Positions 1-64,000 of a DNA stretch of 64,000 bases are shown here, piece by piece. Location of the stretch: positions 558,001 through 622,000 of the forward strand of contig NZ_CP100446.1 of NCBI RefSeq assembly GCF_024227435.1. The letters are read 5' to 3'. Source of the stretch: Natrinema caseinilyticum (lineage in GTDB: Archaea > Halobacteriota > Halobacteria > Halobacteriales > Natrialbaceae). The position numbers and the translations under genes are program-made. The notes below the pieces were generated by a model, which was not told the DNA's origin, did not search any database, and saw only the letters and a list, made by a program, of their open reading frames with translations. The number at the start of each line of letters is the position of its first letter. Position 1 is the first letter of the stretch.

Positions 1-1122
1 ATAGAGGAAGAACGTCGTCTCCCACGAGAACGCGCCGATCAGCCAGCCGCCCAGCGTCGGTGAGACTAGCGTGCCACTGAACGCGATCGACGTGAACACG
101 GCGAGGCTCGTCCCGCCGGTCCCCTCGGCGGCGAGCTCTCGCGTGTAGACGTAGTAGACGCCCATGCCGAACTGGAGCGAGAACCCGACGCCGAGCATGA
201 CAGCCGAGAAGAGGAGCGTCGAGATGGTTCGCGAGACGACGAAGAACGCCGGGAGCGCGAACGCGAGCGAGCAGACGACGATCAGCCGTCGGCGGTAGCC
301 GACGTAGTCCGAGAGCCAGCCGCCGACGGGTCGTGCGAGCATGCCGACGGCCGGCAACAGCGCCGTTATCGCCCCCGCTTCGCCCAGCGTCAGCGGCAGC
401 CGTTCGGTCGCATACGTCGGCATCCACGAGTTCATGAAGATGTAAAGGACGTACGAGCAGAACCCGGAGAGCGAGACGAGCAGCACTGCTCGGTTTCGTA
501 ACGCGTTGCCGAACTCTCGGAGCGAGGTCCGATCGCCGGTGCGAATCGCCGTCGGTCTGGAGAGACGAAAGACGAGATAGCCCATCGCGGAGAGGAGCGG
601 GTAGGCGACGAACACGGCCTGCCAGCCGAACGTGGCAGCGAGGATCGGACCGCCGAACTGGCTGATCGCGAATCCGAAAGGGGCACTCGCGATGAATACG
701 GTGGTTACGACCCCCTGTCGCTCCCCGGCGAACACCTGCGCAACGACGTTGGTTCCGAGGACGAACACGGCACCGCCGGCGATCCCAGCGGCGGCCCGAC
801 TCGCGAGAAAGAGCGGATAGCTCGCCGCGAACGATCCTCCGATCGCGACCGGCACGAACACGGCCGTTCCAGCGGTCATCAGCAGCCGGTTGTCGTACCG
901 ATCCATCAGGAACCCGAACGGGATCTGGACGACGACGGAGCCCAACACGGCTGCGCTGATCGCGACGCCCGCCCCGGCCTTGTCGACGTCGAATGCCTCG
1001 ACGAGCAGCGGAATGATGCTCGCCGGAGCGATCATGTACGCGTTCACTCCGGCCGAAACCAGAAAGCACGCCGCGAAAACGCCCGATCGAGTGCGCTGCG
1101 TGACCATTCCGCTCACACCCAT
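1..1122 (-). CDS. MFS transporter, 3' end outside window
   Basis: Major facilitator superfamily permease, 374 codons visible and still open at the window edge, so the C-terminus is missing. The protein is very hydrophobic, with many successive membrane segments. It has two copies of the MFS loop motif A, GFLMDRYDNR after the second helix and GWLSDYVGYRRR in the second half, so both six-helix halves are at least partly present. The start is the ATG at 1120-1122; an A/T box (AAATATAAATAA on the minus strand, about 1186-1196) lies upstream. It is divergent from the acyl-CoA synthetase at 1336. The cargo is unknown; an organic acid would fit the neighbourhood (inference). Confidence 0.85.
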   Translation of the reverse strand, partial: MGVSGMVTQRTRSGVFAACFLVSAGVNAYMIAPASIIPLLVEAFDVDKAGAGVAISAAVLGSVVVQIPFGFLMDRYDNRLLMTAGTAVFVPVAIGGSFAASYPLFLASRAAAGIAGGAVFVLGTNVVAQVFAGERQGVVTTVFIASAPFGFAISQFGGPILAATFGWQAVFVAYPLLSAMGYLVFRLSRPTAIRTGDRTSLREFGNALRNRAVLLVSLSGFCSYVLYIFMNSWMPTYATERLPLTLGEAGAITALLPAVGMLARPVGGWLSDYVGYRRRLIVVCSLAFALPAFFVVSRTISTLLFSAVMLGVGFSLQFGMGVYYVYTRELAAEGTGGTSLAVFTSIAFSGTLVSPTLGGWLIGAFSWETTFFLY

Positions 1123-1284
1123 TGTTCTCGAATCACTGAGTAACGTGTACGCATACTGTACTGGCTGGGAAACTAGCCAATCCTGTTATTTATATTTGTA
1201 CCGATGGGTTGGCCGCGGCCGGGATCAGACTGAGAGAGACACCAGCGGCGAGCGCCGGACCCAAACCGTCCGCTCTATCTTGTC

Positions 1285-1301
1285 GTGATATATCTTATCA
1301 C
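1285..1301. promoter_or_regulatory. Palindrome in the promoter of the first acyl-CoA synthetase
   Basis: GTGATA (1285-1290), a 5-base spacer, then TATCAC (1296-1301) form a perfect inverted repeat. The spacer and the inner arm ends also give the A/T-rich string GATATATCTTA, which could be the TATA box. It lies 35-51 bases before the ATG at 1336. Dyad symmetry over a TATA box suggests an operator for a dimeric regulator; which regulator is not known. Confidence 0.35.
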
Positions 1302-1335
1302 AACTTGTATTACTCACGTGGTTATCTATCATTGC

Positions 1336-3018
1336 ATGAGTACTACGGACCGGCTCGAAGCATACCACTTCTACGAGCGCGACTGGGACGACTACGACCG
1401 GCTTCTCGAGGAGTTCGAGTGGGAGGTGCCGGAGACGTTCAATATGGCGACGTACGTGTGCGACCGCTGGGCCGAAGACGAGGGGAGGGTCGCGCTGTTC
1501 GCCGACGACGGCGATGGTGGGAGTGAAACGTACACGTTCCGGCGAGTCCGAAACACCGCCAACGCGCTGGCCAACGCCATGCGAGATCGGGGCGTCGAAC
1601 GGGGTGATCGAATCGCCATCAACATGCGCCAACGGCCCGAGACGGTCATCGCGCACGTGGCTTGCTGGAAATTAGGCGCGGTTTCCGTTCCGTTGAGTAC
1701 GCTGTTCGGCACCGACGCTGTCTCCTACCGTCTGAACGACGCCGACGCGGTCGCCTGTTTCGTCGACGGTACGAACGTCGAGACGGTCCGGGACGTGGCG
1801 ACTGACTCGCCGTCACTGGAGACCGTCGTTACCGTCGGTGACGTAGACCCCGAGGACGACGAGTTCGCGTTCCAGGAACTGATCGACACCCACTCCCGGG
1901 AGTTCGAGACCGTGCGAACCGACGCCGAGGACGACGCCATCATCATCTACACCTCGGGGACGACGGGCGATCCGAAGGGCGTCCGACACGCACACCGAGT
2001 CCTCCTCGGGAACCTCCCACTGGTCATCACCGGGTTCTGTAACATGGAACTGCGGGACAGCGACATCTTCTGGACGCCATCGGAGTGGGCCTGGGTGGCA
2101 ACGCTGTTCGACGTCGTCTTTCCGGCCATGTTCTACGGGCGCCCCGTCGTCGCCTACAGCGCCGACGAACAGTTCGATCCCGAGACCGCGATGGAAATCA
2201 TCGAACGCTACGACGTCACCGTCTTCTTTGGCCCAGCGACGGCCCTCCGAATGATGGAACAGATGGACGACCCGGACCGATGGGACGTCTCCAGCATTCG
2301 GTGTCTGCCCAGCGGCGGCGAGTCGCTCGGACAGTCGATCGTCGAGTGGGCCCGGGACGTCTTCGACGGGGCCGCGGTCCACGAAGCGTACGGCCAGACC
2401 GAGGCCAACATGCTCGTCGGTGACTGTACGGCGCTTGCCGAGTCTCGAGAGGGAAAGATCGGGCGCCGGGCCCCCGGCCACGAGATCGCTATCGTCGATC
2501 CGGGAACGGCCGAACAGAGGATCGAGACCGGTGAGGTGGGCGAAATCGCCGTCCGATACGAGGGCGATCCGGTCTGCTTCAAAGAGTACTGGAACAAACC
2601 GAACAAGACCGCGGAGAAGGTCCGAAACGGCTGGCTGCTCACGGAAGATCTCGGCCGTCTCGACGAAGACGGCTACCTCGAGTTCGTCTCGCGGACGGAC
2701 AGCGTCATCATTAGCGCGGGCTACCGAATCGGTCCTGTCGAGATAGAGGAGGCGTTAGCGAACAGCGACGCGGTCGCAGACGCGGGCGTCATCGGCGTCC
2801 CCAACGACGAGCGCGGTGAGGTGCCGAAGGCGTTCGTCGTGCTCGCGGACGGGTTCGAAGCGTCGGAGAGTCTCGAGGAGTCCCTCCAACAGGACGTCCG
2901 CGACCGCCTCGCGAAGTACGAGTACCCCCAGCAGATCGAGTTCGTCGACGAACTCCCGAAAACCTCCTCCGGAAAGATCCGACGCACCTCGCTCGAGGAA
3001 CGCGAAGGGATACTCTGA
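1336..3018 (+). CDS. AMP-forming acyl-CoA synthetase
   Basis: 560-residue adenylate-forming enzyme: acid + ATP + CoA gives acyl-CoA + AMP + PPi, in the cytoplasm. Visible motifs are the phosphate loop YTSGTTGDPKG (about residue 206), YGQTEAN (A5-type motif), the hinge region GWLLTEDLGRLDEDGY and the C-terminal catalytic lysine in KTSSGKIRR. Length and the N-terminal YERDWDDYDRLLEEFEW segment match the medium-chain/acetyl-CoA-synthetase-like branch, as in the paralogues at 16.7 and 35.2 kb. I chose ATG 1336 because an upstream extension to 1285 would run through the palindromic promoter and encodes a hydrophobic stretch untypical of the family. Substrate unknown. Confidence 0.9.
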   Translation: MSTTDRLEAYHFYERDWDDYDRLLEEFEWEVPETFNMATYVCDRWAEDEGRVALFADDGDGGSETYTFRRVRNTANALANAMRDRGVERGDRIAINMRQRPETVIAHVACWKLGAVSVPLSTLFGTDAVSYRLNDADAVACFVDGTNVETVRDVATDSPSLETVVTVGDVDPEDDEFAFQELIDTHSREFETVRTDAEDDAIIIYTSGTTGDPKGVRHAHRVLLGNLPLVITGFCNMELRDSDIFWTPSEWAWVATLFDVVFPAMFYGRPVVAYSADEQFDPETAMEIIERYDVTVFFGPATALRMMEQMDDPDRWDVSSIRCLPSGGESLGQSIVEWARDVFDGAAVHEAYGQTEANMLVGDCTALAESREGKIGRRAPGHEIAIVDPGTAEQRIETGEVGEIAVRYEGDPVCFKEYWNKPNKTAEKVRNGWLLTEDLGRLDEDGYLEFVSRTDSVIISAGYRIGPVEIEEALANSDAVADAGVIGVPNDERGEVPKAFVVLADGFEASESLEESLQQDVRDRLAKYEYPQQIEFVDELPKTSSGKIRRTSLEEREGIL

Positions 3019-3049
3019 TCGTTTGGTCGATTCCCAGACTTGAATTCTA

Positions 3050-3071
3050 CCCATTATTGTTTTATTTTATC
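3050..3071 (+). terminator. T-rich tract after the synthetase gene
   Basis: The stretch TATTGTTTTATTTTAT, about 35-50 bases after the stop codon at 3018, is a run of T residues without a hairpin. This is the type of signal at which archaeal RNA polymerase releases. It may also serve as distal promoter DNA for the ABC operon that follows. Confidence 0.3.
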
Positions 3072-3143
3072 TCAACGGATTATTATACCACCAATCGTAA
3101 TCACGATACTGTTTCATTCTAGGAATAATGTTTATCATGAATC

Positions 3144-4523
3144 ATGCTAATTCGGCACATGATGGCATCGTCGTTTGATCCAGACGGAGAGATCGTAAAG
3201 AGCGGGGTACCAAATATCAGAGAGAAAGTCGGTCGACGACGCTTTATGAAAGGCGCGGGCACGGCGACCGTTGCGGCGTCGATGGGCCTCGCTGGCTGTA
3301 GTAACCCTGCGAAGCAGGGTGGCGGCAGTGCGGGTGGGGGTGAAATCCCCAGTGAACCGCTTCGAATGGCCTGTATCGGATTTACGTCCGGCCCGGCCTC
3401 CGTGTTCGGCACGCCGATGATGCAGTCCGCGCGGATGGTCGTCGACCGGATCAACCAGGAGGGCGGGATCCTGGGTGAGCGGGAGATCGAGATGGAGGAG
3501 TTCGACGAGAACGTCGACGAAATCGTCCAGCAGTACCGGCGGCTGGCGACGCAGGAAGACTTCGACGTGATCGTCGGCTACATCTCGAGCGCGAACGTGC
3601 TGTCGATCGCCCCGATCGCGGAAGAGCTCGGTCAGCCGACGGTCGTCTGGGATACGGGAACGACGGACCTGTTCGACAAAGCGAACAAAGATCCCCAGTA
3701 CGTGTTCCGAACGTGTGCGAGCAGTTCGACGGACGCGATCGGCGCGGCGCGGCTCCTCCAGACCGCGCTCACTGACGTGGAGACCGTCGCCGGCGTCAAT
3801 CAGGACTACGCCTTCGGCCGGAATAACTGGGACCTCTTCACGCAGGCGATCGAGAGTCTCGGTATCGACGTTGAGATCGTCGATTCGCGGTTCACACCGT
3901 TCCCGAACGACGACTACAGTTCGACGATCAGCGCGCTGAACAGCACTAACCCGGACTTCATCTACTCGAGTCACTGGGGCGGTGACGCCGTGAACTTCAT
4001 CACGCAGGCGAACAGTCAGGGCCTCTTCGACGATACTCTCCCCTGTTTCACCGCGGGGAGTCACGTCATTGGGAACATTCCCGACGAGATCCCGGAGGGA
4101 ATCATCTTCGGCGCTCGCGGTCCGCACTACCCGTTCGGGACCCAGCAATGGAACTCGCTGCACGAGCAGTTCGTCGAAAACTACCAGAGCGAATACGGCG
4201 AACCGCCGTACGCACACGGGGCGTTCCACGCCTGGCAGGCGATTTGGGCGTACGTCTACTCGATCGAACGCGCGTACAACCTGAGCGGTCAGTACCCCAC
4301 GAAAGATCAGTGGGTGAAATCGATGGAGGGAATCGGCTTCAACTCGCCGAGCGGGTTCGTTAACATGCCACAGGGGAGCCACAACGTCGTCGAGCCGTCC
4401 TTCTACGGGTTCTCGGATCCCCAAGAGGATCGGGTGGACCTTCGGGACACCGTCTGGATCGCTCCCGAGCACGTCAATCCGCCGCCGTCGATGACGACCA
4501 GCGAGTGGATCAGCAGCCTGTAA
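3144..4523 (+). CDS. Liv-type ABC transporter substrate-binding lipoprotein
   Basis: Extracytoplasmic ligand-binding protein of the leucine/urea/amide receptor family (periplasmic-binding protein type 1 fold), 459 residues. The N-terminus has a twin-arginine signal, GRRRFMKGAG, followed by a hydrophobic segment and a lipobox-like LAGC. Export through Tat and lipid anchoring at the Cys are therefore expected. After a Gly/Ser-rich linker comes a typical receptor domain (IRMACIGFTSGPASVFG-like start, YAFGRNNW, PNDDYSSTI). It is first of a liv-type operon with two permeases and two ATPases. In-frame ATGs at 3159 and 3162 are alternative starts. An AT-rich promoter region lies at 3060-3135. The ligand cannot be deduced; amino acids, amides or aromatic acids are all known for this family. 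Confidence 0.9.
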   Translation: MLIRHMMASSFDPDGEIVKSGVPNIREKVGRRRFMKGAGTATVAASMGLAGCSNPAKQGGGSAGGGEIPSEPLRMACIGFTSGPASVFGTPMMQSARMVVDRINQEGGILGEREIEMEEFDENVDEIVQQYRRLATQEDFDVIVGYISSANVLSIAPIAEELGQPTVVWDTGTTDLFDKANKDPQYVFRTCASSSTDAIGAARLLQTALTDVETVAGVNQDYAFGRNNWDLFTQAIESLGIDVEIVDSRFTPFPNDDYSSTISALNSTNPDFIYSSHWGGDAVNFITQANSQGLFDDTLPCFTAGSHVIGNIPDEIPEGIIFGARGPHYPFGTQQWNSLHEQFVENYQSEYGEPPYAHGAFHAWQAIWAYVYSIERAYNLSGQYPTKDQWVKSMEGIGFNSPSGFVNMPQGSHNVVEPSFYGFSDPQEDRVDLRDTVWIAPEHVNPPPSMTTSEWISSL

Positions 4524-4545
4524 ATCCCCGCGAACACGACAAATT

Positions 4546-5469
4546 ATGGTTCAACAATTCATCAGCGAACAACTAGTAATAATCCTCAACGGATTGTCCG
4601 GAGCGGCGACGCTATTCCTGCTCGGAACCGGAATGTCGCTGATCTACGGGATGCTGAACTTCCTGAACCTCGCCCATGCCGCCTTCTTGCCCCTCGGGGC
4701 GTACTTGGGCGCGAGTCTCATTCACGCGACCGTGGGCGCGGTCGGCGGCACCCTCGGCTTCGTGGGGCTCTTCGTGGTTTTTTTCGTCCTGCTGCTCGTC
4801 GTCGTGCCAGTGACCGTCTCGGCGATCGGCCTGGCGATGGAACAGACCGCGTTCAAGCCGCTGTATGGCCTCGAAGACGATTATCAGCTGTTGGCGACGT
4901 TCGGAGTTATCCTGATGATGGAGGACGCGATGAAGTTCATCTGGGGCGGACAGCCAGTGAGCGCGACGGCTCCGGCCAACCTTCTCGGCTCGTTTAGCCT
5001 GCCCGGGCGGACGTATCCGTGGTGGTCAGTGCTGACCATCCTCGTCACCGTCTTGGTCGCCGCGACGCTCTACTACTTCTTCGAGGAGACGCGCCTCGGG
5101 AAGATCACGCTCGCGATGGCCGAAGACGACGAAGCCGTCAGCTTCACTGGGATCGACACGCGGTCGATCCACCTCAAAGTGTTCGTTATCGGCATCGCGC
5201 TAGCAGCGCTCGGTGGCGCACTCTACCTCCCCCTCGCCTCGATGACGACCGGGCTCGCGCTCGAGTTCGTTATCCTCGCGTTTGCGGTGTTGGTCATCGG
5301 CGGACTGGGGAGTCTTAAAGGAGCGATCACCGCCTCTCTCATCATCGGGATGGTGCAAGCGTACGGGTCGTACTACGTGCCGGTGTTAGAGCTCGCCATC
5401 GTGTTCCTGCTGATGGCGGCCGTGATGCTGGTCAAACCAACCGGCCTGTTCGGAGAAATCGAAGCATGA
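4546..5469 (+). CDS. livH: LivH-type ABC permease
   Basis: Branched-chain-amino-acid-type ABC permease of 307 residues, an integral membrane protein with about eight hydrophobic segments. Family signatures are GMSLIYGMLNFLNLAHA near the N-terminus and AFAVLVIGGLGSLKGA, the GLGS(L/M)xGA loop that contacts the ATPase, near the C-terminus. It lies 22 bases behind the binding-protein gene, and its stop overlaps the start of the next permease by four bases (ATGA). The livH name denotes family, not proven substrate. Confidence 0.92.
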   Translation: MVQQFISEQLVIILNGLSGAATLFLLGTGMSLIYGMLNFLNLAHAAFLPLGAYLGASLIHATVGAVGGTLGFVGLFVVFFVLLLVVVPVTVSAIGLAMEQTAFKPLYGLEDDYQLLATFGVILMMEDAMKFIWGGQPVSATAPANLLGSFSLPGRTYPWWSVLTILVTVLVAATLYYFFEETRLGKITLAMAEDDEAVSFTGIDTRSIHLKVFVIGIALAALGGALYLPLASMTTGLALEFVILAFAVLVIGGLGSLKGAITASLIIGMVQAYGSYYVPVLELAIVFLLMAAVMLVKPTGLFGEIEA

Positions 5470-6506
5470 GTCAGGATACCACTACCGGAATCTCGATCGA
5501 TATTAGGCAACGTCTCCGGAACCCAGGCAGCGTGGCGGGCGCCGTGCTCCTCATCGGCGCGTTCGCCTTCCCGTACCTGCCGGGGACGGGCCAGTACGAG
5601 GTGTTTCTGCTCGGACAGATACTCGCGTTCGCCATCGCTGCGCTCGCGTACAACGTCCTTCTCGGCTATACCGGACTGCTGTCGTTCGGACACGCGGCGT
5701 TCTTCGGCGGCTCGGCGTACGCGATCGGCCTCGCGATGGAGTACACCGGAACGAGTGAGCTATTGCTGCTCGTGCCCCTCGGCGTCCTCACAGCGGGCGC
5801 AATCGCGGTCGTCATCGGTTACATCTCAGTCCGACACACCGAAGTGTATTACGCGCTGTTGATGTTGGCACTCGCCCACTTGATCTACGTGATCACGGTG
5901 AAGCTCTACACCGTTACCGGCGGGACCGACGGCGTTCCGATCACGACACCGACCATCGGCGGCGTCGACTACCTCGCGAGCTGGGGGTACGCGGGCTACC
6001 TAATGGGCGTCCTCTACTACGTCATCCTGATCGCCTTCGTGATAACGATGGTGCTGCTGTGGGCGTTCATGCACTCTCCGTTCGGACTCACGCTCAAGAC
6101 GATCCGAGACGATCCGGAACGAGCGCGAGCCATCGGTATCCCAGTACGGCGATACCGGTGGTACGCGAGTATCATGTCGGGTCTGTTCACCGGCTTGGGG
6201 GGCGCGATGTACGCGGTCCTCAACGGCCACGTCACGCCGGGGACCGTACTCCACTGGTCTCGGTCCGGCGAACTGGCGTTCATGACCGTCCTCGGCGGCA
6301 CGGGATGGTTCTTCGGCCCGATCACTGGGGCAGGAGCGTTCATCATTATCCGCAGTCAGGCCCAACAGCTGACCGAGTACTGGCACTTCATGATGGGGCT
6401 CGTCCTGTTCCTCGTGATCGTGTTCGAACCCGAGGGGCTCTCGGGCATGGGCGCACGGATCCGTCGGCGCGTTCGCCAGTGGCGAAACAGCGGAGGTGAG
6501 CGGTGA
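5466..6506 (+). CDS. livM: LivM-type ABC permease
   Basis: Second membrane subunit of the ABC importer, 346 residues. It shows the LivM hallmarks NVLLGYTGLLSFGHAAFFG near the N-terminus, the ATPase-contact region IRDDPERARAIGIPVRRYR, and FMTVLGGTGWFFGPITGA in the last third. The start ATG overlaps the livH stop (ATGA), implying translational coupling. A strong Shine-Dalgarno for the next gene (GGAGGTGA, 6492-6499) sits inside its 3' end, which closes with Arg-rich residues. Confidence 0.92.
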   Translation: MSQDTTTGISIDIRQRLRNPGSVAGAVLLIGAFAFPYLPGTGQYEVFLLGQILAFAIAALAYNVLLGYTGLLSFGHAAFFGGSAYAIGLAMEYTGTSELLLLVPLGVLTAGAIAVVIGYISVRHTEVYYALLMLALAHLIYVITVKLYTVTGGTDGVPITTPTIGGVDYLASWGYAGYLMGVLYYVILIAFVITMVLLWAFMHSPFGLTLKTIRDDPERARAIGIPVRRYRWYASIMSGLFTGLGGAMYAVLNGHVTPGTVLHWSRSGELAFMTVLGGTGWFFGPITGAGAFIIIRSQAQQLTEYWHFMMGLVLFLVIVFEPEGLSGMGARIRRRVRQWRNSGGER

Positions 6507-7252
6507 TGTCGGTACTCCAAACACAGGAGTTGACGAAGGAGTTCGGTGATCTCAGGGCCGTCGATGAGATGAACTTCGAGATCGACAGTGGCGAGATCGT
6601 CGGAATCATTGGTCCGAACGGGGCCGGGAAGACAACCTTCGTTAATCTGCTCACCGGCGTTCTCGATCCGACCGCCGGCGAGATCGTTTTCAACGGGCGG
6701 CAGCTAAACGGATCGCCGGTTCACGATCGCGCGAGGTCGGGACTCGTCCGGTCGTTCCAGATCCCGCGAGTCTGCGACGATCTCACGCTCGTAGAGAACG
6801 TTCGTTCGGCGATCCTCTCACGAGAACAGCGGAACAACTCCCTGTTTACCGTGCTCAACTGGGAGAACGACACTCGCGCCGAAGCGATCGCGCTGCTGGA
6901 CGAGTTCGGCCTCGCCGATCAGCAAGAGGCGTACGCGGAAGCGATTCCCCACGGCGACAAGAAGATCCTCGACGTGTGCATGAGCGTCGCCCTGCGGCCG
7001 AAGCTCCTCATCCTCGACGAACCGACGAGCGGCGTTGCCACCGAAAATAAGTACGCGATCATGGACCGACTACAGAACTACTTCGAGACGTCGGACTCGG
7101 CCGTGTTGTTCATCGAGCACGACATGGAACTCATCGCCGACTACGCCGAGCGCGTCGTCGCGATGGATCAGGGCCGGAAAATAATCGACGGTCTACCGGG
7201 AGAAGTGCTCGAAGACGAGACGGTCAAACAGCGCATTCGAGGTGAAGAGTGA
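6506..7252 (+). CDS. livG: LivG-type ABC ATPase
   Basis: ATP-binding subunit of the Liv-type importer, 248 residues. It has Walker A GPNGAGKTTF, an insertion typical of LivG after the Q-loop (GLVRSFQIPRVCDDLT), Walker B LLILDEP and the switch His in FIEHDM. The ABC signature is unusual: LSGGQ is replaced by IPHGDKKILD, a variant seen in some LivG subunits. A GTG three bases upstream is in frame, but ATG 6506, six bases after the GGAGGTGA site and overlapping the livM stop (TGATG), is the better start. Confidence 0.9.
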   Translation: MSVLQTQELTKEFGDLRAVDEMNFEIDSGEIVGIIGPNGAGKTTFVNLLTGVLDPTAGEIVFNGRQLNGSPVHDRARSGLVRSFQIPRVCDDLTLVENVRSAILSREQRNNSLFTVLNWENDTRAEAIALLDEFGLADQQEAYAEAIPHGDKKILDVCMSVALRPKLLILDEPTSGVATENKYAIMDRLQNYFETSDSAVLFIEHDMELIADYAERVVAMDQGRKIIDGLPGEVLEDETVKQRIRGEE

Positions 7253-7965
7253 TGCTGCTCGAACTCGAGGAACTCGATGCGTCGATCGAGGACATCACCG
7301 TCCTCCGCGAGATCGACCTGGCTGTCGCCGAGACCGAAGTCGTTGGGATCATCGGCCGAAACGGTGCCGGGAAGACCTCGACGTTCAAGTCCGTGATGGG
7401 GCTCCAACACGTCCAGCGCGGATCGGTGTCGTTCCGCGGCGAGGACATCACGTCGTACCCGACGCACGAGCGCAAGCGCCTCGGCATCGGCTTCGCCCCC
7501 GAAGACCGACGGCTGATATCGAAGCTGACGGCACGAGAGAACATCGAAATGGCACTGTGGGGGAGCGACGACGAGGTCGATATCGACGACCGTCTCTCGG
7601 TCGTCCTCGACATCTTCCCCGCCATGGAGAAGTTCCTCGATCAACCGGCGGGGAAGCTCTCCGGTGGCCAACAGCAAATGGTCACCGTCTCCCGCGCGCT
7701 CGTCGCCGAGCCGGAGCTGGTCCTGTTGGACGAACCGTTTGAGGGCCTCGCGCCGAGCATTAAGCGAGATCTCACCGAGAGCATCTCGGTGATCCGTGAC
7801 GAGCTCGGTATTGCCGTGTTCGTCGCCGAATCGCAGATCAATCAGGTCAAGGACTTCGTCGACCGATTGTACGTTATCGAACGCGGCGAGATCATCGCCG
7901 AAACGGACGAGGCCGGAGAGATAACCGAGGACGAAGAGCTGATGCAGATCATCGGTGGCGGCTGA
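7252..7965 (+). CDS. livF: LivF-type ABC ATPase
   Basis: Second ATPase of the importer, 237 residues. Walker A is GRNGAGKTS, the signature is LSGGQQQM, Walker B is LVLLDEP followed by FEGLAPSI, the usual LivF continuation. The switch residue is Glu/Ser (VAESQ) where LivF normally has EQN. ATG 7252 overlaps the livG stop (TGATG) and is preceded by GAGGTGA at 7239-7245. LivG has the diverged ABC signature and LivF the canonical one. Confidence 0.92.
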   Translation: MLLELEELDASIEDITVLREIDLAVAETEVVGIIGRNGAGKTSTFKSVMGLQHVQRGSVSFRGEDITSYPTHERKRLGIGFAPEDRRLISKLTARENIEMALWGSDDEVDIDDRLSVVLDIFPAMEKFLDQPAGKLSGGQQQMVTVSRALVAEPELVLLDEPFEGLAPSIKRDLTESISVIRDELGIAVFVAESQINQVKDFVDRLYVIERGEIIAETDEAGEITEDEELMQIIGGG

Positions 7966-8011
7966 CCGACCACCGACCGCGGCACCCCACATACCACCTT
8001 CACAGAGACCG

Positions 8012-8695
8012 ATGACTAACCGATTTGATAATGCTGACTGGCTAGACCTCACCCAGCCGCTCGACGCCGACGCACCGCACTCTGCGGCGCTCCCCGCGCC
8101 CGAGTTCCAGACGCTCAGCGACGTCGATCGCGACGGCGTCAACGCCCAGTGGATCGGAACGCCGACCCACGTCGGGACGCACGTCGACGCGCCCCGCCAC
8201 ATGATTCCGGACGGAGCGACGATCGACGAACTGCCGCTCGAGCGCTTCGTCGGCGAAGCGACCGTTGCAGACGTAAGCCGCGACGAGTCCGAGGTAATCT
8301 CTGCGGACGAGTTGGCGGTGGCCGCGGACGACGTTCGACCAGGAGATGTTCTCCTCGTCCGGACGGGTTGGGGCGAGCGCTACGACGACGAGGACTACGA
8401 GCGCTATCCGTGGCTCGCGGCCGACGTCGGCGACTGGCTGCTCGAACAGGACGTGAAACTGCTAGCTGTGGACACTCCGAGTCCCGACCGGCCCCGGGCG
8501 ACGCGACCCGACGGCTGGGACGACTATCCGATCCACCGGACGCTGTTGTCCGAGGGTGTCCTCATCGCGGAACACCTCAGGATACCGCGTTCGCTGGTCG
8601 GCGCTCGTCCGACCGTCTTCGGATTTCCACTAGCCTTCAGGCAGGGTGACGGAGCACCAGCGCGATTCGTGGCGGCCCGAACGACCTCGCCGTAG
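8012..8695 (+). CDS. Cyclase / kynurenine-formamidase-like metal hydrolase
   Basis: Member of the cyclase family (PF04199), 227 residues. It carries the metal-binding signature HVGTHVDAPRHM (HxGTHxDxPxH, about residues 54-65), and the N-terminal WLDLTQPL is a common family start. Relatives include kynurenine formamidase and isatin hydrolase, which open amide or lactam bonds with a divalent metal. The start is ATG 8012; an in-frame extension to 7955 would overlap livF. It follows the ATPase gene by 46 bases and probably belongs to the same transcript, so it may hydrolyse whatever the Liv system imports (inference). Confidence 0.82.
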   Translation: MTNRFDNADWLDLTQPLDADAPHSAALPAPEFQTLSDVDRDGVNAQWIGTPTHVGTHVDAPRHMIPDGATIDELPLERFVGEATVADVSRDESEVISADELAVAADDVRPGDVLLVRTGWGERYDDEDYERYPWLAADVGDWLLEQDVKLLAVDTPSPDRPRATRPDGWDDYPIHRTLLSEGVLIAEHLRIPRSLVGARPTVFGFPLAFRQGDGAPARFVAARTTSP

Positions 8696-8770
8696 GGTAT
8701 CACGAGCACTGACCTGTCGCTCGAGTGTGAGCGACAAAACGTTTTTGCTGCTGCCGAATGAGGTCCTTGT

Positions 8771-9559
8771 ATGTCCGAAATCGGAAACGGCCACGTCCGC
8801 ATCGAGCGCGACGGTCGACGCGCCGACGTAATCATCGCCCGCCCGGAGAAGCGCAACGCGATGAACGAAGCGACCGTCGCGGACCTCACCGCCGCCGTCG
8901 AGGAAGTAGACGCCGACGACGACGTTCGCGCGGCGACCCTGCTCGGCGAGGGGTCGGTGTTCTGCGCCGGGTTCCAGCTCGAGATGATGCACGAGAAGGA
9001 CGTGGCGGACCACGACGAGTTCCACCGCGCGTTCCGCGAACTGCTGGACACGATCGACGAGACGACGACCCCCATCGTCGCGGGCATCAAAGGCGCCGGC
9101 ATCGCCGGCGGATTCGAACTGACCCTCCCCGCCGACCTCCGTGTGCTGGGTGAGAAGGCGAAGTACGGGATCATCGAGGTCAATCTGGGCATCTTCCCCC
9201 ACCAGGGCTCCACCCAGCGCCTGCCGCGGATCGTTGGACTCGGAAAAGCGAAGGAACTGGTCCTGACGGGCGACTACATCGATCCCGAAGAAGCGGCGCA
9301 GTGCAACCTCGTCACGGACGTGGTCCCCGAGGCGGAGGTCGACGACCGAGCGAGGGAACTGGCCGACGAGCTGACCGAGAAGGCACCGCTCGGTATCGAA
9401 AATGCCCTCGAGGCGTTCCAGACGACGTTCGACGTCCCTCTCGAGGACGGCCTCTCGACCGAACACAGGCTGGCGATGCAGGTGTACGGGACCCGCGACC
9501 GGAAAGAGGGGTTCGAAGCGCAACTCGAGGGACGAGACGCGGAGTTCGAAGGGCAGTAG
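8771..9559 (+). CDS. Enoyl-CoA hydratase/isomerase family protein
   Basis: Crotonase-fold protein, 262 residues. The oxyanion-hole segments are FCAGFQLEMM and IKGAGIAGGFEL. Both catalytic-glutamate positions of rat enoyl-CoA hydratase appear occupied (GGFEL and IIEVNLG). The usual PGAGGTQRL loop reads FPHQGSTQRL, so the active-site rim differs and an isomerase or hydrolase role is possible. It lies 75 bases after the cyclase gene on the same strand and may be the last gene of the transporter transcript; its own A/T box is not obvious. It is convergent with the next hydratase, 13 bases apart. Confidence 0.85.
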   Translation: MSEIGNGHVRIERDGRRADVIIARPEKRNAMNEATVADLTAAVEEVDADDDVRAATLLGEGSVFCAGFQLEMMHEKDVADHDEFHRAFRELLDTIDETTTPIVAGIKGAGIAGGFELTLPADLRVLGEKAKYGIIEVNLGIFPHQGSTQRLPRIVGLGKAKELVLTGDYIDPEEAAQCNLVTDVVPEAEVDDRARELADELTEKAPLGIENALEAFQTTFDVPLEDGLSTEHRLAMQVYGTRDRKEGFEAQLEGRDAEFEGQ

Positions 9560-9572
9560 CCCCGGAACGCGA

Positions 9573-10334
9573 TCACTCCTCGAGGAAGTCGGTGACCCGT
9601 CGCTGGGTCTCTTCCTCCTGATAGGCCGCGATGGCGTGGTGGATCGCCTGCTGCATCGCCTCGTCTAGGTTCGGCGGCCGGGCCGAGTGAACTTGGCGCT
9701 TGGCGAGTCCGTGGACGTATGTCGGCTTTCCGGCAAGATCATCCTCGAGCGCACGCAGTGCGGCGTCGAACGACGACGCGTCGTGAAGTTCTTCGATCAG
9801 CCCCGCGTCGTAGGCGCGCTCGGCGCCGATCGATCGGCCGGTCATGACGAGGTACTTGGTCAGCCCCTCGCCGACGAACCCCGGCAGCTTCTGTGCGCCG
9901 CCGAGGTCCATCGCGAGACCCATCTCGGACTCCGGCAGCCCAAACCGGGCGGAGTCGTCTGCAATACGGATATCACAGGCGAGAGCCAGTTCGAGGCCGC
10001 CGCCGAGCACGTGCCCCTCAAGCGCGGCGACGACGGGCGCGTCCAGTTCCTCGATGGTCCGCAGCGCGTCGTGGACCGATTCGAGCTGGTCGCGAACAGC
10101 GAGCGGATTCTCCGATCCCCACTCGGGGACGTCCGACATATCCACGCCGGCGGAGAAGGTTCCGTCTGCACCGCGGATCGTCACCAAGTCGACGCCGGCG
10201 CCCTCTAACTCGGCGACTGCGTCGCCGATCTCGACGAACATAGCTCCGGTTAGAGAGTTGGCTTTCTCGGGCCGATCGATCGTGACCGTGGCTCGTCCGT
10301 CCGATTCTTCAACGCGGATGTTATGTTCACTCAC
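9573..10334 (-). CDS. Enoyl-CoA hydratase/isomerase family protein
   Basis: Crotonase-fold protein of 253 residues. It has the N-terminal TIDRPEKANSL segment, oxyanion-hole FSAGVDMSD and GHVLGGGLEL, and both catalytic-Glu positions (GLEL; LPESEMG). The region after the second Glu is LAMDLGGAQKL rather than IPGAGGTQRL, so water activation geometry may differ. It ends with the Glu-rich VTDFLEE typical of short family members. No partner gene is directly upstream: about 190 bases of unassigned DNA separate it from the HisD-like gene, which is also on the minus strand. Confidence 0.85.
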   Translation of the reverse strand: MSEHNIRVEESDGRATVTIDRPEKANSLTGAMFVEIGDAVAELEGAGVDLVTIRGADGTFSAGVDMSDVPEWGSENPLAVRDQLESVHDALRTIEELDAPVVAALEGHVLGGGLELALACDIRIADDSARFGLPESEMGLAMDLGGAQKLPGFVGEGLTKYLVMTGRSIGAERAYDAGLIEELHDASSFDAALRALEDDLAGKPTYVHGLAKRQVHSARPPNLDEAMQQAIHHAIAAYQEEETQRRVTDFLEE

Positions 10335-10538
10335 ACCAATTCAATTCTCGGCCTGAAGGTTAGGTGTTGTTATCGGACGGATTTCGTAGCCCTGACCGAC
10401 CGTCCACCGACGCAGCCATAACCGCTCACCAGCAGCGTCACAGATAGTCCTCACCATGCGTTGGAGAGAAGCCGATGTACCATCGGTCCGAGAATCGCCC
10501 TCGCAGCCTGCGAGTCTGCGTCGGGATACAAACCGGGT

Positions 10539-11840
10539 TCACTCCTGCAGCCCGTAATTGGGACTGACGTCCGATCGAAGGCGTGCTTCCGCCGATATTC
10601 GGTGAGCGTGTGTTCCCTCGAGTTCGCAGATCTTGGCCGCCAACGGAGCGATGCGCGCCGCGCCCTCCTCGGTCGCTTCCTGATGGGTCAGCGTCTTCAG
10701 GTAGGTGCCGACCCAGATACCGCCGCTGTAGCGGGCGACCTCGAGGGTCGGGAGGCTGTGGTTCGTCCCGACGGCTTTGTCACCGAAGACGACGGGCGAG
10801 TGTTCGCCGAGGAACAGTGAGCCGTAGTTAGTGAGGTCGTCGACGATCGACCGCGGCTCGTCGATCATCACCTGCAGGTGTTCGATCGCGTAGTCGTTGG
10901 CGACGGCGACCGCGTCGTCCAGGGTCTCGGCGACGATCACCTCGCCGTTTTCCTCCCAGCACTCCCGCGCGACGTCCTCTGTGCGGAGGTCGGGCAACTG
11001 CTCGTACAGTTCGTCGACGGTCTCCTCTGCGACCCGCCGATCGGTCGAGACGAGGATCGGACGGGAGTTCGGATCGTGTTCGGCCTGAGCGAGCAGGTCC
11101 GTTGCGACCAGTTCGGGATCCGCGGTCTCGTCCGCGAGGATGAGCACCTCCGTCGGGCCCGCGAGGAAATCGATACCGACGTGACCGAAGACCTGGCGCT
11201 TCGCTTCGGTGGTAAAGACGTTTCCGGGCCCCGTGATCTTCGCGACTTCCGGGACGGATTCGGTGCCGTAGGCCATGGCCCCGATGGCCTGTGCGCCGCC
11301 GATTCGGTAGATCTCATCAGCACCAGCCCGATCCATCGCGTACAGTTGCGCCGCCTGAATACTCCCATCGTCCTGTGGCGGTGCGCACGTGACGATCCGA
11401 TCGACGCCGGCGACTTCGGCCGGAACGATCGACATCGCGGGCGCGGCGACGAGCGGGTGGCGGCCCCCGGGAACGTACGTCCCCGCGGATTCGACGGGGA
11501 CGATGCGCTGACCGAGTCGGACGCCCTCCTCGAATTCCTTCTCAAACCCCTCGACGTGTTCGCGCTGTTCCTCGTGAAACGCCCGAACGTTCTCGATCGT
11601 GGTATCGATCGCCTCCGTCTCAGCGTCGGTCAGTTCCGCCGCTGCGGCCTCGATCTCGTCTTCGCCGACGCGGAAATCGTCGACTTCAACGCCGTCGAAC
11701 CGCTCCGTGAACTCGAAGAGCGCGTCGTCGCCTCGGTCCCTCACTTCGGAGAGAATCTCGCGTACCGCGTCCGTCACGTCCCGGTCGATCTCGATCGACG
11801 CGTCGTCGGCCTTTTTGAGATACTCGATTGCGGTAGACAT
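10539..11840 (-). CDS. Histidinol-dehydrogenase-family dehydrogenase (HpsN-like)
   Basis: 433-residue Zn- and NAD-dependent alcohol dehydrogenase of the HisD fold. Signatures are GPGNVFTTEAKRQVFG, AGPTEVLILAD and the catalytic Glu-His region with GTNHSLPT. After that motif the protein reads VARYSGGIWVGTYLKTLTHQ. From memory this resembles the catabolic HpsN (sulfopropanediol dehydrogenase) branch more than biosynthetic HisD. No his gene is nearby; the next genes are an SDR (divergent) and an Fe-ADH. Start: ATG 11840; an in-frame GTG lies six bases upstream. I expect oxidation of a hydroxy compound to acid, but the substrate is unknown. Confidence 0.8.
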   Translation of the reverse strand: MSTAIEYLKKADDASIEIDRDVTDAVREILSEVRDRGDDALFEFTERFDGVEVDDFRVGEDEIEAAAAELTDAETEAIDTTIENVRAFHEEQREHVEGFEKEFEEGVRLGQRIVPVESAGTYVPGGRHPLVAAPAMSIVPAEVAGVDRIVTCAPPQDDGSIQAAQLYAMDRAGADEIYRIGGAQAIGAMAYGTESVPEVAKITGPGNVFTTEAKRQVFGHVGIDFLAGPTEVLILADETADPELVATDLLAQAEHDPNSRPILVSTDRRVAEETVDELYEQLPDLRTEDVARECWEENGEVIVAETLDDAVAVANDYAIEHLQVMIDEPRSIVDDLTNYGSLFLGEHSPVVFGDKAVGTNHSLPTLEVARYSGGIWVGTYLKTLTHQEATEEGAARIAPLAAKICELEGTHAHRISAEARLRSDVSPNYGLQE

Positions 11841-12036
11841 ACTCACTCAAACACGTTCGCAACACCGACAGTTAAAGATACGGACCGGCATCGCGGACAC
11901 ACCCCGATCGTCACGCGACCGACCCCCGATGCTTCCGGTCCGTCGTCTCGAGACGAGTGACCCGGAACCGGTTTCGGACGGCGTAAACAGGAGGAGCATC
12001 GGGAACGATTATTGTCTCGGCGAGAAAGGGCTGGTC

Positions 12037-12810
12037 ATGCACGACGGACAGACGTTCATCGTCACCGGTGCGAGTCGCGGAATCGGCCGGACGATCGCAC
12101 GCCAGTTGCTCGCGGAAGGCGCCAACGTCGCCCTAGCGGCGCGAAGCGACGGTATCGAGGAGACGGCGGCGACGGCCGACGCTGACGATCGGGCCTTCCC
12201 GATCCGGACCGACGTGACCGACGAAGCGTCGGTCGAGGACATGATCGACCGAACCGCGGAGGCGTTCGGCGGGCTCGACGGAGTCGTGAACAACGCCGGG
12301 ATCGCCGGACCGACCGCCCCCGTGACCGACGTCGACGCCGACGACTGGGATCGGACGATGGCGGTCAATGCGCGGGGACCGTTTCTCGTCTCGAAGCACG
12401 CAGCCCCTCTTCTGGCGGAGAGCGACCGCGGGAGTATCGTCACCATCTCCTCGATCAGCGGCAAGCGACCGCTCGAGGGGCGGACGCCGTACGCGGCGTC
12501 GAAAATGGCCGTGATCGGTCTCACGCGGACGCTGGCGTTCGAACTGGGAGACGACGACGTCACCGTAAACGCCGTCTGTCCCGGCGCGACAGAGGGCCCG
12601 CGAATCGAGGACGTGATCACCAGACAAGCCGAGGAGCGCGGTATCGCCTACGGAGAGGCCAAGCGGACGGTCTTCACGGATGACGCGGCCCTCGGCGAAC
12701 TCGTCGACGCCGAGGACGTGGCGGACACGGTGTCGTTCCTGCTCGGACCGCGGGCACGCCACGTCACTGCACAGGATATCAACGTCGACGCCGGTACGGT
12801 CTGGTACTAG
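12037..12810 (+). CDS. Short-chain dehydrogenase/reductase (FabG-like)
   Basis: 257-residue Rossmann-fold oxidoreductase. The nucleotide motif TGASRGIGR is at the N-terminus, NNAG follows at about residue 86, and the catalytic set is Ser (TISSISGK) with YAASK (Tyr-x3-Lys). The C-terminus, DINVDAGTVWY, is of the classical SDR type. A much longer in-frame ORF begins at 11599 but overlaps the HisD-like gene in antisense, so ATG 12037 is the likely start. It is divergent from the HisD-like gene; a 3-oxoacyl or alcohol substrate is probable. Confidence 0.88.
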   Translation: MHDGQTFIVTGASRGIGRTIARQLLAEGANVALAARSDGIEETAATADADDRAFPIRTDVTDEASVEDMIDRTAEAFGGLDGVVNNAGIAGPTAPVTDVDADDWDRTMAVNARGPFLVSKHAAPLLAESDRGSIVTISSISGKRPLEGRTPYAASKMAVIGLTRTLAFELGDDDVTVNAVCPGATEGPRIEDVITRQAEERGIAYGEAKRTVFTDDAALGELVDAEDVADTVSFLLGPRARHVTAQDINVDAGTVWY

Positions 12811-13043
12811 CGTCGCTCGTCGGACGCTCATAACAGGAAGCCGTTTCCGTCGTACCCGACGGCCGTGATGGAGGGCCGGATCGAGGGCCGGAAAGAGCGA
12901 CTCGGCCGGTTCGGCCCGAGGATATCGGCTGCGATGAGACGGACCGGCCTCGCCCGCTTCGACGCCAGTCCCTTTGCGTTACCGCGCTATCGGTGGTCCC
13001 AGCATACTGTTAAGTATCTCCTCTTTGAATCCCACATCTGAGT

Positions 13044-14276
13044 ATGTATGAGTCTGACACGGTATGGGAGTTCGCGGTCGCCGATCACGTCAAGTTCGGG
13101 AACGGTGCGACGGAAGAACTGGGGGACGAGGTCGCGACTCGGAACGTCTCGAGCGTTCTGATCGTCACCGACGAACAGTTACGGGAAGCCGGCGTCGTCG
13201 ATACGGTCCGAGCGTCCGTCCCCGACGACGTCGACGTCGACGTGTTCGACGGAGTCGAACCGGACCCGGACGTCGACGTCTACGAATCGGCGATCGAGAC
13301 CGCAACGGAGATCGATCCCGACGGCATCGTCGGCGTTGGCGGGGGGAGTTCTCTCGACGTGGCGAAGGTGTCCGGGGCGCTCGCTCCGATGGACCGCGAC
13401 GTGCTCGAATACGTCGCGCCGCCGATCGGTAACGGGGTACCGGTCCCTGACTCTGAGACGCTCGTCTTCGCGATTCCGACCACCGCCGGCACCGGTTCGG
13501 AGAGTTCGCCCGCGGCGGTCGTTTCCCTGCCCGATCGGGAGCTCAAAGTAGGGATTTCCAGCCGTCACCTCTACCCCGATCTCGCGGTGGTCGATCCGCT
13601 TCTTACGGTGTCCCTTCCTCCAGCGGTCACTGCGTCCTCGGGAATGGACGCGCTCACGCACGCGATCGAGGCGTACACGACCCGTCGCTACGATGCGAAG
13701 GCGTCGCCCGACAGGGCCGGGGGGCGACCCGATTACGGCGGCCGGACCCAGGTGACCGATCTGTTCGCCGAGAAGGCCATCGAACTCATCGGCGCTAGCC
13801 TGCGACAGGCGGTCAACAACGGTTCCGACGTCGAGGCGCGACGCGATATGTCGCTCGGAAGCCTGTTGGCTGGGATCGCGTTCACCAACGCCGGCCTGGG
13901 GGCGACTCACGCGATGGCCTACCCGGTCGCCGGAGAGAACCACACCCCCCACGGCGTCACCGTGGCGGTTCTCCTCCCCGAAGTGATGCGATATAACGCT
14001 CCGGCGGTGGCCGACCGCTACGGGAAGATAGCGGAACTCCTCGGCGAACCCGTCGATGGGGCGAGCGATCGCGATGCCAGCGACCACGCCGCAGCCGCAG
14101 TCGAAACGTTGAGTTCGGACATCGGAATCCCGTCGGGGCTCGACGGGCTCGGCGTCGCAGAGGACGACGTCCCGCGTCTCGCCGAGAAAACGGCGGAGAT
14201 TCAGCGGCTGCTGGTCGGCAATCCGCGTCGTGTCTCGGAGGACGACCTCGAAGCGGTCTTCGCACAGGCTCTGTGA
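13044..14276 (+). CDS. Iron-containing alcohol dehydrogenase
   Basis: 410-residue group III (Fe-ADH) dehydrogenase. The NAD-binding loop is VGVGGGSSLDVAKV. The metal ligands of the family are all visible: Asp and His in GMDALTHAIEAY, and two His in THAMAYPVAGENHTPHG. An Asp/Gly-rich insertion (SPDRAGGRPDYGG) follows the first ligand pair, as in some 4-hydroxybutyrate or lactaldehyde dehydrogenase relatives. An A/T segment with TTAAGTAT about 30 bases before the ATG suggests its own leaderless promoter. It probably interconverts an alcohol or hydroxyacid and an aldehyde. Confidence 0.88.
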   Translation: MYESDTVWEFAVADHVKFGNGATEELGDEVATRNVSSVLIVTDEQLREAGVVDTVRASVPDDVDVDVFDGVEPDPDVDVYESAIETATEIDPDGIVGVGGGSSLDVAKVSGALAPMDRDVLEYVAPPIGNGVPVPDSETLVFAIPTTAGTGSESSPAAVVSLPDRELKVGISSRHLYPDLAVVDPLLTVSLPPAVTASSGMDALTHAIEAYTTRRYDAKASPDRAGGRPDYGGRTQVTDLFAEKAIELIGASLRQAVNNGSDVEARRDMSLGSLLAGIAFTNAGLGATHAMAYPVAGENHTPHGVTVAVLLPEVMRYNAPAVADRYGKIAELLGEPVDGASDRDASDHAAAAVETLSSDIGIPSGLDGLGVAEDDVPRLAEKTAEIQRLLVGNPRRVSEDDLEAVFAQAL

Positions 14277-14433
14277 AAATCCGGAAGGGACGGCGTTTGG
14301 ATACCGATCTCGGAATGTTCACCGTTCGAGGAGAGTGAACGCTCGGGGCCTGGTCGAACGACGCGATCGATCACCCGCGTGTTGCTGCCGAGAACGACGT
14401 CGAATCGATGTACATGCGCCGTTCAGCTATCGA

Positions 14434-15228
14434 TCACCGGCCCTCGAACTCCGGCTCGTAATCGTCTTCTGCGAACGCTCGTGCACCCTTCTCAAAGTCC
14501 TCCGTGGCGAACAACGGCTCGACGAGGCGTCGGTCGTACTTTCGGCCCTCCGCTAGTCCGACTTCCGTCGCCGCGCGAGCCGAGTCTTTGATCGCTTGAA
14601 CGGCGAGCGGCGGCTTCGATGCGATCGTTTCGGCGAATTCTCGAGTGGCGCCGTCGAGGTCGTCGCCGTAGACGCGGTTAACGAGTTCGAGTTCGCTGGC
14701 TCGCTCCGCGGAGATATGGTCGCCGGTCATCGCAATCTCCATCGCGACTGATGGATTGTTCAGCCGACTGATGAACTGCGCGCCACCGGCCCCAGGAATG
14801 ATCCCGAGGTCGACTTCCGGAAGCCCGAACCGAGCATCTTCGTGAGCGAACCGGAAGTCGCAACTCATCGCGGTCTCGAAGCCGCCGCCCAGACAGTAGC
14901 CGCGAATCTTCGCGATGACAGGGACGGGGAAGTCGCTGATGAACTCGTAGTGCTCACGATCGGACCTCGCGCCGGCGGCGTCTCCGCTGAACTCGGTTAT
15001 GTCCGCACCGGCACAGAAGTTGCCGTCCGCGCCCTCGATAATAACAGCGCGCAGGACCACACCATCGTCGGCGTCGTTCTCTGCTTCGAGGCGCCGCAGT
15101 CCGCCAACGATGTCTTTTCGAAGTTGGTCGCTCAGCGCGTTCAGCGCATCGGGACGGTTCAGCGTTAGGTGTCCGATCCCGGTCTCTTCGTCGAACTGCA
15201 CGATGGTCGTGTCGAATTCGTCTCGCAT
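14434..15228 (-). CDS. Enoyl-CoA hydratase
   Basis: 264-residue crotonase-family protein with the full hydratase signature: FCAGADI oxyanion loop, RGYCLGGGFET (first catalytic Glu), and LPEVDLGIIPGAGGAQ (second Glu with the standard PGAGG loop). A true 2-enoyl-CoA hydratase activity is therefore more likely here than for the copies at 8.8 and 9.6 kb. It is convergent with the Fe-ADH. Upstream of its ATG (15228) lies the 0.9 kb AT-richer stretch with the TnpB-like remnant. Confidence 0.88.
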   Translation of the reverse strand: MRDEFDTTIVQFDEETGIGHLTLNRPDALNALSDQLRKDIVGGLRRLEAENDADDGVVLRAVIIEGADGNFCAGADITEFSGDAAGARSDREHYEFISDFPVPVIAKIRGYCLGGGFETAMSCDFRFAHEDARFGLPEVDLGIIPGAGGAQFISRLNNPSVAMEIAMTGDHISAERASELELVNRVYGDDLDGATREFAETIASKPPLAVQAIKDSARAATEVGLAEGRKYDRRLVEPLFATEDFEKGARAFAEDDYEPEFEGR

Positions 15229-15790
15229 ATCTTAACCGTCGACGGACGACCGTATAGTTGTTCTCGTAGACGAATTATCGTCGATCGTACTAAATGAGCC
15301 ACACAACGTTTACCTCGAAGTCGGGTGCATAATCGCAAGGGAAGTGAGACGGATCGATAGACGAGGTTCTGTGGTGTGCAATACCTGACCAATAGCTTGG
15401 CGGAGCAAGACCACAGTCAATCTGGCCATCCATATCCTGTCACTCCGCTCCGCCTACCGATTCTCCGATGACGATGAGCGGGTAGTCGAGGGGTGTGAGC
15501 AGGTCATCTGCCGAAGTAGATAGTACATCTATTGGAAAACTATCGTCCCTGTGATGATAATCACTACTTAGATACATAGTGTTACCGTTTGTCAAGCAAG
15601 TATTCCGAGAAGATGTTAACACCCTAAGGCAGTTATTTGACGATATCAAAGAGAGAGTGATACTCTCAGAAAACTACTTGTTTTGGATATTGTAGGGTAC
15701 GACCACTCAACAAGATTCATGAGAGACCTTTTGGTCGACAAGCACCTTCCCACTGGGGACACAGGGCAGGGAAATAGACGGAATTCCCGG
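15229..15790. other. AT-rich gene-free DNA next to a mobile-element remnant
   Basis: About 560 bases between the hydratase start and the TnpB-like remnant. Base composition is clearly more A/T-rich than the neighbours, and all ORFs are short, without recognisable motifs. The part nearest 15228 must hold the hydratase promoter. The rest is consistent with the flank of a transposon insertion. I see no gene in it. Confidence 0.5.
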
Positions 15791-15955
15791 TGAACTACTC
15801 CGCCCTACCGCGCTCGGGCCTCCCCGGCCCTCGCTTGGTAAGGACGGGGCTTCCTGTTTCTGTGTCGGAACGTGCAGGAACAGCCCCTACAGCGTCCACG
15901 AGGCGCTCCGCGTCTCGTGCGGCCCGGCAGAACGCCGTTGGCGTTCTGCGGACGG
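15790..15955 (-). ncRNA. Possible sense-overlapping (omega-RNA-like) RNA at the TnpB 3' end
   Basis: IS1341-type tnpB genes of haloarchaea are known to carry a sense-overlapping RNA at the 3' end, and TnpB proteins use such RNAs as guides. Here that region is preserved although the gene is not. It contains a perfect stem GCAGAACGCC / GGCGTTCTGC (15927-15936 and 15940-15949, 3-base loop) and an imperfect GC-rich stem around 15814-15838. Expression is not demonstrated. Confidence 0.28.
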
Positions 15956-16067
15956 TTCCAGACTCCGCAGACGACTTCCCCTTGCGGGCGGTTTGGAGTG
16001 TCCCACTCCTACCGAATCGACACTCGGTCACAACCGACGCTGCACACTTGTTGTTACGTTTGAACAA
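15795..16067 (-). pseudogene. C-terminal remnant of a TnpB-like (IS200/IS605 orfB) protein
   Basis: A 90-codon minus-strand frame whose last part contains PARSDTETGSPVL and then a Lys/Arg/Gly-rich end, which resembles the C-terminus of haloarchaeal IS1341-type TnpB proteins. Nothing of the catalytic RuvC domain or of the zinc finger is present upstream, so at most the last tenth of a transposase is left. The DNA after the stop (GAATTCCCGGTGAAC on the plus strand) and two hairpins inside the frame resemble the conserved 3' end of such elements. Recognition rests on memory of C-terminal motifs, hence the modest confidence. Confidence 0.42.
15927..15949. repeat. Perfect 10-bp inverted repeat (hairpin)
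   Basis: Arms 15927-15936 (GCAGAACGCC) and 15940-15949 (GGCGTTCTGC) with the loop GTT. It is inside the TnpB-like remnant and can form a stable RNA or ssDNA hairpin, as expected near the ends of IS200/IS605 elements. Confidence 0.8.
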
Positions 16068-16109
16068 CGCCGGAAGCGTGATGAGCGTCTTACAGATGTA
16101 CGTCCCGAC

Positions 16110-16541
16110 TCAGTCGTCCTCGAGCGCCTCGTCGATTTCTTCGTCGGAGAGCGAGTGTGGATCGAGCCCTGGGTCCTCGACCGCCGGTGCGCCAAATGCG
16201 AGCACAGCGCCGCCGTCTTCGCTCACACAGCGGTGGCCACGCCCGATTTTTGGTGCGGCAACCCAGAAGGTTCCCTCGTCGGCCTCGACGAACTCCTCCT
16301 CGCCCGAGCGGCCCAGCTTCAGCGAGAACGTCCCCTCGAGGACGTAGAACAGTTCCTCCTGCTCGGAGTGAGCGTGGTAGCCGATCTCTTCACCCTCGTC
16401 GAAGTACCAAATTTTGACCGCGGTGTTCTGGCAGTCGAGTTCCTCGTCAATAGCGCGGATGTCGAGGTCCGGCGGCATCTCGTCGACCTCGGAGAGGTCG
16501 GTAATCGGTACGTCTTCGGTATCGGCGACGTTGTACTCCAT
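16110..16541 (-). CDS. Cupin domain protein
   Basis: 143-residue single-domain cupin. The first metal-binding motif is GYHAHSEQEELFYVLEG (His, His, Glu). The second is degenerate but keeps a His (RGHRCV). It ends in an acidic tail (DEEIDEALEDD). Small cupins of this kind bind a metal and act as isomerases, dioxygenases or sensors; no specific function can be given. Its promoter box AAATTATAGTTT (minus strand, about 16568-16579) is 27-38 bases before the ATG. It stands downstream of the acyl-CoA synthetase on the same strand but has its own promoter. Confidence 0.82.
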   Translation of the reverse strand: MEYNVADTEDVPITDLSEVDEMPPDLDIRAIDEELDCQNTAVKIWYFDEGEEIGYHAHSEQEELFYVLEGTFSLKLGRSGEEEFVEADEGTFWVAAPKIGRGHRCVSEDGGAVLAFGAPAVEDPGLDPHSLSDEEIDEALEDD

Positions 16542-16675
16542 GACGATTGGAACTACAATACAAGGAAACTATAATTTTCCGCTTAGTGTCAGACGATCAT
16601 AGGCGGCGCGCTGCCGCCAGATAGACGCGCTCGACGATGAGCCAACTCCGCTGCGTGGTTGGTCACCGGCTGCGG

Positions 16676-18319
16676 CTACTCCGCCTTGCGCTCCTCCAGT
16701 TTGTAGCGCTGGATTTTGCCAGTCGCCGTCATCGGGAGTTCGTCGACGAACTCGATCTCGCGGGGATAGGCGTGTCTCGCGAGTCGGTCTTTGACGTGCG
16801 TCTGGAGGTCCGCGAGCGTCCCGTCCGGATCATCCGGGGTTTCGACCGGCACGACGAACGCCTTGACGATCTGTCCGCGTTGGTCGTCAGGCACGCCGAT
16901 CGCGGCCGCTTCCGCGACGATCGAGTGCTCCATGAGGCTGCTTTCGACCTCGAACGGACCGATCCGGTATCCGGACGAGATGATGACGTCGTCGCTGCGT
17001 CCCTCGTACCAGAAGTACCCGTCCTCGTCCTCCCGGGCCAGATCGTCGGTGAGCAGCCAGTCATCGTGGAACGCGTCTTCTGTTTTCTCGAGCATCCCCC
17101 AGTACTCGTCCATGAGGACCCACTCTCTGGGCTTGGCCGCGACCTCTCCGATTTCGCCGGTCTCGACAGGCTCGTGGGTTTCGGGATCGAGCAACTCGAC
17201 CTCGTAGCCGGGGCAGGGCCGCCCCATCGAACCGGGCTTGACCTCCATGTCGATCCCCGCGTAGTTGTTGACGATCATCCCTGCCTCGGTAAGGCCGTAC
17301 GTGTCGTGGACCTGTAGCCCCAGCTGGTCTTCGAACCAGTTGTACACTTCGGGGTTCAGCGGCTCGCCTGCGCTGCTCAACACGCGCAGCTCCTCGAACT
17401 CCCGCCCCTCGAGGACCGCCTCGCCAGCCGCGATGATGCCGCGGTACGCGCTGGGAGCTGCACCCATGACCGTGACGTCGTGCTCGTCGAGGATTTCGAC
17501 CCAGTGCTCCGCGTCGAACTGTCCCCCGTGGAGCAGCCGGGTCGCGCCGAACGCCATCGGCGCGAACCCGGTGGTGAACAGCCCATACGACCAGCTGGGG
17601 TCCGCCGCGCCCCAGACGAGGTCGTCCTCGGAGACGTCCAGCGCGTACTTCGTGTGCGGATATAGGATAGGCAGGACCTTGTGGGCCATGACGACGCCTT
17701 TCGGCGGCCCCGTCGTCCCCGAGGTGTACTGCATCGTCGCGGGGTCTTCCATTCCGGTGCGGACGACGTCGTACTCGGTCGACCGCCCCTCGACGAGTTC
17801 GTCGTAGGCGTGGTTGCTGGCCTCGGTCGGGCCGTCACCGACACTGATCGTCTCGAGGTCGTTGTCAACGTCGAGTGTGCCGACCGTGTCGTCGTGGTCA
17901 GTGTGGTAGACCAGCAGTTCGGGGTCACAGTCGTTGACCCGGAACTCCACGGCCTGTTTCTCGAACGCGGTGAACAGCGGAACGTGGATCGCGCCCGTCT
18001 TCCAGATGCCGAGGATCGTAATGATCGTCTCCGGAATCTTCGGCAACAGCGTCGTGACCCGGTCACCGCGTTCGATCCCGAGGTCGGTCAGCGCGTTCGC
18101 TACCCGGTTCGACGCGTCCCGCAGTTCGGCGAACGTGTACTCGGAGAGTTCCCCTTCTTTCGATACCCACGCGAAGCCGACGTTCCCTGATCCGGCGTGT
18201 CGGTCGCAGGCCTCGTGAGCCATGTTGAGCTCCGCAGGCGCGTCCCAGTCATACGACTCGAGCGCGTCGTCCCAGTCGTACGACTCGTACACCTTCTCGT
18301 ACTCGCCACTTACTGGCAT
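16676..18319 (-). CDS. AMP-forming acyl-CoA synthetase
   Basis: 547-residue synthetase of the medium-chain/acetyl-CoA-synthetase-like branch. Motifs are QYTSGTTGPPKG (phosphate loop), DTYGLTEAGM, the hinge segment WLLTDDLAREDEDGYFWY, SSGYRIGPFEVE, and the catalytic lysine in TATGKIQRYKLEE. Start ATG 18319 is chosen because the A/T box TAATTTTATGAC lies about 30 bases upstream, giving a leaderless mRNA, and because the N-terminus then matches the paralogue at 1336. In-frame ATGs at 18349 and 18376 would fall in the promoter. It is divergently transcribed from the thiolase-DUF35 pair through a mirrored promoter, so its product and theirs probably act in one pathway. Confidence 0.9.
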   Translation of the reverse strand: MPVSGEYEKVYESYDWDDALESYDWDAPAELNMAHEACDRHAGSGNVGFAWVSKEGELSEYTFAELRDASNRVANALTDLGIERGDRVTTLLPKIPETIITILGIWKTGAIHVPLFTAFEKQAVEFRVNDCDPELLVYHTDHDDTVGTLDVDNDLETISVGDGPTEASNHAYDELVEGRSTEYDVVRTGMEDPATMQYTSGTTGPPKGVVMAHKVLPILYPHTKYALDVSEDDLVWGAADPSWSYGLFTTGFAPMAFGATRLLHGGQFDAEHWVEILDEHDVTVMGAAPSAYRGIIAAGEAVLEGREFEELRVLSSAGEPLNPEVYNWFEDQLGLQVHDTYGLTEAGMIVNNYAGIDMEVKPGSMGRPCPGYEVELLDPETHEPVETGEIGEVAAKPREWVLMDEYWGMLEKTEDAFHDDWLLTDDLAREDEDGYFWYEGRSDDVIISSGYRIGPFEVESSLMEHSIVAEAAAIGVPDDQRGQIVKAFVVPVETPDDPDGTLADLQTHVKDRLARHAYPREIEFVDELPMTATGKIQRYKLEERKAE

Positions 18320-18344
18320 ACTATCCGGAATATCTGCACAGTAT

Positions 18345-18445
18345 GTCATAAAATTACCGGCAAGCGTCTGGGCCACCCGCCGGCGCGGGTGGCCTCCGTG
18401 GGTCGGGACCGAAGATCCCGCTTGCCTCAGGATTTATGATAATCG
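18345..18445. promoter_or_regulatory. Mirrored divergent promoter with two inverted CGCTTGCC boxes
   Basis: Each of the two diverging genes has the box CGCTTGCC followed within five or six bases by a TTTATGA-type TATA element. On the minus strand the box is at 18366-18359 and the TATA element at about 18353-18345. On the plus strand the box is at 18419-18426 and the TATA element at about 18433-18439. Box to ATG is 39 and 36 bases. Between the boxes lies the hairpin of 18371-18394. I read this as a shared operator pair for synthetase and thiolase (inference). Confidence 0.6.
18371..18394. repeat. Perfect 10-bp inverted repeat inside the divergent promoter
   Basis: GGCCACCCGC (18371-18380), loop CGGC, GCGGGTGGCC (18385-18394). 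It is nested inside the outer inverted repeat GGCAAGCG (18359-18366) / CGCTTGCC (18419-18426). A second small stem, CGGGA/TCCCG (18404-18408 and 18416-18420), partly overlaps the outer arm, so the segment can fold as a branched structure. Confidence 0.85.
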
Positions 18446-18462
18446 AACCCCAATCTCGGTGC

Positions 18463-19635
18463 ATGGTAGAACGAGCCATGGTTATCGGGGCCGGTATGAC
18501 GAAATTCGGCCCGCACGAGCAACCGTTACCGGAACTGTTCGCCGACGCCGCGCTGCCGGCGCTCGACGATGCCGGAATCGAACAAAATGAAATCGATGCC
18601 TTCTACCTCGGAAATACGCTGGGTGGGATGACGGAGAACGCGTCGCATCTCGCACCTGCGTTGGCGAGTCACATCGGCCTCCGCGGCGTCCCGTGTCAGC
18701 GGTTCGAGGACGCGTGTGCGACGTCCTCGAACGCGTTCAAACACGCCGTGCAAGCGGTCGAGAACGGCGTCCACGACGCGGTGCTGGTCGGGGGCGTCGA
18801 ACGGTGCACGCCGACGACTGGGAAAGAGACCGCCGAGATGACGAAGATTTTCGCGAGCGCGGCCCACCGGCAGTACGAGCAACCGACCGGGGTCACCTTC
18901 CCCGGAATCTTCGCGCTTCTCACGAAGCGGTACATGCACGAACACGGGACGACGTCCGAACAGTTGGCCGAGGTCGCGGTCAAGAACCAATACCACGGCA
19001 GTCTGAATCCCCGCGCCCACTTCGGGGAGGACGCGACCGTCGACGACGTGCTCGAGAGCCCCATTATCGCGGACCCGTTCCACCTCATGGACTGCTGTCC
19101 GTTCTCGGACGGCGCGTCCGCGGTCGTCGTCACGTCGCCGGATATCGCGGAAAGCTACGACGGAACCGGCGTGAGCGTCACCGGTCTCGGACACGCGACG
19201 GACATCGTGCCGATCGCCGACAAAGAGGGGCTGACGGAGACGAGAGCCGCACGCGATGCGGCGACGGAGGCGTACGAGCAAGCCGATATCGAGGCCGCCG
19301 ACGTCGACTTCGCCGAGGTCCACGACTGCTTTACCGGCGCGGAAGTGCTGGCGATCGAGGCGCTCGGCCTCGTCGGCGAGGGCGAAGGCGGAACCGCAGC
19401 GGAGACGGGACTCACAGCGCTCGGCGGCGAGATCCCGGTCAACCCGAGCGGCGGACTCAAGGCGAAGGGGCATCCGATCGGCGCGACGGGAACCGCGCAG
19501 ATCGTCGAGTTGACGGAGCAACTCCGCGGCGAGGCCGGTCAACGACAGGTCGGGGACGCGAAGACCGGAATCGCACACAACCTCGGCGGCGATACCGCCA
19601 CCACGTTCGTGACCGTCATGGAGGCCACAGCATGA
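18463..19635 (+). CDS. Thiolase family acyl-CoA acetyltransferase
   Basis: 390-residue archaeal/SCP-x-type thiolase. The acylated Cys is in EDACATSSNAF (about residue 88). A catalytic His is in NPSGGLKAKGHPIGATG, and VHDCFTGAE precedes it. The bacterial CxGGG element near the C-terminus is replaced by HNLGGDTATT, as in archaeal thiolases that work with a DUF35 partner. Start ATG 18463 fits the TTTATGATAATC box 24-30 bases upstream. The gene overlaps the DUF35 gene by four bases. Expected reaction: thiolytic cleavage (or synthesis) of a 3-oxoacyl-CoA. Confidence 0.9.
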   Translation: MVERAMVIGAGMTKFGPHEQPLPELFADAALPALDDAGIEQNEIDAFYLGNTLGGMTENASHLAPALASHIGLRGVPCQRFEDACATSSNAFKHAVQAVENGVHDAVLVGGVERCTPTTGKETAEMTKIFASAAHRQYEQPTGVTFPGIFALLTKRYMHEHGTTSEQLAEVAVKNQYHGSLNPRAHFGEDATVDDVLESPIIADPFHLMDCCPFSDGASAVVVTSPDIAESYDGTGVSVTGLGHATDIVPIADKEGLTETRAARDAATEAYEQADIEAADVDFAEVHDCFTGAEVLAIEALGLVGEGEGGTAAETGLTALGGEIPVNPSGGLKAKGHPIGATGTAQIVELTEQLRGEAGQRQVGDAKTGIAHNLGGDTATTFVTVMEATA

Positions 19636-20024
19636 GTGAACAGAACCTGACGATCGACGAGGCGACAGAAAACCGCTTGACGTACGGCGAATGGACGAAG
19701 GCGCTCCGCGACGGGACGCTCCTCGGGCAGCGATGCGAAGGCTGCGGTCACGTCACCGGCGCACCGAAAGCGGCCTGCGCCCGCTGCGGAAGCCGGACGC
19801 TCGAGACCACCGAACTCCCGACCGCGGGCGAAGTGTACACCGAGACCACGCTCGAGGTCGTTCCCGAGGACTTCGACGGCCCGTACCAGGTCGCACTCGT
19901 CACGCTCGGCGAAGCCCGAGTAATGGCCCATGTTCCGGAGGGTGTCGATATCGGGGAGACCGTCGAACTGACCGAGACGGTCGACGACGGTGGATCCGTC
20001 GCTCCGGTCTTCGAGCCGAACTGA
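19632..20024 (+). CDS. Zn-ribbon/OB-fold DUF35 protein, thiolase partner
   Basis: 130-residue protein with an N-terminal rubredoxin-like zinc ribbon (CEGCGHVTGAPKAACARCG) and a C-terminal OB fold (PYQVALVTLGEARVMAH, then GETVEL). Such proteins form complexes with thiolase-like enzymes, for example in archaeal acetoacetyl-CoA thiolase/HMG-CoA synthase and in the ChsH2/Ltp2 steroid side-chain aldolase, and help channel the CoA moiety. Its ATG overlaps the thiolase stop (ATGA), implying co-translation and a stoichiometric complex. Confidence 0.88.
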   Translation: MSEQNLTIDEATENRLTYGEWTKALRDGTLLGQRCEGCGHVTGAPKAACARCGSRTLETTELPTAGEVYTETTLEVVPEDFDGPYQVALVTLGEARVMAHVPEGVDIGETVELTETVDDGGSVAPVFEPN

Positions 20025-20130
20025 TCCACATCACTCACCGACCGCAACAGTTCGTCAAACGCGAGATGGCGAGCGGGTTTCGTCACTGTCCTGAACATAT
20101 ATACCGCAGCGTCTGTTGTTATGCTAGCGT

Positions 20131-21321
20131 ATGCCAACCGACTATCGATTTTCGTACGATCCGGGGACCATCGTCTACGGTCGAAACTGCGTCGAGCGAA
20201 TCAGCGACGAACTCAAGCGGATTGGGGTCGAGCGGGCGTTGATAGTCTGCGGATCGACGGTGGGTTCGGTCGACGAAGTCATCGGCCCCGTCGTCGATGG
20301 GACCGGCGATCGCCTCACGGACGTGTTCGACGAGACGACACCTGACAAACGATTGTCGACCGTTTTCGAAGGCGTCGAGCGAATGCGTGACGAGGAGGTC
20401 GATGCGCTCGTAAGTCTCGGTGGCGGAAGCAGTCTCGACATCGCAAAGGCGATGAGCGTCGTCGCGGCCAGCGACGCGTCTTCGGACGAGATCCGATCGA
20501 CGTTCGAGCGCGAGCGGACGGTTCCGATTCCGGAGACGGAGCTCACGCCGATCGCTGCGATACCGACAACGCTCGCGGGGTCGGACCTCTCCGCGGTGGC
20601 CGGTGTTACCGCTCGTGAGGGCGGACTCACTCGGGGTGCGCTCATCGACGATCGGCTGATGCCGAACGCGCTGTTCTACGACCCGGCGCTCTTCGAGACG
20701 ACGCCGCACGAGATCCTCTGTGCGTCGGCCATGAACGGGTTCGACAAGGCCGTCGAATCGCTGTACGTGCGCAACGCTACGCCGATAACGGACGGGACTG
20801 CGGTTCGGAGCCTGCGCCTTCTCGGCCGAGGCTTACCGCGGCTCGGCGACGGCGACCGGAGCGAGGAGACGCTAAACGACTCGATTATTGGAACTGTGCT
20901 CGCGCAGTACGGCGCGTTAGGCGCTGAGACGCTCACTCCGTCGGTCATCCACTCGTTCGGTCACGGTATCGCCCGCGGGTACGCGATCCAGCAGGGAGGG
21001 GCCCACGGGATAATCGCCCCCTACGCGCTCCGGCACCTGTTCGATACCGTCGACGGCCGCCGTAATCTCCTGGCCGAAGGTCTCGACGTCGACGAGGCGG
21101 ATACCGCCGAGGAAACCGCGAGCGCGGTCGTCGAAGCCGTCACGGCCGTGCGCGACGCGCTCGGTCTCCCGTCGCGGCTTCGGTCCATCGACGATCTGTA
21201 CGAGTCCGATTTGCCAGACGTCGCGGCCGACGTAGCGGATGACGTCATGATGGAGAACGCGCCCGAGGGATTCGAGCCGACCGAGGACGAGCTCGAGGCG
21301 GTGCTCCGCGACGCGTGGTGA
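20131..21321 (+). CDS. Fe-ADH-fold dehydrogenase with altered metal site
   Basis: 396-residue member of the dehydroquinate synthase/Fe-ADH superfamily. The cofactor loop is SLGGGSSLDIAKAM. The usual first metal-ligand motif DxxxH (as GMDALTHAIE) reads AMNGFDKAVES here, so Asp is Asn and His is Lys. The later His pair (HSFGHGIARGYAIQQGGAHG) is present. Asn at the first position is also found in maleylacetate reductases, so a reductase of that type, possibly metal-independent, is an alternative. It has its own promoter (ACATATATACCG about 30 bases upstream) after the DUF35 gene. The reaction is unknown. Confidence 0.82.
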   Translation: MPTDYRFSYDPGTIVYGRNCVERISDELKRIGVERALIVCGSTVGSVDEVIGPVVDGTGDRLTDVFDETTPDKRLSTVFEGVERMRDEEVDALVSLGGGSSLDIAKAMSVVAASDASSDEIRSTFERERTVPIPETELTPIAAIPTTLAGSDLSAVAGVTAREGGLTRGALIDDRLMPNALFYDPALFETTPHEILCASAMNGFDKAVESLYVRNATPITDGTAVRSLRLLGRGLPRLGDGDRSEETLNDSIIGTVLAQYGALGAETLTPSVIHSFGHGIARGYAIQQGGAHGIIAPYALRHLFDTVDGRRNLLAEGLDVDEADTAEETASAVVEAVTAVRDALGLPSRLRSIDDLYESDLPDVAADVADDVMMENAPEGFEPTEDELEAVLRDAW

Positions 21322-21339
21322 ACGCCGGTTCGGTCCGAC

Positions 21340-22548
21340 CTAGAAGGTCGGAAGCGGATCGAGTTCGTCCATCTCGACGTCCTCGTACGCGTCGCGGGCG
21401 ATCACGCGTTTGTGGACCTCGTCGGGACCGTCGACGATGCGGAACTGGCGAACGTTCTCGTAGAAGTCGGCGATGGGCAGGTCCTTGCCGATCCCGCTGG
21501 CCCCGCAGAACTGCAGGGCCGTATTGATCGCGTTTTCCGTGACGTTGGCGGTAAAGAACTTGCACATGGACACCTCGACGCGAGCCTGATTGCCGCGGGA
21601 GATCTCGTTGGCGGCGTGGCGGACCATCGTCCGTGCGGCGTGGAGGTTCGTCTCGGCTTCCGCGATGTCGAATCGGACTCCCTGTTTGTCGGCGACCGGC
21701 CCGCCGAATCCCTCGCGGTCGCTCGTGTACGCTTTCGCGACCTCCAGCGCTCGCGAAGCCATGCCCGAGTATCGCATACAGTGAGTGAGCCTCGCCGGAC
21801 CGAGACGTTTCTGTGCGATGGTGAATCCTTGCCCTTCCTCCCCCAGGAGGTTCTCCTCCGGAACGCGAACGTCCTCGTAGAGGACTTCCGAATGTACCAT
21901 TGACGTGATATCGTCGCCCATATGCGGGATGTCTCGCTTCACCTCGAGACCGGGCGTGTCTTCGGGGATAATGATGAGCGAGCAGCTCTCGTACGGGTGG
22001 CTCTCCTGATCGGTCCGGGCCAGCGTGATGAAGAAGTCCGCTTCGCTGCCGTTCGTGATCCACCACTTGTGTCCGTTGATCACCCACTCGTCCCCGTCTT
22101 TCTCTGCGGTGGTCTTGACCATCTTCGGGTCCGCACCACCCCCCTGACGGGGTTCCGTCATCGAGAACGCGGAGGTGAGTTCGCCACGGAGGAGCGGCTC
22201 GAGCCACCGCTCCTGTTGGTTTTCAGTGCCAGCGAGTTCGAGCGTGTGCATGTTGCCCTCGTCGGGAGCGTCGACGCGCATCGCCGGCGGAGCGAGGAGG
22301 CTCCGCCCTGCTTCCTCGAAAAGCGGGAGGACGTCCCGGAACTCGACGCCCATGCCGCCGTGTTCTTCGCCGATCTGGGGCGCGTACAGGTCCCGCTCTC
22401 GAGCCTCCTCGCGGAGGTCGGCGATGACGTCGTCGGGGACTTTCGTCCCACCCTCCAGTTCGCGCTCTCGGGGAATGACGACCTCGTCGACGAACGATCG
22501 TGCTCGCTGTGCTAGCTCCCTCGCTCGTTCGGAGTCTTGGTACTCCAT
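21340..22548 (-). CDS. Acyl-CoA dehydrogenase, ACAD10/ACAD11-like
   Basis: 402-residue FAD enzyme. It has the dehydrogenase motifs AFSMTEPRQGGGAD and WVINGHKWWITNG. Two features mark the ACAD10/11 branch: KRLGPARLTHCMRYSGMA in the second helical part, and VDGPDEVHKRVIAR, where the catalytic Glu of MCAD-type enzymes is Asp. In eukaryotic ACAD10/11 this domain is fused to a phosphotransferase domain; here a separate kinase gene lies at 24276. Start ATG 22548 is 27-37 bases after a TATA box (ATAAATATATG on the minus strand). A longer frame to 22704 runs through that promoter and was rejected. Confidence 0.88.
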   Translation of the reverse strand: MEYQDSERARELAQRARSFVDEVVIPRERELEGGTKVPDDVIADLREEARERDLYAPQIGEEHGGMGVEFRDVLPLFEEAGRSLLAPPAMRVDAPDEGNMHTLELAGTENQQERWLEPLLRGELTSAFSMTEPRQGGGADPKMVKTTAEKDGDEWVINGHKWWITNGSEADFFITLARTDQESHPYESCSLIIIPEDTPGLEVKRDIPHMGDDITSMVHSEVLYEDVRVPEENLLGEEGQGFTIAQKRLGPARLTHCMRYSGMASRALEVAKAYTSDREGFGGPVADKQGVRFDIAEAETNLHAARTMVRHAANEISRGNQARVEVSMCKFFTANVTENAINTALQFCGASGIGKDLPIADFYENVRQFRIVDGPDEVHKRVIARDAYEDVEMDELDPLPTF

Positions 22549-22597
22549 GCCTACACGCTTGACAGAAAGTGACATATATTTATCCCTGGGGAAGCCG

Positions 22598-22741
22598 CGA
22601 TCAGAGGTCATCGCGGTCGACTGGCTCGATACCGGCGCCGTCACCGATATCGTCGTATTCCTCGCGACCCGTCGGTCGGAGATGGACAGTCCCGAGTTTG
22701 TCACTGTTCCGGCCGACTCGACTCCGCTCGTCCGTCGCTGA
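22598..22741 (+). pseudogene. C-terminal remnant of an SDR
   Basis: The plus-strand frame ending at TGA 22739-22741 reads AVDWLDTGAVTDIVVFLATR and continues to TPLVRR. By eye it matches the last 42 residues of the SDR encoded at 44267-44995 (AVDRLEPEDVTDIVVFLATR ... PVVSH) at about 23 positions. No upstream part of an SDR is present; the frame begins in the promoter of the ACAD gene. It is the stump of a lost gene. Confidence 0.6.
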
Positions 22742-22795
22742 GCTGACGACGGTCGGCCGACCAGCGTCGATCAGGTCGTTCGCAGCGATCGCTGT

Positions 22796-23968
22796 TCAGA
22801 TAGCGTCGTTCTCTTCGAGTTCCGTCAGGCGATCTTCGGAGAGTACTCGTGAAAGGACGTCGTGCGTGTGTTCGCCGAACTCCGGTGCCGGCGAACGCAT
22901 ATCGTCGATATCGCTCGAGGACTTCGCCGGAAAGCCGACGTACGAGAAGGGGTCGCCGTCGCCGACGTCCATCTCGCGGACCATCTCTCGCGACTCGAGC
23001 TGTGGGTGTTCGAACACCTCGTCGAACTCGTTGACCGGGGCGAACATCGTCTCGTCCGAGAGATACTCCTCCCACTCGTCCCGTGTTCGGGTCTCGAATT
23101 CGGCCTGCAGTTCCTCGCGAGCGTACTCGGCGTCCGCTCCGGTCGCGAACTGGTATTCCGCCAGGTCCTCCCGTCCCAACTCCTCGAGCAACTGCTCCCA
23201 GAACTTGTCCTCGCGAGCTGCGATCGTCACGTACTCACCGTCTTTCGTCTCGTACACGTCGTAGCACGGCGCCGTCATGGCCGACGGCGATTGCTCGTCC
23301 TCGGGCACCTCCTCGCTCATGAACGCTCGCCAGCTCTGTCCGGTGCCAAGCGACGCGACGACGTCGGTCATCGACACGTCGAGATACTGGCCGCCGTTGC
23401 CGGCCTCGCGGTCCAAGAGCGCAGATGCGATCATGAACGCGCTGAACATTCCGCCGACTTTGTCTCCGATCTGGTAGGTTGGAACCGCCGGGAACGAACC
23501 GTCTTTCGAGACAGTGTCGTGCATCAAACCGGCTAAGCCGACGTAGTTGATGTCGTGGCCGACTCGGTCGCTGTACGGACCGTCCTGTCCGTACCCGGAC
23601 AGCGAACAGTAGACGATGTCTTCGTTCACCGCTCGAACATCGTCGTACCCGATGCCGAGCCGATCGACGACGCCCGGTCGGAACTGCTCGAAGACGACGT
23701 CCGCATCAGCGGCCAGTTCGAGGAACGCTTCCCGTCCTTCATCGCTTTTCAGATCAAGCGTGACGCTCTTCTTGTTCCGGTTGACCGAGTGGAAGAGCGC
23801 GCCCGAATCCGTGGGCTCGACCACCGGCTCGAGCCAACGGGCGTAGTCCCCTCGCGTCGGCTCTTCGATCTTGATCACTTCGGCGCCCATGTCGCCCAGC
23901 AGCATCGTTCCGTACGGACCGGGAAGCAGCCACGTCAGGTCGAGTACCGTGTAGTCCTCGAGATTCAT
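22796..23968 (-). CDS. Family III (CaiB/BaiF) CoA-transferase
   Basis: 390-residue CoA-transferase: moves CoA from one acyl-CoA to a free acid without ATP. The N-terminal signature is LDLTWLLPGPYGTMLLGDMG with EVIKIEEP after it. The catalytic Asp of the family lies in GHDINYVGLAGLM (about residue 143). It is followed on the same strand by the ACAD10/11-like gene, but that gene has its own promoter and the SDR stump lies between. It is divergent from the kinase gene. It could activate a hydroxyacid for the kinase/ACAD pair (inference). Confidence 0.9.
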   Translation of the reverse strand: MNLEDYTVLDLTWLLPGPYGTMLLGDMGAEVIKIEEPTRGDYARWLEPVVEPTDSGALFHSVNRNKKSVTLDLKSDEGREAFLELAADADVVFEQFRPGVVDRLGIGYDDVRAVNEDIVYCSLSGYGQDGPYSDRVGHDINYVGLAGLMHDTVSKDGSFPAVPTYQIGDKVGGMFSAFMIASALLDREAGNGGQYLDVSMTDVVASLGTGQSWRAFMSEEVPEDEQSPSAMTAPCYDVYETKDGEYVTIAAREDKFWEQLLEELGREDLAEYQFATGADAEYAREELQAEFETRTRDEWEEYLSDETMFAPVNEFDEVFEHPQLESREMVREMDVGDGDPFSYVGFPAKSSSDIDDMRSPAPEFGEHTHDVLSRVLSEDRLTELEENDAI

Positions 23969-24275
23969 GCGTCCCTCCCCCGGGATGTGAGTCGTTTCCG
24001 ATGGCTGGTCGTCGTCTCGGTACTCCGGACGGTTCGCTCCGATGAATGGCCGTTCGCTGGCTGTCGTGTCGCCATACCGATTGCAGAGTACGCATTCTCA
24101 TATGAAGATTTGGGGGCAACAACGGGGACCATCTCGCCCGCGTCGATTCGGATCGCCCGATCCGGGACCGCCGGTGCACCGGAATTCCGCACCCGTCGGG
24201 CGTTCGACGGCGGCAGGCTTCGGCGAACGGGGTTAAGATTAAACTGCCTCGGTAACGAGCATCGAAGGGACGACA
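23969..24275. other. Divergent intergenic region, CoA-transferase / kinase
   Basis: 307 bases between two diverging start codons. TTAAGATTAAACTG (about 24233-24246), 30-43 bases before the kinase ATG, is the likely plus-strand promoter. CATATGAAG and neighbouring A/T runs at 24080-24110 may serve the other side. Short ORFs here have no recognisable motif. Confidence 0.45.
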
Positions 24276-25331
24276 ATGGCCGAAAATGAAATATATCTCG
24301 AGCGACTCGTCAACGAAGCCGCATTGAAAGCGTATCTCGAGCGAGAGCTCGGCGACGCCAGATCCGTCTCCGTTCGGTACCACGACGAAGGACACTCGAA
24401 CGAGACGTTGTTCATCGAGTGGGGCGATCGAGAGCTCGTGATGCGCCGTCCACCCGCCGGAGAGACGGCCGACACGGCTCACGACGTCCTCCGAGAGTAT
24501 CGCGTCATCTCCGCTCTCGATGGGACGGACGTTCCGGTCCCGACGCCGGTGCTGGGCTGTGACGATGCGTCGGTGATCGGCGGCGAGTTCTATCTGATGG
24601 ACCGACTCGAGGGAGACGTTATCCGCGATCACGAACCCGAACGGTTCGCTAAGCCGGAACAGCGCCGCCGGATCAGCGAAACACTCATCGATACCCTCGC
24701 TGAGATTCACACGATCGACCCCGAAGCGGTCGGGCTTGGTGATCTCGGCCGACCCGAGGGGTACACAGAGCGGCAAATAGAGCGGTGGGGAAAGCAGTTC
24801 GACTGGGCCTACGAGACGACGAAATCCGAACGAGAGGTCCCCTACATCGAGGAGATCGACGAGTGGCTTGAGGCGAACGCTCCCGAGAAGTACGATCACA
24901 CCCTTGTTCACGGCGATTACAAGCTCGATAACGTTATGTACGCACCGAGGACGCCGCCGGAAATCAACGCCGTCTTGGACTGGGAGATGGGAACTCTCGG
25001 CGATCCGTCGGCAGATCTCGGCTGGATGCTCTGTTACTGGGATACCGATCCGTTGATCGACGAACTCATGCCGACGTTCCTCGGCCGTCCGGGGTATTTG
25101 AGCCGCGACGAACTCCTCGATCGGTACGAGCGACAATCCGGACTCGAATTCACGAACCGCCGGTTCTACGTCGGTCTCGGACTGTACATGCTAATCGCGG
25201 TGTGCGAGATGTTCTACGCTCGGTATCTCAACGGCAACAGCAACGATGACCTCTACCCGAAGATGGGATCGCTCGTACCGGAGATCAGTCAGCGGGCGAA
25301 GGAAGTGATCGACGGAGAGCGAGACATCTGA
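24276..25331 (+). CDS. APH-like phosphotransferase (ACAD10/11-kinase / LvaA type)
   Basis: 351-residue kinase of the aminoglycoside-phosphotransferase/choline-kinase fold. The catalytic loop is LVHGDYKLDNVM (HGDxxxxN) and the metal-binding DxD-equivalent is VLDWEMGTLGDPSADLGWML, a motif shared with the kinase domains of ACAD10/11 and of Pseudomonas LvaA. Those enzymes phosphorylate the 4-hydroxyl of 4-hydroxyacyl-CoA so that the partner dehydrogenase domain can remove phosphate. The presence of an ACAD10/11-like dehydrogenase 1.7 kb away supports this role. An antibiotic-resistance role is unlikely. Confidence 0.82.
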   Translation: MAENEIYLERLVNEAALKAYLERELGDARSVSVRYHDEGHSNETLFIEWGDRELVMRRPPAGETADTAHDVLREYRVISALDGTDVPVPTPVLGCDDASVIGGEFYLMDRLEGDVIRDHEPERFAKPEQRRRISETLIDTLAEIHTIDPEAVGLGDLGRPEGYTERQIERWGKQFDWAYETTKSEREVPYIEEIDEWLEANAPEKYDHTLVHGDYKLDNVMYAPRTPPEINAVLDWEMGTLGDPSADLGWMLCYWDTDPLIDELMPTFLGRPGYLSRDELLDRYERQSGLEFTNRRFYVGLGLYMLIAVCEMFYARYLNGNSNDDLYPKMGSLVPEISQRAKEVIDGERDI

Positions 25332-25493
25332 CCCGGCGACGCGACACCCAGAAAGCGGTCGGGATTTTCGATACCGGCCCACGCCCGCGACGCCCGCAGG
25401 CGGCCGGCGGCGATACTGTCTCCGCAGGCGCGGAACGATAATAACGGGGAAAATTATATTGTTGGGAATGGTTACTCTTTAAGCGAAGGCAAC

Positions 25494-27467
25494 ATGAGCG
25501 AGTCACTAGCCGAACGTGTAGACGCTGTCACCGTCGTCGGTGCCGGAACAATGGGCCACGGTATCGCCCAGACGTTCGCGACCGCCGGATACGACGTCAC
25601 CATCGTCGACGTCGACGAGGAGATTCTGGAGACGGCGCTCGAGAAGATTGAGGGGAGCCTCGCTAAACTCGGCGAGGACCCCGACGCGGCGCTAGATCGA
25701 ATCGAAACGACGACGTCAGATGAGGAGGCCTACGGCGACGCCGACCTCGTCGTCGAAGCAGTCCCCGAGGATATCGATCTGAAAGCGGAGGTCTTCGCTA
25801 CCATCGACGACCTCGCACCGGACCGGGCGATACTGGCGACCAACACCAGTACGCTCCCGATCACCGAAATCGCGTCCGCGACGGATCGACCCGGTAACGT
25901 CGTCGGCATGCACTTCTCGAACCCGGTCCAGTTGATGGAAATCGTCGAAATCATCCGCGGCGAGGAGACCAGCGACGACGTGTTCGAGGCGGTCCAGGAA
26001 CTCAGCGAGGAGATCGGAAAGGCGCCGGTGCTCGTCGAGAAGGACATTCCCGGCTTCCTCATCAATCGAATCAACCTCCGATTCTGGCTCGAGGCCGTTC
26101 GACAGGTCGAACAGGGCATCCAGAATAAGGAGACGATCGACGCTGCGATCCGCCGGATCGGACTGCCGATGGGTCCGTTCGAGGTTCTCGATTTCAGCGG
26201 CATCGACGTCGCCACGATGGCTGCCCGTTCGATGCGTGACCGGGGTGTCGACTTGCACGTCCCAGACCTACTTGAGAAGAAGACGGACGCCGGCGACTAC
26301 GGGATGAAAACCGGCGACGGATTCTACACGTATCCGGAACCAGGGGAGTACTCGCGGGTCGACATTCCGCGCGAGCGGCGGCACGACTTCGATCCGAAAC
26401 ACCTCCTCGCGCCAGCCGTCAACGAGGCGGCGTGGTTGCTCGCCAACGACGTGACGACGAAGTCGGAGATCGACAAGGCGATGAAAATCGGAATGAACTG
26501 GCCGCGCGGGCTGCTCGAGTTCGCCGACGAACTCGGTATCGACCGACTCGTCGAGACGCTGGAAACGCTCCGCGAGCGGTCGGGATGGGAGGAGTACGAA
26601 CCCCATCCGCTGCTCCGCGAAATGGCCTCGAACGACGAGGTCGGTCAGAAATCGGGGATCGGCTTCTACGAGTGGGAGTACGAGCGGACGCAGTTCGAGA
26701 CGGTGCAGTACGAGCGACGCGAGGACCTCGCTTGGATCACCCTCGACAGACCCGACCAGCTCAACGCGCTCGACGAGCCGAGCTGGAAGGGATTGAACGC
26801 CGCCCTCGAGCGGGCAGCGAGAGACGAAGACGTCCGTGCGACGGTTCTCACGGGATCGGGACGGGCGTTCTGTGCCGGTGACGACATCGCAGAGATCCAG
26901 AGCTGGGAATCGGCAGACGACGCCGCGGAAATGGTAGACGAGGTCCTCGGGCCGACCGCCAAGACCCTCCGAAACCACCCCAAGCCGCTGATTGCGGCTG
27001 TCAACGGCGTAGCGAATGGAGGGGGCTGCGAACTCGTTTTGCTGAGCGACCTCGCCGTCGCTTCCGAGGGGAGCGACTTCGCCCTTCCCGAAGCGAAGAT
27101 CGGTGCGCTCCCGCCGATCGGCCTCACCTACGGGCGGATGAGTCTCGGAAAGAAAGACATCATGGAGCTTGCACTAACCGGTGACCAGCTGACCGCGTCC
27201 GAGGCCGAATCGATGGGGATCGTCAACTACGTGGTCGGCGACGAACAGGTGGCAGACGTCGCTCACGAACTCGCTCGTTCGACGACGGCATCAGCGCCGG
27301 GCTCCGTCGCGGAGATGAAGGACCTGTGGACGGGGATGGAAGACGATCTCCTCGACGCGTGGTTCGGTGACGCGCTGGACCGCCTCGTCGAGCGAACTCA
27401 GTCGGCGGAAGCCAGCGAGGGGCTCGCGGCATTCCTTGAGAAGCGCGATCCGGACTGGCAGCGGTAA
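25494..27467 (+). CDS. Fused 3-hydroxyacyl-CoA dehydrogenase / enoyl-CoA hydratase
   Basis: 657-residue bifunctional beta-oxidation enzyme. Residues about 10-390 form the 3-hydroxyacyl-CoA dehydrogenase: NAD motif VVGAGTMGHGIAQTF, catalytic His in GMHFSNPVQLME, and the C-terminal HAD domain with its repeat (GDYGMKTGDGFYTYP, then VGQKSGIGFYEW). Residues about 400-657 are a crotonase domain with FCAGDDIAEI and NGVANGGGCEL. The order HAD-ECH is the reverse of bacterial FadB/FadJ and is that of archaeal fusion enzymes, such as the crotonyl-CoA hydratase/3-hydroxybutyryl-CoA dehydrogenase of Sulfolobales. The loop after the second Glu position (PEAKIGALPPIGLTYG) is not canonical. Confidence 0.92.
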   Translation: MSESLAERVDAVTVVGAGTMGHGIAQTFATAGYDVTIVDVDEEILETALEKIEGSLAKLGEDPDAALDRIETTTSDEEAYGDADLVVEAVPEDIDLKAEVFATIDDLAPDRAILATNTSTLPITEIASATDRPGNVVGMHFSNPVQLMEIVEIIRGEETSDDVFEAVQELSEEIGKAPVLVEKDIPGFLINRINLRFWLEAVRQVEQGIQNKETIDAAIRRIGLPMGPFEVLDFSGIDVATMAARSMRDRGVDLHVPDLLEKKTDAGDYGMKTGDGFYTYPEPGEYSRVDIPRERRHDFDPKHLLAPAVNEAAWLLANDVTTKSEIDKAMKIGMNWPRGLLEFADELGIDRLVETLETLRERSGWEEYEPHPLLREMASNDEVGQKSGIGFYEWEYERTQFETVQYERREDLAWITLDRPDQLNALDEPSWKGLNAALERAARDEDVRATVLTGSGRAFCAGDDIAEIQSWESADDAAEMVDEVLGPTAKTLRNHPKPLIAAVNGVANGGGCELVLLSDLAVASEGSDFALPEAKIGALPPIGLTYGRMSLGKKDIMELALTGDQLTASEAESMGIVNYVVGDEQVADVAHELARSTTASAPGSVAEMKDLWTGMEDDLLDAWFGDALDRLVERTQSAEASEGLAAFLEKRDPDWQR

Positions 27468-27556
27468 CCGTCTGGGCGAAGACTCAAGCCGCGCTCAGGC
27501 GTACCGCACCGCTACGTAACCCTTCGCGGGGCCGCACCGACGACCGGCACAACCGT

Positions 27557-28558
27557 TTACGTCGAGTCGGCGATGGTGCCCAACGAGTCGATGAGTGATT
27601 CGATCTCGGCGACGGACGCCTCCATCGACGGCATCGCGATGACGACATCGGCACCGTCCCGCGAGTATCGCCGGAACTGATCTCGAACGTCCGATTCCGT
27701 TCCGGAGACGGTCAGTTCGGTCACCATCCGGTCGGAGATCGCCTCGACCGCCGCGTCGCGATTGCCGTCGCGGAAACGGTCGTGTGCTCTGTCGGGCGCG
27801 TCTCCGAACCCGTACTCGTTTACCTGTTCATTGTACCCCATTGCCATCTCCTGGGCGAGGAGATACCGAACGCGTCGCTCGGCCCGGTCCGGGTCGTCGT
27901 CGACGGCCGTCGGCACCCATGGGGCGACAAGCAGGTCGTCAGGATCTCGACCGGCATTGCGTGCACTCTCCCGCACGTCCGAGACGTGGCTCGAAAACGA
28001 GGACTGCGGAATGAATGCCGGTAACCAGCCGTCGGCATACTCTCCAGTTAACGAACGATTCGCATCGCTGATGGCAGCGTTGAGTATCGGGACGTTGCCG
28101 TCCGCCTCGAGTGTCATGTTGTAGGGGCCGATATCGAACACCTCGCCGTCGTAGTCAACTGTGCCACCGGCCGTCGTCTGTCGGATAATCTCGATCGCTT
28201 CTCGGAGTCGTCGAAGCGGCCGATCGAACGCCATCCCGTGCCACCCTTCGACGATCGGCGGCGAACTTACGCCGAGTCCGAGGAGTGTACGGCCGTTCGA
28301 GAGTTGCTGGAGCGTCGCCGCACTCATTCCGAGTAACGTGGGGCTCCGAGAGTAGACGCTGGCCACGCCGGTTCCGATTTGGACGTCGGTCGTACACTGT
28401 GCGACTGCGGCGAGCGTGGCGACTCCGTTACTGCCGGACGCCTCCTGTTTCCACACCGAGTGGAGCCCCGACTCGTCGGCACGCTTTGCGAACTCCAGCG
28501 TTCGGTTGAGCGATACGTGCGAGAATTCGTCGGGGAGGACGAGACCGAGTTTAGGCAT
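27557..28558 (-). CDS. Luciferase-like (LLM class) flavin/F420-dependent oxidoreductase
   Basis: 333-residue TIM-barrel protein of the bacterial luciferase/F420-dependent superfamily. Family features are LPDEFSH near the start, TDVQIGTGVASVYSRSP, GRTLLGLGVSSPP and RPLRRLREAIEIIR. Haloarchaea make F420, so either FMN or F420 may be the cofactor. ATG 28558 is preferred over the TTG ten codons upstream. It lies 50 bases after the IclR gene on the same strand and may be controlled by it. A paralogue is encoded at 61351. Confidence 0.85.
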   Translation of the reverse strand: MPKLGLVLPDEFSHVSLNRTLEFAKRADESGLHSVWKQEASGSNGVATLAAVAQCTTDVQIGTGVASVYSRSPTLLGMSAATLQQLSNGRTLLGLGVSSPPIVEGWHGMAFDRPLRRLREAIEIIRQTTAGGTVDYDGEVFDIGPYNMTLEADGNVPILNAAISDANRSLTGEYADGWLPAFIPQSSFSSHVSDVRESARNAGRDPDDLLVAPWVPTAVDDDPDRAERRVRYLLAQEMAMGYNEQVNEYGFGDAPDRAHDRFRDGNRDAAVEAISDRMVTELTVSGTESDVRDQFRRYSRDGADVVIAMPSMEASVAEIESLIDSLGTIADST

Positions 28559-28608
28559 CGTCCATAGATTCACCGCCCCGGTCTTCAACCTTCGCGCCCG
28601 ATTTCAAT

Positions 28609-29373
28609 TTACGAGTACGACAAGTTCACCTGAATGACGTTCGCAGTCTCGAGGATCCGGTCCGCGCACTCTTCGCTGAGAACCGTCTCGGTGAGACGAT
28701 TGGCAGGCCCGTAGATGCCGACCGCAGCGGTGACGGTGTCGACGCCGGTCTGGACCGGGGCTCCGACGCCGCGCATCCCCTCGAAGCGTTCCTCGTCGTC
28801 GATCGCGTACCCCTTCTCCCGAATTCGTTTTAATTCGTCGGACAGTTCGTCGGACTCCGTGATCGTGTGTTCGGTCTTCGGTGCCAGACCGTACCGATCG
28901 ACGATCTCACAGACCCGGTCCTCGGAGAGTTGTGCGAGAATCGCTTTCCCACATGCGGTCGTACTGAGTCGCGTTTTCGTTCCAGGGTGTGTTCGCTGGA
29001 TGTGTATGTTCGAACTCTTGTCCCCCTTTTTCATTCCGAGGATAACGCCAAGCCCGTCCTCTTCGACCATTAGGACGGCGTACTCGCCCGTTTCTCTCGC
29101 AAGCGATTTGAGCTCGGGCTCGGCAACCCTGTACACGTCGTACTGACTGCGAACGTGATTGCCCACTTCGAGAAACATCGACGCCACTGTGTACGTACCG
29201 TCAGACAGTTCGACTACGTATCCGAGCGATTCGAGCGTGGTGAGGTAGTCGTAGGTAGAGCTCAACGGCATATCGAGCTGTTCGGAGACTTCCGTCACCG
29301 ATGCTCGATCGAGGTCGAGAAGCGCCCTAATTAACCGATCGGCCCGCTCCACCGACTTCACCGTGCTTGCCAT
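28609..29373 (-). CDS. IclR family transcriptional regulator
   Basis: 254 residues: N-terminal winged helix-turn-helix (DRASVTEVSEQLDMPLSSTY) and a C-terminal GAF-like effector domain (about residues 80-250, with TTACGKAILAQLSE and AIDDEERFEGMRGVGAPV). Haloarchaeal IclR proteins regulate catabolic and sugar genes. Effectors are usually small acids or aromatic compounds. It is the first gene of a minus-strand pair with the luciferase-like enzyme. An inverted-repeat-like site at 29410-29421 just upstream of its promoter may be its operator. Confidence 0.9.
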   Translation of the reverse strand: MASTVKSVERADRLIRALLDLDRASVTEVSEQLDMPLSSTYDYLTTLESLGYVVELSDGTYTVASMFLEVGNHVRSQYDVYRVAEPELKSLARETGEYAVLMVEEDGLGVILGMKKGDKSSNIHIQRTHPGTKTRLSTTACGKAILAQLSEDRVCEIVDRYGLAPKTEHTITESDELSDELKRIREKGYAIDDEERFEGMRGVGAPVQTGVDTVTAAVGIYGPANRLTETVLSEECADRILETANVIQVNLSYS

Positions 29374-29394
29374 ATGACATCATTAAACACAGGG

Positions 29395-29421
29395 TCACAT
29401 AATTGTTTTGGTAATACCGAA
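29395..29421 (-). promoter_or_regulatory. IclR gene promoter and candidate operator
   Basis: On the minus strand TTCGGTATTACC (29421-29410) precedes an A/T-rich stretch, ACAATTATG, that ends 22 bases before the start codon at 29373. The core GGTATTACC is almost a dyad. The same 12 bases occur once more at 37206-37217. Autoregulation by IclR is plausible; a 12-base match alone is weak evidence. Confidence 0.3.
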
Positions 29422-29655
29422 ACCGGGGTTTCTCCCCAATGACGGGCCTGTGTGAAGCGATAGGAGAACGGCCGGTGACGCTCGAATCGGCGCTGACGGC
29501 GGTTATCAGCTGTCGTCATCGACCATCTCCTTCGGAAATAACGGATCGTCTCGTACGACCGCCTCAGAGCGGCGGAATGACTTCCGGACCAGAGATCGGC
29601 TACCGTCTCCGGAAACGGATGCGTCGGCAGTAACCGCCTTCGCTCCGTCGAAGCG

Positions 29656-30960
29656 CTACGAGTCGGCCGAAAACGCGGAGCCGATAATGTCGGCCCAGGC
29701 TAACAACCGTTCGTCGTCGCCGAAGCGGGCCGTACACTGGAGCCCCAGCGGCAGCCCACCGTCGGTTTCGCTAACGGGAACGGTTACGGCGGGTAGTCCG
29801 GTGTGCGTCCAGGGGAGATTCATCACGGGATCGCCGGTATCGTCGATCCCCTTCGGGGCAGGCCCCGGCGCTGCCGGGCTCACCCAGACGTCGATTCCGT
29901 GATCGTCCAGTAGGGCATCGAGTTCCCTCCGAAGTTCGAGTCGCTTCGTGCGTGCGCCACCCAGCGACCCGCTGTCGACCGTGCGCCCACTGGTGACGAG
30001 TTCGGAGATCGTTTCCGAGTATCGATCGCCGTACTCCTCGAACAGTTCGTAATGTGACAGCGAGGCCTCCGCCTCCACGAGCGTCTGATGACGTTCGATG
30101 ATCGCATCGATCTCTGAGAGCGCGTTCGGAACCCGGCGTATCTCTACGCCGGCTTCTTCCAGTCGATTACACTGCGCGCGGAAGTGACGTCGGCCAGACT
30201 CAGAGGCCTTTTCGAGATACGCATCGGCGGGGACACCGAGCGTCGGCGTTCCGGGATCGGCGTTCGCCGTCCAGTCCTCGTACAAGAGCGGTGCGACGAA
30301 CGTGGCGTCTGCGACCGTGGCGGTAAAGTACCCAACGTGGTCGACCGAGGGGGCCATCGGTAGCACGCCCTCGCTTGAGATCCGTCCGTGACTCGGCTTG
30401 AGACCGACTATTCCGCAGAAGGCCGCAGGGCGGACGATAGAGCCGACCGTCTGGGTTCCCAGCGCCAGCGGGCACATACCAGCAGCGACCGCTGCCGCGG
30501 ATCCGCTGCTCGATCCACCGGGTGTCCGCTCGAGATCACGGGGGTTTCGCGTCGGTCCGGGATCGTAATAGCCGAATTCCGTCGTTACCGTCTTTCCGAG
30601 GACGATAGTGCCCGCCGCCCGGAGTGCGCTCACCGCTCCGCCTTCAGGTCTGGTCAGCGCTTCTGGCGGCAAATCCGTACCCGCACGGGTTTCCAGTTCG
30701 CGCGCGTGGAACAGATCTTTCACACCGACGGGGACGCCGTATAGCGGCGGCCGTTCGCCGTATGTCTCTCCATGAATTCGCTCGATTTCAGTCCGCTCAC
30801 GCTCCACACGGGCCCACTGATCAGGTTCGTCGACGAACGCGTGGACATCTGGCTCCCGCTTCTCAGTTCGACGGCGGATACTGTCCACGTACTCGTCCAG
30901 TTCGGTGTCGCCTCGTCGCAGCGCTTCGGTCGTCTCCTCGAGTGACATCGCCTCGAACAT
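29656..30960 (-). CDS. Amidase (amidase-signature family)
   Basis: 434-residue amidase-signature enzyme. The catalytic Lys is in VPVGVKDLFHA, the Ser-rich loop is RTPGGSSSGSAAAVAAG, and the nucleophilic-Ser segment is LGTQTVGSIVRPAAFCG, completing the Ser-Ser-Lys triad. It is shorter than GatA, and no gatB or gatC is near, so a stand-alone amide hydrolase releasing ammonia and an acid is likely. That acid could feed the synthetases on the right. It lies directly upstream of MaoC in the minus orientation, the same arrangement as the second amidase at 52.9 kb next to MaoC remnants. Confidence 0.87.
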   Translation of the reverse strand: MFEAMSLEETTEALRRGDTELDEYVDSIRRRTEKREPDVHAFVDEPDQWARVERERTEIERIHGETYGERPPLYGVPVGVKDLFHARELETRAGTDLPPEALTRPEGGAVSALRAAGTIVLGKTVTTEFGYYDPGPTRNPRDLERTPGGSSSGSAAAVAAGMCPLALGTQTVGSIVRPAAFCGIVGLKPSHGRISSEGVLPMAPSVDHVGYFTATVADATFVAPLLYEDWTANADPGTPTLGVPADAYLEKASESGRRHFRAQCNRLEEAGVEIRRVPNALSEIDAIIERHQTLVEAEASLSHYELFEEYGDRYSETISELVTSGRTVDSGSLGGARTKRLELRRELDALLDDHGIDVWVSPAAPGPAPKGIDDTGDPVMNLPWTHTGLPAVTVPVSETDGGLPLGLQCTARFGDDERLLAWADIIGSAFSADS

Positions 30961-31111
30961 AGCGATTGTATCGATCCACTATCGTATACCTCTTTTGACG
31001 AAAACGAAACGCAGTGGAGAGTGCGGTGAACACCTCCAAAGACAGCGACGGTGTTCGCAGCCCTCACTCAACCTCGACTACGGCGATCGACCGCACGTCC
31101 GGACTTCGCGG

Positions 31112-31558
31112 TCACGTCGCCAGATCCCGTCGGACGATACACTGCATCCGTACCGATAGCACCTCGGCGTCGTCGTTGTAGACCCGCTGTTCGAACGTCA
31201 CGTCGCCGCGGTCCGCGTGACGATCGGACGCCGACTTCTCGATTACCTCGAGCTCTACTCGTAGCGTATCACCCGGTTGTACGGGACGGCGAAAGCGGAG
31301 GTCGTCCATTCCGCGTCCACCGAGATTTGCGATTTCGTCGAAGACGTCCTCTACGGTCAGTTTGCTCGCGATACACATCGTGTGATGGCCGCTCGCGATC
31401 AGTTCGCCGAATATCGACTCTCCGGCCGCGGCCTCGTCGACGTGAAACGGCTGCGGATCGAACTCCTCGGCAAACTCGACAATTTCGTCTTTTTCGATGG
31501 TATAGCTCCGCGTCTCGAACACATCACCGGGATCGAGATCTTCGAAGTAGCGAGACAT
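31112..31558 (-). CDS. MaoC-like (R)-specific enoyl-CoA hydratase
   Basis: 148-residue hot-dog-fold hydratase. The hydratase-2 motif is FAEEFDPQPFHVDE, giving the catalytic Asp and His, with GELIASGHHTMCI behind it. It hydrates 2-enoyl-CoA to (R)-3-hydroxyacyl-CoA, or acts in reverse. It is divergent from the synthetase at 31695. The box ACTTTATCTCG lies about 27 bases before the ATG on the minus strand. Its C-terminal DVTFEQRVYNDD is the best match for the relic at 54466-54552. Confidence 0.9.
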   Translation of the reverse strand: MSRYFEDLDPGDVFETRSYTIEKDEIVEFAEEFDPQPFHVDEAAAGESIFGELIASGHHTMCIASKLTVEDVFDEIANLGGRGMDDLRFRRPVQPGDTLRVELEVIEKSASDRHADRGDVTFEQRVYNDDAEVLSVRMQCIVRRDLAT

Positions 31559-31694
31559 ACCGAACCGTTACTCCACACGAGATAAAGTACTTGCTGTCGA
31601 TACCCTGGCAGATGTCCCGATGGCCCCGAGAGGCGATGGCTACTCGCCGAGGGAAGCGTTTAATCTCTTCTATATTGTTCTGGTATAACACACC

Positions 31695-33263
31695 ATGACT
31701 AAGACCGACGACGTAACCGCGTACGACCTGCTTCATCGAGCCTGTAACAAGTACGCATCGCGCCCGATCGCTACGGTCGACGGCGAAACGTGGACGTACG
31801 GGGAGGCCTGGGAGCGAGGCGGTCAGCTGGCATGCGCGTTCTCCGACCGTGGATTCGAGAAGGGAGATCATATCGGTATCGTGATGTCGAACCAGTTGGA
31901 CTACCTCACCGCGAACTTCGCCTGCGTCCGCGGCGGCTTCGTAAACGTGCCGATGAACGAGATGTTGACGGACGACGAGTTCGCGTACATACTCGAGGAT
32001 TCGGGAGCGCGAGGGGCAGTAGTGGGGTCCGAGTTCACCGACACAATCGCGGAACTGCGACCCGATCTGCCCCACCTCGAAACCGTCGTCGCTGTGGACG
32101 ACGCACCACGTGACGGCCAGATTCCCCTCGAGACCGCTCTCGTCACCGACGGTGTGTCAGCGCTCGACGTCACCATCGATCAGAGCGACCTCCTCCGGCT
32201 TTCCTACACCGGCGGAACGACTGGGCGGCCCAAGGGGGCTCGACACACTCACGGAGTCATCGCGATGGACATGCTGGCCCACGTCATCGCGTTCGAAATC
32301 CGCGACGGCGAAGAGATGCTCATCATGACGCCGCTCCCACACGCCGCCGGATACATCCATCTGGGTGCGCTTACACAGGGTGCTCATCTCACCATCTCTA
32401 GAGGCTTCGACTCGGATGTCTTCCTTCGGCTACTCGACGAGCGGCCGATCACCTGGGCGTTCCTCGTGCCGACAATGATCTACCGGACGCTCGACGCCGA
32501 CGCGCTGGACGAGGCAGACGTGTCGGGACTCGAGACGCTGGTCTACGGTGCTGCCCCTATCTCGGAGGAGCGGCTGACCGAGGCGATCGATGCGTTCGGC
32601 GACGTGTTCATCCAAGCCTACGGGCAGACGGAAATGCCGAACGTCGGAACGGTGCTCCCGAAGGACGACCACCGACGGGGCGAAGATCGCGTTCGATCCT
32701 GTGGTCGACCGGCAACACTGGTCGATGCCGAGATCTCCGACGTTGAGGACGGAGCGATCGAGTCGTTCCTCGACCGGGGAGAGGTCGGCGAACTGGTGCT
32801 GCGGTCCCCCTATGTGATGGATGGCTATCACGGGAAGCCCGAGAAGACGGCTCGAACGCTCGTCGACGGGTGGCTTCTGACCGGCGATATCGCCCGGATG
32901 GACGACGACGGCTACGTCTATCTACTCGATCGTGCCAGCGACGTGATCGTCTCCGGAGGGATGAACGTCTACACCACCGAGGTCGAAGACGCTCTCGAGC
33001 GCCATCCCGATTTGAATCTGGTCGCTGTGATCGGCGTCCCCCATGACGATTGGGGCGAGGCAGTTCACGCCGTCGTCGATGCGGACACCGACGAGATCGA
33101 TACCGCCGAGGTACTAGCCTTCGCCGACAATCAACTCGCCGATTACAAGAAACCGAAGAGCGTCGAGTTTCGCGACGATATTCCGACTACCCCGTACGGA
33201 AAAGTGGATAAGAAGGCGCTTCGAGAGCCACACTGGGAAGGCACTGACAGGCACATCCATTGA
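31695..33263 (+). CDS. Acyl-CoA synthetase, FadD-like
   Basis: 522-residue AMP-forming synthetase of the FadD/CaiC-like branch (shorter than the other branch here). The phosphate loop is YTGGTTGRPKG, with Gly instead of the usual second-position Ser. Others are QAYGQTEMPN, GWLLTGDIARMDDDGYVYLLD, SGGMNVYTTEVED, and the catalytic Lys in TTPYGKVDKKALREPHW. TATATTGTTCTGGTAT about 15-30 bases before the ATG gives a leaderless promoter. It is divergent from MaoC. A C-terminal relic of a close paralogue is at 54564-54632. Confidence 0.9.
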   Translation: MTKTDDVTAYDLLHRACNKYASRPIATVDGETWTYGEAWERGGQLACAFSDRGFEKGDHIGIVMSNQLDYLTANFACVRGGFVNVPMNEMLTDDEFAYILEDSGARGAVVGSEFTDTIAELRPDLPHLETVVAVDDAPRDGQIPLETALVTDGVSALDVTIDQSDLLRLSYTGGTTGRPKGARHTHGVIAMDMLAHVIAFEIRDGEEMLIMTPLPHAAGYIHLGALTQGAHLTISRGFDSDVFLRLLDERPITWAFLVPTMIYRTLDADALDEADVSGLETLVYGAAPISEERLTEAIDAFGDVFIQAYGQTEMPNVGTVLPKDDHRRGEDRVRSCGRPATLVDAEISDVEDGAIESFLDRGEVGELVLRSPYVMDGYHGKPEKTARTLVDGWLLTGDIARMDDDGYVYLLDRASDVIVSGGMNVYTTEVEDALERHPDLNLVAVIGVPHDDWGEAVHAVVDADTDEIDTAEVLAFADNQLADYKKPKSVEFRDDIPTTPYGKVDKKALREPHWEGTDRHIH

Positions 33264-33573
33264 ACCCCGAGCAGTTCACGATCTGCCTCCGCAGCGACTC
33301 GGCGATCGATCGATCCCCGCAGACGACGCCGCTTCACCGACCGCCCCGGTCGATGAGTCTACCGGTAGCAGACAAAAGATCGTTGGTGCACTAACTTACG
33401 TTATTCGCGCTGTCGCTTCAGCGAACGGCGTCTCTCGGACTGTAGAAGCCAACGGTGACCAGCGTTTGTAACACCGGTTAGACCACATCCGCGTATGGCC
33501 AACAGCCGTATCGGGACCGTGACATCGGCGGAAACGACAGCTAAATGTGCCATAGTCACAAACCGTATAGAAG
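33264..33573. other. Intergenic region before a broken synthetase gene
   Basis: 310 bases without a convincing gene. No strong A/T promoter box is found near the GTG at 33574; CCGTATAGAAGGTG is right at the start codon. Short ORFs on both strands show no known motif. Confidence 0.45.
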
Positions 33574-35105
33574 GTGAAGCGGATCGAAACATTACTCGAA
33601 ACGAGAGTCGAACGGACGCCGGACGAACCGTTTCTCACGATGGCCGACGAGACGTTCACGTTTCGCGACGTGAGGAACGAATCCAAGCGATACGCGAACG
33701 CGCTGACGGAACTCGGCGTCGAGGCCGGCGACAGAGTGGGACTGTTCCTCCCGAACCGTCCAGAGTTCGTCTTTCTCCTGTTCGCGAACGCGTACGTCGA
33801 TAGCGTGACCGCGCCGTCGAATCCCGAGTACCGGCCGTCGGAACTGCGCCACTCGATCGAACTCTCACGGCCGGTGGTGCTCGTCACGACGCCCGATCTC
33901 CTCGAAATCGCTATCGAGGCTGTGGACGGAACCGGCGTCAAGCGGATCGTAACGACCGAGCCGGTCGAGGAATACGAATCGCTCCCGGGGCTTGCGGCCG
34001 ACCAGTCGACCACTGTCGATGCCCACGACGGCGACGCAGAGACGGTCGGGCTACACATGTACACATCCGGGACGACTGGACCGCCGAAGGCGGTCGAATG
34101 CCAGCACGAGAACTGGACGATCAGCGCGATCGATTTCCAGAAATGGCTCGGAATCACAGTCGACGACACGCTGTTCACCGCATTGCGGCTCTTCCACGCG
34201 AACGCACAGATCTATTCGATCCTCGCCGCCGTCGCGGGAGGCGCGGAGGCCATCGTTTACGAGCGATTTTTGTCGTCGAACTGGTGGGACTGGTGTCGCG
34301 GCCACGGTGTCACAGTGTTCAACGCGATGGGCCGCATGCTCAAGATGTTGGACAATCTGCCGGAAACCGACGAGGATCACGATAATTCAGTCGAAATCGT
34401 CATGTCCGCAGGAACCCCCCCAGATCTACTCGAACCGTTCGAGGAGCGATTCGGCGTGCGCGTAGTCGATGGCTATTCGCTCACGGAAGTCCCGATGCTA
34501 ATGCTCAATCCGATCGATGAATCGAAGCGACGAATCGGGAGTGTGGGGCTTCCACCGGCGGAAAAGCGCGTTCGCATCGTCGACGATGACGGAAATCCAG
34601 TGCCGATAGGCGAGAAAGGCGAGATCGTCCAGTAGTGTCCGACTCGCATGGCAGGCTATCATCGGCAGCCGGACAAGACCGACGAGGCGGTCGTCGACGG
34701 TTGGTTCCATACCGGCGATTATGGGAAGCTAGACGAGGACGGATTCCTCTACTTCCTCGATCGAAAGAAGGACATCGTTCGCGGGCCGGCGAAAACATCT
34801 CGTCGTACGAGGTCGAGAGCGTCATCAAGGCGATGGACGCGGTCGACGAGGTTGCCGTCATCCCAAGCCCCGACGAATTCTACACCGAGGTTGTGAAAGC
34901 CCTCGTCCGGGTGAAAGACGAAAGTGAGTTCGCGCCGGAGGAGATAGTTGATCACTGTCGAGACGAACTTGCGACGTTCAAGACACCGCGGTACGTCGAG
35001 TACGTCGAGGAGTTTCCGTACACGCCGACTGGCAAGATCCAAAAGCAGAAGCTCCGAGAGCGCGAAACGGACGCGGAACCGGATCACTGGGACCGGGAGA
35101 GCTAA
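33574..35105 (+). pseudogene. Disrupted acyl-CoA synthetase (CaiC-like)
   Basis: Read across its lesions this is a complete CaiC-like acyl-CoA ligase of about 510 residues. It has YTSGTTGPPKAVE, VDGYSLTEVPM, the hinge region GWFHTGDYGKLDEDGF, GENISSYEVES and the catalytic Lys in TPTGKIQKQKL. Two lesions break it. An in-frame TAG at 34633-34635 stands between GEIVQ and CPTRMAGYHR. A one-base deletion at about 34780-34785 changes the expected DIVRRxGENIS; the C-terminal part continues in the next frame to 35105. Translation starts at GTG 33574. As it stands the gene cannot give a full enzyme, although a sequencing error for one lesion cannot be excluded. Confidence 0.85.
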
Positions 35106-35235
35106 TCCGGTCCACGTCCCGCGATCGGACCACCCGACGAACACGACCGTTGCCGATCCGCACCATGCCAGCCGAGTTCACGAGACGAGAGCGAAACGAG
35201 ACATCGCAGAAACAAATGCGGGATCGGCCTGTAGA

Positions 35236-36885
35236 TCACTCGGCGCTTCCGTACTCCTGCTCGAGCTTGTACCGCTGAATCTTTCCCGACGCAGTCTTCG
35301 GAAGTTCGTCGACGAATTCGACGCGTCGCGGATACTCGTGTTTCGAGAGGCGTTGCTTGACATCAGTGCGTATTCGGTCGGCAAGTTCGTCGGACGGAGT
35401 CGCGGAAGACGCCGAAACGACGAACGCTGCGACGATCTGTCCACGTTCTTCGTCGGAGAGTCCGACGACGCCGACCTCGGCCACGGCGTCATGATTCATC
35501 AGGCTGTCCTCGACTTCCGAAGGGCCGATTCGGTACCCCGCCGAAATGATGACGTCGTCGGCGCGGCCCACGTACTGGAAGTACCCGTCTTCGTCTCGAC
35601 GAGCGAGATCGTCTGATCGGAGCCAGTCACCGCCGAATTTCTCTTCACTCTTTTCGGGCATTCCGAAGTACGATTCCGCGAACGGAACTTCGTCAGCGAG
35701 GCGAAGAGCGATTTCGCCCACGTCGCCGTCGTCGACTGGCTCGTCAGTATCGGACTCGAGGAGTTCGACTTCACGACCGGGTATCGGCTTCCCCATCGTA
35801 CCGGGTTTTACGTCCCATTCTCGTAGCGGATAGTTGTTTATCAACATTCCGCCCTCAGTGAATCCGTAGTGCTCGAGCACTGTTGTTCCGAAGGTCTCCT
35901 CGACCCACTCGCCGGTGCTCACGCCGACCGATTCACCACCAGAGTAAATGCGGTGGATGTCGACGGACGCGGTATCGGCGTCGATATCGAGCTGGGCCAT
36001 CTGTCGGAACGCGGTCGGCGGGGCGAAGAAATTGGTCACCGGATAGTCGTCGAGAATGTCGACGAGAGCACTAGGGTCGAAATCACCACGGACCGTGATG
36101 AGTTCCGTGCCCTGTTGAAGCGGGACGACGGTGCAGTAGAACAGTCCGTAGGACCAGGCCGACGGTGCCATTCCGAGAAACGTGTCGTCCGGTCGGAGGT
36201 CGGCGGCGTATTTCGTATACGGGTAGAGGGCGATGGGACACCCGTGGGGCATTTCGACGCCTTTCGGATCGCCGGTCGTTCCGCTGGTATACTGAATGGC
36301 ACAGATATCGTCGGCACTCGTATCAGCCGGATTGTAGTCCGCCTCGTACTTGCGAATGTCGCTAAACGGCGTCTCGTCTGTGTTTCCACCGCCGACGATG
36401 ACGAGGTGTTCGAGGTCATCCAGTTCGGACTCGTCGATCTTTTCTCGATGTTCGGGTGTCGTTACGAGGACTTTCGTCCCTGAGTTCTCGAGGCGGTACT
36501 GAAGCGCCTCCGGGCCGAACAGCGTATACAGGGGGACGTACACGTATCCGCCGAGCCATGTTCCCGCGATCGTCGCGTACAATGCTTCTCGCGGTTCCAT
36601 CACCGCCGCGACTCGAGCTCCTGTCGAGAGACCGCAATCGTCGAGGAAGTTCGCGAATTGGCGACTCCGCGTCGCTATATCAGAAACAGTTACCGTTTCC
36701 TCCGACCCGTCACTCATATCCACGACTCTGATCGCTACCGTCTCGGTGTCGTCGCCACTGCCGAGGATTTCGCTCCCGAGATTGAACGAGCGCTGCGTTC
36801 CGTCGAAGGAAGTCCACGCTTCTTCCCAGTCAAATTCGTTACAGGCCTCCTCGTACGTAACAGATAACGGATCCCTCACCGACAT
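35236..36885 (-). CDS. AMP-forming acyl-CoA synthetase
   Basis: 549-residue synthetase of the same branch as those at 1336 and 16676. It contains QYTSGTTGDPKG, LEHYGFTEGGM, WLRSDDLARRDEDGYFQY, SAGYRIGPSEVED and the catalytic Lys in KTASGKIQRYKLEQ. ATG 36885 is preferred over 36912 because TTTGGTATATGTG sits about 27 bases before it. It faces the broken synthetase across 130 bases. The substrate is unknown; small differences among the three paralogues in the pocket region suggest different acids. Confidence 0.9.
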   Translation of the reverse strand: MSVRDPLSVTYEEACNEFDWEEAWTSFDGTQRSFNLGSEILGSGDDTETVAIRVVDMSDGSEETVTVSDIATRSRQFANFLDDCGLSTGARVAAVMEPREALYATIAGTWLGGYVYVPLYTLFGPEALQYRLENSGTKVLVTTPEHREKIDESELDDLEHLVIVGGGNTDETPFSDIRKYEADYNPADTSADDICAIQYTSGTTGDPKGVEMPHGCPIALYPYTKYAADLRPDDTFLGMAPSAWSYGLFYCTVVPLQQGTELITVRGDFDPSALVDILDDYPVTNFFAPPTAFRQMAQLDIDADTASVDIHRIYSGGESVGVSTGEWVEETFGTTVLEHYGFTEGGMLINNYPLREWDVKPGTMGKPIPGREVELLESDTDEPVDDGDVGEIALRLADEVPFAESYFGMPEKSEEKFGGDWLRSDDLARRDEDGYFQYVGRADDVIISAGYRIGPSEVEDSLMNHDAVAEVGVVGLSDEERGQIVAAFVVSASSATPSDELADRIRTDVKQRLSKHEYPRRVEFVDELPKTASGKIQRYKLEQEYGSAE

Positions 36886-37533
36886 ATGGTCACATATACC
36901 AAACTTGCACATATGTGTTACGGGGAGAACACCGGCGGACCAGTCAGCAACTGTCCGGATTCGATAAAGGAACGATGCTTGCGGTGATTGCCTATACGGT
37001 CAGTCGTCCGTTGAGTCATATGTTAACTTCACTCACTTCTCCGCTTATTTCGAAGCGGTTCGACAACGCTCAACCGACTTCAATACTTGAAGATGGAATC
37101 GTTAGCGGACGACACTGGTCACAAATATCTGTGATACACAACACATAAATAACCAAAACGAGTTCGAGGGAGTGATGTATTCACATCCATATGGTTGTAA
37201 TTCCTTTCGGTATTACCGGATCGAGTGCGGCACCCCACCAGCGCCTATCGTTGCGTCCAGTTCATATGGTCGATTGTTCAAATAGTATCGTCTCATCGAG
37301 GGTTTAGCCAGTATCAGAGACCATCGTTACGCTTTTATCGGAGAAAGTTGCTCCGAATATTTCGAAAACGGAATATGATCGGAGCTCCGGATGCTATACG
37401 AGCATATCAGGGGCGCATGCTCGCAACGCGAACCCAGCCGGTCAGATTTGAAGCGGCCGATGCGGGTACAGATCAGGCGTACCGGAACGGTCGAGAAATT
37501 AGACCTGCCGGACATCCACGGGATCACAGGATC
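36886..37533. other. 650-base AT-richer gene-free stretch
   Basis: Between the synthetase start and the SDR stop. G+C is visibly lower than in the genes. It holds the synthetase promoter at its left end, a site TTCGGTATTACC (37206-37217) shared with the IclR promoter, and an orphan promoter-like string ACATAAATAACC near 37142-37153 followed by an ATG at 37173 that opens a 36-codon ORF without known motif. No gene can be supported. Confidence 0.45.
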
Positions 37534-38310
37534 CTATCCACGTATGTATCCGCCGTTGACGCTCAGGGTCTGTCCCGTGATCCAGTCAGCTGCATCGCTC
37601 GCGAGGAACGCGACCGCATCGGCAATGTCGGTTGGCTGGCCGAGCCGATCCAGAGCGTAGGAGTTCTCAATCATCTGTTCGCGGTACTGGTCGACCACGT
37701 CCTGGGTCGCGGGCGTCTCCGTCGTCCCGGGCGAGACGCAGTTCACGCGGACGCCCTCGTCGCCGATTTCGTGGGCAACGGTGCTCGTCAGCGAGACGTT
37801 AGCCGCCTTCGCGGCCCCGTACACCGCCAGTCCGGGATCGTTCCCCTTGTAGGAGTCGCTGGCAAAGTTGACAATCGCACCCGATCCCTGATCGATCATC
37901 TGCGGGAGGGCCGCGTGCATGCAGTTCATCGTTCCGAAAAAGCAGACGCCCACCCAGAACGCCCATTCGTCGGGTTCCGTCTCGACAAATGGTTTCGCCT
38001 CCGTTAGCCCGGCGTTGTTCACGAGCACATCGAGACGACCGAACTCGTCGATGGTCGTCTCGACGAGGTTCTGCGCATCCTCATACTCGGTGACGTCCGT
38101 CTCGATGGCTTCGATGGACGCGTCATACTCCTCGGCGACCTCTCGTGCGGTTTCCTCGGCCGAATCGATCGCGACGTCGGCGATAACCACGTCGGCACCG
38201 AGTCCGGCGAACGTCTCAGCAATACCACGCCCGATTCCCTGTGCGCCGCCCGTAACGACGGCCACCTGTCTGTCGAAGTCTATCTTCTCACTGGTCGTCG
38301 TACCTGTCAT
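37534..38310 (-). CDS. Short-chain dehydrogenase/reductase
   Basis: 258-residue classical SDR. The cofactor loop is TGGAQGIGRGIAE, then VNNAG at about residue 95, the Ser in VNFASDSYKGND and the Tyr-Lys pair in VYGAAKAANV. The C-terminus is SVNGGYIRG, common in 3-oxoacyl reductases and 3-hydroxyacyl-CoA dehydrogenases. An Asp after the second beta strand (VIADVAIDS) favours NAD over NADP. ATG 38310 is preferred to the upstream codon at 38337. It is divergent from the enoyl-CoA hydratase at 38625, so it probably catalyses the next beta-oxidation step. Confidence 0.88.
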   Translation of the reverse strand: MTGTTTSEKIDFDRQVAVVTGGAQGIGRGIAETFAGLGADVVIADVAIDSAEETAREVAEEYDASIEAIETDVTEYEDAQNLVETTIDEFGRLDVLVNNAGLTEAKPFVETEPDEWAFWVGVCFFGTMNCMHAALPQMIDQGSGAIVNFASDSYKGNDPGLAVYGAAKAANVSLTSTVAHEIGDEGVRVNCVSPGTTETPATQDVVDQYREQMIENSYALDRLGQPTDIADAVAFLASDAADWITGQTLSVNGGYIRG

Positions 38311-38624
38311 GGCTACTAAAACAATTCTAATCACCATGATAAAAGTTTCGGCGGGCGGTGAGAAAGCCGGTCAACGGCAGCAGCTTCGGCTCTCACGTCG
38401 ACGCCGCGCTACTGCGGTTCGTATGAGGGATGGCCGATTTGGTAGTGATGGGTCGAGACGGCACTGACGGTAACTCTCCCGGATGGCTCGACGCCGCGAC
38501 CGTCTCGTTCGTCTGTGTTCGCTGTCCGGATTTCGCGATGAGGACGATAGCCGGCAAATCGGAATCGCCGTCACGTAATCCGACGAATAATTATTTATGC
38601 GTTTATCAATAGGATCCACACTGC

Positions 38625-39413
38625 ATGGTTACGGAGTACGAAGACATCGACCTGCGTCTCGAGGACGACGGCCGAGCGGAGATACGACTAGATAGACCGG
38701 AGTCCATGAACGCGCTCAGCGACCGGATGGCCGACGAGATACTCGAGGCACTGGATCGACTCGAGGACGAAGACGTACGGGTGCTCGTCATCAAGGGCAC
38801 CGAGGGGAACTTCTGTGCCGGCGCGGACGTCGGGTCGCCTCCGGCTGAAACGAAACCCCACGAGCAGACTCGTCGGTTCCGCGGACTCCGGCGGATGTTC
38901 AACCGGCTGGAAAGCTTCCCGCGCCCGACGGTCGCCGCTATCGAGGGCTACTGCCTCGGCGGGGGATGTGAGATCGCCTGCTGTTGCGATACTCGCGTCG
39001 CCGCCGAGAGCGCGACGATCGGCGTCCCCGAGATCATGCTCGGCGTCATCCCTGCCGGTGGCGGTACCCAGCGACTTTCACGACTCATCGGCCTCTCGCG
39101 AGCGCGAGACATGGTCCTCCGCGGGAAACACCACGATGCCGAGACGATGCGAGACTACGGGTTCGTCCACGAATTGGCCGACGACGACGAGTTCGAGACC
39201 GTACTCCAGGAGATAGTCGAAGAGTACCTGATTCGTCCGCCGGTCGCCATGGAGATGGCGAAGCTAACGATGAATGGCGGCTACGAGGCCGCTCTCGAGT
39301 CAGGGCTCGAGATGGAAGCGCTCGCGACCGGCGTCGTGTTCGGCACCGATGACGCACAGGAGGGTCTGGAGGCGTTTCGCGAGGATCGCGACCCAGATTT
39401 CGGAGGCGAGTGA
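38625..39413 (+). CDS. Enoyl-CoA hydratase
   Basis: 262-residue crotonase with the complete signature: FCAGADV oxyanion loop, IEGYCLGGGCEI (first Glu), VPEIMLGVIPAGGGTQRL (second Glu and loop). The A/T box AATAATTATTTATG lies about 25-38 bases upstream, so the mRNA is probably leaderless. It precedes an acyl-CoA dehydrogenase gene on the same strand by 150 bases, forming a beta-oxidation pair. Confidence 0.9.
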   Translation: MVTEYEDIDLRLEDDGRAEIRLDRPESMNALSDRMADEILEALDRLEDEDVRVLVIKGTEGNFCAGADVGSPPAETKPHEQTRRFRGLRRMFNRLESFPRPTVAAIEGYCLGGGCEIACCCDTRVAAESATIGVPEIMLGVIPAGGGTQRLSRLIGLSRARDMVLRGKHHDAETMRDYGFVHELADDDEFETVLQEIVEEYLIRPPVAMEMAKLTMNGGYEAALESGLEMEALATGVVFGTDDAQEGLEAFREDRDPDFGGE

Positions 39414-39565
39414 CGAGAGCGATCAGCGCCTTCGTCGCCAGTTCGATCTGTGAGCGTGAAGTAGACACCCTGTTCCGGCCGCTGCTCGGGTCGAGGTGGG
39501 TGCTGCGATGCATTGCAAGTGAATCTTTACCTAGACTTATTAGCCGCGACCTCAATTTTCAAGGT

Positions 39566-40792
39566 ATGCGCTCCGATCGCAACTTCGAGGAGTACCGCGA
39601 ATCGATGCTCGATTACCTGTGGAACGAGATCGAACCCCACGCCGAAGAGTGGGCCGAGACGGGCGACCTCCCACGGGAGGAACTGTGGGACGAATGGGAC
39701 GAGATCGGCTTTCTCGGCGCGATGGCCCCCGAGGAGTACGGCGGACTCGACCTGACCCAGCAGGAGTACGTCCAACTCGAGAAGGAGTGGGCGAAAGTGT
39801 CCGGCGGACTTCGGGTCATCCTCCACGTTCACAACACGAACACTGTCCTGCTGGACCACGTCGGGACCGAGGCGCAGAAGGAACGGTGGATACCTGAGAT
39901 CGTCGACGAGGGGGCGTCGTTCGCGTTCGCGCTGACCGAGCCCCACGCGGGTTCCGGGACGGATATCAAGACCCACGCGGAGAAGGACGGCGACAAATAC
40001 GTCCTGAACGGCGAGAAACACCACATCACGAACGCCGACTTCACGGAGTACTTCAACGTAATCACTCGAACGGAAAACGGCTTCTCTATTCTGGTCGTCC
40101 CCCGGGATGCCAACGGATTCACGATCCGAGAGATGCCCGAAACGATGGGGAGTCACGGCTCGGAACACTGCTATCTCCACTTCGACGACGTTCGCGTCCC
40201 CGAAGAGAACCTGCTCGGTCGCGAGGAGGGAAGTGGTGTTCGAGACGCGGTTAACCACCTTCGCGTGAGCCGTATCTACATCGGTGCGAACGCGTTAGGT
40301 ATCTCCGAGCGGTGTCTGGAGGAAGCGGTCACCTGGGCGAAAAAGCGAGTTACGTTCGGCAAACCGATCGCCGAACGGCAGGCCGTCCAGCAGTACCTCG
40401 GCGAGATGGCCCGCGATGTCTACGCGCTGCGCCTCGCCGTCGAGGACGCCGCACGGAAAGTTGATGAGAACGGGCGGGCGGGAATCGAGGCCGACCTCTG
40501 TAAGCTCATGGCCAAGGACGTCACGCAACAAGTCACCGACAACGCGATGCTCGTGTTCGGCGGACTCGGCTACTATCGAGAGGCACCCATCCAGCGGTTC
40601 TACCGCGACGCTCGCCTCAACTGGCTCGAGGAAGGGACCCCCTCGATCCAGCAGATAACCGCTGCGAAGAACCTCCTGAACGGCGAATACCCGTACGAAC
40701 TCGATGAACAGGCGGTCGCTCATCTCGACCACCCGATCGACGACTACAATCCCGAGGGTGGCGACGAGTACAAACTGTCGTACGAACTATAA
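39566..40792 (+). CDS. Acyl-CoA dehydrogenase
   Basis: 408-residue FAD-dependent dehydrogenase. It shows FALTEPHAGSGTDIKTHAEK, YVLNGEKHHITNA, the FAD-contact segment RVTFGKPIAERQAVQ and the catalytic Glu in WLEEGTPSIQQI. Family membership is clear; chain-length preference is not. Start ATG 39566 was chosen because an A/T-rich TTTACCTAGACTTATTAG lies about 25-42 bases upstream; the longer frame starts inside the preceding hydratase. No electron-transfer flavoprotein gene is in the window, so electrons must go to an ETF encoded elsewhere. Confidence 0.9.
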   Translation: MRSDRNFEEYRESMLDYLWNEIEPHAEEWAETGDLPREELWDEWDEIGFLGAMAPEEYGGLDLTQQEYVQLEKEWAKVSGGLRVILHVHNTNTVLLDHVGTEAQKERWIPEIVDEGASFAFALTEPHAGSGTDIKTHAEKDGDKYVLNGEKHHITNADFTEYFNVITRTENGFSILVVPRDANGFTIREMPETMGSHGSEHCYLHFDDVRVPEENLLGREEGSGVRDAVNHLRVSRIYIGANALGISERCLEEAVTWAKKRVTFGKPIAERQAVQQYLGEMARDVYALRLAVEDAARKVDENGRAGIEADLCKLMAKDVTQQVTDNAMLVFGGLGYYREAPIQRFYRDARLNWLEEGTPSIQQITAAKNLLNGEYPYELDEQAVAHLDHPIDDYNPEGGDEYKLSYEL

Positions 40793-41153
40793 ATTGTGGG
40801 TGACCGACGGTCGTCGCCGCCGTCAGATTCGATCGCGTAAAACGGGCCGCTCGTTCACTGTCGGACCGTCAGCGACGTTCGCAATCACCATACCCTCGGC
40901 CAGTCAGTATGGAGAACGGGACAGGTGACATCGATGAGAGCACGTCGACGGAAGCGTGCCGTCGAACGTGCGACCACCTCGGCTGGCCCGGTCATCGAGC
41001 CCTGAATGGAGAACCTATCCAGCCGTGTCTCGCCAGTCGTAAACAAACTGGCGCGGAATACTGCCCGTTCGGTCATCGTATTTCTCTCCTCGAGCGCCTA
41101 CGTGTTAATAACCCCTAAATGTTTAATAGGGTATTGATGAACCAGAATATGTC
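40793..41153. other. Intergenic region with promoter of the PaaK-like ligase
   Basis: 361 bases. The right end carries GTTTAATAGG (41121-41130), 24-33 bases before ATG 41154, as a TATA box. It is overlapped by an imperfect dyad, ACCCCTA (41111-41117) / TAGGGT (41127-41132), a possible operator. The rest has no recognisable gene. Confidence 0.45.
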
Positions 41154-42497
41154 ATGGGAGAATCAGCGGCTACTGACGCGTTCAATCCCGAACGCGAGTC
41201 CATGGAACGAGACGAGATCGAGAACCGGCAAGAGCGGATGCTCCGAGAAAAGGTAGAGCACGCGTACGAGAACACGAGCCACTACCGAGAGGTGTTCGAC
41301 GAAGCGGACCTCGCTCCGTCGGACATCAAGACGATCAATGACTACCAGCGCCTCGTGCCTACGATGCTCAAGGAAGATGTCCGGGACAATCGTTCGGTCG
41401 ACGATCCCTTCGGGGGCTTCCTCGCCGTCGACCGGGACGAACTCGACTACCTCCACACCTCGACCGGGACGACCGGGACGCCGACGTTCATGCCGGTTCA
41501 GGAAGAGGAAGTGAGCGCAGCCGGCGAACTCATCGCACGAACGCTGTACCAGAGTGGCCTCGAGGAGGGTGACGTCGCCCTCAACGCCGGACTGTACTAC
41601 CACCTCTACAGCCGGATGATCGAGAACGCATACAGCGAGCACCTCGGCATGACCCACTTCAACCGCGGTGGACTCCCGTTCGAGATCGAGAGCGATCTGG
41701 AGAACGTCGAACTGTGGAAGATGGCCGATCCGGCTATCATAAACATGACTCACTCCTCGCTACAGAAGGCGACGGCGCTCCTGCAGGAACACGACGTCGA
41801 ACCCAGCGACGCGTTCCCGGACCTGAAAGCGGTCGTCACCGCCGGTGCGGTCGTCACCGGGACCGCGCGGCAGGAACTCGAGGACTTCTGGGGCGTCCCG
41901 CTCATCGAGCACGGCGGCCCGACCGATCAGATGTCGTTCATGGGAACGTTCTGCGAAGCACGGACCGAGGGATGGGGCCACTTCTTCGAGGATCAGGGAT
42001 TCCACGAAATACTCGACCTCGACACCCTCGAACCGGTGGCCGAGGGCGAACGCGGCGAACACACCTACACCACTTTCCACCTCGATAGCACGCCGTACCT
42101 CCGATGGCGTTCGGAAGACGCCGGCGTCCACGGCGGCTACGACTGCTCCTGTGGCCGCTGTCACATGCGAACGCAGATCCTCGGTCGGACCGTCCAGGAG
42201 GTAAACGTTCAGGGAACCTCGGTGTTCCCGCGTGATTTCGAGGGGGTCCGGGACGATCACGGCTATCCCGAATCACCCTACCAGCTCGTGCGTCGATCCG
42301 CGCAACCGCAGGACCTCCTTAAGATGCTGTTCTCGGCCGACATTTCCGACGAGGAGCGTGACTCGATCGTCGCTGATCTCGCCGAAACCCTCGATCTCGA
42401 GGAGGCTGCCGTCGATCTCGGTCAAATCGACGAGGAGGATATCCCGATGAAGGGAGAGTGGAAGTACGAACTCATCCGGGAAAAGGACGAGGAATGA
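41154..42497 (+). CDS. PaaK-like (phenylacetate-CoA-ligase family) acyl-CoA ligase
   Basis: 447-residue aryl-CoA ligase family member, activating an acid with ATP and CoA. The N-terminal YENTSHYREVFDEADL is typical of PaaK. The phosphate loop is intact (STGTTGTPTFMP), followed by HGGPTDQMSF in place of the YGxTE motif. A Cys-rich CSCGRCHMR element precedes ILGRTVQEV; comparable cysteines occur in several PaaK-type proteins. It is the first gene of a run with DUF35 and thiolase. Substrate is unknown; PaaK relatives activate aromatic and also non-aromatic acids. Confidence 0.85.
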   Translation: MGESAATDAFNPERESMERDEIENRQERMLREKVEHAYENTSHYREVFDEADLAPSDIKTINDYQRLVPTMLKEDVRDNRSVDDPFGGFLAVDRDELDYLHTSTGTTGTPTFMPVQEEEVSAAGELIARTLYQSGLEEGDVALNAGLYYHLYSRMIENAYSEHLGMTHFNRGGLPFEIESDLENVELWKMADPAIINMTHSSLQKATALLQEHDVEPSDAFPDLKAVVTAGAVVTGTARQELEDFWGVPLIEHGGPTDQMSFMGTFCEARTEGWGHFFEDQGFHEILDLDTLEPVAEGERGEHTYTTFHLDSTPYLRWRSEDAGVHGGYDCSCGRCHMRTQILGRTVQEVNVQGTSVFPRDFEGVRDDHGYPESPYQLVRRSAQPQDLLKMLFSADISDEERDSIVADLAETLDLEEAAVDLGQIDEEDIPMKGEWKYELIREKDEE

Positions 42498-42596
42498 GGG
42501 CAGGCCACACGGTCGCTGCGTCGAATCGGCTTCAAACAACGGTCTGAGAGCTCCACCGTCCGAAATGCTTAACATCGGAGCGGTGGTCGTTAGCCT

Positions 42597-43034
42597 ATGT
42601 CACGGGTACACCCAGAGTACGACGAGTCGCGGCGACTCGTCGACGGATCGATACGGACCGCCGATGACGGCGACCCGGTCCTCGTCGGTACAGAGTGCGC
42701 GGAGTGCGGGTTCGTCGTCTTCCCGACGAGACCGTTTTGCCGGAACTGCCTCTCGGAAAACGTCGACGATATCGATCTCTCGCGGAACGGTGAACTACGG
42801 ACCTACACCGTCGCACACACCGGGCAGGAAGGGTTCGAGCCGCCGTATGCGTTCGGTTTCGTCGATCTCCCGGAAGGGGTCCGACTCTACTCCCTGCTCA
42901 AGGGGTGGGAATCGGGGACCCTCGAAGTCGGAGCACCGGTTGAGTTGACGCTCGACGAGATCAAGCCGGATCCGAAAACAGGTGAACCGCTGTTTGGCCA
43001 CGTGTTCCGTCTCGTGGAGGGTGACGATGACTGA
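42597..43034 (+). CDS. Zn-ribbon/OB-fold DUF35 protein, thiolase partner
   Basis: 145-residue protein: zinc ribbon CAECGFVVFPTRPFCRNC (about residues 32-49), then an OB fold (ELRTYTVAHTG, GFVDLPEGVRLYSLL, GAPVELTLDE). It overlaps the thiolase gene (thiolase ATG 43027, its own stop 43032-43034), so the two proteins are coupled in translation. Gene order is DUF35-thiolase, opposite to the pair at 18.5-20 kb. Confidence 0.87.
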   Translation: MSRVHPEYDESRRLVDGSIRTADDGDPVLVGTECAECGFVVFPTRPFCRNCLSENVDDIDLSRNGELRTYTVAHTGQEGFEPPYAFGFVDLPEGVRLYSLLKGWESGTLEVGAPVELTLDEIKPDPKTGEPLFGHVFRLVEGDDD

Positions 43035-44202
43035 ACGTGACGTCGCCGTCGTCGGCGTCGGGCAGTCCGACTTCGGCGAACTGGAGGGACAGCGTGTGAC
43101 GGAGTTCGGCGGACGGGCCGTCCGGGAGGCGCTCCTCGCCTCGAACCTCGACAACGACGCCGTTGAGGAAGCGTACATCGGCAACGTCGCCAGCGCAGCC
43201 CAGGACCAGACCGGCGTCGTCGGTCAAGCGGTGCTCCGCGAGGTAGGAGTGACGGGCATCCCGATTACACGAGTGGAGAACGCGTGCGCCAGTTCGACGT
43301 GTGCGTTCCGCGAGGCCTACAAGAGTATTCGGTCAAACGAACGAGACGTCGTCCTCGCGCTGGGCGTCGAGAAGATGACCGGTGTGCCGACCGACGTCGC
43401 CCTGAAAGACATGAGCGGCGCCTCCGACGCGGAGGTCGAGGGTCCGATGGGTATGACGTTCATGGGCGTCTACGGGATGCGCGCGAACGCCTACATGGAC
43501 CGGTTCGGCGACGTCCGCGAGGAACTGGCCGACATTGCGGTGAAAAACCATGCCAACGGACTGGCGAACCCGCACGCCCATCTGCACCTCGACGTCGACC
43601 GCGACGATGTCCTCGAGTCTCGGATGGTCGCCGATCCGATTCGCCTGCTCGACGCCTGTCCGATGTCCGACGGCGCAGCGGCGGCCGTCCTCGCGCGCGG
43701 CGACGTGGCGGAACAACTCTCGGACGAGCCGGTGTACGTGGACGCCGTCGAGGCGTCTAGCGGCCACTACCTCGACAGCGACCTGGAGTACTGGCGCGAG
43801 GAGCTTGACGAACGCGTCTCCGAGCAGGCCTATCGCGAGGCCGGGATCGGTCCAGACGACCTCGACGTCGTCGAAGTACACGACGCGGCCACCATCGGCG
43901 AACTGATGCACTACGAGGGGCTGGGGCTAGCGAGCCACGGCAAAGGGGCGTCGCTCGTTCGCAACGGCGACGTCATGCTCGACGGTCGAATCCCGGTCAA
44001 CCCGAGTGGAGGACTCAAGTCTCGAGGACATCCGGTCGGGGCGACCGGAGTCGCCCAAGTCTGCGAACTCGTCTGGCAACTTCGCGGAGAGGCCGGCGAT
44101 CGGCAGGTCGAGGACCCGACCATCGGTCTCGCCCAGAACTCCGGCGGAGCGCTAGTCGGCGAGGGCGGCGTCTCGACGGTGACGATACTCAGCACTCGCT
44201 GA
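43027..44202 (+). CDS. Thiolase family acyl-CoA acetyltransferase
   Basis: 391-residue archaeal/SCP-x-type thiolase. The nucleophilic Cys is in ENACASSTCAF, a conserved His is in VVEVHDAATIGE, and the second His is in NPSGGLKSRGHPVGATG. The C-terminal element is LAQNSGGALVGEGG. ATG 43027 lies six bases after GGAGG (43016-43020) and inside the DUF35 frame. Expected role is the final thiolysis step for products of the PaaK-like ligase and SDR next to it. Confidence 0.9.
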   Translation: MTERDVAVVGVGQSDFGELEGQRVTEFGGRAVREALLASNLDNDAVEEAYIGNVASAAQDQTGVVGQAVLREVGVTGIPITRVENACASSTCAFREAYKSIRSNERDVVLALGVEKMTGVPTDVALKDMSGASDAEVEGPMGMTFMGVYGMRANAYMDRFGDVREELADIAVKNHANGLANPHAHLHLDVDRDDVLESRMVADPIRLLDACPMSDGAAAAVLARGDVAEQLSDEPVYVDAVEASSGHYLDSDLEYWREELDERVSEQAYREAGIGPDDLDVVEVHDAATIGELMHYEGLGLASHGKGASLVRNGDVMLDGRIPVNPSGGLKSRGHPVGATGVAQVCELVWQLRGEAGDRQVEDPTIGLAQNSGGALVGEGGVSTVTILSTR

Positions 44203-44266
44203 GTCTGGACCGTTCTCAGCCGTCGATTCATACGATCGGCCGAAATAACGGAGGAGGGATCGACGC

Positions 44267-44995
44267 TCAGTGAGAGACGACGGGGATGGAACCGGGTGGC
44301 ACTGCGACGACTTCCGGCACGTATACGTTCGGGGGACGGGTGGCGAGGAATACGACGATATCGGTGACGTCCTCCGGTTCGAGTCGGTCGACCGCTGCAA
44401 TGTCGTCTGTCATTTCGGTTGCCACCTGCCCAGGGCAGACGGCGCTCACCCGAACGGGGGTGTCTTTCAGCTCCTTCGCTAGCGTGTTCGTCAGCCCCTG
44501 GATCCCGCGTTTCGACGCGCCGTACGCGCTCGTTCCGGCGAAGCCGACTTTTCCCGTGAGCGAACTCATATTGACGATGGTTCCCGCTTCGCGCTCTAGC
44601 ATTCCACCTGTGAGCGCCTCCCGGCAACACCGGAACACGCCGTTGAGGTTCACGTCGAGCACCGTCTCCCACTCGTCGTCAGTGAGTTCCCAGAGGTTAC
44701 CGTCGGCGGTGGTCCCCGCGTTATTCACGAGGAGGTCCACCTGCTCGAATTCTTCGCGGGTTCGATCGAATAGCGCCGTCACGTCGTCCGTCGAGGTCAC
44801 GTCCGTGGGAGCCGCAACGGCCTCGCTCCCTCGGTCACGGATGGTTTCAGCCACCCGACCGATTTCGTTCTCGCTGCGGGCTGCGAGAACGACGTTCATA
44901 CCTTCTTTGGCCAGTCCGAGAGCGACACTTCGTCCGATGCCGCGACCGGCACCCGTGACGACCGCCGTCCGTTCGTCCAGATCCGTCGCTGTCAT
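44267..44995 (-). CDS. Short-chain dehydrogenase/reductase (FabG-like)
   Basis: 242-residue SDR: TGAGRGIGRSVALG, NNAGTTADG, MSSLTGKVG and YGASKRGIQG (Tyr-x3-Lys). The C-terminus departs from the usual SDR end and reads VTDIVVFLATRPPNVYVPEV, then PVVSH. The same unusual end is found in the stump at 22.6 kb. The start overlaps the stop of the second PaaK-like gene by four bases, so the two are one operon. It is convergent with the thiolase; a 3-hydroxyacyl-CoA dehydrogenase role is plausible. Confidence 0.88.
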   Translation of the reverse strand: MTATDLDERTAVVTGAGRGIGRSVALGLAKEGMNVVLAARSENEIGRVAETIRDRGSEAVAAPTDVTSTDDVTALFDRTREEFEQVDLLVNNAGTTADGNLWELTDDEWETVLDVNLNGVFRCCREALTGGMLEREAGTIVNMSSLTGKVGFAGTSAYGASKRGIQGLTNTLAKELKDTPVRVSAVCPGQVATEMTDDIAAVDRLEPEDVTDIVVFLATRPPNVYVPEVVAVPPGSIPVVSH

Positions 44996-46230
44996 CGGTC
45001 GTCGACGACGACCCCCTCGGACGTCGCCTCGAAGCCGGGCTCGATAGCGAGTTCGTCCACCGAAATGTTCAGGACCGAACGAACCTCGCCGGCGAACTCC
45101 TCTCGATCGACCGTTTCGGGATCGCCCGCAACCGTCAGCGCGACGTGGTCGGTCGTCCCTTCGGGACGGGTCAATCGTACCTCGAGGTTCTCGTGATCGA
45201 GGCCGTCGACACCCGCGACGTACATCGTCAGTTCGTCGGGATACACCTTCACCCCCTTGACCTTCTTCATGCTATCGACCCGACCGAACACGCCCTGCGG
45301 AAGGATATACTCGCCGTACTCCGAATCGCGCTTATCGAGGATGGTGAGGTCGCCGGTACGGAACCTGAGGACAGGAGTGGAATCCGGCGAGAGCGTCGTG
45401 AGAACCAGTTCTCCCTTCTCGCCGCGCTCGACGAGTTCCCCGGTCTCCGGATCGACGACTTCGGGAAACAACCGATCGGTGAACACGTGCATGCCTGCCT
45501 CCTCGCGCGACTCGAACCCGACGAACCCGACTTCGCTCAGGCCGTAGTTATCGACGACGGTCACGTCGCCACCGTAGGCCTCGCGGACCTCTTCGCGGTA
45601 GCCCTCAATGGCGGTAAACGGCTCGCCGCCGCCGATAACGATCTCGACGCCGTTGAGGGTTTCCTCCGCGGTGTTGGCGAGCTCGAGCGCGAAGCTCGGA
45701 AATCCGCTGACGACCGTGACATCGTAGTCGCGGATGATCTGGACTTGCTCCTCCGCGTCGCCCGGCCCCATCGGGATGTGGGTCGCGCCGATCGTTTCGG
45801 CAGCCCCGGCGATCGCCCATCCGAACGGGTACGGCATCATTCCGGCGGTGTTCAGTATCACGTCGTCTTCGGTGACACCGACCGATCGGTACGCTTCGGC
45901 GAGACGCTCCTGATCTCGTCGAACGTCATCTCGAGTCGCAGGGACCGGCAGCCGATTGTCCACGTACGGGCTCGGCGTGAAGTTGCACCGGACCACGTCC
46001 AGGGGGTCGACGAGGCTCCCAAACGGTGGGTTCTCCGTGATGTCTTCGGCCTGATCGCTGGCGTCCATCATCGGTAATTCGCGGAATCGATCGATCGAGT
46101 CGATATCACTTGGTTCGAGACCAGCCTCCTCGAACGCCTTCCGATAGACGTCGTGTTCGTAGAGCCGCTCGGCCGACTCACGGAGCCTTGCAACTACCTC
46201 GTCAGTCTCGTCGAGCGTCGCACGTGTCAT
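44992..46230 (-). CDS. PaaK-like ligase-family protein with degenerate P-loop
   Basis: 412 residues with the overall PaaK layout: LYEHDVYRKAFEEAGLEPSD, VVSGFPSFALELAN, IGGGEPFTA, VVDNYGLSEVGFVG, TPVLRFRTGDLT and GRVDSMKKVKGVKVYPDEL. Where PaaK has SSGTTGxP this protein reads NFTPSPYVDNRLPVPATRDD, so the Gly/Thr phosphate-binding loop is missing. The later RTGD and K(V)KG(V)KV motifs are normal. It may be an inactive homologue, or use an already activated substrate. It is translationally coupled to the SDR. Confidence 0.78.
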   Translation of the reverse strand: MTRATLDETDEVVARLRESAERLYEHDVYRKAFEEAGLEPSDIDSIDRFRELPMMDASDQAEDITENPPFGSLVDPLDVVRCNFTPSPYVDNRLPVPATRDDVRRDQERLAEAYRSVGVTEDDVILNTAGMMPYPFGWAIAGAAETIGATHIPMGPGDAEEQVQIIRDYDVTVVSGFPSFALELANTAEETLNGVEIVIGGGEPFTAIEGYREEVREAYGGDVTVVDNYGLSEVGFVGFESREEAGMHVFTDRLFPEVVDPETGELVERGEKGELVLTTLSPDSTPVLRFRTGDLTILDKRDSEYGEYILPQGVFGRVDSMKKVKGVKVYPDELTMYVAGVDGLDHENLEVRLTRPEGTTDHVALTVAGDPETVDREEFAGEVRSVLNISVDELAIEPGFEATSEGVVVDDR

Positions 46231-46378
46231 AGCAAGCGAGTAATTGACGCACCTGTAGAAAAGCTTTGCCCAGCTACCAAAGATGGGCGTCGCGAGACCT
46301 CGACTGCCGTTTGTCCTCTCGACGCACTCGTACTCCGGACGACGAGAAGTTCGGCCAAACGATTCGTACCCTGCGGAA

Positions 46379-47965
46379 TTACTCGACGGCGATGACTTCG
46401 TCGATGGCGACAGTGTGGACTGCCGCCTCGAAGGCCGCTGTGACGGCAGCCCGTTTCGTTTCCAGCGGATCGATCACGCTGGCATTGACGACGTCGTCAA
46501 CGCGAGCAGGGCCATCTGACGGGTCGACCACTCCGGCCGTCTCTCCGGGAACGCGAGCCCGAAGCGTCGTCACTGCGTCGTGGTCGTCCAGACCCACGTT
46601 CGTCGCGAGCGTTCGGACCATCGTCTCGAATGTCTCGGCGATGGCTTCCAGAACGATCGCCTCATGCGTCGAAGTCTCCGCGGCAGCCCTGTGCAGCGCG
46701 TATGCGATTCGGATCTCGCTACACCCGCCACCGGGGACAACAGCGGGTTCGCGGACGGCGGCGGTGCTCGCTCGGATCGCAGCCTCGAGCCCCCGCTCGA
46801 CCTCCTCGGCGCTCGTCCACGTCCCTCCGCGAGTGAGAACGGAGGTGGCCGCCGCGGTCTCGCACTCGCCAAGGAGTGTATACGATAGCGGTCCAAACAT
46901 CAGCTCCTCGACTCGACCCGCATGTCCAAGGTCGGCCGCGCTGATATCTTGCACATCGCCGACGACGGTCGCACCCGTCGCCGCGGCCACGCTCTCCAAG
47001 ATCTCCTCGGGTTTGGCCCGCCGGATGACGAGGATCCCCTCGCGGAGGAGTGCCTGAGAGACGTGCTCGTCGATCCCCTTTCGAGAAACGAGTACGTCAA
47101 CGCCGGCCTCGCACATCGGCCGGACGAACCGATCGTGGATCCGCTCTTCCGCCCGGTGGAACGCGTCTAACTCCCCGGGCGAAGAGGGATTCAACCGCCG
47201 TTGTGTTTCCTCCTCGCCGTTGGCCGTTTCGAGATAGAGCTTCTGGTCAACGGTCGCCACGCGAGCGTCGCGGATCGACGTCTGATCCCGGTTGAGCAGC
47301 CCTTTCTGGACGAGAACACCGTCGAACCGTCGGGTCCGTCTCCGCGACGGACCGGTCCGAGCGATCACGTGAACACGATCGGTATCGAGCAGTAGTCCCC
47401 CCGCTTCGGAAGACCGCGCGTCTCGGGCGAGCGCCGTCAACGTCTCGGTGATCAGCGGGGCGAACTCGGAGCCATCGATGAGTTTCGTCCGCGCCTGTGA
47501 CCGGGCGACCGCACGGATGGGGTCAGCGGTCGGATCGGGCTCGATTGGGACCGCGGCGTCATCGAGCGTACGTTCGGCGATCTCCTGCGCGCGCTCGAGT
47601 CCTCCTCGAACGGTCCGCGGATGAATCCCCGTCTCGGCCGTCGTTCCCAGACAGTCGGCCAGCAGTCGGGCGGTGAGGAGGACGCCAGTCACGACCCCAT
47701 CGTCGTACTGCGACGACTGGTTCTTGGCGACGCCGTAGAGCAGTCGACCGACGGGGTGGTCGATCTCGACGGTCCGTAGCACCCGGAAGCAATCTCGAGT
47801 CACGACCCGCTCGCCCTCCTCCGGAACGACGATCTTGTGCATTCCGCGGGGACCGAGCATGGTCTCGGTCAGGTCGACGAACGACCCGGCTGCCGTTCGG
47901 AAGTTATCGCGCACCGCCTCGCTTGAGAGGAGACTTCCCGTTACCGGTGACCGCTCTACAGCCAT
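46379..47965 (-). CDS. Divergent group II chaperonin (thermosome-like) protein
   Basis: 528 residues aligning end to end with thermosome subunits: equatorial TMLGPRGMHKIVV, apical GVLVQKGLLNRDQTSIRDA, VSRKGIDEHVSQALLREGI and AVVPGGGCSEIRIA. The ATPase motifs are altered. TNDGATIL is TRDCFRVL, GDGTT is DDGVV, and the Asp that activates water (GroEL Asp398 equivalent, NDAL in thermosomes) is Ala in ERGLEAAIR, 17 residues before GGG. The Gly/Met-rich tail is absent. ATG 47965 lies 48 bases after the acyl-CoA dehydrogenase stop on the same strand, so both are probably one transcript. A substrate-specific, non-cycling chaperonin-like protein is a possible role (inference). Confidence 0.8.
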   Translation of the reverse strand: MAVERSPVTGSLLSSEAVRDNFRTAAGSFVDLTETMLGPRGMHKIVVPEEGERVVTRDCFRVLRTVEIDHPVGRLLYGVAKNQSSQYDDGVVTGVLLTARLLADCLGTTAETGIHPRTVRGGLERAQEIAERTLDDAAVPIEPDPTADPIRAVARSQARTKLIDGSEFAPLITETLTALARDARSSEAGGLLLDTDRVHVIARTGPSRRRTRRFDGVLVQKGLLNRDQTSIRDARVATVDQKLYLETANGEEETQRRLNPSSPGELDAFHRAEERIHDRFVRPMCEAGVDVLVSRKGIDEHVSQALLREGILVIRRAKPEEILESVAAATGATVVGDVQDISAADLGHAGRVEELMFGPLSYTLLGECETAAATSVLTRGGTWTSAEEVERGLEAAIRASTAAVREPAVVPGGGCSEIRIAYALHRAAAETSTHEAIVLEAIAETFETMVRTLATNVGLDDHDAVTTLRARVPGETAGVVDPSDGPARVDDVVNASVIDPLETKRAAVTAAFEAAVHTVAIDEVIAVE

Positions 47966-48013
47966 AGTCTCGGGAGAACTAGCCACGGTATTAGTCGTTT
48001 GGGTCGGCCTGTC

Positions 48014-49147
48014 CTATCGAAACGCCGAGAGCTCGAGGAGATCGCGGGCGATGATGAGCTTGTTGATCTGCGTCGTCCCCTCTGGAATGGTCAGCATTTT
48101 CGCGTCGCGGAAGTACCGCTCGACGTCTAGTTCCCGTGATAGTCCCATCGCGCCGTGGATCTGAATGGCGTTCGAGGTGACCTCGACGGCGCTCTCGGTG
48201 GCGAACCACTTGGCCATGGCACCCTCGGTGGCCGCCCGGTGGCCGTTGTCGAAGTGGTCCAGCGCCCGGTAGGCGAGCAGCCGAGCGGCGTCGACGTACG
48301 TCGCCCCTTCGGCGATGAGCCGCTGGACCAACTGGTGTTCGCCGATAGGCTTGCCGAACTGCTCGCGGTCATTTGCGTACTCGATCGCCGCGTCGAGGGC
48401 GTTCTGTGCGGTCTTGACGCCCAACAGCGCCACGTTTGCTCGTCCCAGTTCGAACGACTGGTAGGTCCGGTCGAGCGCGTCCCCGAGTGATCCGACGACG
48501 TGCGCCTCTGGGACGCGAACCTCGTCAAAGTACAACTGGCCCATATGGTCGTAGCGGCGACCGAGCATCTCGAGGCGCTGGCGATCGAAGCCCTCGGTAT
48601 CAGCGTCGACGAGGAAGTGCGTCTTCCCTTTCGGCGTGTCCGCAACGATAACGGCGACGTCGGCTATCTGTCCGTTCGAAATCCACGTCTTCGTTCCGTT
48701 AATGACCCACTCGTCGCCATCCTTCTCAGCGATCGTCTCGATTTCCCGCGGATTCGATCCGACGCCGGGTTCAGAGATGCCCGCACAGCCGACGATCTCG
48801 CCTCGAAGCAACGGACCGAGGTACTCCTCGCGAACCCGATCGGTGCCGGCAGTATGAATCATCCGCGCGGTTTCGCTCGAGATCATCGTCACGAGATCGG
48901 TTTGCATCGGGAGTTGCTCGAACATGCGCGCCCACGTGGTGTGATCGAGAGCCGCCCCGCCGACCTCTTCGGGAATGTCCCGGCCAAGTAGTCCCACCTC
49001 GGAGAACACTGACAGCACATCTAGCACGTCCGCCTTCGACAGCGGTTCTTCTTTACCGTAATTCTGCAGTATCGGCTCTACGTCGCGCTCGACTGCGTCG
49101 CGGACATTACTCACCAGCATCTGTTGCTCTCCGGATCGCTCAAACAT
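48014..49147 (-). CDS. Acyl-CoA dehydrogenase
   Basis: 377-residue acyl-CoA dehydrogenase. It has AGISEPGVGSNPREIETIAEK, WVINGTKTWISNG, REQFGKPIGEHQLVQ and the catalytic Glu in TIPEGTTQINK. The N-terminal MFERSGEQQM allows an alternative start at 49120. The minus-strand box TTGATTTAAGG lies about 20-30 bases before ATG 49147. It is followed by the chaperonin-like gene. It is distinct from both the ACAD10/11-like copy and the one at 39.6 kb, so the three dehydrogenases likely serve different acyl groups. Confidence 0.9.
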   Translation of the reverse strand: MFERSGEQQMLVSNVRDAVERDVEPILQNYGKEEPLSKADVLDVLSVFSEVGLLGRDIPEEVGGAALDHTTWARMFEQLPMQTDLVTMISSETARMIHTAGTDRVREEYLGPLLRGEIVGCAGISEPGVGSNPREIETIAEKDGDEWVINGTKTWISNGQIADVAVIVADTPKGKTHFLVDADTEGFDRQRLEMLGRRYDHMGQLYFDEVRVPEAHVVGSLGDALDRTYQSFELGRANVALLGVKTAQNALDAAIEYANDREQFGKPIGEHQLVQRLIAEGATYVDAARLLAYRALDHFDNGHRAATEGAMAKWFATESAVEVTSNAIQIHGAMGLSRELDVERYFRDAKMLTIPEGTTQINKLIIARDLLELSAFR

Positions 49148-49421
49148 GCTCGCCTATTCGATAGCCATACCTTAAATCAATGGGGATATATCATCTCACA
49201 TGATATTTTACTCGGTGACCTCGTGAATACAGCGTCACGAAGGAAATCTAGGGGTTTTCGTTTCGTGTAGAGTAGGCAGAAATCAGACAACGGAACTGGG
49301 GCCGACCTTTGAGAGGCAGAAACCGATTCTCGTCAGAATTCGGCCGTACAGGCCGTAGCCCGTCGGCAAGACGTTCCGTATTTTGCATAAAATTTAAATA
49401 CCGTCATGTGGAGTGTTAGCA

Positions 49422-49856
49422 ATGATGTACGGAGAGATACTGGTGCCGGTGAACGGGACGGAGGAATCCGAGACAGCCATCCCTCACGCCTTCGAAATAG
49501 CAAAGGAGCGAGGGGCGACGGTACATGCGCTCTGTGCCTACAGCCGTCAAAGTCGGTACGGAGCGCTCTCTGTCGAGTCGGCGGAACATCGCGAGGAGTC
49601 ACTCCACGAGCAAGCCGAACAGATCGTCGACGAGGTCGCCGAACGGGCCGCCGAAGAAGGAATCGACTGCGTTACGACCATCCGAGAGGGAGATCCGACA
49701 GAGGGAATCCTGGACTACGTCGACGACAATCGGATCGGCCTAATCGTCATCGGCGCTCGGAAGCGCTCTCCGACCGGAAAGGTGCTGTTCGGGAGTGTCT
49801 CTCAATCGGTCATCCTGAACACCACCGTTCCCGTTCTGGTCACCGGTGGACGATAG
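49422..49856 (+). CDS. Universal stress protein (UspA family)
   Basis: 144-residue single-domain Usp. It opens with YGEILVPVNGTEESE (Asp of the ATP-binding first strand replaced by Asn), and ends with the nucleotide motif GARKRSPTGKVLFGSVSQSV (G2xG9xGS/T). ATP binding is therefore likely. AAATTTAAATACC at 49390-49402 is 20-32 bases before ATG 49422, giving a leaderless start; the next codon is also ATG. Usp genes often accompany transporters in haloarchaea; here the symporter genes follow by 140 bases. Confidence 0.9.
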   Translation: MMYGEILVPVNGTEESETAIPHAFEIAKERGATVHALCAYSRQSRYGALSVESAEHREESLHEQAEQIVDEVAERAAEEGIDCVTTIREGDPTEGILDYVDDNRIGLIVIGARKRSPTGKVLFGSVSQSVILNTTVPVLVTGGR

Positions 49857-49996
49857 AACGACTATGCGAAACGGTGAACGTAGCAGATAGAGAGTCCAGA
49901 CAATGGAAAGGTTTAATAGACAATTGATAGCATATATCACAACAGTGGGGACGCGACCCACACAGCAAGCGGTCGAAGACGGGTGACTATCCGACA

Positions 49997-50287
49997 ATGA
50001 GTGGAGAAACAAACCGGCGTTCACAGCAGAGAAGCGCGAAAATTAGCTACAGTGACGTAGAGATACAGCGGTCAGCGGGGCTGAAGCCGATGCTCGTAAC
50101 CGCTGGTGTCGTTTTAGTATCGTGGATACTCCTCACGGGCCTTCCGTTCTACTGGGAGACCGGCAGTGGTAACCTCACGCTCTTCGCCTACACGAGCGTC
50201 CTTTGGGGTGTCGTCATTATCGCCATGGGATTCGTCTACGAGTACTGGGTCACGTCCATCGAGGACGAGGAGGTAGATAGCCGATGA
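49997..50287 (+). CDS. Small two-helix membrane protein, symporter partner
   Basis: 96 residues: hydrophilic N-terminus, then two membrane helices (PMLVTAGVVLVSWILLTGL and LFAYTSVLWGVVIIAMGFVY), and an acidic tail. This is the layout of small subunits (DUF485 or DUF4212 type) encoded directly before SSS-family symporters, such as YjcH before ActP. Its stop overlaps the symporter start by four bases (ATGA), supporting a two-subunit transporter. Confidence 0.75.
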   Translation: MSGETNRRSQQRSAKISYSDVEIQRSAGLKPMLVTAGVVLVSWILLTGLPFYWETGSGNLTLFAYTSVLWGVVIIAMGFVYEYWVTSIEDEEVDSR

Positions 50288-51798
50288 CGCTGGCTATACC
50301 GCTCCAAGAAGGCGTAACGCCCGAAGTCTCGAGCGGCCCTCTCGCCATCGGCGTCGTCCTCGCGTACTTCGCTGTCGTCATCGGGATCGGGGCGTACTTC
50401 TACCGGAAGTCGCGGAAATCGACGAGCGACTTCTGGATCGCCGGTGGACAGATTCCGCTGTGGGTGCAGGTGTTCGCCGTCCTCTCGGTTACTGCGAGCG
50501 CAGGGTCGTTCTTCGGCTACGGAGGGTTCGCATACGCATTCGGCGCAGCGTTCGGCGAACTCGTCCTCGTAGCCGTCGCAGCGGGCGGCCTATTCATGAT
50601 GATTTTCATCGCAGCACCGATCCGACGGAGCGGAGTCTACACCGTTCCCGATTACCTGAAGCGGCGTTACCAGAGCGACACCGTCCGTTTGGTGGCCGCG
50701 GTCATCTTCACCATCGCTTCGTGGGCGTACCTTATCCCCCAGCTAACGGCTGGAGGGATTACCATCGACTTCGTCCTTCCCCAACTCAGCTATCAGGCTG
50801 GAGTGATGGCAGCCGCCCTCGTCTTCGCCCTGTACGTCTCACTCGGCGGAATGTGGGCGGTCACATGGACAGACTTTTTCCAGGGTATCATAATGTTCCT
50901 GCTCACGCTCGTTCCCGTCCCGATTGTCTGGGCGCAACTGGGCGTCACGGGAACGCTTAACCAGGCGATGGCGGCCGATCCGGGATTCGGATCAACCAAG
51001 GCTCCGGGACTGATGCACCTCGGCTTGGGGCTCGTGTGGATCCTCGCGTTCCTCGCGCTTCCGCAGATGGGACAGCGCGTCCTCGCGAGCGACTCCGACA
51101 GGACCGCTCGCCGGAGTTTCATGTATATGAACGTCCTCTACATTTTCTCGTTCACGCTCTCAATATTCTGGGTGGCCGGTGCCGCCAAGGTGCTCGAACC
51201 GAATCTCGCCAACGCCGACTACTTCTATTACGCAGTTCTGAGCAGTTACTTCGGGCCCGTCATGCAGGGACTCGGTGCTGCGGGGCTACTGTCGGCCGTG
51301 ATGTCCACGACCGACGCGCTTCTAGTGGCGCTGAGCGCGAGCGTCTCCCATGACATCCCGAAGTCGCTGAACGTCGACCTGTCCGAGCGCCAAGAAACGC
51401 TCCTCGGAGTCGGTGTGATGTGGACCGGTGTGATAGTCGCTGCTGTCGTGGCGTTTAATCCACCAGCTATCATCGGCCTGATGACTACTCTCGTCGCCGG
51501 AGGTGCTGCCAGCGGCCTGTTCCCGGCGCTTGCCGTTGGGACGTGGTGGAAACGGGGGAACTCGTACGGGGCAATCGCCTCGATGATTGTCGGGTTCCTT
51601 ACCTACGGTATATTATTGTTCGGCGACATTATGGCAGTCCCGTACACCGAAGCGCTCGTCGCAGTTCCACTCGGACTGATCGTCTATATCGTGGTCAGTC
51701 TAGGGACCCGTCGGCCGACTGGTGACGAACTCGCCGGATTCCAAGAATTCCACTCCCATCAATCGTTCGTCGAGTCACAGACCGAAACGGACGACTGA
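50284..51798 (+). CDS. Sodium:solute symporter (SSS family)
   Basis: 504-residue integral membrane protein with about 13 hydrophobic helices. SSS features are the N-terminal YRKSRKSTSDFWIAGGQIP, the SVTASAGSFFGYGG Na-site segment, and LGAAGLLSAVMSTTDALLVA in helix 8, which carries Ser/Thr Na ligands. The small protein encoded upstream resembles the accessory subunit of monocarboxylate symporters, so uptake of short organic acids fits the synthetases around it (inference). Confidence 0.9.
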   Translation: MTLAIPLQEGVTPEVSSGPLAIGVVLAYFAVVIGIGAYFYRKSRKSTSDFWIAGGQIPLWVQVFAVLSVTASAGSFFGYGGFAYAFGAAFGELVLVAVAAGGLFMMIFIAAPIRRSGVYTVPDYLKRRYQSDTVRLVAAVIFTIASWAYLIPQLTAGGITIDFVLPQLSYQAGVMAAALVFALYVSLGGMWAVTWTDFFQGIIMFLLTLVPVPIVWAQLGVTGTLNQAMAADPGFGSTKAPGLMHLGLGLVWILAFLALPQMGQRVLASDSDRTARRSFMYMNVLYIFSFTLSIFWVAGAAKVLEPNLANADYFYYAVLSSYFGPVMQGLGAAGLLSAVMSTTDALLVALSASVSHDIPKSLNVDLSERQETLLGVGVMWTGVIVAAVVAFNPPAIIGLMTTLVAGGAASGLFPALAVGTWWKRGNSYGAIASMIVGFLTYGILLFGDIMAVPYTEALVAVPLGLIVYIVVSLGTRRPTGDELAGFQEFHSHQSFVESQTETDD

Positions 51799-51821
51799 TG
51801 GTCGACCCCCTCAGAGCACCC

Positions 51822-52346
51822 TCAAGCGGTCCGGGTGCCCGCGGTTTGCTCGACGTTCAACCAATATCGCCAGAGCAGCCTCACTTTCAATCGGAGAAGG
51901 ACTGCCAGACGGAACCCTACGTGGTGGGTGAGCTTCCACGGCGGGCGGTCGCTCCGCTCGGTTACTCCTGATAAGAGTGCCCCGACGGCGGACCGGGATT
52001 CGTCGTCGATACCGCCGACGTCGACCACACAAGCATCAGCGGTCATCTCCTCGCGCATCTCTTCCGTTGAGAAGAACTTCAGCCCGAAGGCCAGGACGGG
52101 ATTACTCTTCGCGGTAACGGCATCGACGGTGAACTGATCCGGAGCCGTCACGGTGATCCGGTCGCCCTCCTCACCCGACCCCAGCATGAGCTGCTCACCG
52201 CCGCTCGTGTCGGTGGTTTCCACCGAATACTCGTACCCGAGATTGTCGAGTGTGTCCGTCGCTCTTGAGACGAAATCTTCCCTCGACATCCCGCAGAACG
52301 TGCGCCACTCACTGCCGATGTACAGCGTCAGTGCCTTCCGTAACAT
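51822..52346 (-). CDS. Hypothetical haloarchaeal protein
   Basis: 174 residues, not recognised. An acidic, probably globular first part (REDFVSRATDTLDNLGYEYS, then GDRITVTAPDQFTVDA) could be a small restriction-endonuclease-like or DUF fold. The last 40 residues are basic and amphipathic (LTHHVGFRLAVLLRLKVRLL), suggesting membrane or nucleic-acid contact. Codon use and acidity agree with a real gene. ATG 52346 is chosen; a TTG at 52367 would be an alternative and ATG 52289 a shorter one. It is convergent with the symporter, 23 bases apart. Confidence 0.6.
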   Translation of the reverse strand: MLRKALTLYIGSEWRTFCGMSREDFVSRATDTLDNLGYEYSVETTDTSGGEQLMLGSGEEGDRITVTAPDQFTVDAVTAKSNPVLAFGLKFFSTEEMREEMTADACVVDVGGIDDESRSAVGALLSGVTERSDRPPWKLTHHVGFRLAVLLRLKVRLLWRYWLNVEQTAGTRTA

Positions 52347-52903
52347 GTTCCGAATCAGAACTGCCAAAGAAAAGAAGTTATTGGTAACCGGATCGACTAA
52401 ACCGTGTTCGCGAGGAGGGGACTGGCCGATCGTACATGAGCCAACTCTGATCCCCCGATATCAATCGGTTCGTTTCCTCCGTTGCTACCGGTTAGTCGTC
52501 TTAACCAAATAGACGCATCTGAGCTTGATTCGGTAATTCCGGAGTTGTCGGACCGCCACCTTATTTACAGTCTTATGGCTGTAATCATCATAGCGCCGGC
52601 GGAAATACTACTCTGAGGGATTCACACCCATACATTCTCCAATATTCGAAATCAGTAGTTCAACGGGGAACCGACTTCACTTCGGTCATTCCAAAGAACC
52701 GCGTCGATTTATGCTAAATCCCCTCACGGATGCGGCTGGCTGCGATTCTGCGCCATTCACTGTCATGACGCCTCCGATATGTTACGGGAATATCGTACCG
52801 TTCCCGCCATAACGGAGGACGCGTTCACGGTTTAGCGCCTCGACCAGAGGCGGACAGATGACACTACATCTGGAGCCAGCGACAGAACTAGTGGTTACCG
52901 GTC
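52347..52903. other. 557-base gene-free stretch with short inverted repeats
   Basis: Lies between the hypothetical gene start and the amidase stop. It contains TTACAG (52565-52570) / CTGTAA (52579-52584) with an 8-base spacer, a near-dyad TTCGGTAATTCCGG around 52529-52543, and otherwise stop-rich, lower-G+C sequence. The left end must hold the promoter of the hypothetical gene. No coding sequence is recognisable. It may be eroded DNA, like the graveyard on the other side of the amidase. Confidence 0.4.
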
Positions 52904-54361
52904 TTAATCGTGTTCCGGCTGCGGACTGTGCCACGGTCGTTGGCGTTCGAACGCTCCGCTGACTGCGAGGACGTCCGTTTCGGCGAATCGGTCACCGACT
53001 ATCTGCATACCGACGGGCAAGGACCCGTCGACGAACCCAGCCGGGATCGACGCGGCCGGATGATCGGTCATATTGAAGATCCAGCTCAAAATCCAATCGA
53101 CAAACGGATCGATCTCGGTCCCCTCGATTTCGGTCGGTCCGAGGCGGTCGGCCTTGAACGGCGGTACCGCTATCGTCGGCGTTACCAACAAGTCGTACGC
53201 GTCGAACACACGCCTGACATCGGCGTAGACGTCGGTCCGAACGGCGTCAGCTTGCTTGCACTCCATTGCTGAGTGAGCGCGACCGGCCTCAACGATGTTT
53301 GTGAACAGCGAATCGATCTCCGACCGATGGTCGCCGAGCAGGTCGATGGTATGCACGTCACGTATCTGGCGATCGAGATCGGCCAACATCACCTGAAAGA
53401 GGGTCTCCCACGCAGTGCGGATCTCGTCCGGATCACGATCAAAACTGACAGCGATCTCGTCGACTATCGCGCCCGCCGCCGAAAGAGCGTCGACCGCATC
53501 ATCGACGGTCCGCCGGACGCGACTGTCGATCGTGAACATACCCAGCGTCGGACTGTACGCGATTTCGAGATCGTCTATCGGGCGGGTAACGCTCGCAACG
53601 TAATCCGTCTCCGTCTCTGGATGCGTGAACGGATCATTGGAGTGTGGTCCAGTCATCACGTCGAGCAGTAGCGCGGCGTCTTCAACGGTCCTGGTCAGCG
53701 GTCCGTGCTGGACGAACGGGGTGTGTTTCGCGAACGCGTTCGACGGGTTCCCGTTTGGTATCCGACCGAACGTCGGCTTGAACCCGTACACGCCACAGCA
53801 GGCGGCCGGGATCCGGATCGAGCCCCCGGCATCAGATCCCTGCGCCGCCGCTGCAAGACCGTCCGCGACGGCGGCGGCGCTCCCGCCAGAGGAGCCACCG
53901 GCGGTCCTGTCGGTGTCGAACGGCGTCCGGGTCGTTCCGACGAGGTCGTTGTCAGTGGTCGGTCGATTCCCGAATTCGGGGGTGTTCGTTTTCCCAAGAA
54001 CGATTGCCCCCGCCTCCTCGAGTCGCTCGACCACGGGAGCCGTCCGGTCAGAGACGAAGTCCTCAAAGACCGTCGATCCGAACGTATGATGGACGCCCTC
54101 CTTGAACGCGAAGAGGTCCTTGATTGCGATCGGAACTCCGTGGAGCGGACCGGTCTCCTCGCCCCGCTCGACCGCGCGTTCGGCCGCGCGGGCCTCCGCA
54201 CGCGCTTCCTCACCGACGACCGTACTGTACGCGCGGAGCGTCTCGTTACGTCGGTCGATCCGCTCGAGGTAGGCGTCGACTACCTCAACCGGCGACAGGT
54301 CCCCGCTGTCGATTCGTCGCGCAATCTCCATCAGTGACGTAAAGCACGGATCACTCGCCAT
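52904..54361 (-). CDS. Amidase (amidase-signature family)
   Basis: 485-residue amidase-signature enzyme, near the length of GatA. Catalytic Lys is in VPIAIKDLFAF, the Ser-rich loop is DRTAGGSSGGSAAAVADG, and the nucleophile segment is QGSDAGGSIRIPAACCG, the GSDxGGSIR form. No gatB or gatC lies near. It belongs to a different subfamily from the amidase at 29.7 kb. TTAATATACG about 22-33 bases upstream of ATG 54361 on the minus strand gives a leaderless start; a longer frame to 54418 covers the promoter. Remnants of MaoC and of two synthetases follow on its upstream side. Confidence 0.88.
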   Translation of the reverse strand: MASDPCFTSLMEIARRIDSGDLSPVEVVDAYLERIDRRNETLRAYSTVVGEEARAEARAAERAVERGEETGPLHGVPIAIKDLFAFKEGVHHTFGSTVFEDFVSDRTAPVVERLEEAGAIVLGKTNTPEFGNRPTTDNDLVGTTRTPFDTDRTAGGSSGGSAAAVADGLAAAAQGSDAGGSIRIPAACCGVYGFKPTFGRIPNGNPSNAFAKHTPFVQHGPLTRTVEDAALLLDVMTGPHSNDPFTHPETETDYVASVTRPIDDLEIAYSPTLGMFTIDSRVRRTVDDAVDALSAAGAIVDEIAVSFDRDPDEIRTAWETLFQVMLADLDRQIRDVHTIDLLGDHRSEIDSLFTNIVEAGRAHSAMECKQADAVRTDVYADVRRVFDAYDLLVTPTIAVPPFKADRLGPTEIEGTEIDPFVDWILSWIFNMTDHPAASIPAGFVDGSLPVGMQIVGDRFAETDVLAVSGAFERQRPWHSPQPEHD

Positions 54362-54465
54362 GGCACGTTGTTTCGCGGATCGTATATTAAGCGTTCCCCA
54401 CCGCTGGGGACCGAGCACCTCCGCGCGTCGGAGTTAAGTCCCGGTGCGAGGTTCTCGTCCGACGT

Positions 54466-54552
54466 CTCGAGCGCGGTCGTGTTCATCCGGATTATCATTA
54501 TGTCGTCGCTGTCGTCGGCAATGCGCTGTTCGTACGTCACGTCCCGAGACAC
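54466..54552 (-). pseudogene. C-terminal remnant of a MaoC-like hydratase
   Basis: The minus-strand frame reads DVTYEQRIADDSDDIMIIRM, closely like DVTFEQRVYNDDAEVLSVRM at the end of the intact MaoC protein (31112-31558). The homology stops at about 54552, where an upstream in-frame TAG follows. Nothing of the catalytic part exists. It sits directly upstream of the amidase in the same orientation as the intact amidase/MaoC arrangement. Confidence 0.65.
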
Positions 54553-54563
54553 CCACTACATCG

Positions 54564-54632
54564 TACAGAGAGGTGGACAAGAAGGCGTTCCGTGAGCCCT
54601 ACCGGGAGGACGCCGAACGGGAGACGAACTGA
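54564..54632 (+). pseudogene. C-terminal remnant of an acyl-CoA synthetase (copy 1)
   Basis: The last 22 codons of a synthetase: YREVDKKAFREPYREDAERE and the stop at 54630-54632. They match the end of the synthetase at 31695-33263 (GKVDKKALREPHWEGTDRH). The break point lies only about 12 bases from that of the MaoC remnant on the other strand, so one deletion probably removed the 5' parts of two divergent genes together with their common promoter. Confidence 0.6.
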
Positions 54633-54847
54633 GTCCCTCTCGGAACGCCCCCTTCCGCATTCGATGGGTCTCCGCGTTCGGGACGGCCGACCGTATCGGC
54701 AGTCCGCCACCGCGCTGCTATCAAGTCCGCGAACCTCGAGTACGACCGCCTGTACCGCGATGGGACGAGCGTCAGTCACCGTGACTACCGCGGCAGTGAC
54801 TGAAACGTTCCTCTTAGCGTTATATGCCTTCGTATGGAACTGCCCAT

Positions 54848-55390
54848 ATGGACCAGCGTACCATCGCGTCCCTGGGAATCCTCGGCGTACTCACCGAGAA
54901 AGAACGTGCGACCATCCGAGACGTCCACGAGACGCTTCAGCACAACTTCGGCCGATACTGGGGAGCGAGTACCGGTGTACTGAATCCGACGATGACCAGC
55001 CTCAAGAATAGCGGTCACGTCGAGTTAGTCCTCGACGACGGCGGTGGCTCGTACCGGATCACCGAATCAGGAATCAATCGACTCCAGTCGTTGCTTCGAG
55101 AGCCGATCAAAGACGTCTCTGAGTCGCCGCTACAGGCGTCGTTAGCGATGAAATTCGGCTTCTTGCATCACCTGCCACTCGCCGAACAGAGACAGGAGAT
55201 CGACAGACTTGCCGACCGATTGCGAACCGCGCGAACGGAGCTGACAGACCTGCGATCGATACACGAAACGGAAGTCGAAGACGCCGAGACGGGGTACCGG
55301 CGCGACCTGATCCGACTTCGGATCTTCGTTCTCGACGCGCTCATCGAATGGCTCGAGACGGTCGAGATCGATCGTTCCGCCGAGACGTGA
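54848..55390 (+). CDS. PadR-family-like transcriptional regulator
   Basis: 180 residues. The N-terminal winged helix (ASLGILGVLTEKERATIRDV, then STGVLNPTMTSLKNSGHVEL and YRITESGINRL) has the PadR layout. The C-terminal part is an antiparallel coiled coil (EQRQEIDRLADRLRTARTEL) for dimerisation. PadR proteins repress genes for phenolic acid or drug detoxification and usually neighbouring genes. ATG 54848 is 20-34 bases after CTTAGCGTTATATGC, a likely leaderless promoter. It stands in the middle of synthetase remnants; its surviving target is not evident. Confidence 0.8.
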   Translation: MDQRTIASLGILGVLTEKERATIRDVHETLQHNFGRYWGASTGVLNPTMTSLKNSGHVELVLDDGGGSYRITESGINRLQSLLREPIKDVSESPLQASLAMKFGFLHHLPLAEQRQEIDRLADRLRTARTELTDLRSIHETEVEDAETGYRRDLIRLRIFVLDALIEWLETVEIDRSAET

Positions 55391-55539
55391 CGGTGCAGGT
55401 CCATCCTGCGGGTCGACGAGCCACGAACTCGCGACCGTTGCGCGAGCGAAGCGAGTGTGACTACGGCGAGTCGTCGGCGTAGCGTTTCGATCGCGGAGGA
55501 CGACAGGAACGATATCTGGACGGGGTGTGCTATCCGAGC

Positions 55540-55662
55540 GCACCGCGATACGTTGAGTTCGTCGAGGAGTTCCCTTCTACGCCGACTGGAAAAGTCCAGA
55601 GGTAAGAGCTTCGGGTGCGCGAACGGGAGGCGGAGCCGGACCATCGGAATCGGGAGACGTGA
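55540..55662 (+). pseudogene. C-terminal remnant of an acyl-CoA synthetase (copy 2)
   Basis: The frame reads APRYVEFVEEFPSTPTGKVQ, then an in-frame TAA (55603-55605), then ELRVREREAEPDHRNRET and stop. It is nearly the same as the C-terminus of the broken synthetase at 33574-35105 (TPRYVEYVEEFPYTPTGKIQ ... AEPDHWDRES). The preceding 150 bases show no further synthetase sequence. It is a non-functional stump. Confidence 0.7.
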
Positions 55663-55758
55663 TCTCGACCGCTACTGCCGGTACCGATCACAGCGAACAT
55701 GACGGGGCCGACGGGACAGTTCGCAGCGGTCGCAACGGCTGACGAGACGGGCCAGTCC

Positions 55759-57391
55759 TTATTCGCCCGGCGTCCACCGCAGGTCGGCGTCCTCGTACTG
55801 ATCCCGGACGACTTTCTTATCGAACTTTCCGGTCGCCGTTTTCGGCACCTCGTCGGCGAAAACGAACTCGTCGGGGATCCACCACCGCGGATACCGATCT
55901 AAGAGAAAGACCCGCAGCTCCTCGGCGTTGACGGTCGCGTCGGGTCTGGAGACGACGCAGGCCAGCGGACGCTCCTGCCATCGATCGTCCGGAACGCCGA
56001 CGACGGCCGCCTCGAGAACGTCGTCGTGTCTCATCAGCGCGTTCTCGAGTTCGATCGTGGATATCCACTCACCGCCGCTCTTGATCACGTCGCTCTTCTG
56101 ATCAACTATCTCGAGATACCCGCTCTCGTCGACTGTGACGATGTCGCCGGTCTTGAGCCACCCGTTCTCGAAATCGGCTTGGTTCGCCTCCGGCCGGTTG
56201 TAGTACTCGTTGATGACGGTCGGGCCGCGGACGTACAGTTCGCCGAACGATTCGCCGTCCCCGGGACTTCCTCGCCGTTCTCGTCGATGACTTTCGTCTC
56301 GAGTCCGGGCGATAACAATCCCTGTTTCTGGCGGATTGCGTACTCCTCGTCCGTGGGCAGCGGTTGCATGGCCGACTTCGGTCACGAATAACTCCCGACG
56401 CTCATCGTCTCGGTCATCCCCCACGCGTGCTCGATCACGACGTCGTGTTCCGCCTTGTATCGCCGCATCACGTTCTCGGGAACGGCGCTGCCGCCGGTGA
56501 GGATGCGCTCGAGGCTGGAGAGATCGGTGTCGGTCTCCGCGGCATGTTCGAGGAGGTTGATCCAGACGGTCGGAACACCCGCGGTGAAGGTGACGTCCTC
56601 GGTCTCGATGAGGTCGGCGAGGTCGGATGCGCTCGGGGACGGACCGGGATACACTTGCTTCGCACCAGTTATTGTCACCGCGTACGGGAGTTCCCATCCG
56701 TTCACGTGGAACATCGGCACGACCGGCATCACGACATCGCTCTCGTTGATGTCGAACGTCATGGGAGCAATCGCAATCAGCGAGTGCGCGTAGATCATCT
56801 CCTGGGAGTATTCGACGCCTTTCGGCATTCCCGTCGTCCCCGACGTGTAACACATCCCCGCCCGCTGACTCCCATCTAACTGGGGCTACGACGCGTCGGC
56901 GTCGTGATCGGCGATCAACTCCTCGTAGGCCATGACGCGCGAGAAATCCGTCTCAGGTACGTCGTCGTCCATCACCACAACCGACTCAACGCTCTCGAGC
57001 CGATCCCAGAGCTGTTCGATCGTCCGGAACTCTTCACCCGGATCGACGAAGAGAATCTCGTCAGCGGCGTCATTGACGATGTACTCGATGTGATCGTCCG
57101 GGAGTTGGACGTTGATCGTGTGGAGCTGTGCGCCCATCAGCGGGACGGCGAAATACGTCTCGTAGTGTCGATGATGGTTCCAGCCGAACGTGCCGACTCG
57201 AGTCCCTTGCGTAACGTCCAGTACCGAAAGGGCGTTCGCCAGGGACTCAACTCGACCGCCGAAGCCTCGATAGGTATACCTGTGTGACGAGCCGTCCGCT
57301 TCCGTACAAGACACGATTTCCGTTTCGGGAAAGTGGTTTGTTCCTCGCCAAAAGAGGGGGCGGATTGTGAAGTCTGTCTCCAGAATGACAT
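55759..57391 (-). pseudogene. Disrupted FadD-like acyl-CoA synthetase
   Basis: Read across the lesions it is a full-length fatty-acyl-CoA-synthetase-like enzyme of about 540 residues: TFGWNHHRHYETYFAVPLMG, CYTSGTTGMPKGVEYS, EHAWGMTETMSVGSYS, NGWLKTGDIVTVDESGYLE and the Lys motif KTATGKFDKKVVRDQY. Lesions on the minus strand are TAG at 56888-56886 before the phosphate loop, TGA at 56384-56382 (CGA to TGA would explain it) and a one-base loss near 56258-56264. The likely ATG at 57391 is out of frame with the rest, suggesting a further deletion just after it. Confidence 0.85.
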
Positions 57392-57522
57392 ATACTTGCG
57401 GAAAACGGACAAATAAGTGTTTGTCCGCGGGGGATCCGGTGACGAAGACGACCCACGCGGGACGATCATCCGAATAGCGGCAATCGAGAGTGGCTTCCTA
57501 CCAGACGGACCAACGTCGGACC

Positions 57523-58494
57523 TCAGCGGTCTGATTCGACGCGGTTTTGATAGCTATCTACCGCGTCGTACAACGCGGTTCGGCGCCGCTCAAGCGCTAG
57601 GAAGTGTGTCCCGCCACCGATCTCGGCGTACTCTCGGCACGCTGTACTGTCGAGTTCGTCGTACAGCGCGAGCGCGTCAGACCGGGCCGCGGTCGGGTCG
57701 AGCGACCCGCGAACGACGAGCGTCGGAACCGATATCTCGTCGGCTCGATAAGCCGGGTCATCTTCGGTCGACGCGCGCAGGTCTTGGAACGTCCCGTTCG
57801 GTACCTCGACCGTCGGGACGTCCGCGCTCTCGAGTCGATACTGCGACGAGGCGAGTCCCTGCCAGACCGCCTCAAGGACCGGGTCTGACTCTGGTTCCCC
57901 GCTGCGCCACCTGGACGGGTTCGTCCCATCCGGAATTTGGTCGTTCCATCGCTCACGGACGTCGTCCCGCGTAATCCGACGGAACGGCTCGAGCGGTTCC
58001 ACGTCGACGAACCGAGCAGCCACATCCGCGGGCGGTCGGTAGACTGGCGCGACCTGCGTCAGCGACGCGACGTCGTCGTTGACGGTCGTGACGTAGACAC
58101 CGCAGACGATGCTGCCCCACGAGTAACCGACGAGATGGACGCGATCAAATCGATCGCAGATCGACTTGAGGGCCGCCTCCACGTCCGCGACGACGTCCGT
58201 CGCTCGGGCGGGAACGTCGACTCCGCTCGGTCCATCGACTGGGGTGGGGCGGTCGCTCTGCCCGTACCCGCGGAGGTCGACCGCGAACGCGGCGCGGCCC
58301 CGCTGGGCTGCAGCGCGGAGCCACGAGTACGTCTCCTCACCGTCGGCCTCGATCGGCGGTGCGAACACCGCTCGCGTCGGATACGTCGCACCGTGGACGA
58401 ACAGCACTGCCTCAGTCGCGTCATCGGGCGAGACCTCCCACAGTCTGATTCGGGTTCCGTCGGCCGCCGTAATGTCGCTCTCGACGGGAGCCAT
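57523..58494 (-). CDS. Alpha/beta-hydrolase
   Basis: 323-residue alpha/beta-hydrolase fold protein. The oxyanion-side HG is in LFVHGATYPTRAVF, the nucleophile elbow is GYSWGS, the acid is in VVRGSLDPTAAR and the His in IGGGTHFLALE. Esterase, lactonase and amidase roles are all possible. ATG 58494 is preferred because TATTATTTTCATC is 25-37 bases upstream; the longer frame to 58671 overlaps the divergent gene and the promoter. It is divergent from the DHQase-like gene. Confidence 0.85.
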   Translation of the reverse strand: MAPVESDITAADGTRIRLWEVSPDDATEAVLFVHGATYPTRAVFAPPIEADGEETYSWLRAAAQRGRAAFAVDLRGYGQSDRPTPVDGPSGVDVPARATDVVADVEAALKSICDRFDRVHLVGYSWGSIVCGVYVTTVNDDVASLTQVAPVYRPPADVAARFVDVEPLEPFRRITRDDVRERWNDQIPDGTNPSRWRSGEPESDPVLEAVWQGLASSQYRLESADVPTVEVPNGTFQDLRASTEDDPAYRADEISVPTLVVRGSLDPTAARSDALALYDELDSTACREYAEIGGGTHFLALERRRTALYDAVDSYQNRVESDR

Positions 58495-58649
58495 ACAGCC
58501 GGATTGGTCGGCAGGATGAAAATAATACGGGTACCGACAAGCGAGACTGTGAGGCTGTGAGCGCGAATCGGTTGCTTCGAGTGCCGCCGATGCAGCTCGG
58601 GTTCCGCAACCGGAACAAGGCTTTTCCGCACTCCCGGAGACGATAGGGT

Positions 58650-59540
58650 ATGTTTCGTGAACAATCCGCATTCACCGAACTCGAGCAGCCGTTCATCTGC
58701 ACGATGATTTCGGAGCCGACGGTCGCGGAGGCGCGCAGCGTGATGAAACACTCGGAGTTCGAGGGTGCCGACTCGTTCATCGTGAACCTAATGGGCGACG
58801 GCGAGTTCGGACTCGAGCGGTCGCTCCTCAACGAGTCCGATCTCGAGGACCTCTTCGAGAGCACGTCACTGCCGTCGATGGCGTGTTACTATCGGTGGAA
58901 GTACACCGGAGAACGAGTCGGAGAAACGGACGAAGAGCGAATGGAGATACTCAAAATGGCCGTCCGAGCAGGCGCTCGGGCGGTGGACATGGTGGGCGAT
59001 ACCTTTGATCCGATCCCCGGGCCGGACGAGTTCTCCGACGAGGCGACCGCGTTTTCGCTCGACCCGGAGTCGCCGCCGCGGGAGTTCACGACGGACCCCG
59101 ACGCGGTCGAACGGCAGCGCGCCGAAATCGGGACGATTCACAAACTCGGCGGCGAGGTCCAGCTGACAGCCCACACGAGAACCCATCTCTCACCCGAGCA
59201 GGCCCTCAATATTGCGACGGCGTTCGAGCAGCGAAACGCCGACATGGTCAAAATCGTTGGAGTCGATACGAGCTGGGACGATCTCCTCGAAACACTCGAG
59301 GCGACGGTGCTTCTGAACCGCGAACTCGATATTCCGTTCGTTATGATGAGTCACGGCCAACACGGCGTGCTCGGCCGGTACGTGACCCCATTCCTCGGAT
59401 CGATGCTATGTTTCACTCAGCACGAGTATCCGCCCGGCGGGTTCTACCTGCAGCCGCTGACGGAGAACGTGCGGTCGGTGTTCGACTCGGTCCGGAACGT
59501 CACGCCGACGCGCGAACCGGAGGAGGAGAACTGGCTGTAA
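58650..59540 (+). CDS. Type I 3-dehydroquinate-dehydratase-like protein
   Basis: 296-residue TIM-barrel protein resembling AroD type I. The Schiff-base Lys is in ADMVKIVGVD, a His is in LTAHTRTHLSP (position of His143 in Salmonella AroD), and the C-terminal loop FVMMSHGQHGVLGRYVTPFL keeps the conserved Arg. The Glu of the RSxxEGG segment is not conserved (YYRWKYTGERVG), and the protein is about 60 residues longer than usual. A lysine-dependent lyase, dehydratase or aldolase on a substrate other than dehydroquinate is likely. Followed by the SnoaL-like gene. Confidence 0.75.
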   Translation: MFREQSAFTELEQPFICTMISEPTVAEARSVMKHSEFEGADSFIVNLMGDGEFGLERSLLNESDLEDLFESTSLPSMACYYRWKYTGERVGETDEERMEILKMAVRAGARAVDMVGDTFDPIPGPDEFSDEATAFSLDPESPPREFTTDPDAVERQRAEIGTIHKLGGEVQLTAHTRTHLSPEQALNIATAFEQRNADMVKIVGVDTSWDDLLETLEATVLLNRELDIPFVMMSHGQHGVLGRYVTPFLGSMLCFTQHEYPPGGFYLQPLTENVRSVFDSVRNVTPTREPEEENWL

Positions 59541-59599
59541 CGATGCGTCGCGACGACCAGCACGAAGCGATTAAGAGTCGCGGCGAGATATGATCCCGT

Positions 59600-59968
59600 A
59601 TGTCACTCGATCATCTCCATGTCGGAATCATCGAGGCGTACCTCAAACATCTTCGTCACGACCGGTTCGACAAGGCGGCAGACCAGTTCACCGAGGACGC
59701 TCACTACCTTCACCCACCGACGTTCCAAGAAGACGTCCGGGAGGTCGGACGGGAGAACATCAGACGGTACTTCGTCGAAAGCCGCGGTCCGCGGGACATC
59801 GACCACAGCATCGAGCGGGCCGTTGTCGAGGGCGATGCGTGTGCGGTCTACGGGCGGATGACTGGAGAAGACGTCGATGGGGACGAACGCTTCGTCTCAT
59901 ACGCGGAAGTCGAGGACGGACGGCTGTCGTACTACTGCGCCGGCTTCCTGAAAGGAACGATAGAGTAA
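59600..59968 (+). CDS. SnoaL-like / NTF2-fold protein
   Basis: 122-residue cone-shaped alpha+beta barrel protein: AYLKHLRHDRFDKAADQFTE at the start, HYLHPPTF, then VYGRMTGEDVDGDERFVSYA and DGRLSYYCAGFL. Members are small isomerases, hydrolases, cyclases or ligand binders. It lies 60 bases after the DHQase-like gene on the same strand, probably in one operon, so it may act on the same molecule. No catalytic residue can be assigned with certainty. Confidence 0.78.
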   Translation: MSLDHLHVGIIEAYLKHLRHDRFDKAADQFTEDAHYLHPPTFQEDVREVGRENIRRYFVESRGPRDIDHSIERAVVEGDACAVYGRMTGEDVDGDERFVSYAEVEDGRLSYYCAGFLKGTIE

Positions 59969-60072
59969 TGAGCATCCCCTGATGTCAGCCGCCGGAATCG
60001 AGTGGGAATTCGGCGATCGATTGACCGCCAAAACGGACGCGACTACCGCCCCGAAACCCCAATCGTTACGTG

Positions 60073-61347
60073 ATGGAAGGAGTACCTGAATTAGAGATGG
60101 TTCCCGATCCCCGTCGAGCGTTAGCCGAGCGGGTCTACTACGGCTGGATCATCGTCGTCGCCTGTCTGCTGGCCACGACAGCGGTCTACGGCACGAGCTA
60201 TGCGTTCGGCGTCTTCTACGACGTGTTCATCGCTGAGTTCCACGTCTCGCGATCGCTACTGGCCGGCGTGTTCGGGATGCAGACCGCACTGATCTACGTC
60301 GTCGGCGTCGGTGCCGGACGATCCGTCGACCGATACGGACAGCGGAAAACGGCAGCGGTCTCCTCGGTCCTGTTCGTCGTCGGCCTCATCTGGGCCGCAA
60401 TCTCGAGATCGTATCTCGAGCTCTTCATCGCGTTCGGCCTCCTCAGCGCCGTGGGAATGGGGGGGCTGTTCGTCGTGAGCTTCGCGACGATCCCGCTCTG
60501 GTTCGAAGCTCGGCGAGGGGCAGCGTCAGGGATCGCGTCCGCCGGCCTCGGCATCGGAATGGTCGTGTTTCCGTTGGGGACGAACGTGCTCATCTCGTCG
60601 GTCGGATGGCGCCGGTCGATGCTCGGGATCGCGCTCGCGGCCGCAGTTCTCTGTTTCACCTTCACCGTACTCTTTGCTGATCGACCGGACGAAGTCGGTG
60701 CAGACCCGACCGTGGAGTTCGGAGACGGCCGCTCACCGTTCGAGACATCAGAAATTCGAACAGACGGTCAGGCACAGCCCACGTCCCTCGAGACGATCAC
60801 GTCCGCGCGGTTTCTCTTTGTGTTCCTCAGTTGGGTGTTGCTGTCAGCACCCGTCTACATCGTCATCAGTCACATCGTATCTTACGCGACGATCATCGGA
60901 ATCGGACGCTCTGAGGGCGTCCTCGCGCTCACGACCGTCGGTGTCATGGCGACGGTTGCCCGGTTCGGCGTCGGTTCCCTGGCGGACCGTGTCGGTCGAA
61001 TTCGTACCTTCATCGCCTCTACCGTCGTGCTCGGTGCGGCGATGATCGGCGTGGCGCTCGCACCGACGGTGACAGTCTTCATCGGGACGATCGTCGTCTT
61101 CGGAGTCGGATACGGCGGCTGCGGCAGTCTCTTTTCGCCTCTGGTCGCCGATTTGTTCGGTCACGACGATCTCAATACCTTGTTCGCCGTGATGTCGCTC
61201 GCCTTCGCAGTGGCGGGCCTGACGGCACCACCGCTAGCCGGGCTCTGGTTCGAAGTCAGCGGCAGTTATACGTGGGCGTTCCTGATTACGGGTCTCGGAG
61301 CCTTCGTCGGGGCCGGGTGTGTCGCGATAGCATCGCGTCTCTCATGA
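60073..61347 (+). CDS. MFS transporter, monocarboxylate/oxalate-formate-antiporter-like
   Basis: 424-residue MFS permease with 12 hydrophobic helices. The N-terminal YYGWIIVVACLLATTAVYGT and YAFGVFYDVFI are typical of the OFA/MCT branch. Motif A-like loops are SVDRYGQRKTA and SLADRVGRIRTF. The central loop is hydrophilic (ADRPDEVGADPTVEFGD). Start: ATG 60073, with an in-frame GTG just before and ATG 60097 as alternatives. It likely moves an organic acid for this cluster (inference). Confidence 0.88.
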   Translation: MEGVPELEMVPDPRRALAERVYYGWIIVVACLLATTAVYGTSYAFGVFYDVFIAEFHVSRSLLAGVFGMQTALIYVVGVGAGRSVDRYGQRKTAAVSSVLFVVGLIWAAISRSYLELFIAFGLLSAVGMGGLFVVSFATIPLWFEARRGAASGIASAGLGIGMVVFPLGTNVLISSVGWRRSMLGIALAAAVLCFTFTVLFADRPDEVGADPTVEFGDGRSPFETSEIRTDGQAQPTSLETITSARFLFVFLSWVLLSAPVYIVISHIVSYATIIGIGRSEGVLALTTVGVMATVARFGVGSLADRVGRIRTFIASTVVLGAAMIGVALAPTVTVFIGTIVVFGVGYGGCGSLFSPLVADLFGHDDLNTLFAVMSLAFAVAGLTAPPLAGLWFEVSGSYTWAFLITGLGAFVGAGCVAIASRLS

Positions 61348-61350
61348 GGA

Positions 61351-62415
61351 TCAAAGCAGTCTGGCGATAGCAGCCATCGTTTTCTCCTTCTCGTCTTCCG
61401 TCATACCGAAAACGAACCCCACACGAACCGCGTCGACCGAATCGGTTTCGGCATACTGTTCGACCCGCGTTCGAACCTCTTCCGGCGTTCCCGCCGCGGC
61501 GAATTCGTCGAGCATGTCGTCCGTGATCGCGTCGGCCATGGCCGCCCGATCGTCGGCGGTCCACGCTGCCCGTATCTCGTCGACGACATCCCGATATCCC
61601 TGTGCAGCGACTGAATCACCGTAGTGGGGACCGTACGCGCCGACGAGAAACGCGAGCATCGATCGCGTCGCATCCCGAGCTCGCTCTCGGTCCGTCGAGG
61701 CAAAGCACCGGAGGATCGGACTCACACGGACGTCGGCCGGATAGCGTCCGCCGAGGGCCATCCCCCGCTCGAGGTCCGAGTACCGTTCCTCGAGTCCCGC
61801 CAGCGAGAATAGTTGCGGAACCCAGCCGTCGGCGAACCGACCGGTCAGTTCCGTGGCTTTCGGTCCCAAAGTCGCGAGGTCGATCGGCGGTGGCGTCTCG
61901 GGCAACTCGCGTTCGTACGAGAGACCGTCCATGTCGAAGATTTCGCCCGCATAGCTGGCGTTCCCGTCGTCGAAGATCGACCGTACCACCTCGACGGTCT
62001 CGCGCAACCGTCGCAGCGGCCGCTCGAACGTTGCGCCGTGCCAGCTTTCGGTGAGCGGCGGCGAACTCGGGCCGAGTCCGAGACGAAATCTACCGTCGGA
62101 GAGATCCTGCAGCGCGAGTGCGGTCTGGGCGAGCATCGCGGGAGATCGGCCGTACGGCGAGAAGACGTCATTCGAGATGCCGATTTCCTCGGTCTGATTG
62201 CCGATGAGCGACAGTGCGGGAACGACGTTCCACCCCGTCGCCTCGCCCGTGGAGACGCGGCTGTAACCGAGCTCCTCTGCCCGGCGCGCTCGGTCGACCA
62301 TCGTCGCGTGCGCGTCATGATCGGCCGACATGATAACGAGGTCGAGCGCTGCGTTCATCGAACGTGACCCCCCGTTCGGCGGTGATAGCTTCGTTTCATC
62401 GGTTTCACTACCCAT
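61351..62415 (-). CDS. Luciferase-like (LLM class) flavin/F420-dependent oxidoreductase
   Basis: 354-residue TIM-barrel oxidoreductase, a paralogue of the one at 27557. Shared segments are GLGPSSPPLTESWHG and RPLRRLRETVEVVR. It has a 20-residue polar N-terminal extension; ATG 62358 (MNAALDLVIMS) is a shorter alternative. It is convergent with the MFS gene (3 bases apart) and divergent from the D-aminoacylase-like gene. The substrate is unknown. Confidence 0.84.
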   Translation of the reverse strand: MGSETDETKLSPPNGGSRSMNAALDLVIMSADHDAHATMVDRARRAEELGYSRVSTGEATGWNVVPALSLIGNQTEEIGISNDVFSPYGRSPAMLAQTALALQDLSDGRFRLGLGPSSPPLTESWHGATFERPLRRLRETVEVVRSIFDDGNASYAGEIFDMDGLSYERELPETPPPIDLATLGPKATELTGRFADGWVPQLFSLAGLEERYSDLERGMALGGRYPADVRVSPILRCFASTDRERARDATRSMLAFLVGAYGPHYGDSVAAQGYRDVVDEIRAAWTADDRAAMADAITDDMLDEFAAAGTPEEVRTRVEQYAETDSVDAVRVGFVFGMTEDEKEKTMAAIARLL

Positions 62416-62535
62416 CTAGAAGGTAATAAAAATACGTCTCGGTATCGACGACCGTAACTGTCGTTCGAAGCGTCCCAGCAATAGGCACCTGACCCTCAGC
62501 GGAAGCTTTTCTTACTCACTGACGTATTGAGTCGC

Positions 62536-64000
62536 ATGACGGATCTCATCGTCATGAACGCACGCGTCATAGACGGGACCGGCGCACCGTGGTTTACGGG
62601 CAGCGTCCTAGTCGACGAGGGACAGATTACCTCGGTGGTTCGAGAGGCGACGCCTGACGTCGACGCGGAAACGACGGTCGACGCCGACGGCCGCGTCGTC
62701 TGTCCGGGCTTCATCGACACGCACTCCCACTCCGACATGCGACTGTTCGAAGAGCCGACGCTCGAGCCGAAAACGCGACAAGGGATCACCACCGAAATCC
62801 TCGGCCAGGACGGGTTCTCGATGGCGCCCATGTATCGCGACGGCGGCGCGAGCGAGTGGAGCGCACAGCTGGGCGCCCTCGCGGGACGGACCGACATCGA
62901 CTGGACCTGGGGGAGCGTCGCGGACTACCTCGACGCCGTAGAAGAGAACGGAATCGCGCCCAACGTCGGCCTGTTCGTCGGCCACGGGACCGTCCGGTAC
63001 AACCTGCTCGGTATGAACGACAGAGAGCCGACCGACGATGAGCTCGCGGAGATGAAGGAGCTGGTGACGGAAGGGCTCGAGGACGGAGCGCTCGGTCTTT
63101 CGACTGGCCTCATCTACACGCCGTGTACGTACGCAGATCGGCGCGAAGTACAGGAGCTTGCGTCGGCCCTCGAACCGTTCGGTCGCCCGTTCGTCGCCCA
63201 CGTGCGAAGCGAAGGGCGCTGGATCTGGGACGCACTCGATGAGTTCGTCGACGTCGGCGCGGAGGCGGACGTCCCGTTACACCTCTCGCACTTCAAGGTC
63301 GCCGGGCTCGCACAACAGGGGAAAGCGTCGCGAGCGACGGCGCTGATCGAGACCGCCAGAGATCGGAGTGTCGACCTCACTGTCGAGCAGTATCCGTACG
63401 CCGCAGCCAGCACGATGCTCTCCGTCGTCCTGCCGCCGTGGGTGCACGCGGAGGGGCCAGAGCAGACGCTCGAGTACCTCTCCGACGAGGAGACACGGGC
63501 GCGGATCCGACGCGACGTCGAGGAGTGGCGGCTCGAGGGATGGGAGAACATCGGCGTCCTCACCGGTTGGGATGACGTTGTGATCTCGAACGTGGGGACG
63601 GACGAAAACGCCGAATTGGAAGGGAAGAGCGTCGCAGCGATCGCCGGCGACCGTGGGGTCGATCCCATCGACGCGGTCTGTGATCTGCTGATAGCGGAGG
63701 AGCTCGCCGTGAGCGCGGTCTTTCACATGATGGATGAAGACGACGTCCGTGAAATTCTCGCGTACGAACGTACCTGTGTCGGTACTGACGGCCTGTTCGG
63801 AGGCAAACCCCATCCCCGAGTGTACGGGTCCTATCCGCGTGTTCTGGAAACGTACGTCCGCGAAGAGAACCTCCTGACGCTGGAGGAGGCCGTCCGGAAG
63901 ATGACGTCGCTTCCGGCCCGTGCGATGGGACTCCAGCAAAAGGGGCTCGTCCGCCCAGGAATGGACGCCGATCTCGTTGTGTTCGATCCGGGACGCGTCG
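62536..64000 (+). CDS. N-acyl-D-amino-acid deacylase-like amidohydrolase, 3' end outside window
   Basis: 488 codons visible and open at the edge. Metal-dependent amidohydrolase of the D-aminoacylase branch: HxH in GFIDTHSHSDMRL, LSTGLIYTPCTYA, the metal His in VAHVRSEGRW and LHLSHFKVAG, and the late Asp in CVGTDGLFGGKPHPR. The bridging-Cys loop of D-aminoacylase (GNCGFS) reads GQDGFS, so the metal bridge is carried by another residue, as in part of this family. It would release acids and D-amino acids or related amines from N-acyl compounds, consistent with two further amidases in the window. Confidence 0.85.
   Translation, partial: MTDLIVMNARVIDGTGAPWFTGSVLVDEGQITSVVREATPDVDAETTVDADGRVVCPGFIDTHSHSDMRLFEEPTLEPKTRQGITTEILGQDGFSMAPMYRDGGASEWSAQLGALAGRTDIDWTWGSVADYLDAVEENGIAPNVGLFVGHGTVRYNLLGMNDREPTDDELAEMKELVTEGLEDGALGLSTGLIYTPCTYADRREVQELASALEPFGRPFVAHVRSEGRWIWDALDEFVDVGAEADVPLHLSHFKVAGLAQQGKASRATALIETARDRSVDLTVEQYPYAAASTMLSVVLPPWVHAEGPEQTLEYLSDEETRARIRRDVEEWRLEGWENIGVLTGWDDVVISNVGTDENAELEGKSVAAIAGDRGVDPIDAVCDLLIAEELAVSAVFHMMDEDDVREILAYERTCVGTDGLFGGKPHPRVYGSYPRVLETYVREENLLTLEEAVRKMTSLPARAMGLQQKGLVRPGMDADLVVFDPGRV

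Follow-up and report, generated by a model that had tools for sequence, protein, structure and literature searches.

A haloarchaeal kinase and acyl-CoA dehydrogenase pair predicted to bring 4-hydroxyacyl-CoAs into β-oxidation

In animals and in Pseudomonas, 4-hydroxy fatty acids are broken down by a kinase together with an unusual acyl-CoA dehydrogenase (ACAD). The chemistry of this ACAD10/11–Lva system is already known and appears to be undescribed in Archaea. Structural work published in 2025 found that ACAD10/11 and LvaC have R626, H634, R637, and D753, the catalytic Asp, in common and that R631 is conserved across ACADs (PMC12440821); the numbering of the deposited ACAD11 chain is one lower than that used in the paper. 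The window analyzed here (the whole stretch of 64,000 nucleotides) is part of a 715-kb contig in a haloarchaeal genome totaling 4.77 Mb and contains a kinase gene and an ACAD gene that, judged from their sequences, form a well-supported candidate for an archaeal member of this known system. These genes very probably represent a two-enzyme bypass that would bring 4-hydroxyacyl-CoAs into β-oxidation. The open reading frames of both genes were found where an initial annotation of this DNA had placed them, although it gave no strand for the dehydrogenase; the two genes are divergent and, as also claimed, are separated by a CoA-transferase gene. The relevant features are as follows:

18436–19635, plus strand: SCP2-type thiolase (NF004720, 7.9e-129), possibly responsible for terminal thiolysis
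20131–21321, plus strand: iron-containing alcohol dehydrogenase (PF00465, 2.3e-31), possible 4-oxo/4-hydroxy acid oxidoreductase; next to the ACAD gene and convergent with it
21340–22548, minus strand: predicted 4-phosphoacyl-CoA-eliminating acyl-CoA dehydrogenase of the LvaC/ACAD10/11 clade, 402 aa (Acyl-CoA_dh_1, 1e-38)
21430–21432, minus strand: dehydrogenase catalytic Asp373, equivalent of ACAD11 Asp753, replacing Glu
21772–21807, minus strand: predicted phosphate-binding motif RLGPARLTHCMR (dehydrogenase residues 248–259), with the equivalents of ACAD11 R626, R631, H634, and R637
22796–23968, minus strand: family III CoA-transferase (PF02515, CoA_transf_3, 1.5e-108), possible activation step
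24276–25331, plus strand: predicted 4-hydroxyacyl-CoA kinase (APH fold, ACAD10/11-type), 351 aa (Pfam APH, 1.6e-48)
24915–24917, plus strand: kinase catalytic Asp214 in HGDYKLDN, equivalent of ACAD11 D220
25494–27467, plus strand: 3-hydroxyacyl-CoA dehydrogenase–enoyl-CoA hydratase fusion (3HAD-ECH), downstream β-oxidation
28609–29373, minus strand: IclR-family regulator (PF01614, 8.3e-31), perhaps of the island
37534–51798, no strand assigned: further conserved part of a catabolic island, encoding proteins 69–91% identical to proteins near the pair on a Halomarina PSR21 plasmid

All motifs quoted in the initial annotation were found in the window proteins, including LVHGDYKLDNVM at kinase residues 210–221, VLDWEMGTLGDPSADLGWML at kinase residues 233–252, and VDGPDEVH, whose Asp is dehydrogenase residue 373; the motif and Pfam matches of the pair are not due to chance. 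The "fused HAD-ECH" reported after the kinase is present as a fusion, in which HAD stands for 3-hydroxyacyl-CoA dehydrogenase.

Alignment of the window ACAD with mouse ACAD11 placed Asp373 on Asp753, the Asp that stands for the usual ACAD Glu, bearing out the earlier claim that the catalytic Glu had been replaced. The window ACAD also retains the equivalents of R626, R631, H634, R637, and D753, including the HCMR motif. The same residues are retained in each of the 35 further haloarchaeal proteins that the alignment drew from other genomes, in two of four paralogues in the window's own genome (C1:3689790 and C1:2754204), and in the LvaC of a real lva operon; ordinary ACADs do not have the full set. 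Four more haloarchaeal plasmid copies, from named species, retained the motif. The subtype in the window ACAD, PARLTHCMR, is that of LvaC, while ACAD11 has PGRIHHCMR; the PDB matches of this protein were 4hr3 and ACAD11. A dehydrogenase phylogeny, proposed earlier as a check, was constructed with 13 ordinary ACADs as the outgroup. In this tree, the ACAD10/11–LvaC group, with all haloarchaeal members, was split from the ordinary ACADs with an SH-aLRT of 100, placing the window enzyme with LvaC/ACAD11; the haloarchaeal ACADs formed one clade (100), which joined the LvaC/Thermus type at 90.

By sequence, the window kinase most resembles ACAD11-type kinases; its closest named relative is from Halomarina halobia PSR21. 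In the PDB it matched ACAD11 and ACAD11-like kinases (E 5e-48 to 2e-68), the nearest entries being 9o56, 3dxp, and ACAD11 8v3u/8v3v, and its fold is clear from these solved relatives. Compared to ACAD11, it retains the catalytic Asp and Asn, an Arg aligned with R176, and an Arg beside the αC Glu; the latter was taken in place of R86 of PMC12440821, which is not an Arg in the chain numbering. LvaA presents Gln and Leu at the two positions where the archaeal kinase has its CoA-contacting Arg residues. Haloarchaeal kinases formed one clade (99/100) that joined the ACAD11 type at 89/84, with joining to the LvaA type not rejected (AU p = 0.113). An antibiotic-resistance kinase was considered and rejected, as antibiotic kinases scored only 0.0045 or worse in the PDB search, and no choline kinase was found among the PDB matches even at E 10; the sequence-based outcomes that the initial annotation had named as refuting its reading, for the kinase and for the dehydrogenase, did not arise. 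The label "LvaA-type" used there is a loose one: the ACAD carries the LvaC motif subtype, but the kinase appears nearer the ACAD11 type, and LvaB is absent. Because the ACADs join the LvaC/Thermus type and the kinases probably join the ACAD11 type, the archaeal system looks, by sequence, like a mosaic of an LvaC-like eliminase and an ACAD11-like kinase.

Among 194 haloarchaeal genomes, the kinase (E at most 1e-60) and the ACAD (E at most 1e-90) were each found in 95, and the two sets of genomes were identical, with zero exceptions. Independence would give a log10 p of about -57, a value that is overstated, as the genomes are related and are not independent samples. Exact co-occurrence is a matter of where the score cut-off is set; genomes lacking the ACAD do contain kinases of a different subfamily with weaker scores (E 1e-35 to 1e-47). 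Another ACAD from the window's own genome was uninformative as a control, being found only inside the 95 genomes, and PF00441 was used instead; by this control 183 of the 194 genomes have some ACAD, and 88 genomes therefore have ACADs but neither gene of the pair. Both states were present inside each of 12 genera (counted by hand); the kinase and the ACAD have therefore been gained or lost as a pair more than once. The two genes lie within 15 kb of each other in 57 of the 95 genomes, including 39 divergent pairs with <400 bp between them. Outside the order, a 295-genome sample of the phylum yielded no match. LvaB (DUF6285, PF19802) was found neither in the window's own genome nor in any of the 194 haloarchaeal genomes, in a search whose control gave matches in two of 14 control genomes. 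This distribution, with about half of the genomes carrying both genes and the rest neither, suggests a degradation route as yet undescribed in Archaea.

In a comparison of 48 stretches, the genes that recurred alongside the pair encoded an SDR, a small HTH regulator, acyl-CoA ligases, and a fusion of the 3HAD-ECH type. On plasmid pHME132 of Haloferax mediterranei, the order is ligase, ACAD, HTH, 3HAD-ECH, kinase, divergent ACAD, HAD hydrolase, and SDR. We do not claim the HAD hydrolase as a counterpart of the ACAD10 HAD domain, as it occurs in 9 of the 48 stretches and matches general HAD families. H. mediterranei grows on levulinic acid at 0.097 per hour with 0.6 g/L (PMC12455835). This organism is used to make bioplastics from acids such as levulinate, and its pair, E6P09_RS18925 and RS18920, provides named candidate genes for its growth on this compound. 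The initial annotation knew of no archaeal description of the route, and we likewise found, in the open-licence literature, no paper assigning enzymes for levulinate growth in archaea, nor any biochemical study of an archaeal kinase or ACAD of this type. In six haloarchaeal loci, a protein with a sirtuin-like motif, TGAGVSTASGIP, is encoded directly downstream of the ACAD (L107:6275-7030, L113:6460-7266, L122:6622-7371, L123:6239-7051, L124:6204-6983, and L141:8412-9161). Several bacterial pairs have a histidine phosphatase family gene after the kinase or after its DUF6285 partner (L081:8442-9095, L087:9904-10602, L093:8357-9070, and L096:6421-7134); this phosphatase might remove stalled phospho-intermediates.

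The window's own genome encodes three kinases and five ACADs of this clade, one of the kinases being in the window. A chromosomal kinase (C1:1404189) and its accompanying SDR, 3HAD-ECH, and HTH share 70–75% identity with the H. mediterranei cluster; for the chromosomal ACAD C1:3689790, the figure is 70%. From these identities, the chromosomal set is likely orthologous to that of H. mediterranei. The window set is inside a larger catabolic island whose content is conserved but rearranged on the Halomarina PSR21 plasmid, with orthologues of the CoA-transferase (82%) and the IclR-family regulator (60%). The part at 37534–51798 encodes SDRs, an ECH, two ordinary ACADs, a thiolase with an OB-fold protein, AMP-binding proteins, a thermosome-like protein, and an SSF symporter. 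The Halomarina PSR21 island also encodes the thermosome (group II chaperonin)-like protein (46379–47965), at 69% identity. Two of the AMP-binding-family proteins (41154–42497 and 44992–46230) are divergent and short (about 410–450 aa) and match the domain partly; both are conserved in Halomarina PSR21. Two paralogous ACADs, C1:1074688-1075917 (L037:6689-7921) and C2:646096-647322 (L039:8097-9329), present RSMQ instead of HCMR and have lost the phosphate-binding His and Arg. They are 83% identical to each other; across 80 further genomes from the family, no protein exceeds 61% identity to them. One of the two is clustered with its own kinase. Tentatively, haloarchaea may have diversified the pair into several substrate-specific versions, among which the RSMQ paralogues may carry out a different elimination.

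We modeled the mechanism on the work on mammalian ACAD10/11 (PMC12440821). The kinase would transfer phosphate from ATP onto the 4-hydroxyl of a 4-hydroxyacyl-CoA, and the dehydrogenase would hold the resulting 4-phosphoacyl-CoA through its Arg/His/Arg pocket; the catalytic Asp would take the α proton, and a redox-neutral FAD-dependent cycle would expel phosphate to yield a 2-enoyl-CoA, for which the hydratase/3-hydroxyacyl-CoA dehydrogenase fusion and thiolases would complete ordinary β-oxidation. The CoA-transferase could activate the 4-hydroxyacid, and the iron alcohol dehydrogenases (Fe-ADHs) could form the 4-hydroxy group; 4-hydroxyvalerate as the substrate and activation by the CoA-transferase are guesses. 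What supports this scheme is homology, residue conservation, the position in the trees, strict co-occurrence, and the pairing of the genes; from these we infer for the archaeal pair the reactions and the substrate, as well as what the CoA-transferase and the alcohol dehydrogenases do.

An ordinary acyl-CoA dehydrogenase feeding ETF, next to a kinase for an unrelated small molecule, would be compatible with the many substrates of APH-fold kinases and with the separate, divergent arrangement of the window genes. However, the HCMR motif and the catalytic Asp, the co-occurrence in 95 of 95 genomes, and the remoteness of the kinase from antibiotic and choline kinases make this explanation highly improbable. 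Within the preferred phospho-elimination reading, the balance tips slightly toward the window pair being a specialized paralogue for a 4-hydroxyacid other than 4-hydroxyvalerate (e.g., a longer, branched, or cyclic one), with the chromosomal set handling levulinate-type substrates. The window set is more distant from H. mediterranei (kinase 59%, ACAD 63%, and 3HAD 36%) than the chromosomal set and has its own island, also conserved in Halomarina PSR21, which encodes thiolases and transporters in addition to two ordinary ACADs and several AMP-binding enzymes; its 4-hydroxyacid therefore need not be 4-hydroxyvalerate. However, genomic context cannot fix the substrate, and the mammalian enzymes take a range of chain lengths (PMC12440821). 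It is possible, though rather doubtful, that the window pair assimilates levulinate-like 4-oxoacids with an Fe-ADH replacing the SDR LvaD. An SDR recurs by the pair elsewhere, and the window has two Fe-ADH genes (13044–14276 and 20131–21321), the former somewhat resembling 4-hydroxybutyrate dehydrogenase (E 2.3e-69) without reaching the curated cut-off. However, Fe-ADHs are broad, the best NCBIfam match of 13044–14276 is lactaldehyde reductase, with no match reaching its cut-off, and neither Fe-ADH was matched by a gene in the Halomarina stretch used for comparison.

With the haloarchaeal pair, whose kinase set manages without LvaB, the ACAD10/11–Lva route would extend to Archaea. As in the Pseudomonas lva operon (LvaA/LvaB kinase, LvaC, LvaD, and LvaE), the kinase and ACAD genes are separate, the ACAD has the PARLTHCMR motif and the Asp, and, in H. 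mediterranei, a ligase and an SDR adjoin the pair. However, none of the 194 haloarchaeal genomes has LvaB (DUF6285), the two CoA-contacting Arg residues kept by the archaeal kinase are missing from LvaA, and the window ACAD and kinase are only 37% and 28% identical to LvaC and LvaA, respectively. Animal ACAD10/ACAD11 share with the haloarchaeal pair a kinase of apparently the same subtype, which works without LvaB, and the same phosphate-binding residues and catalytic Asp, but are single fused polypeptides; both window enzymes are about 35% identical to ACAD11, which has the PGRIHHCMR type of motif. The description of the genes as "split" holds for this locus, although bacteria, too, normally encode the two enzymes separately. 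The bacterial sequences compared here came from plasmid entries, one of them a Pseudomonas aeruginosa plasmid with a real lva operon; plasmids of Deinococcus, Azospirillum, Streptomyces, Chelatococcus, and Pseudosulfitobacter carry split ACAD10/11-like pairs without DUF6285 nearby, and orthologues of such a pair from Burkholderia pseudomallei have been assayed (PMC11342911). In these bacterial pairs the kinase and ACAD genes are likewise adjacent or near-adjacent, often with an SDR, but were co-directional and not divergent in those seen, and the haloarchaeal ACADs form a clade of their own. The haloarchaeal pair would represent another LvaB-free split system for dissecting phospho-elimination.
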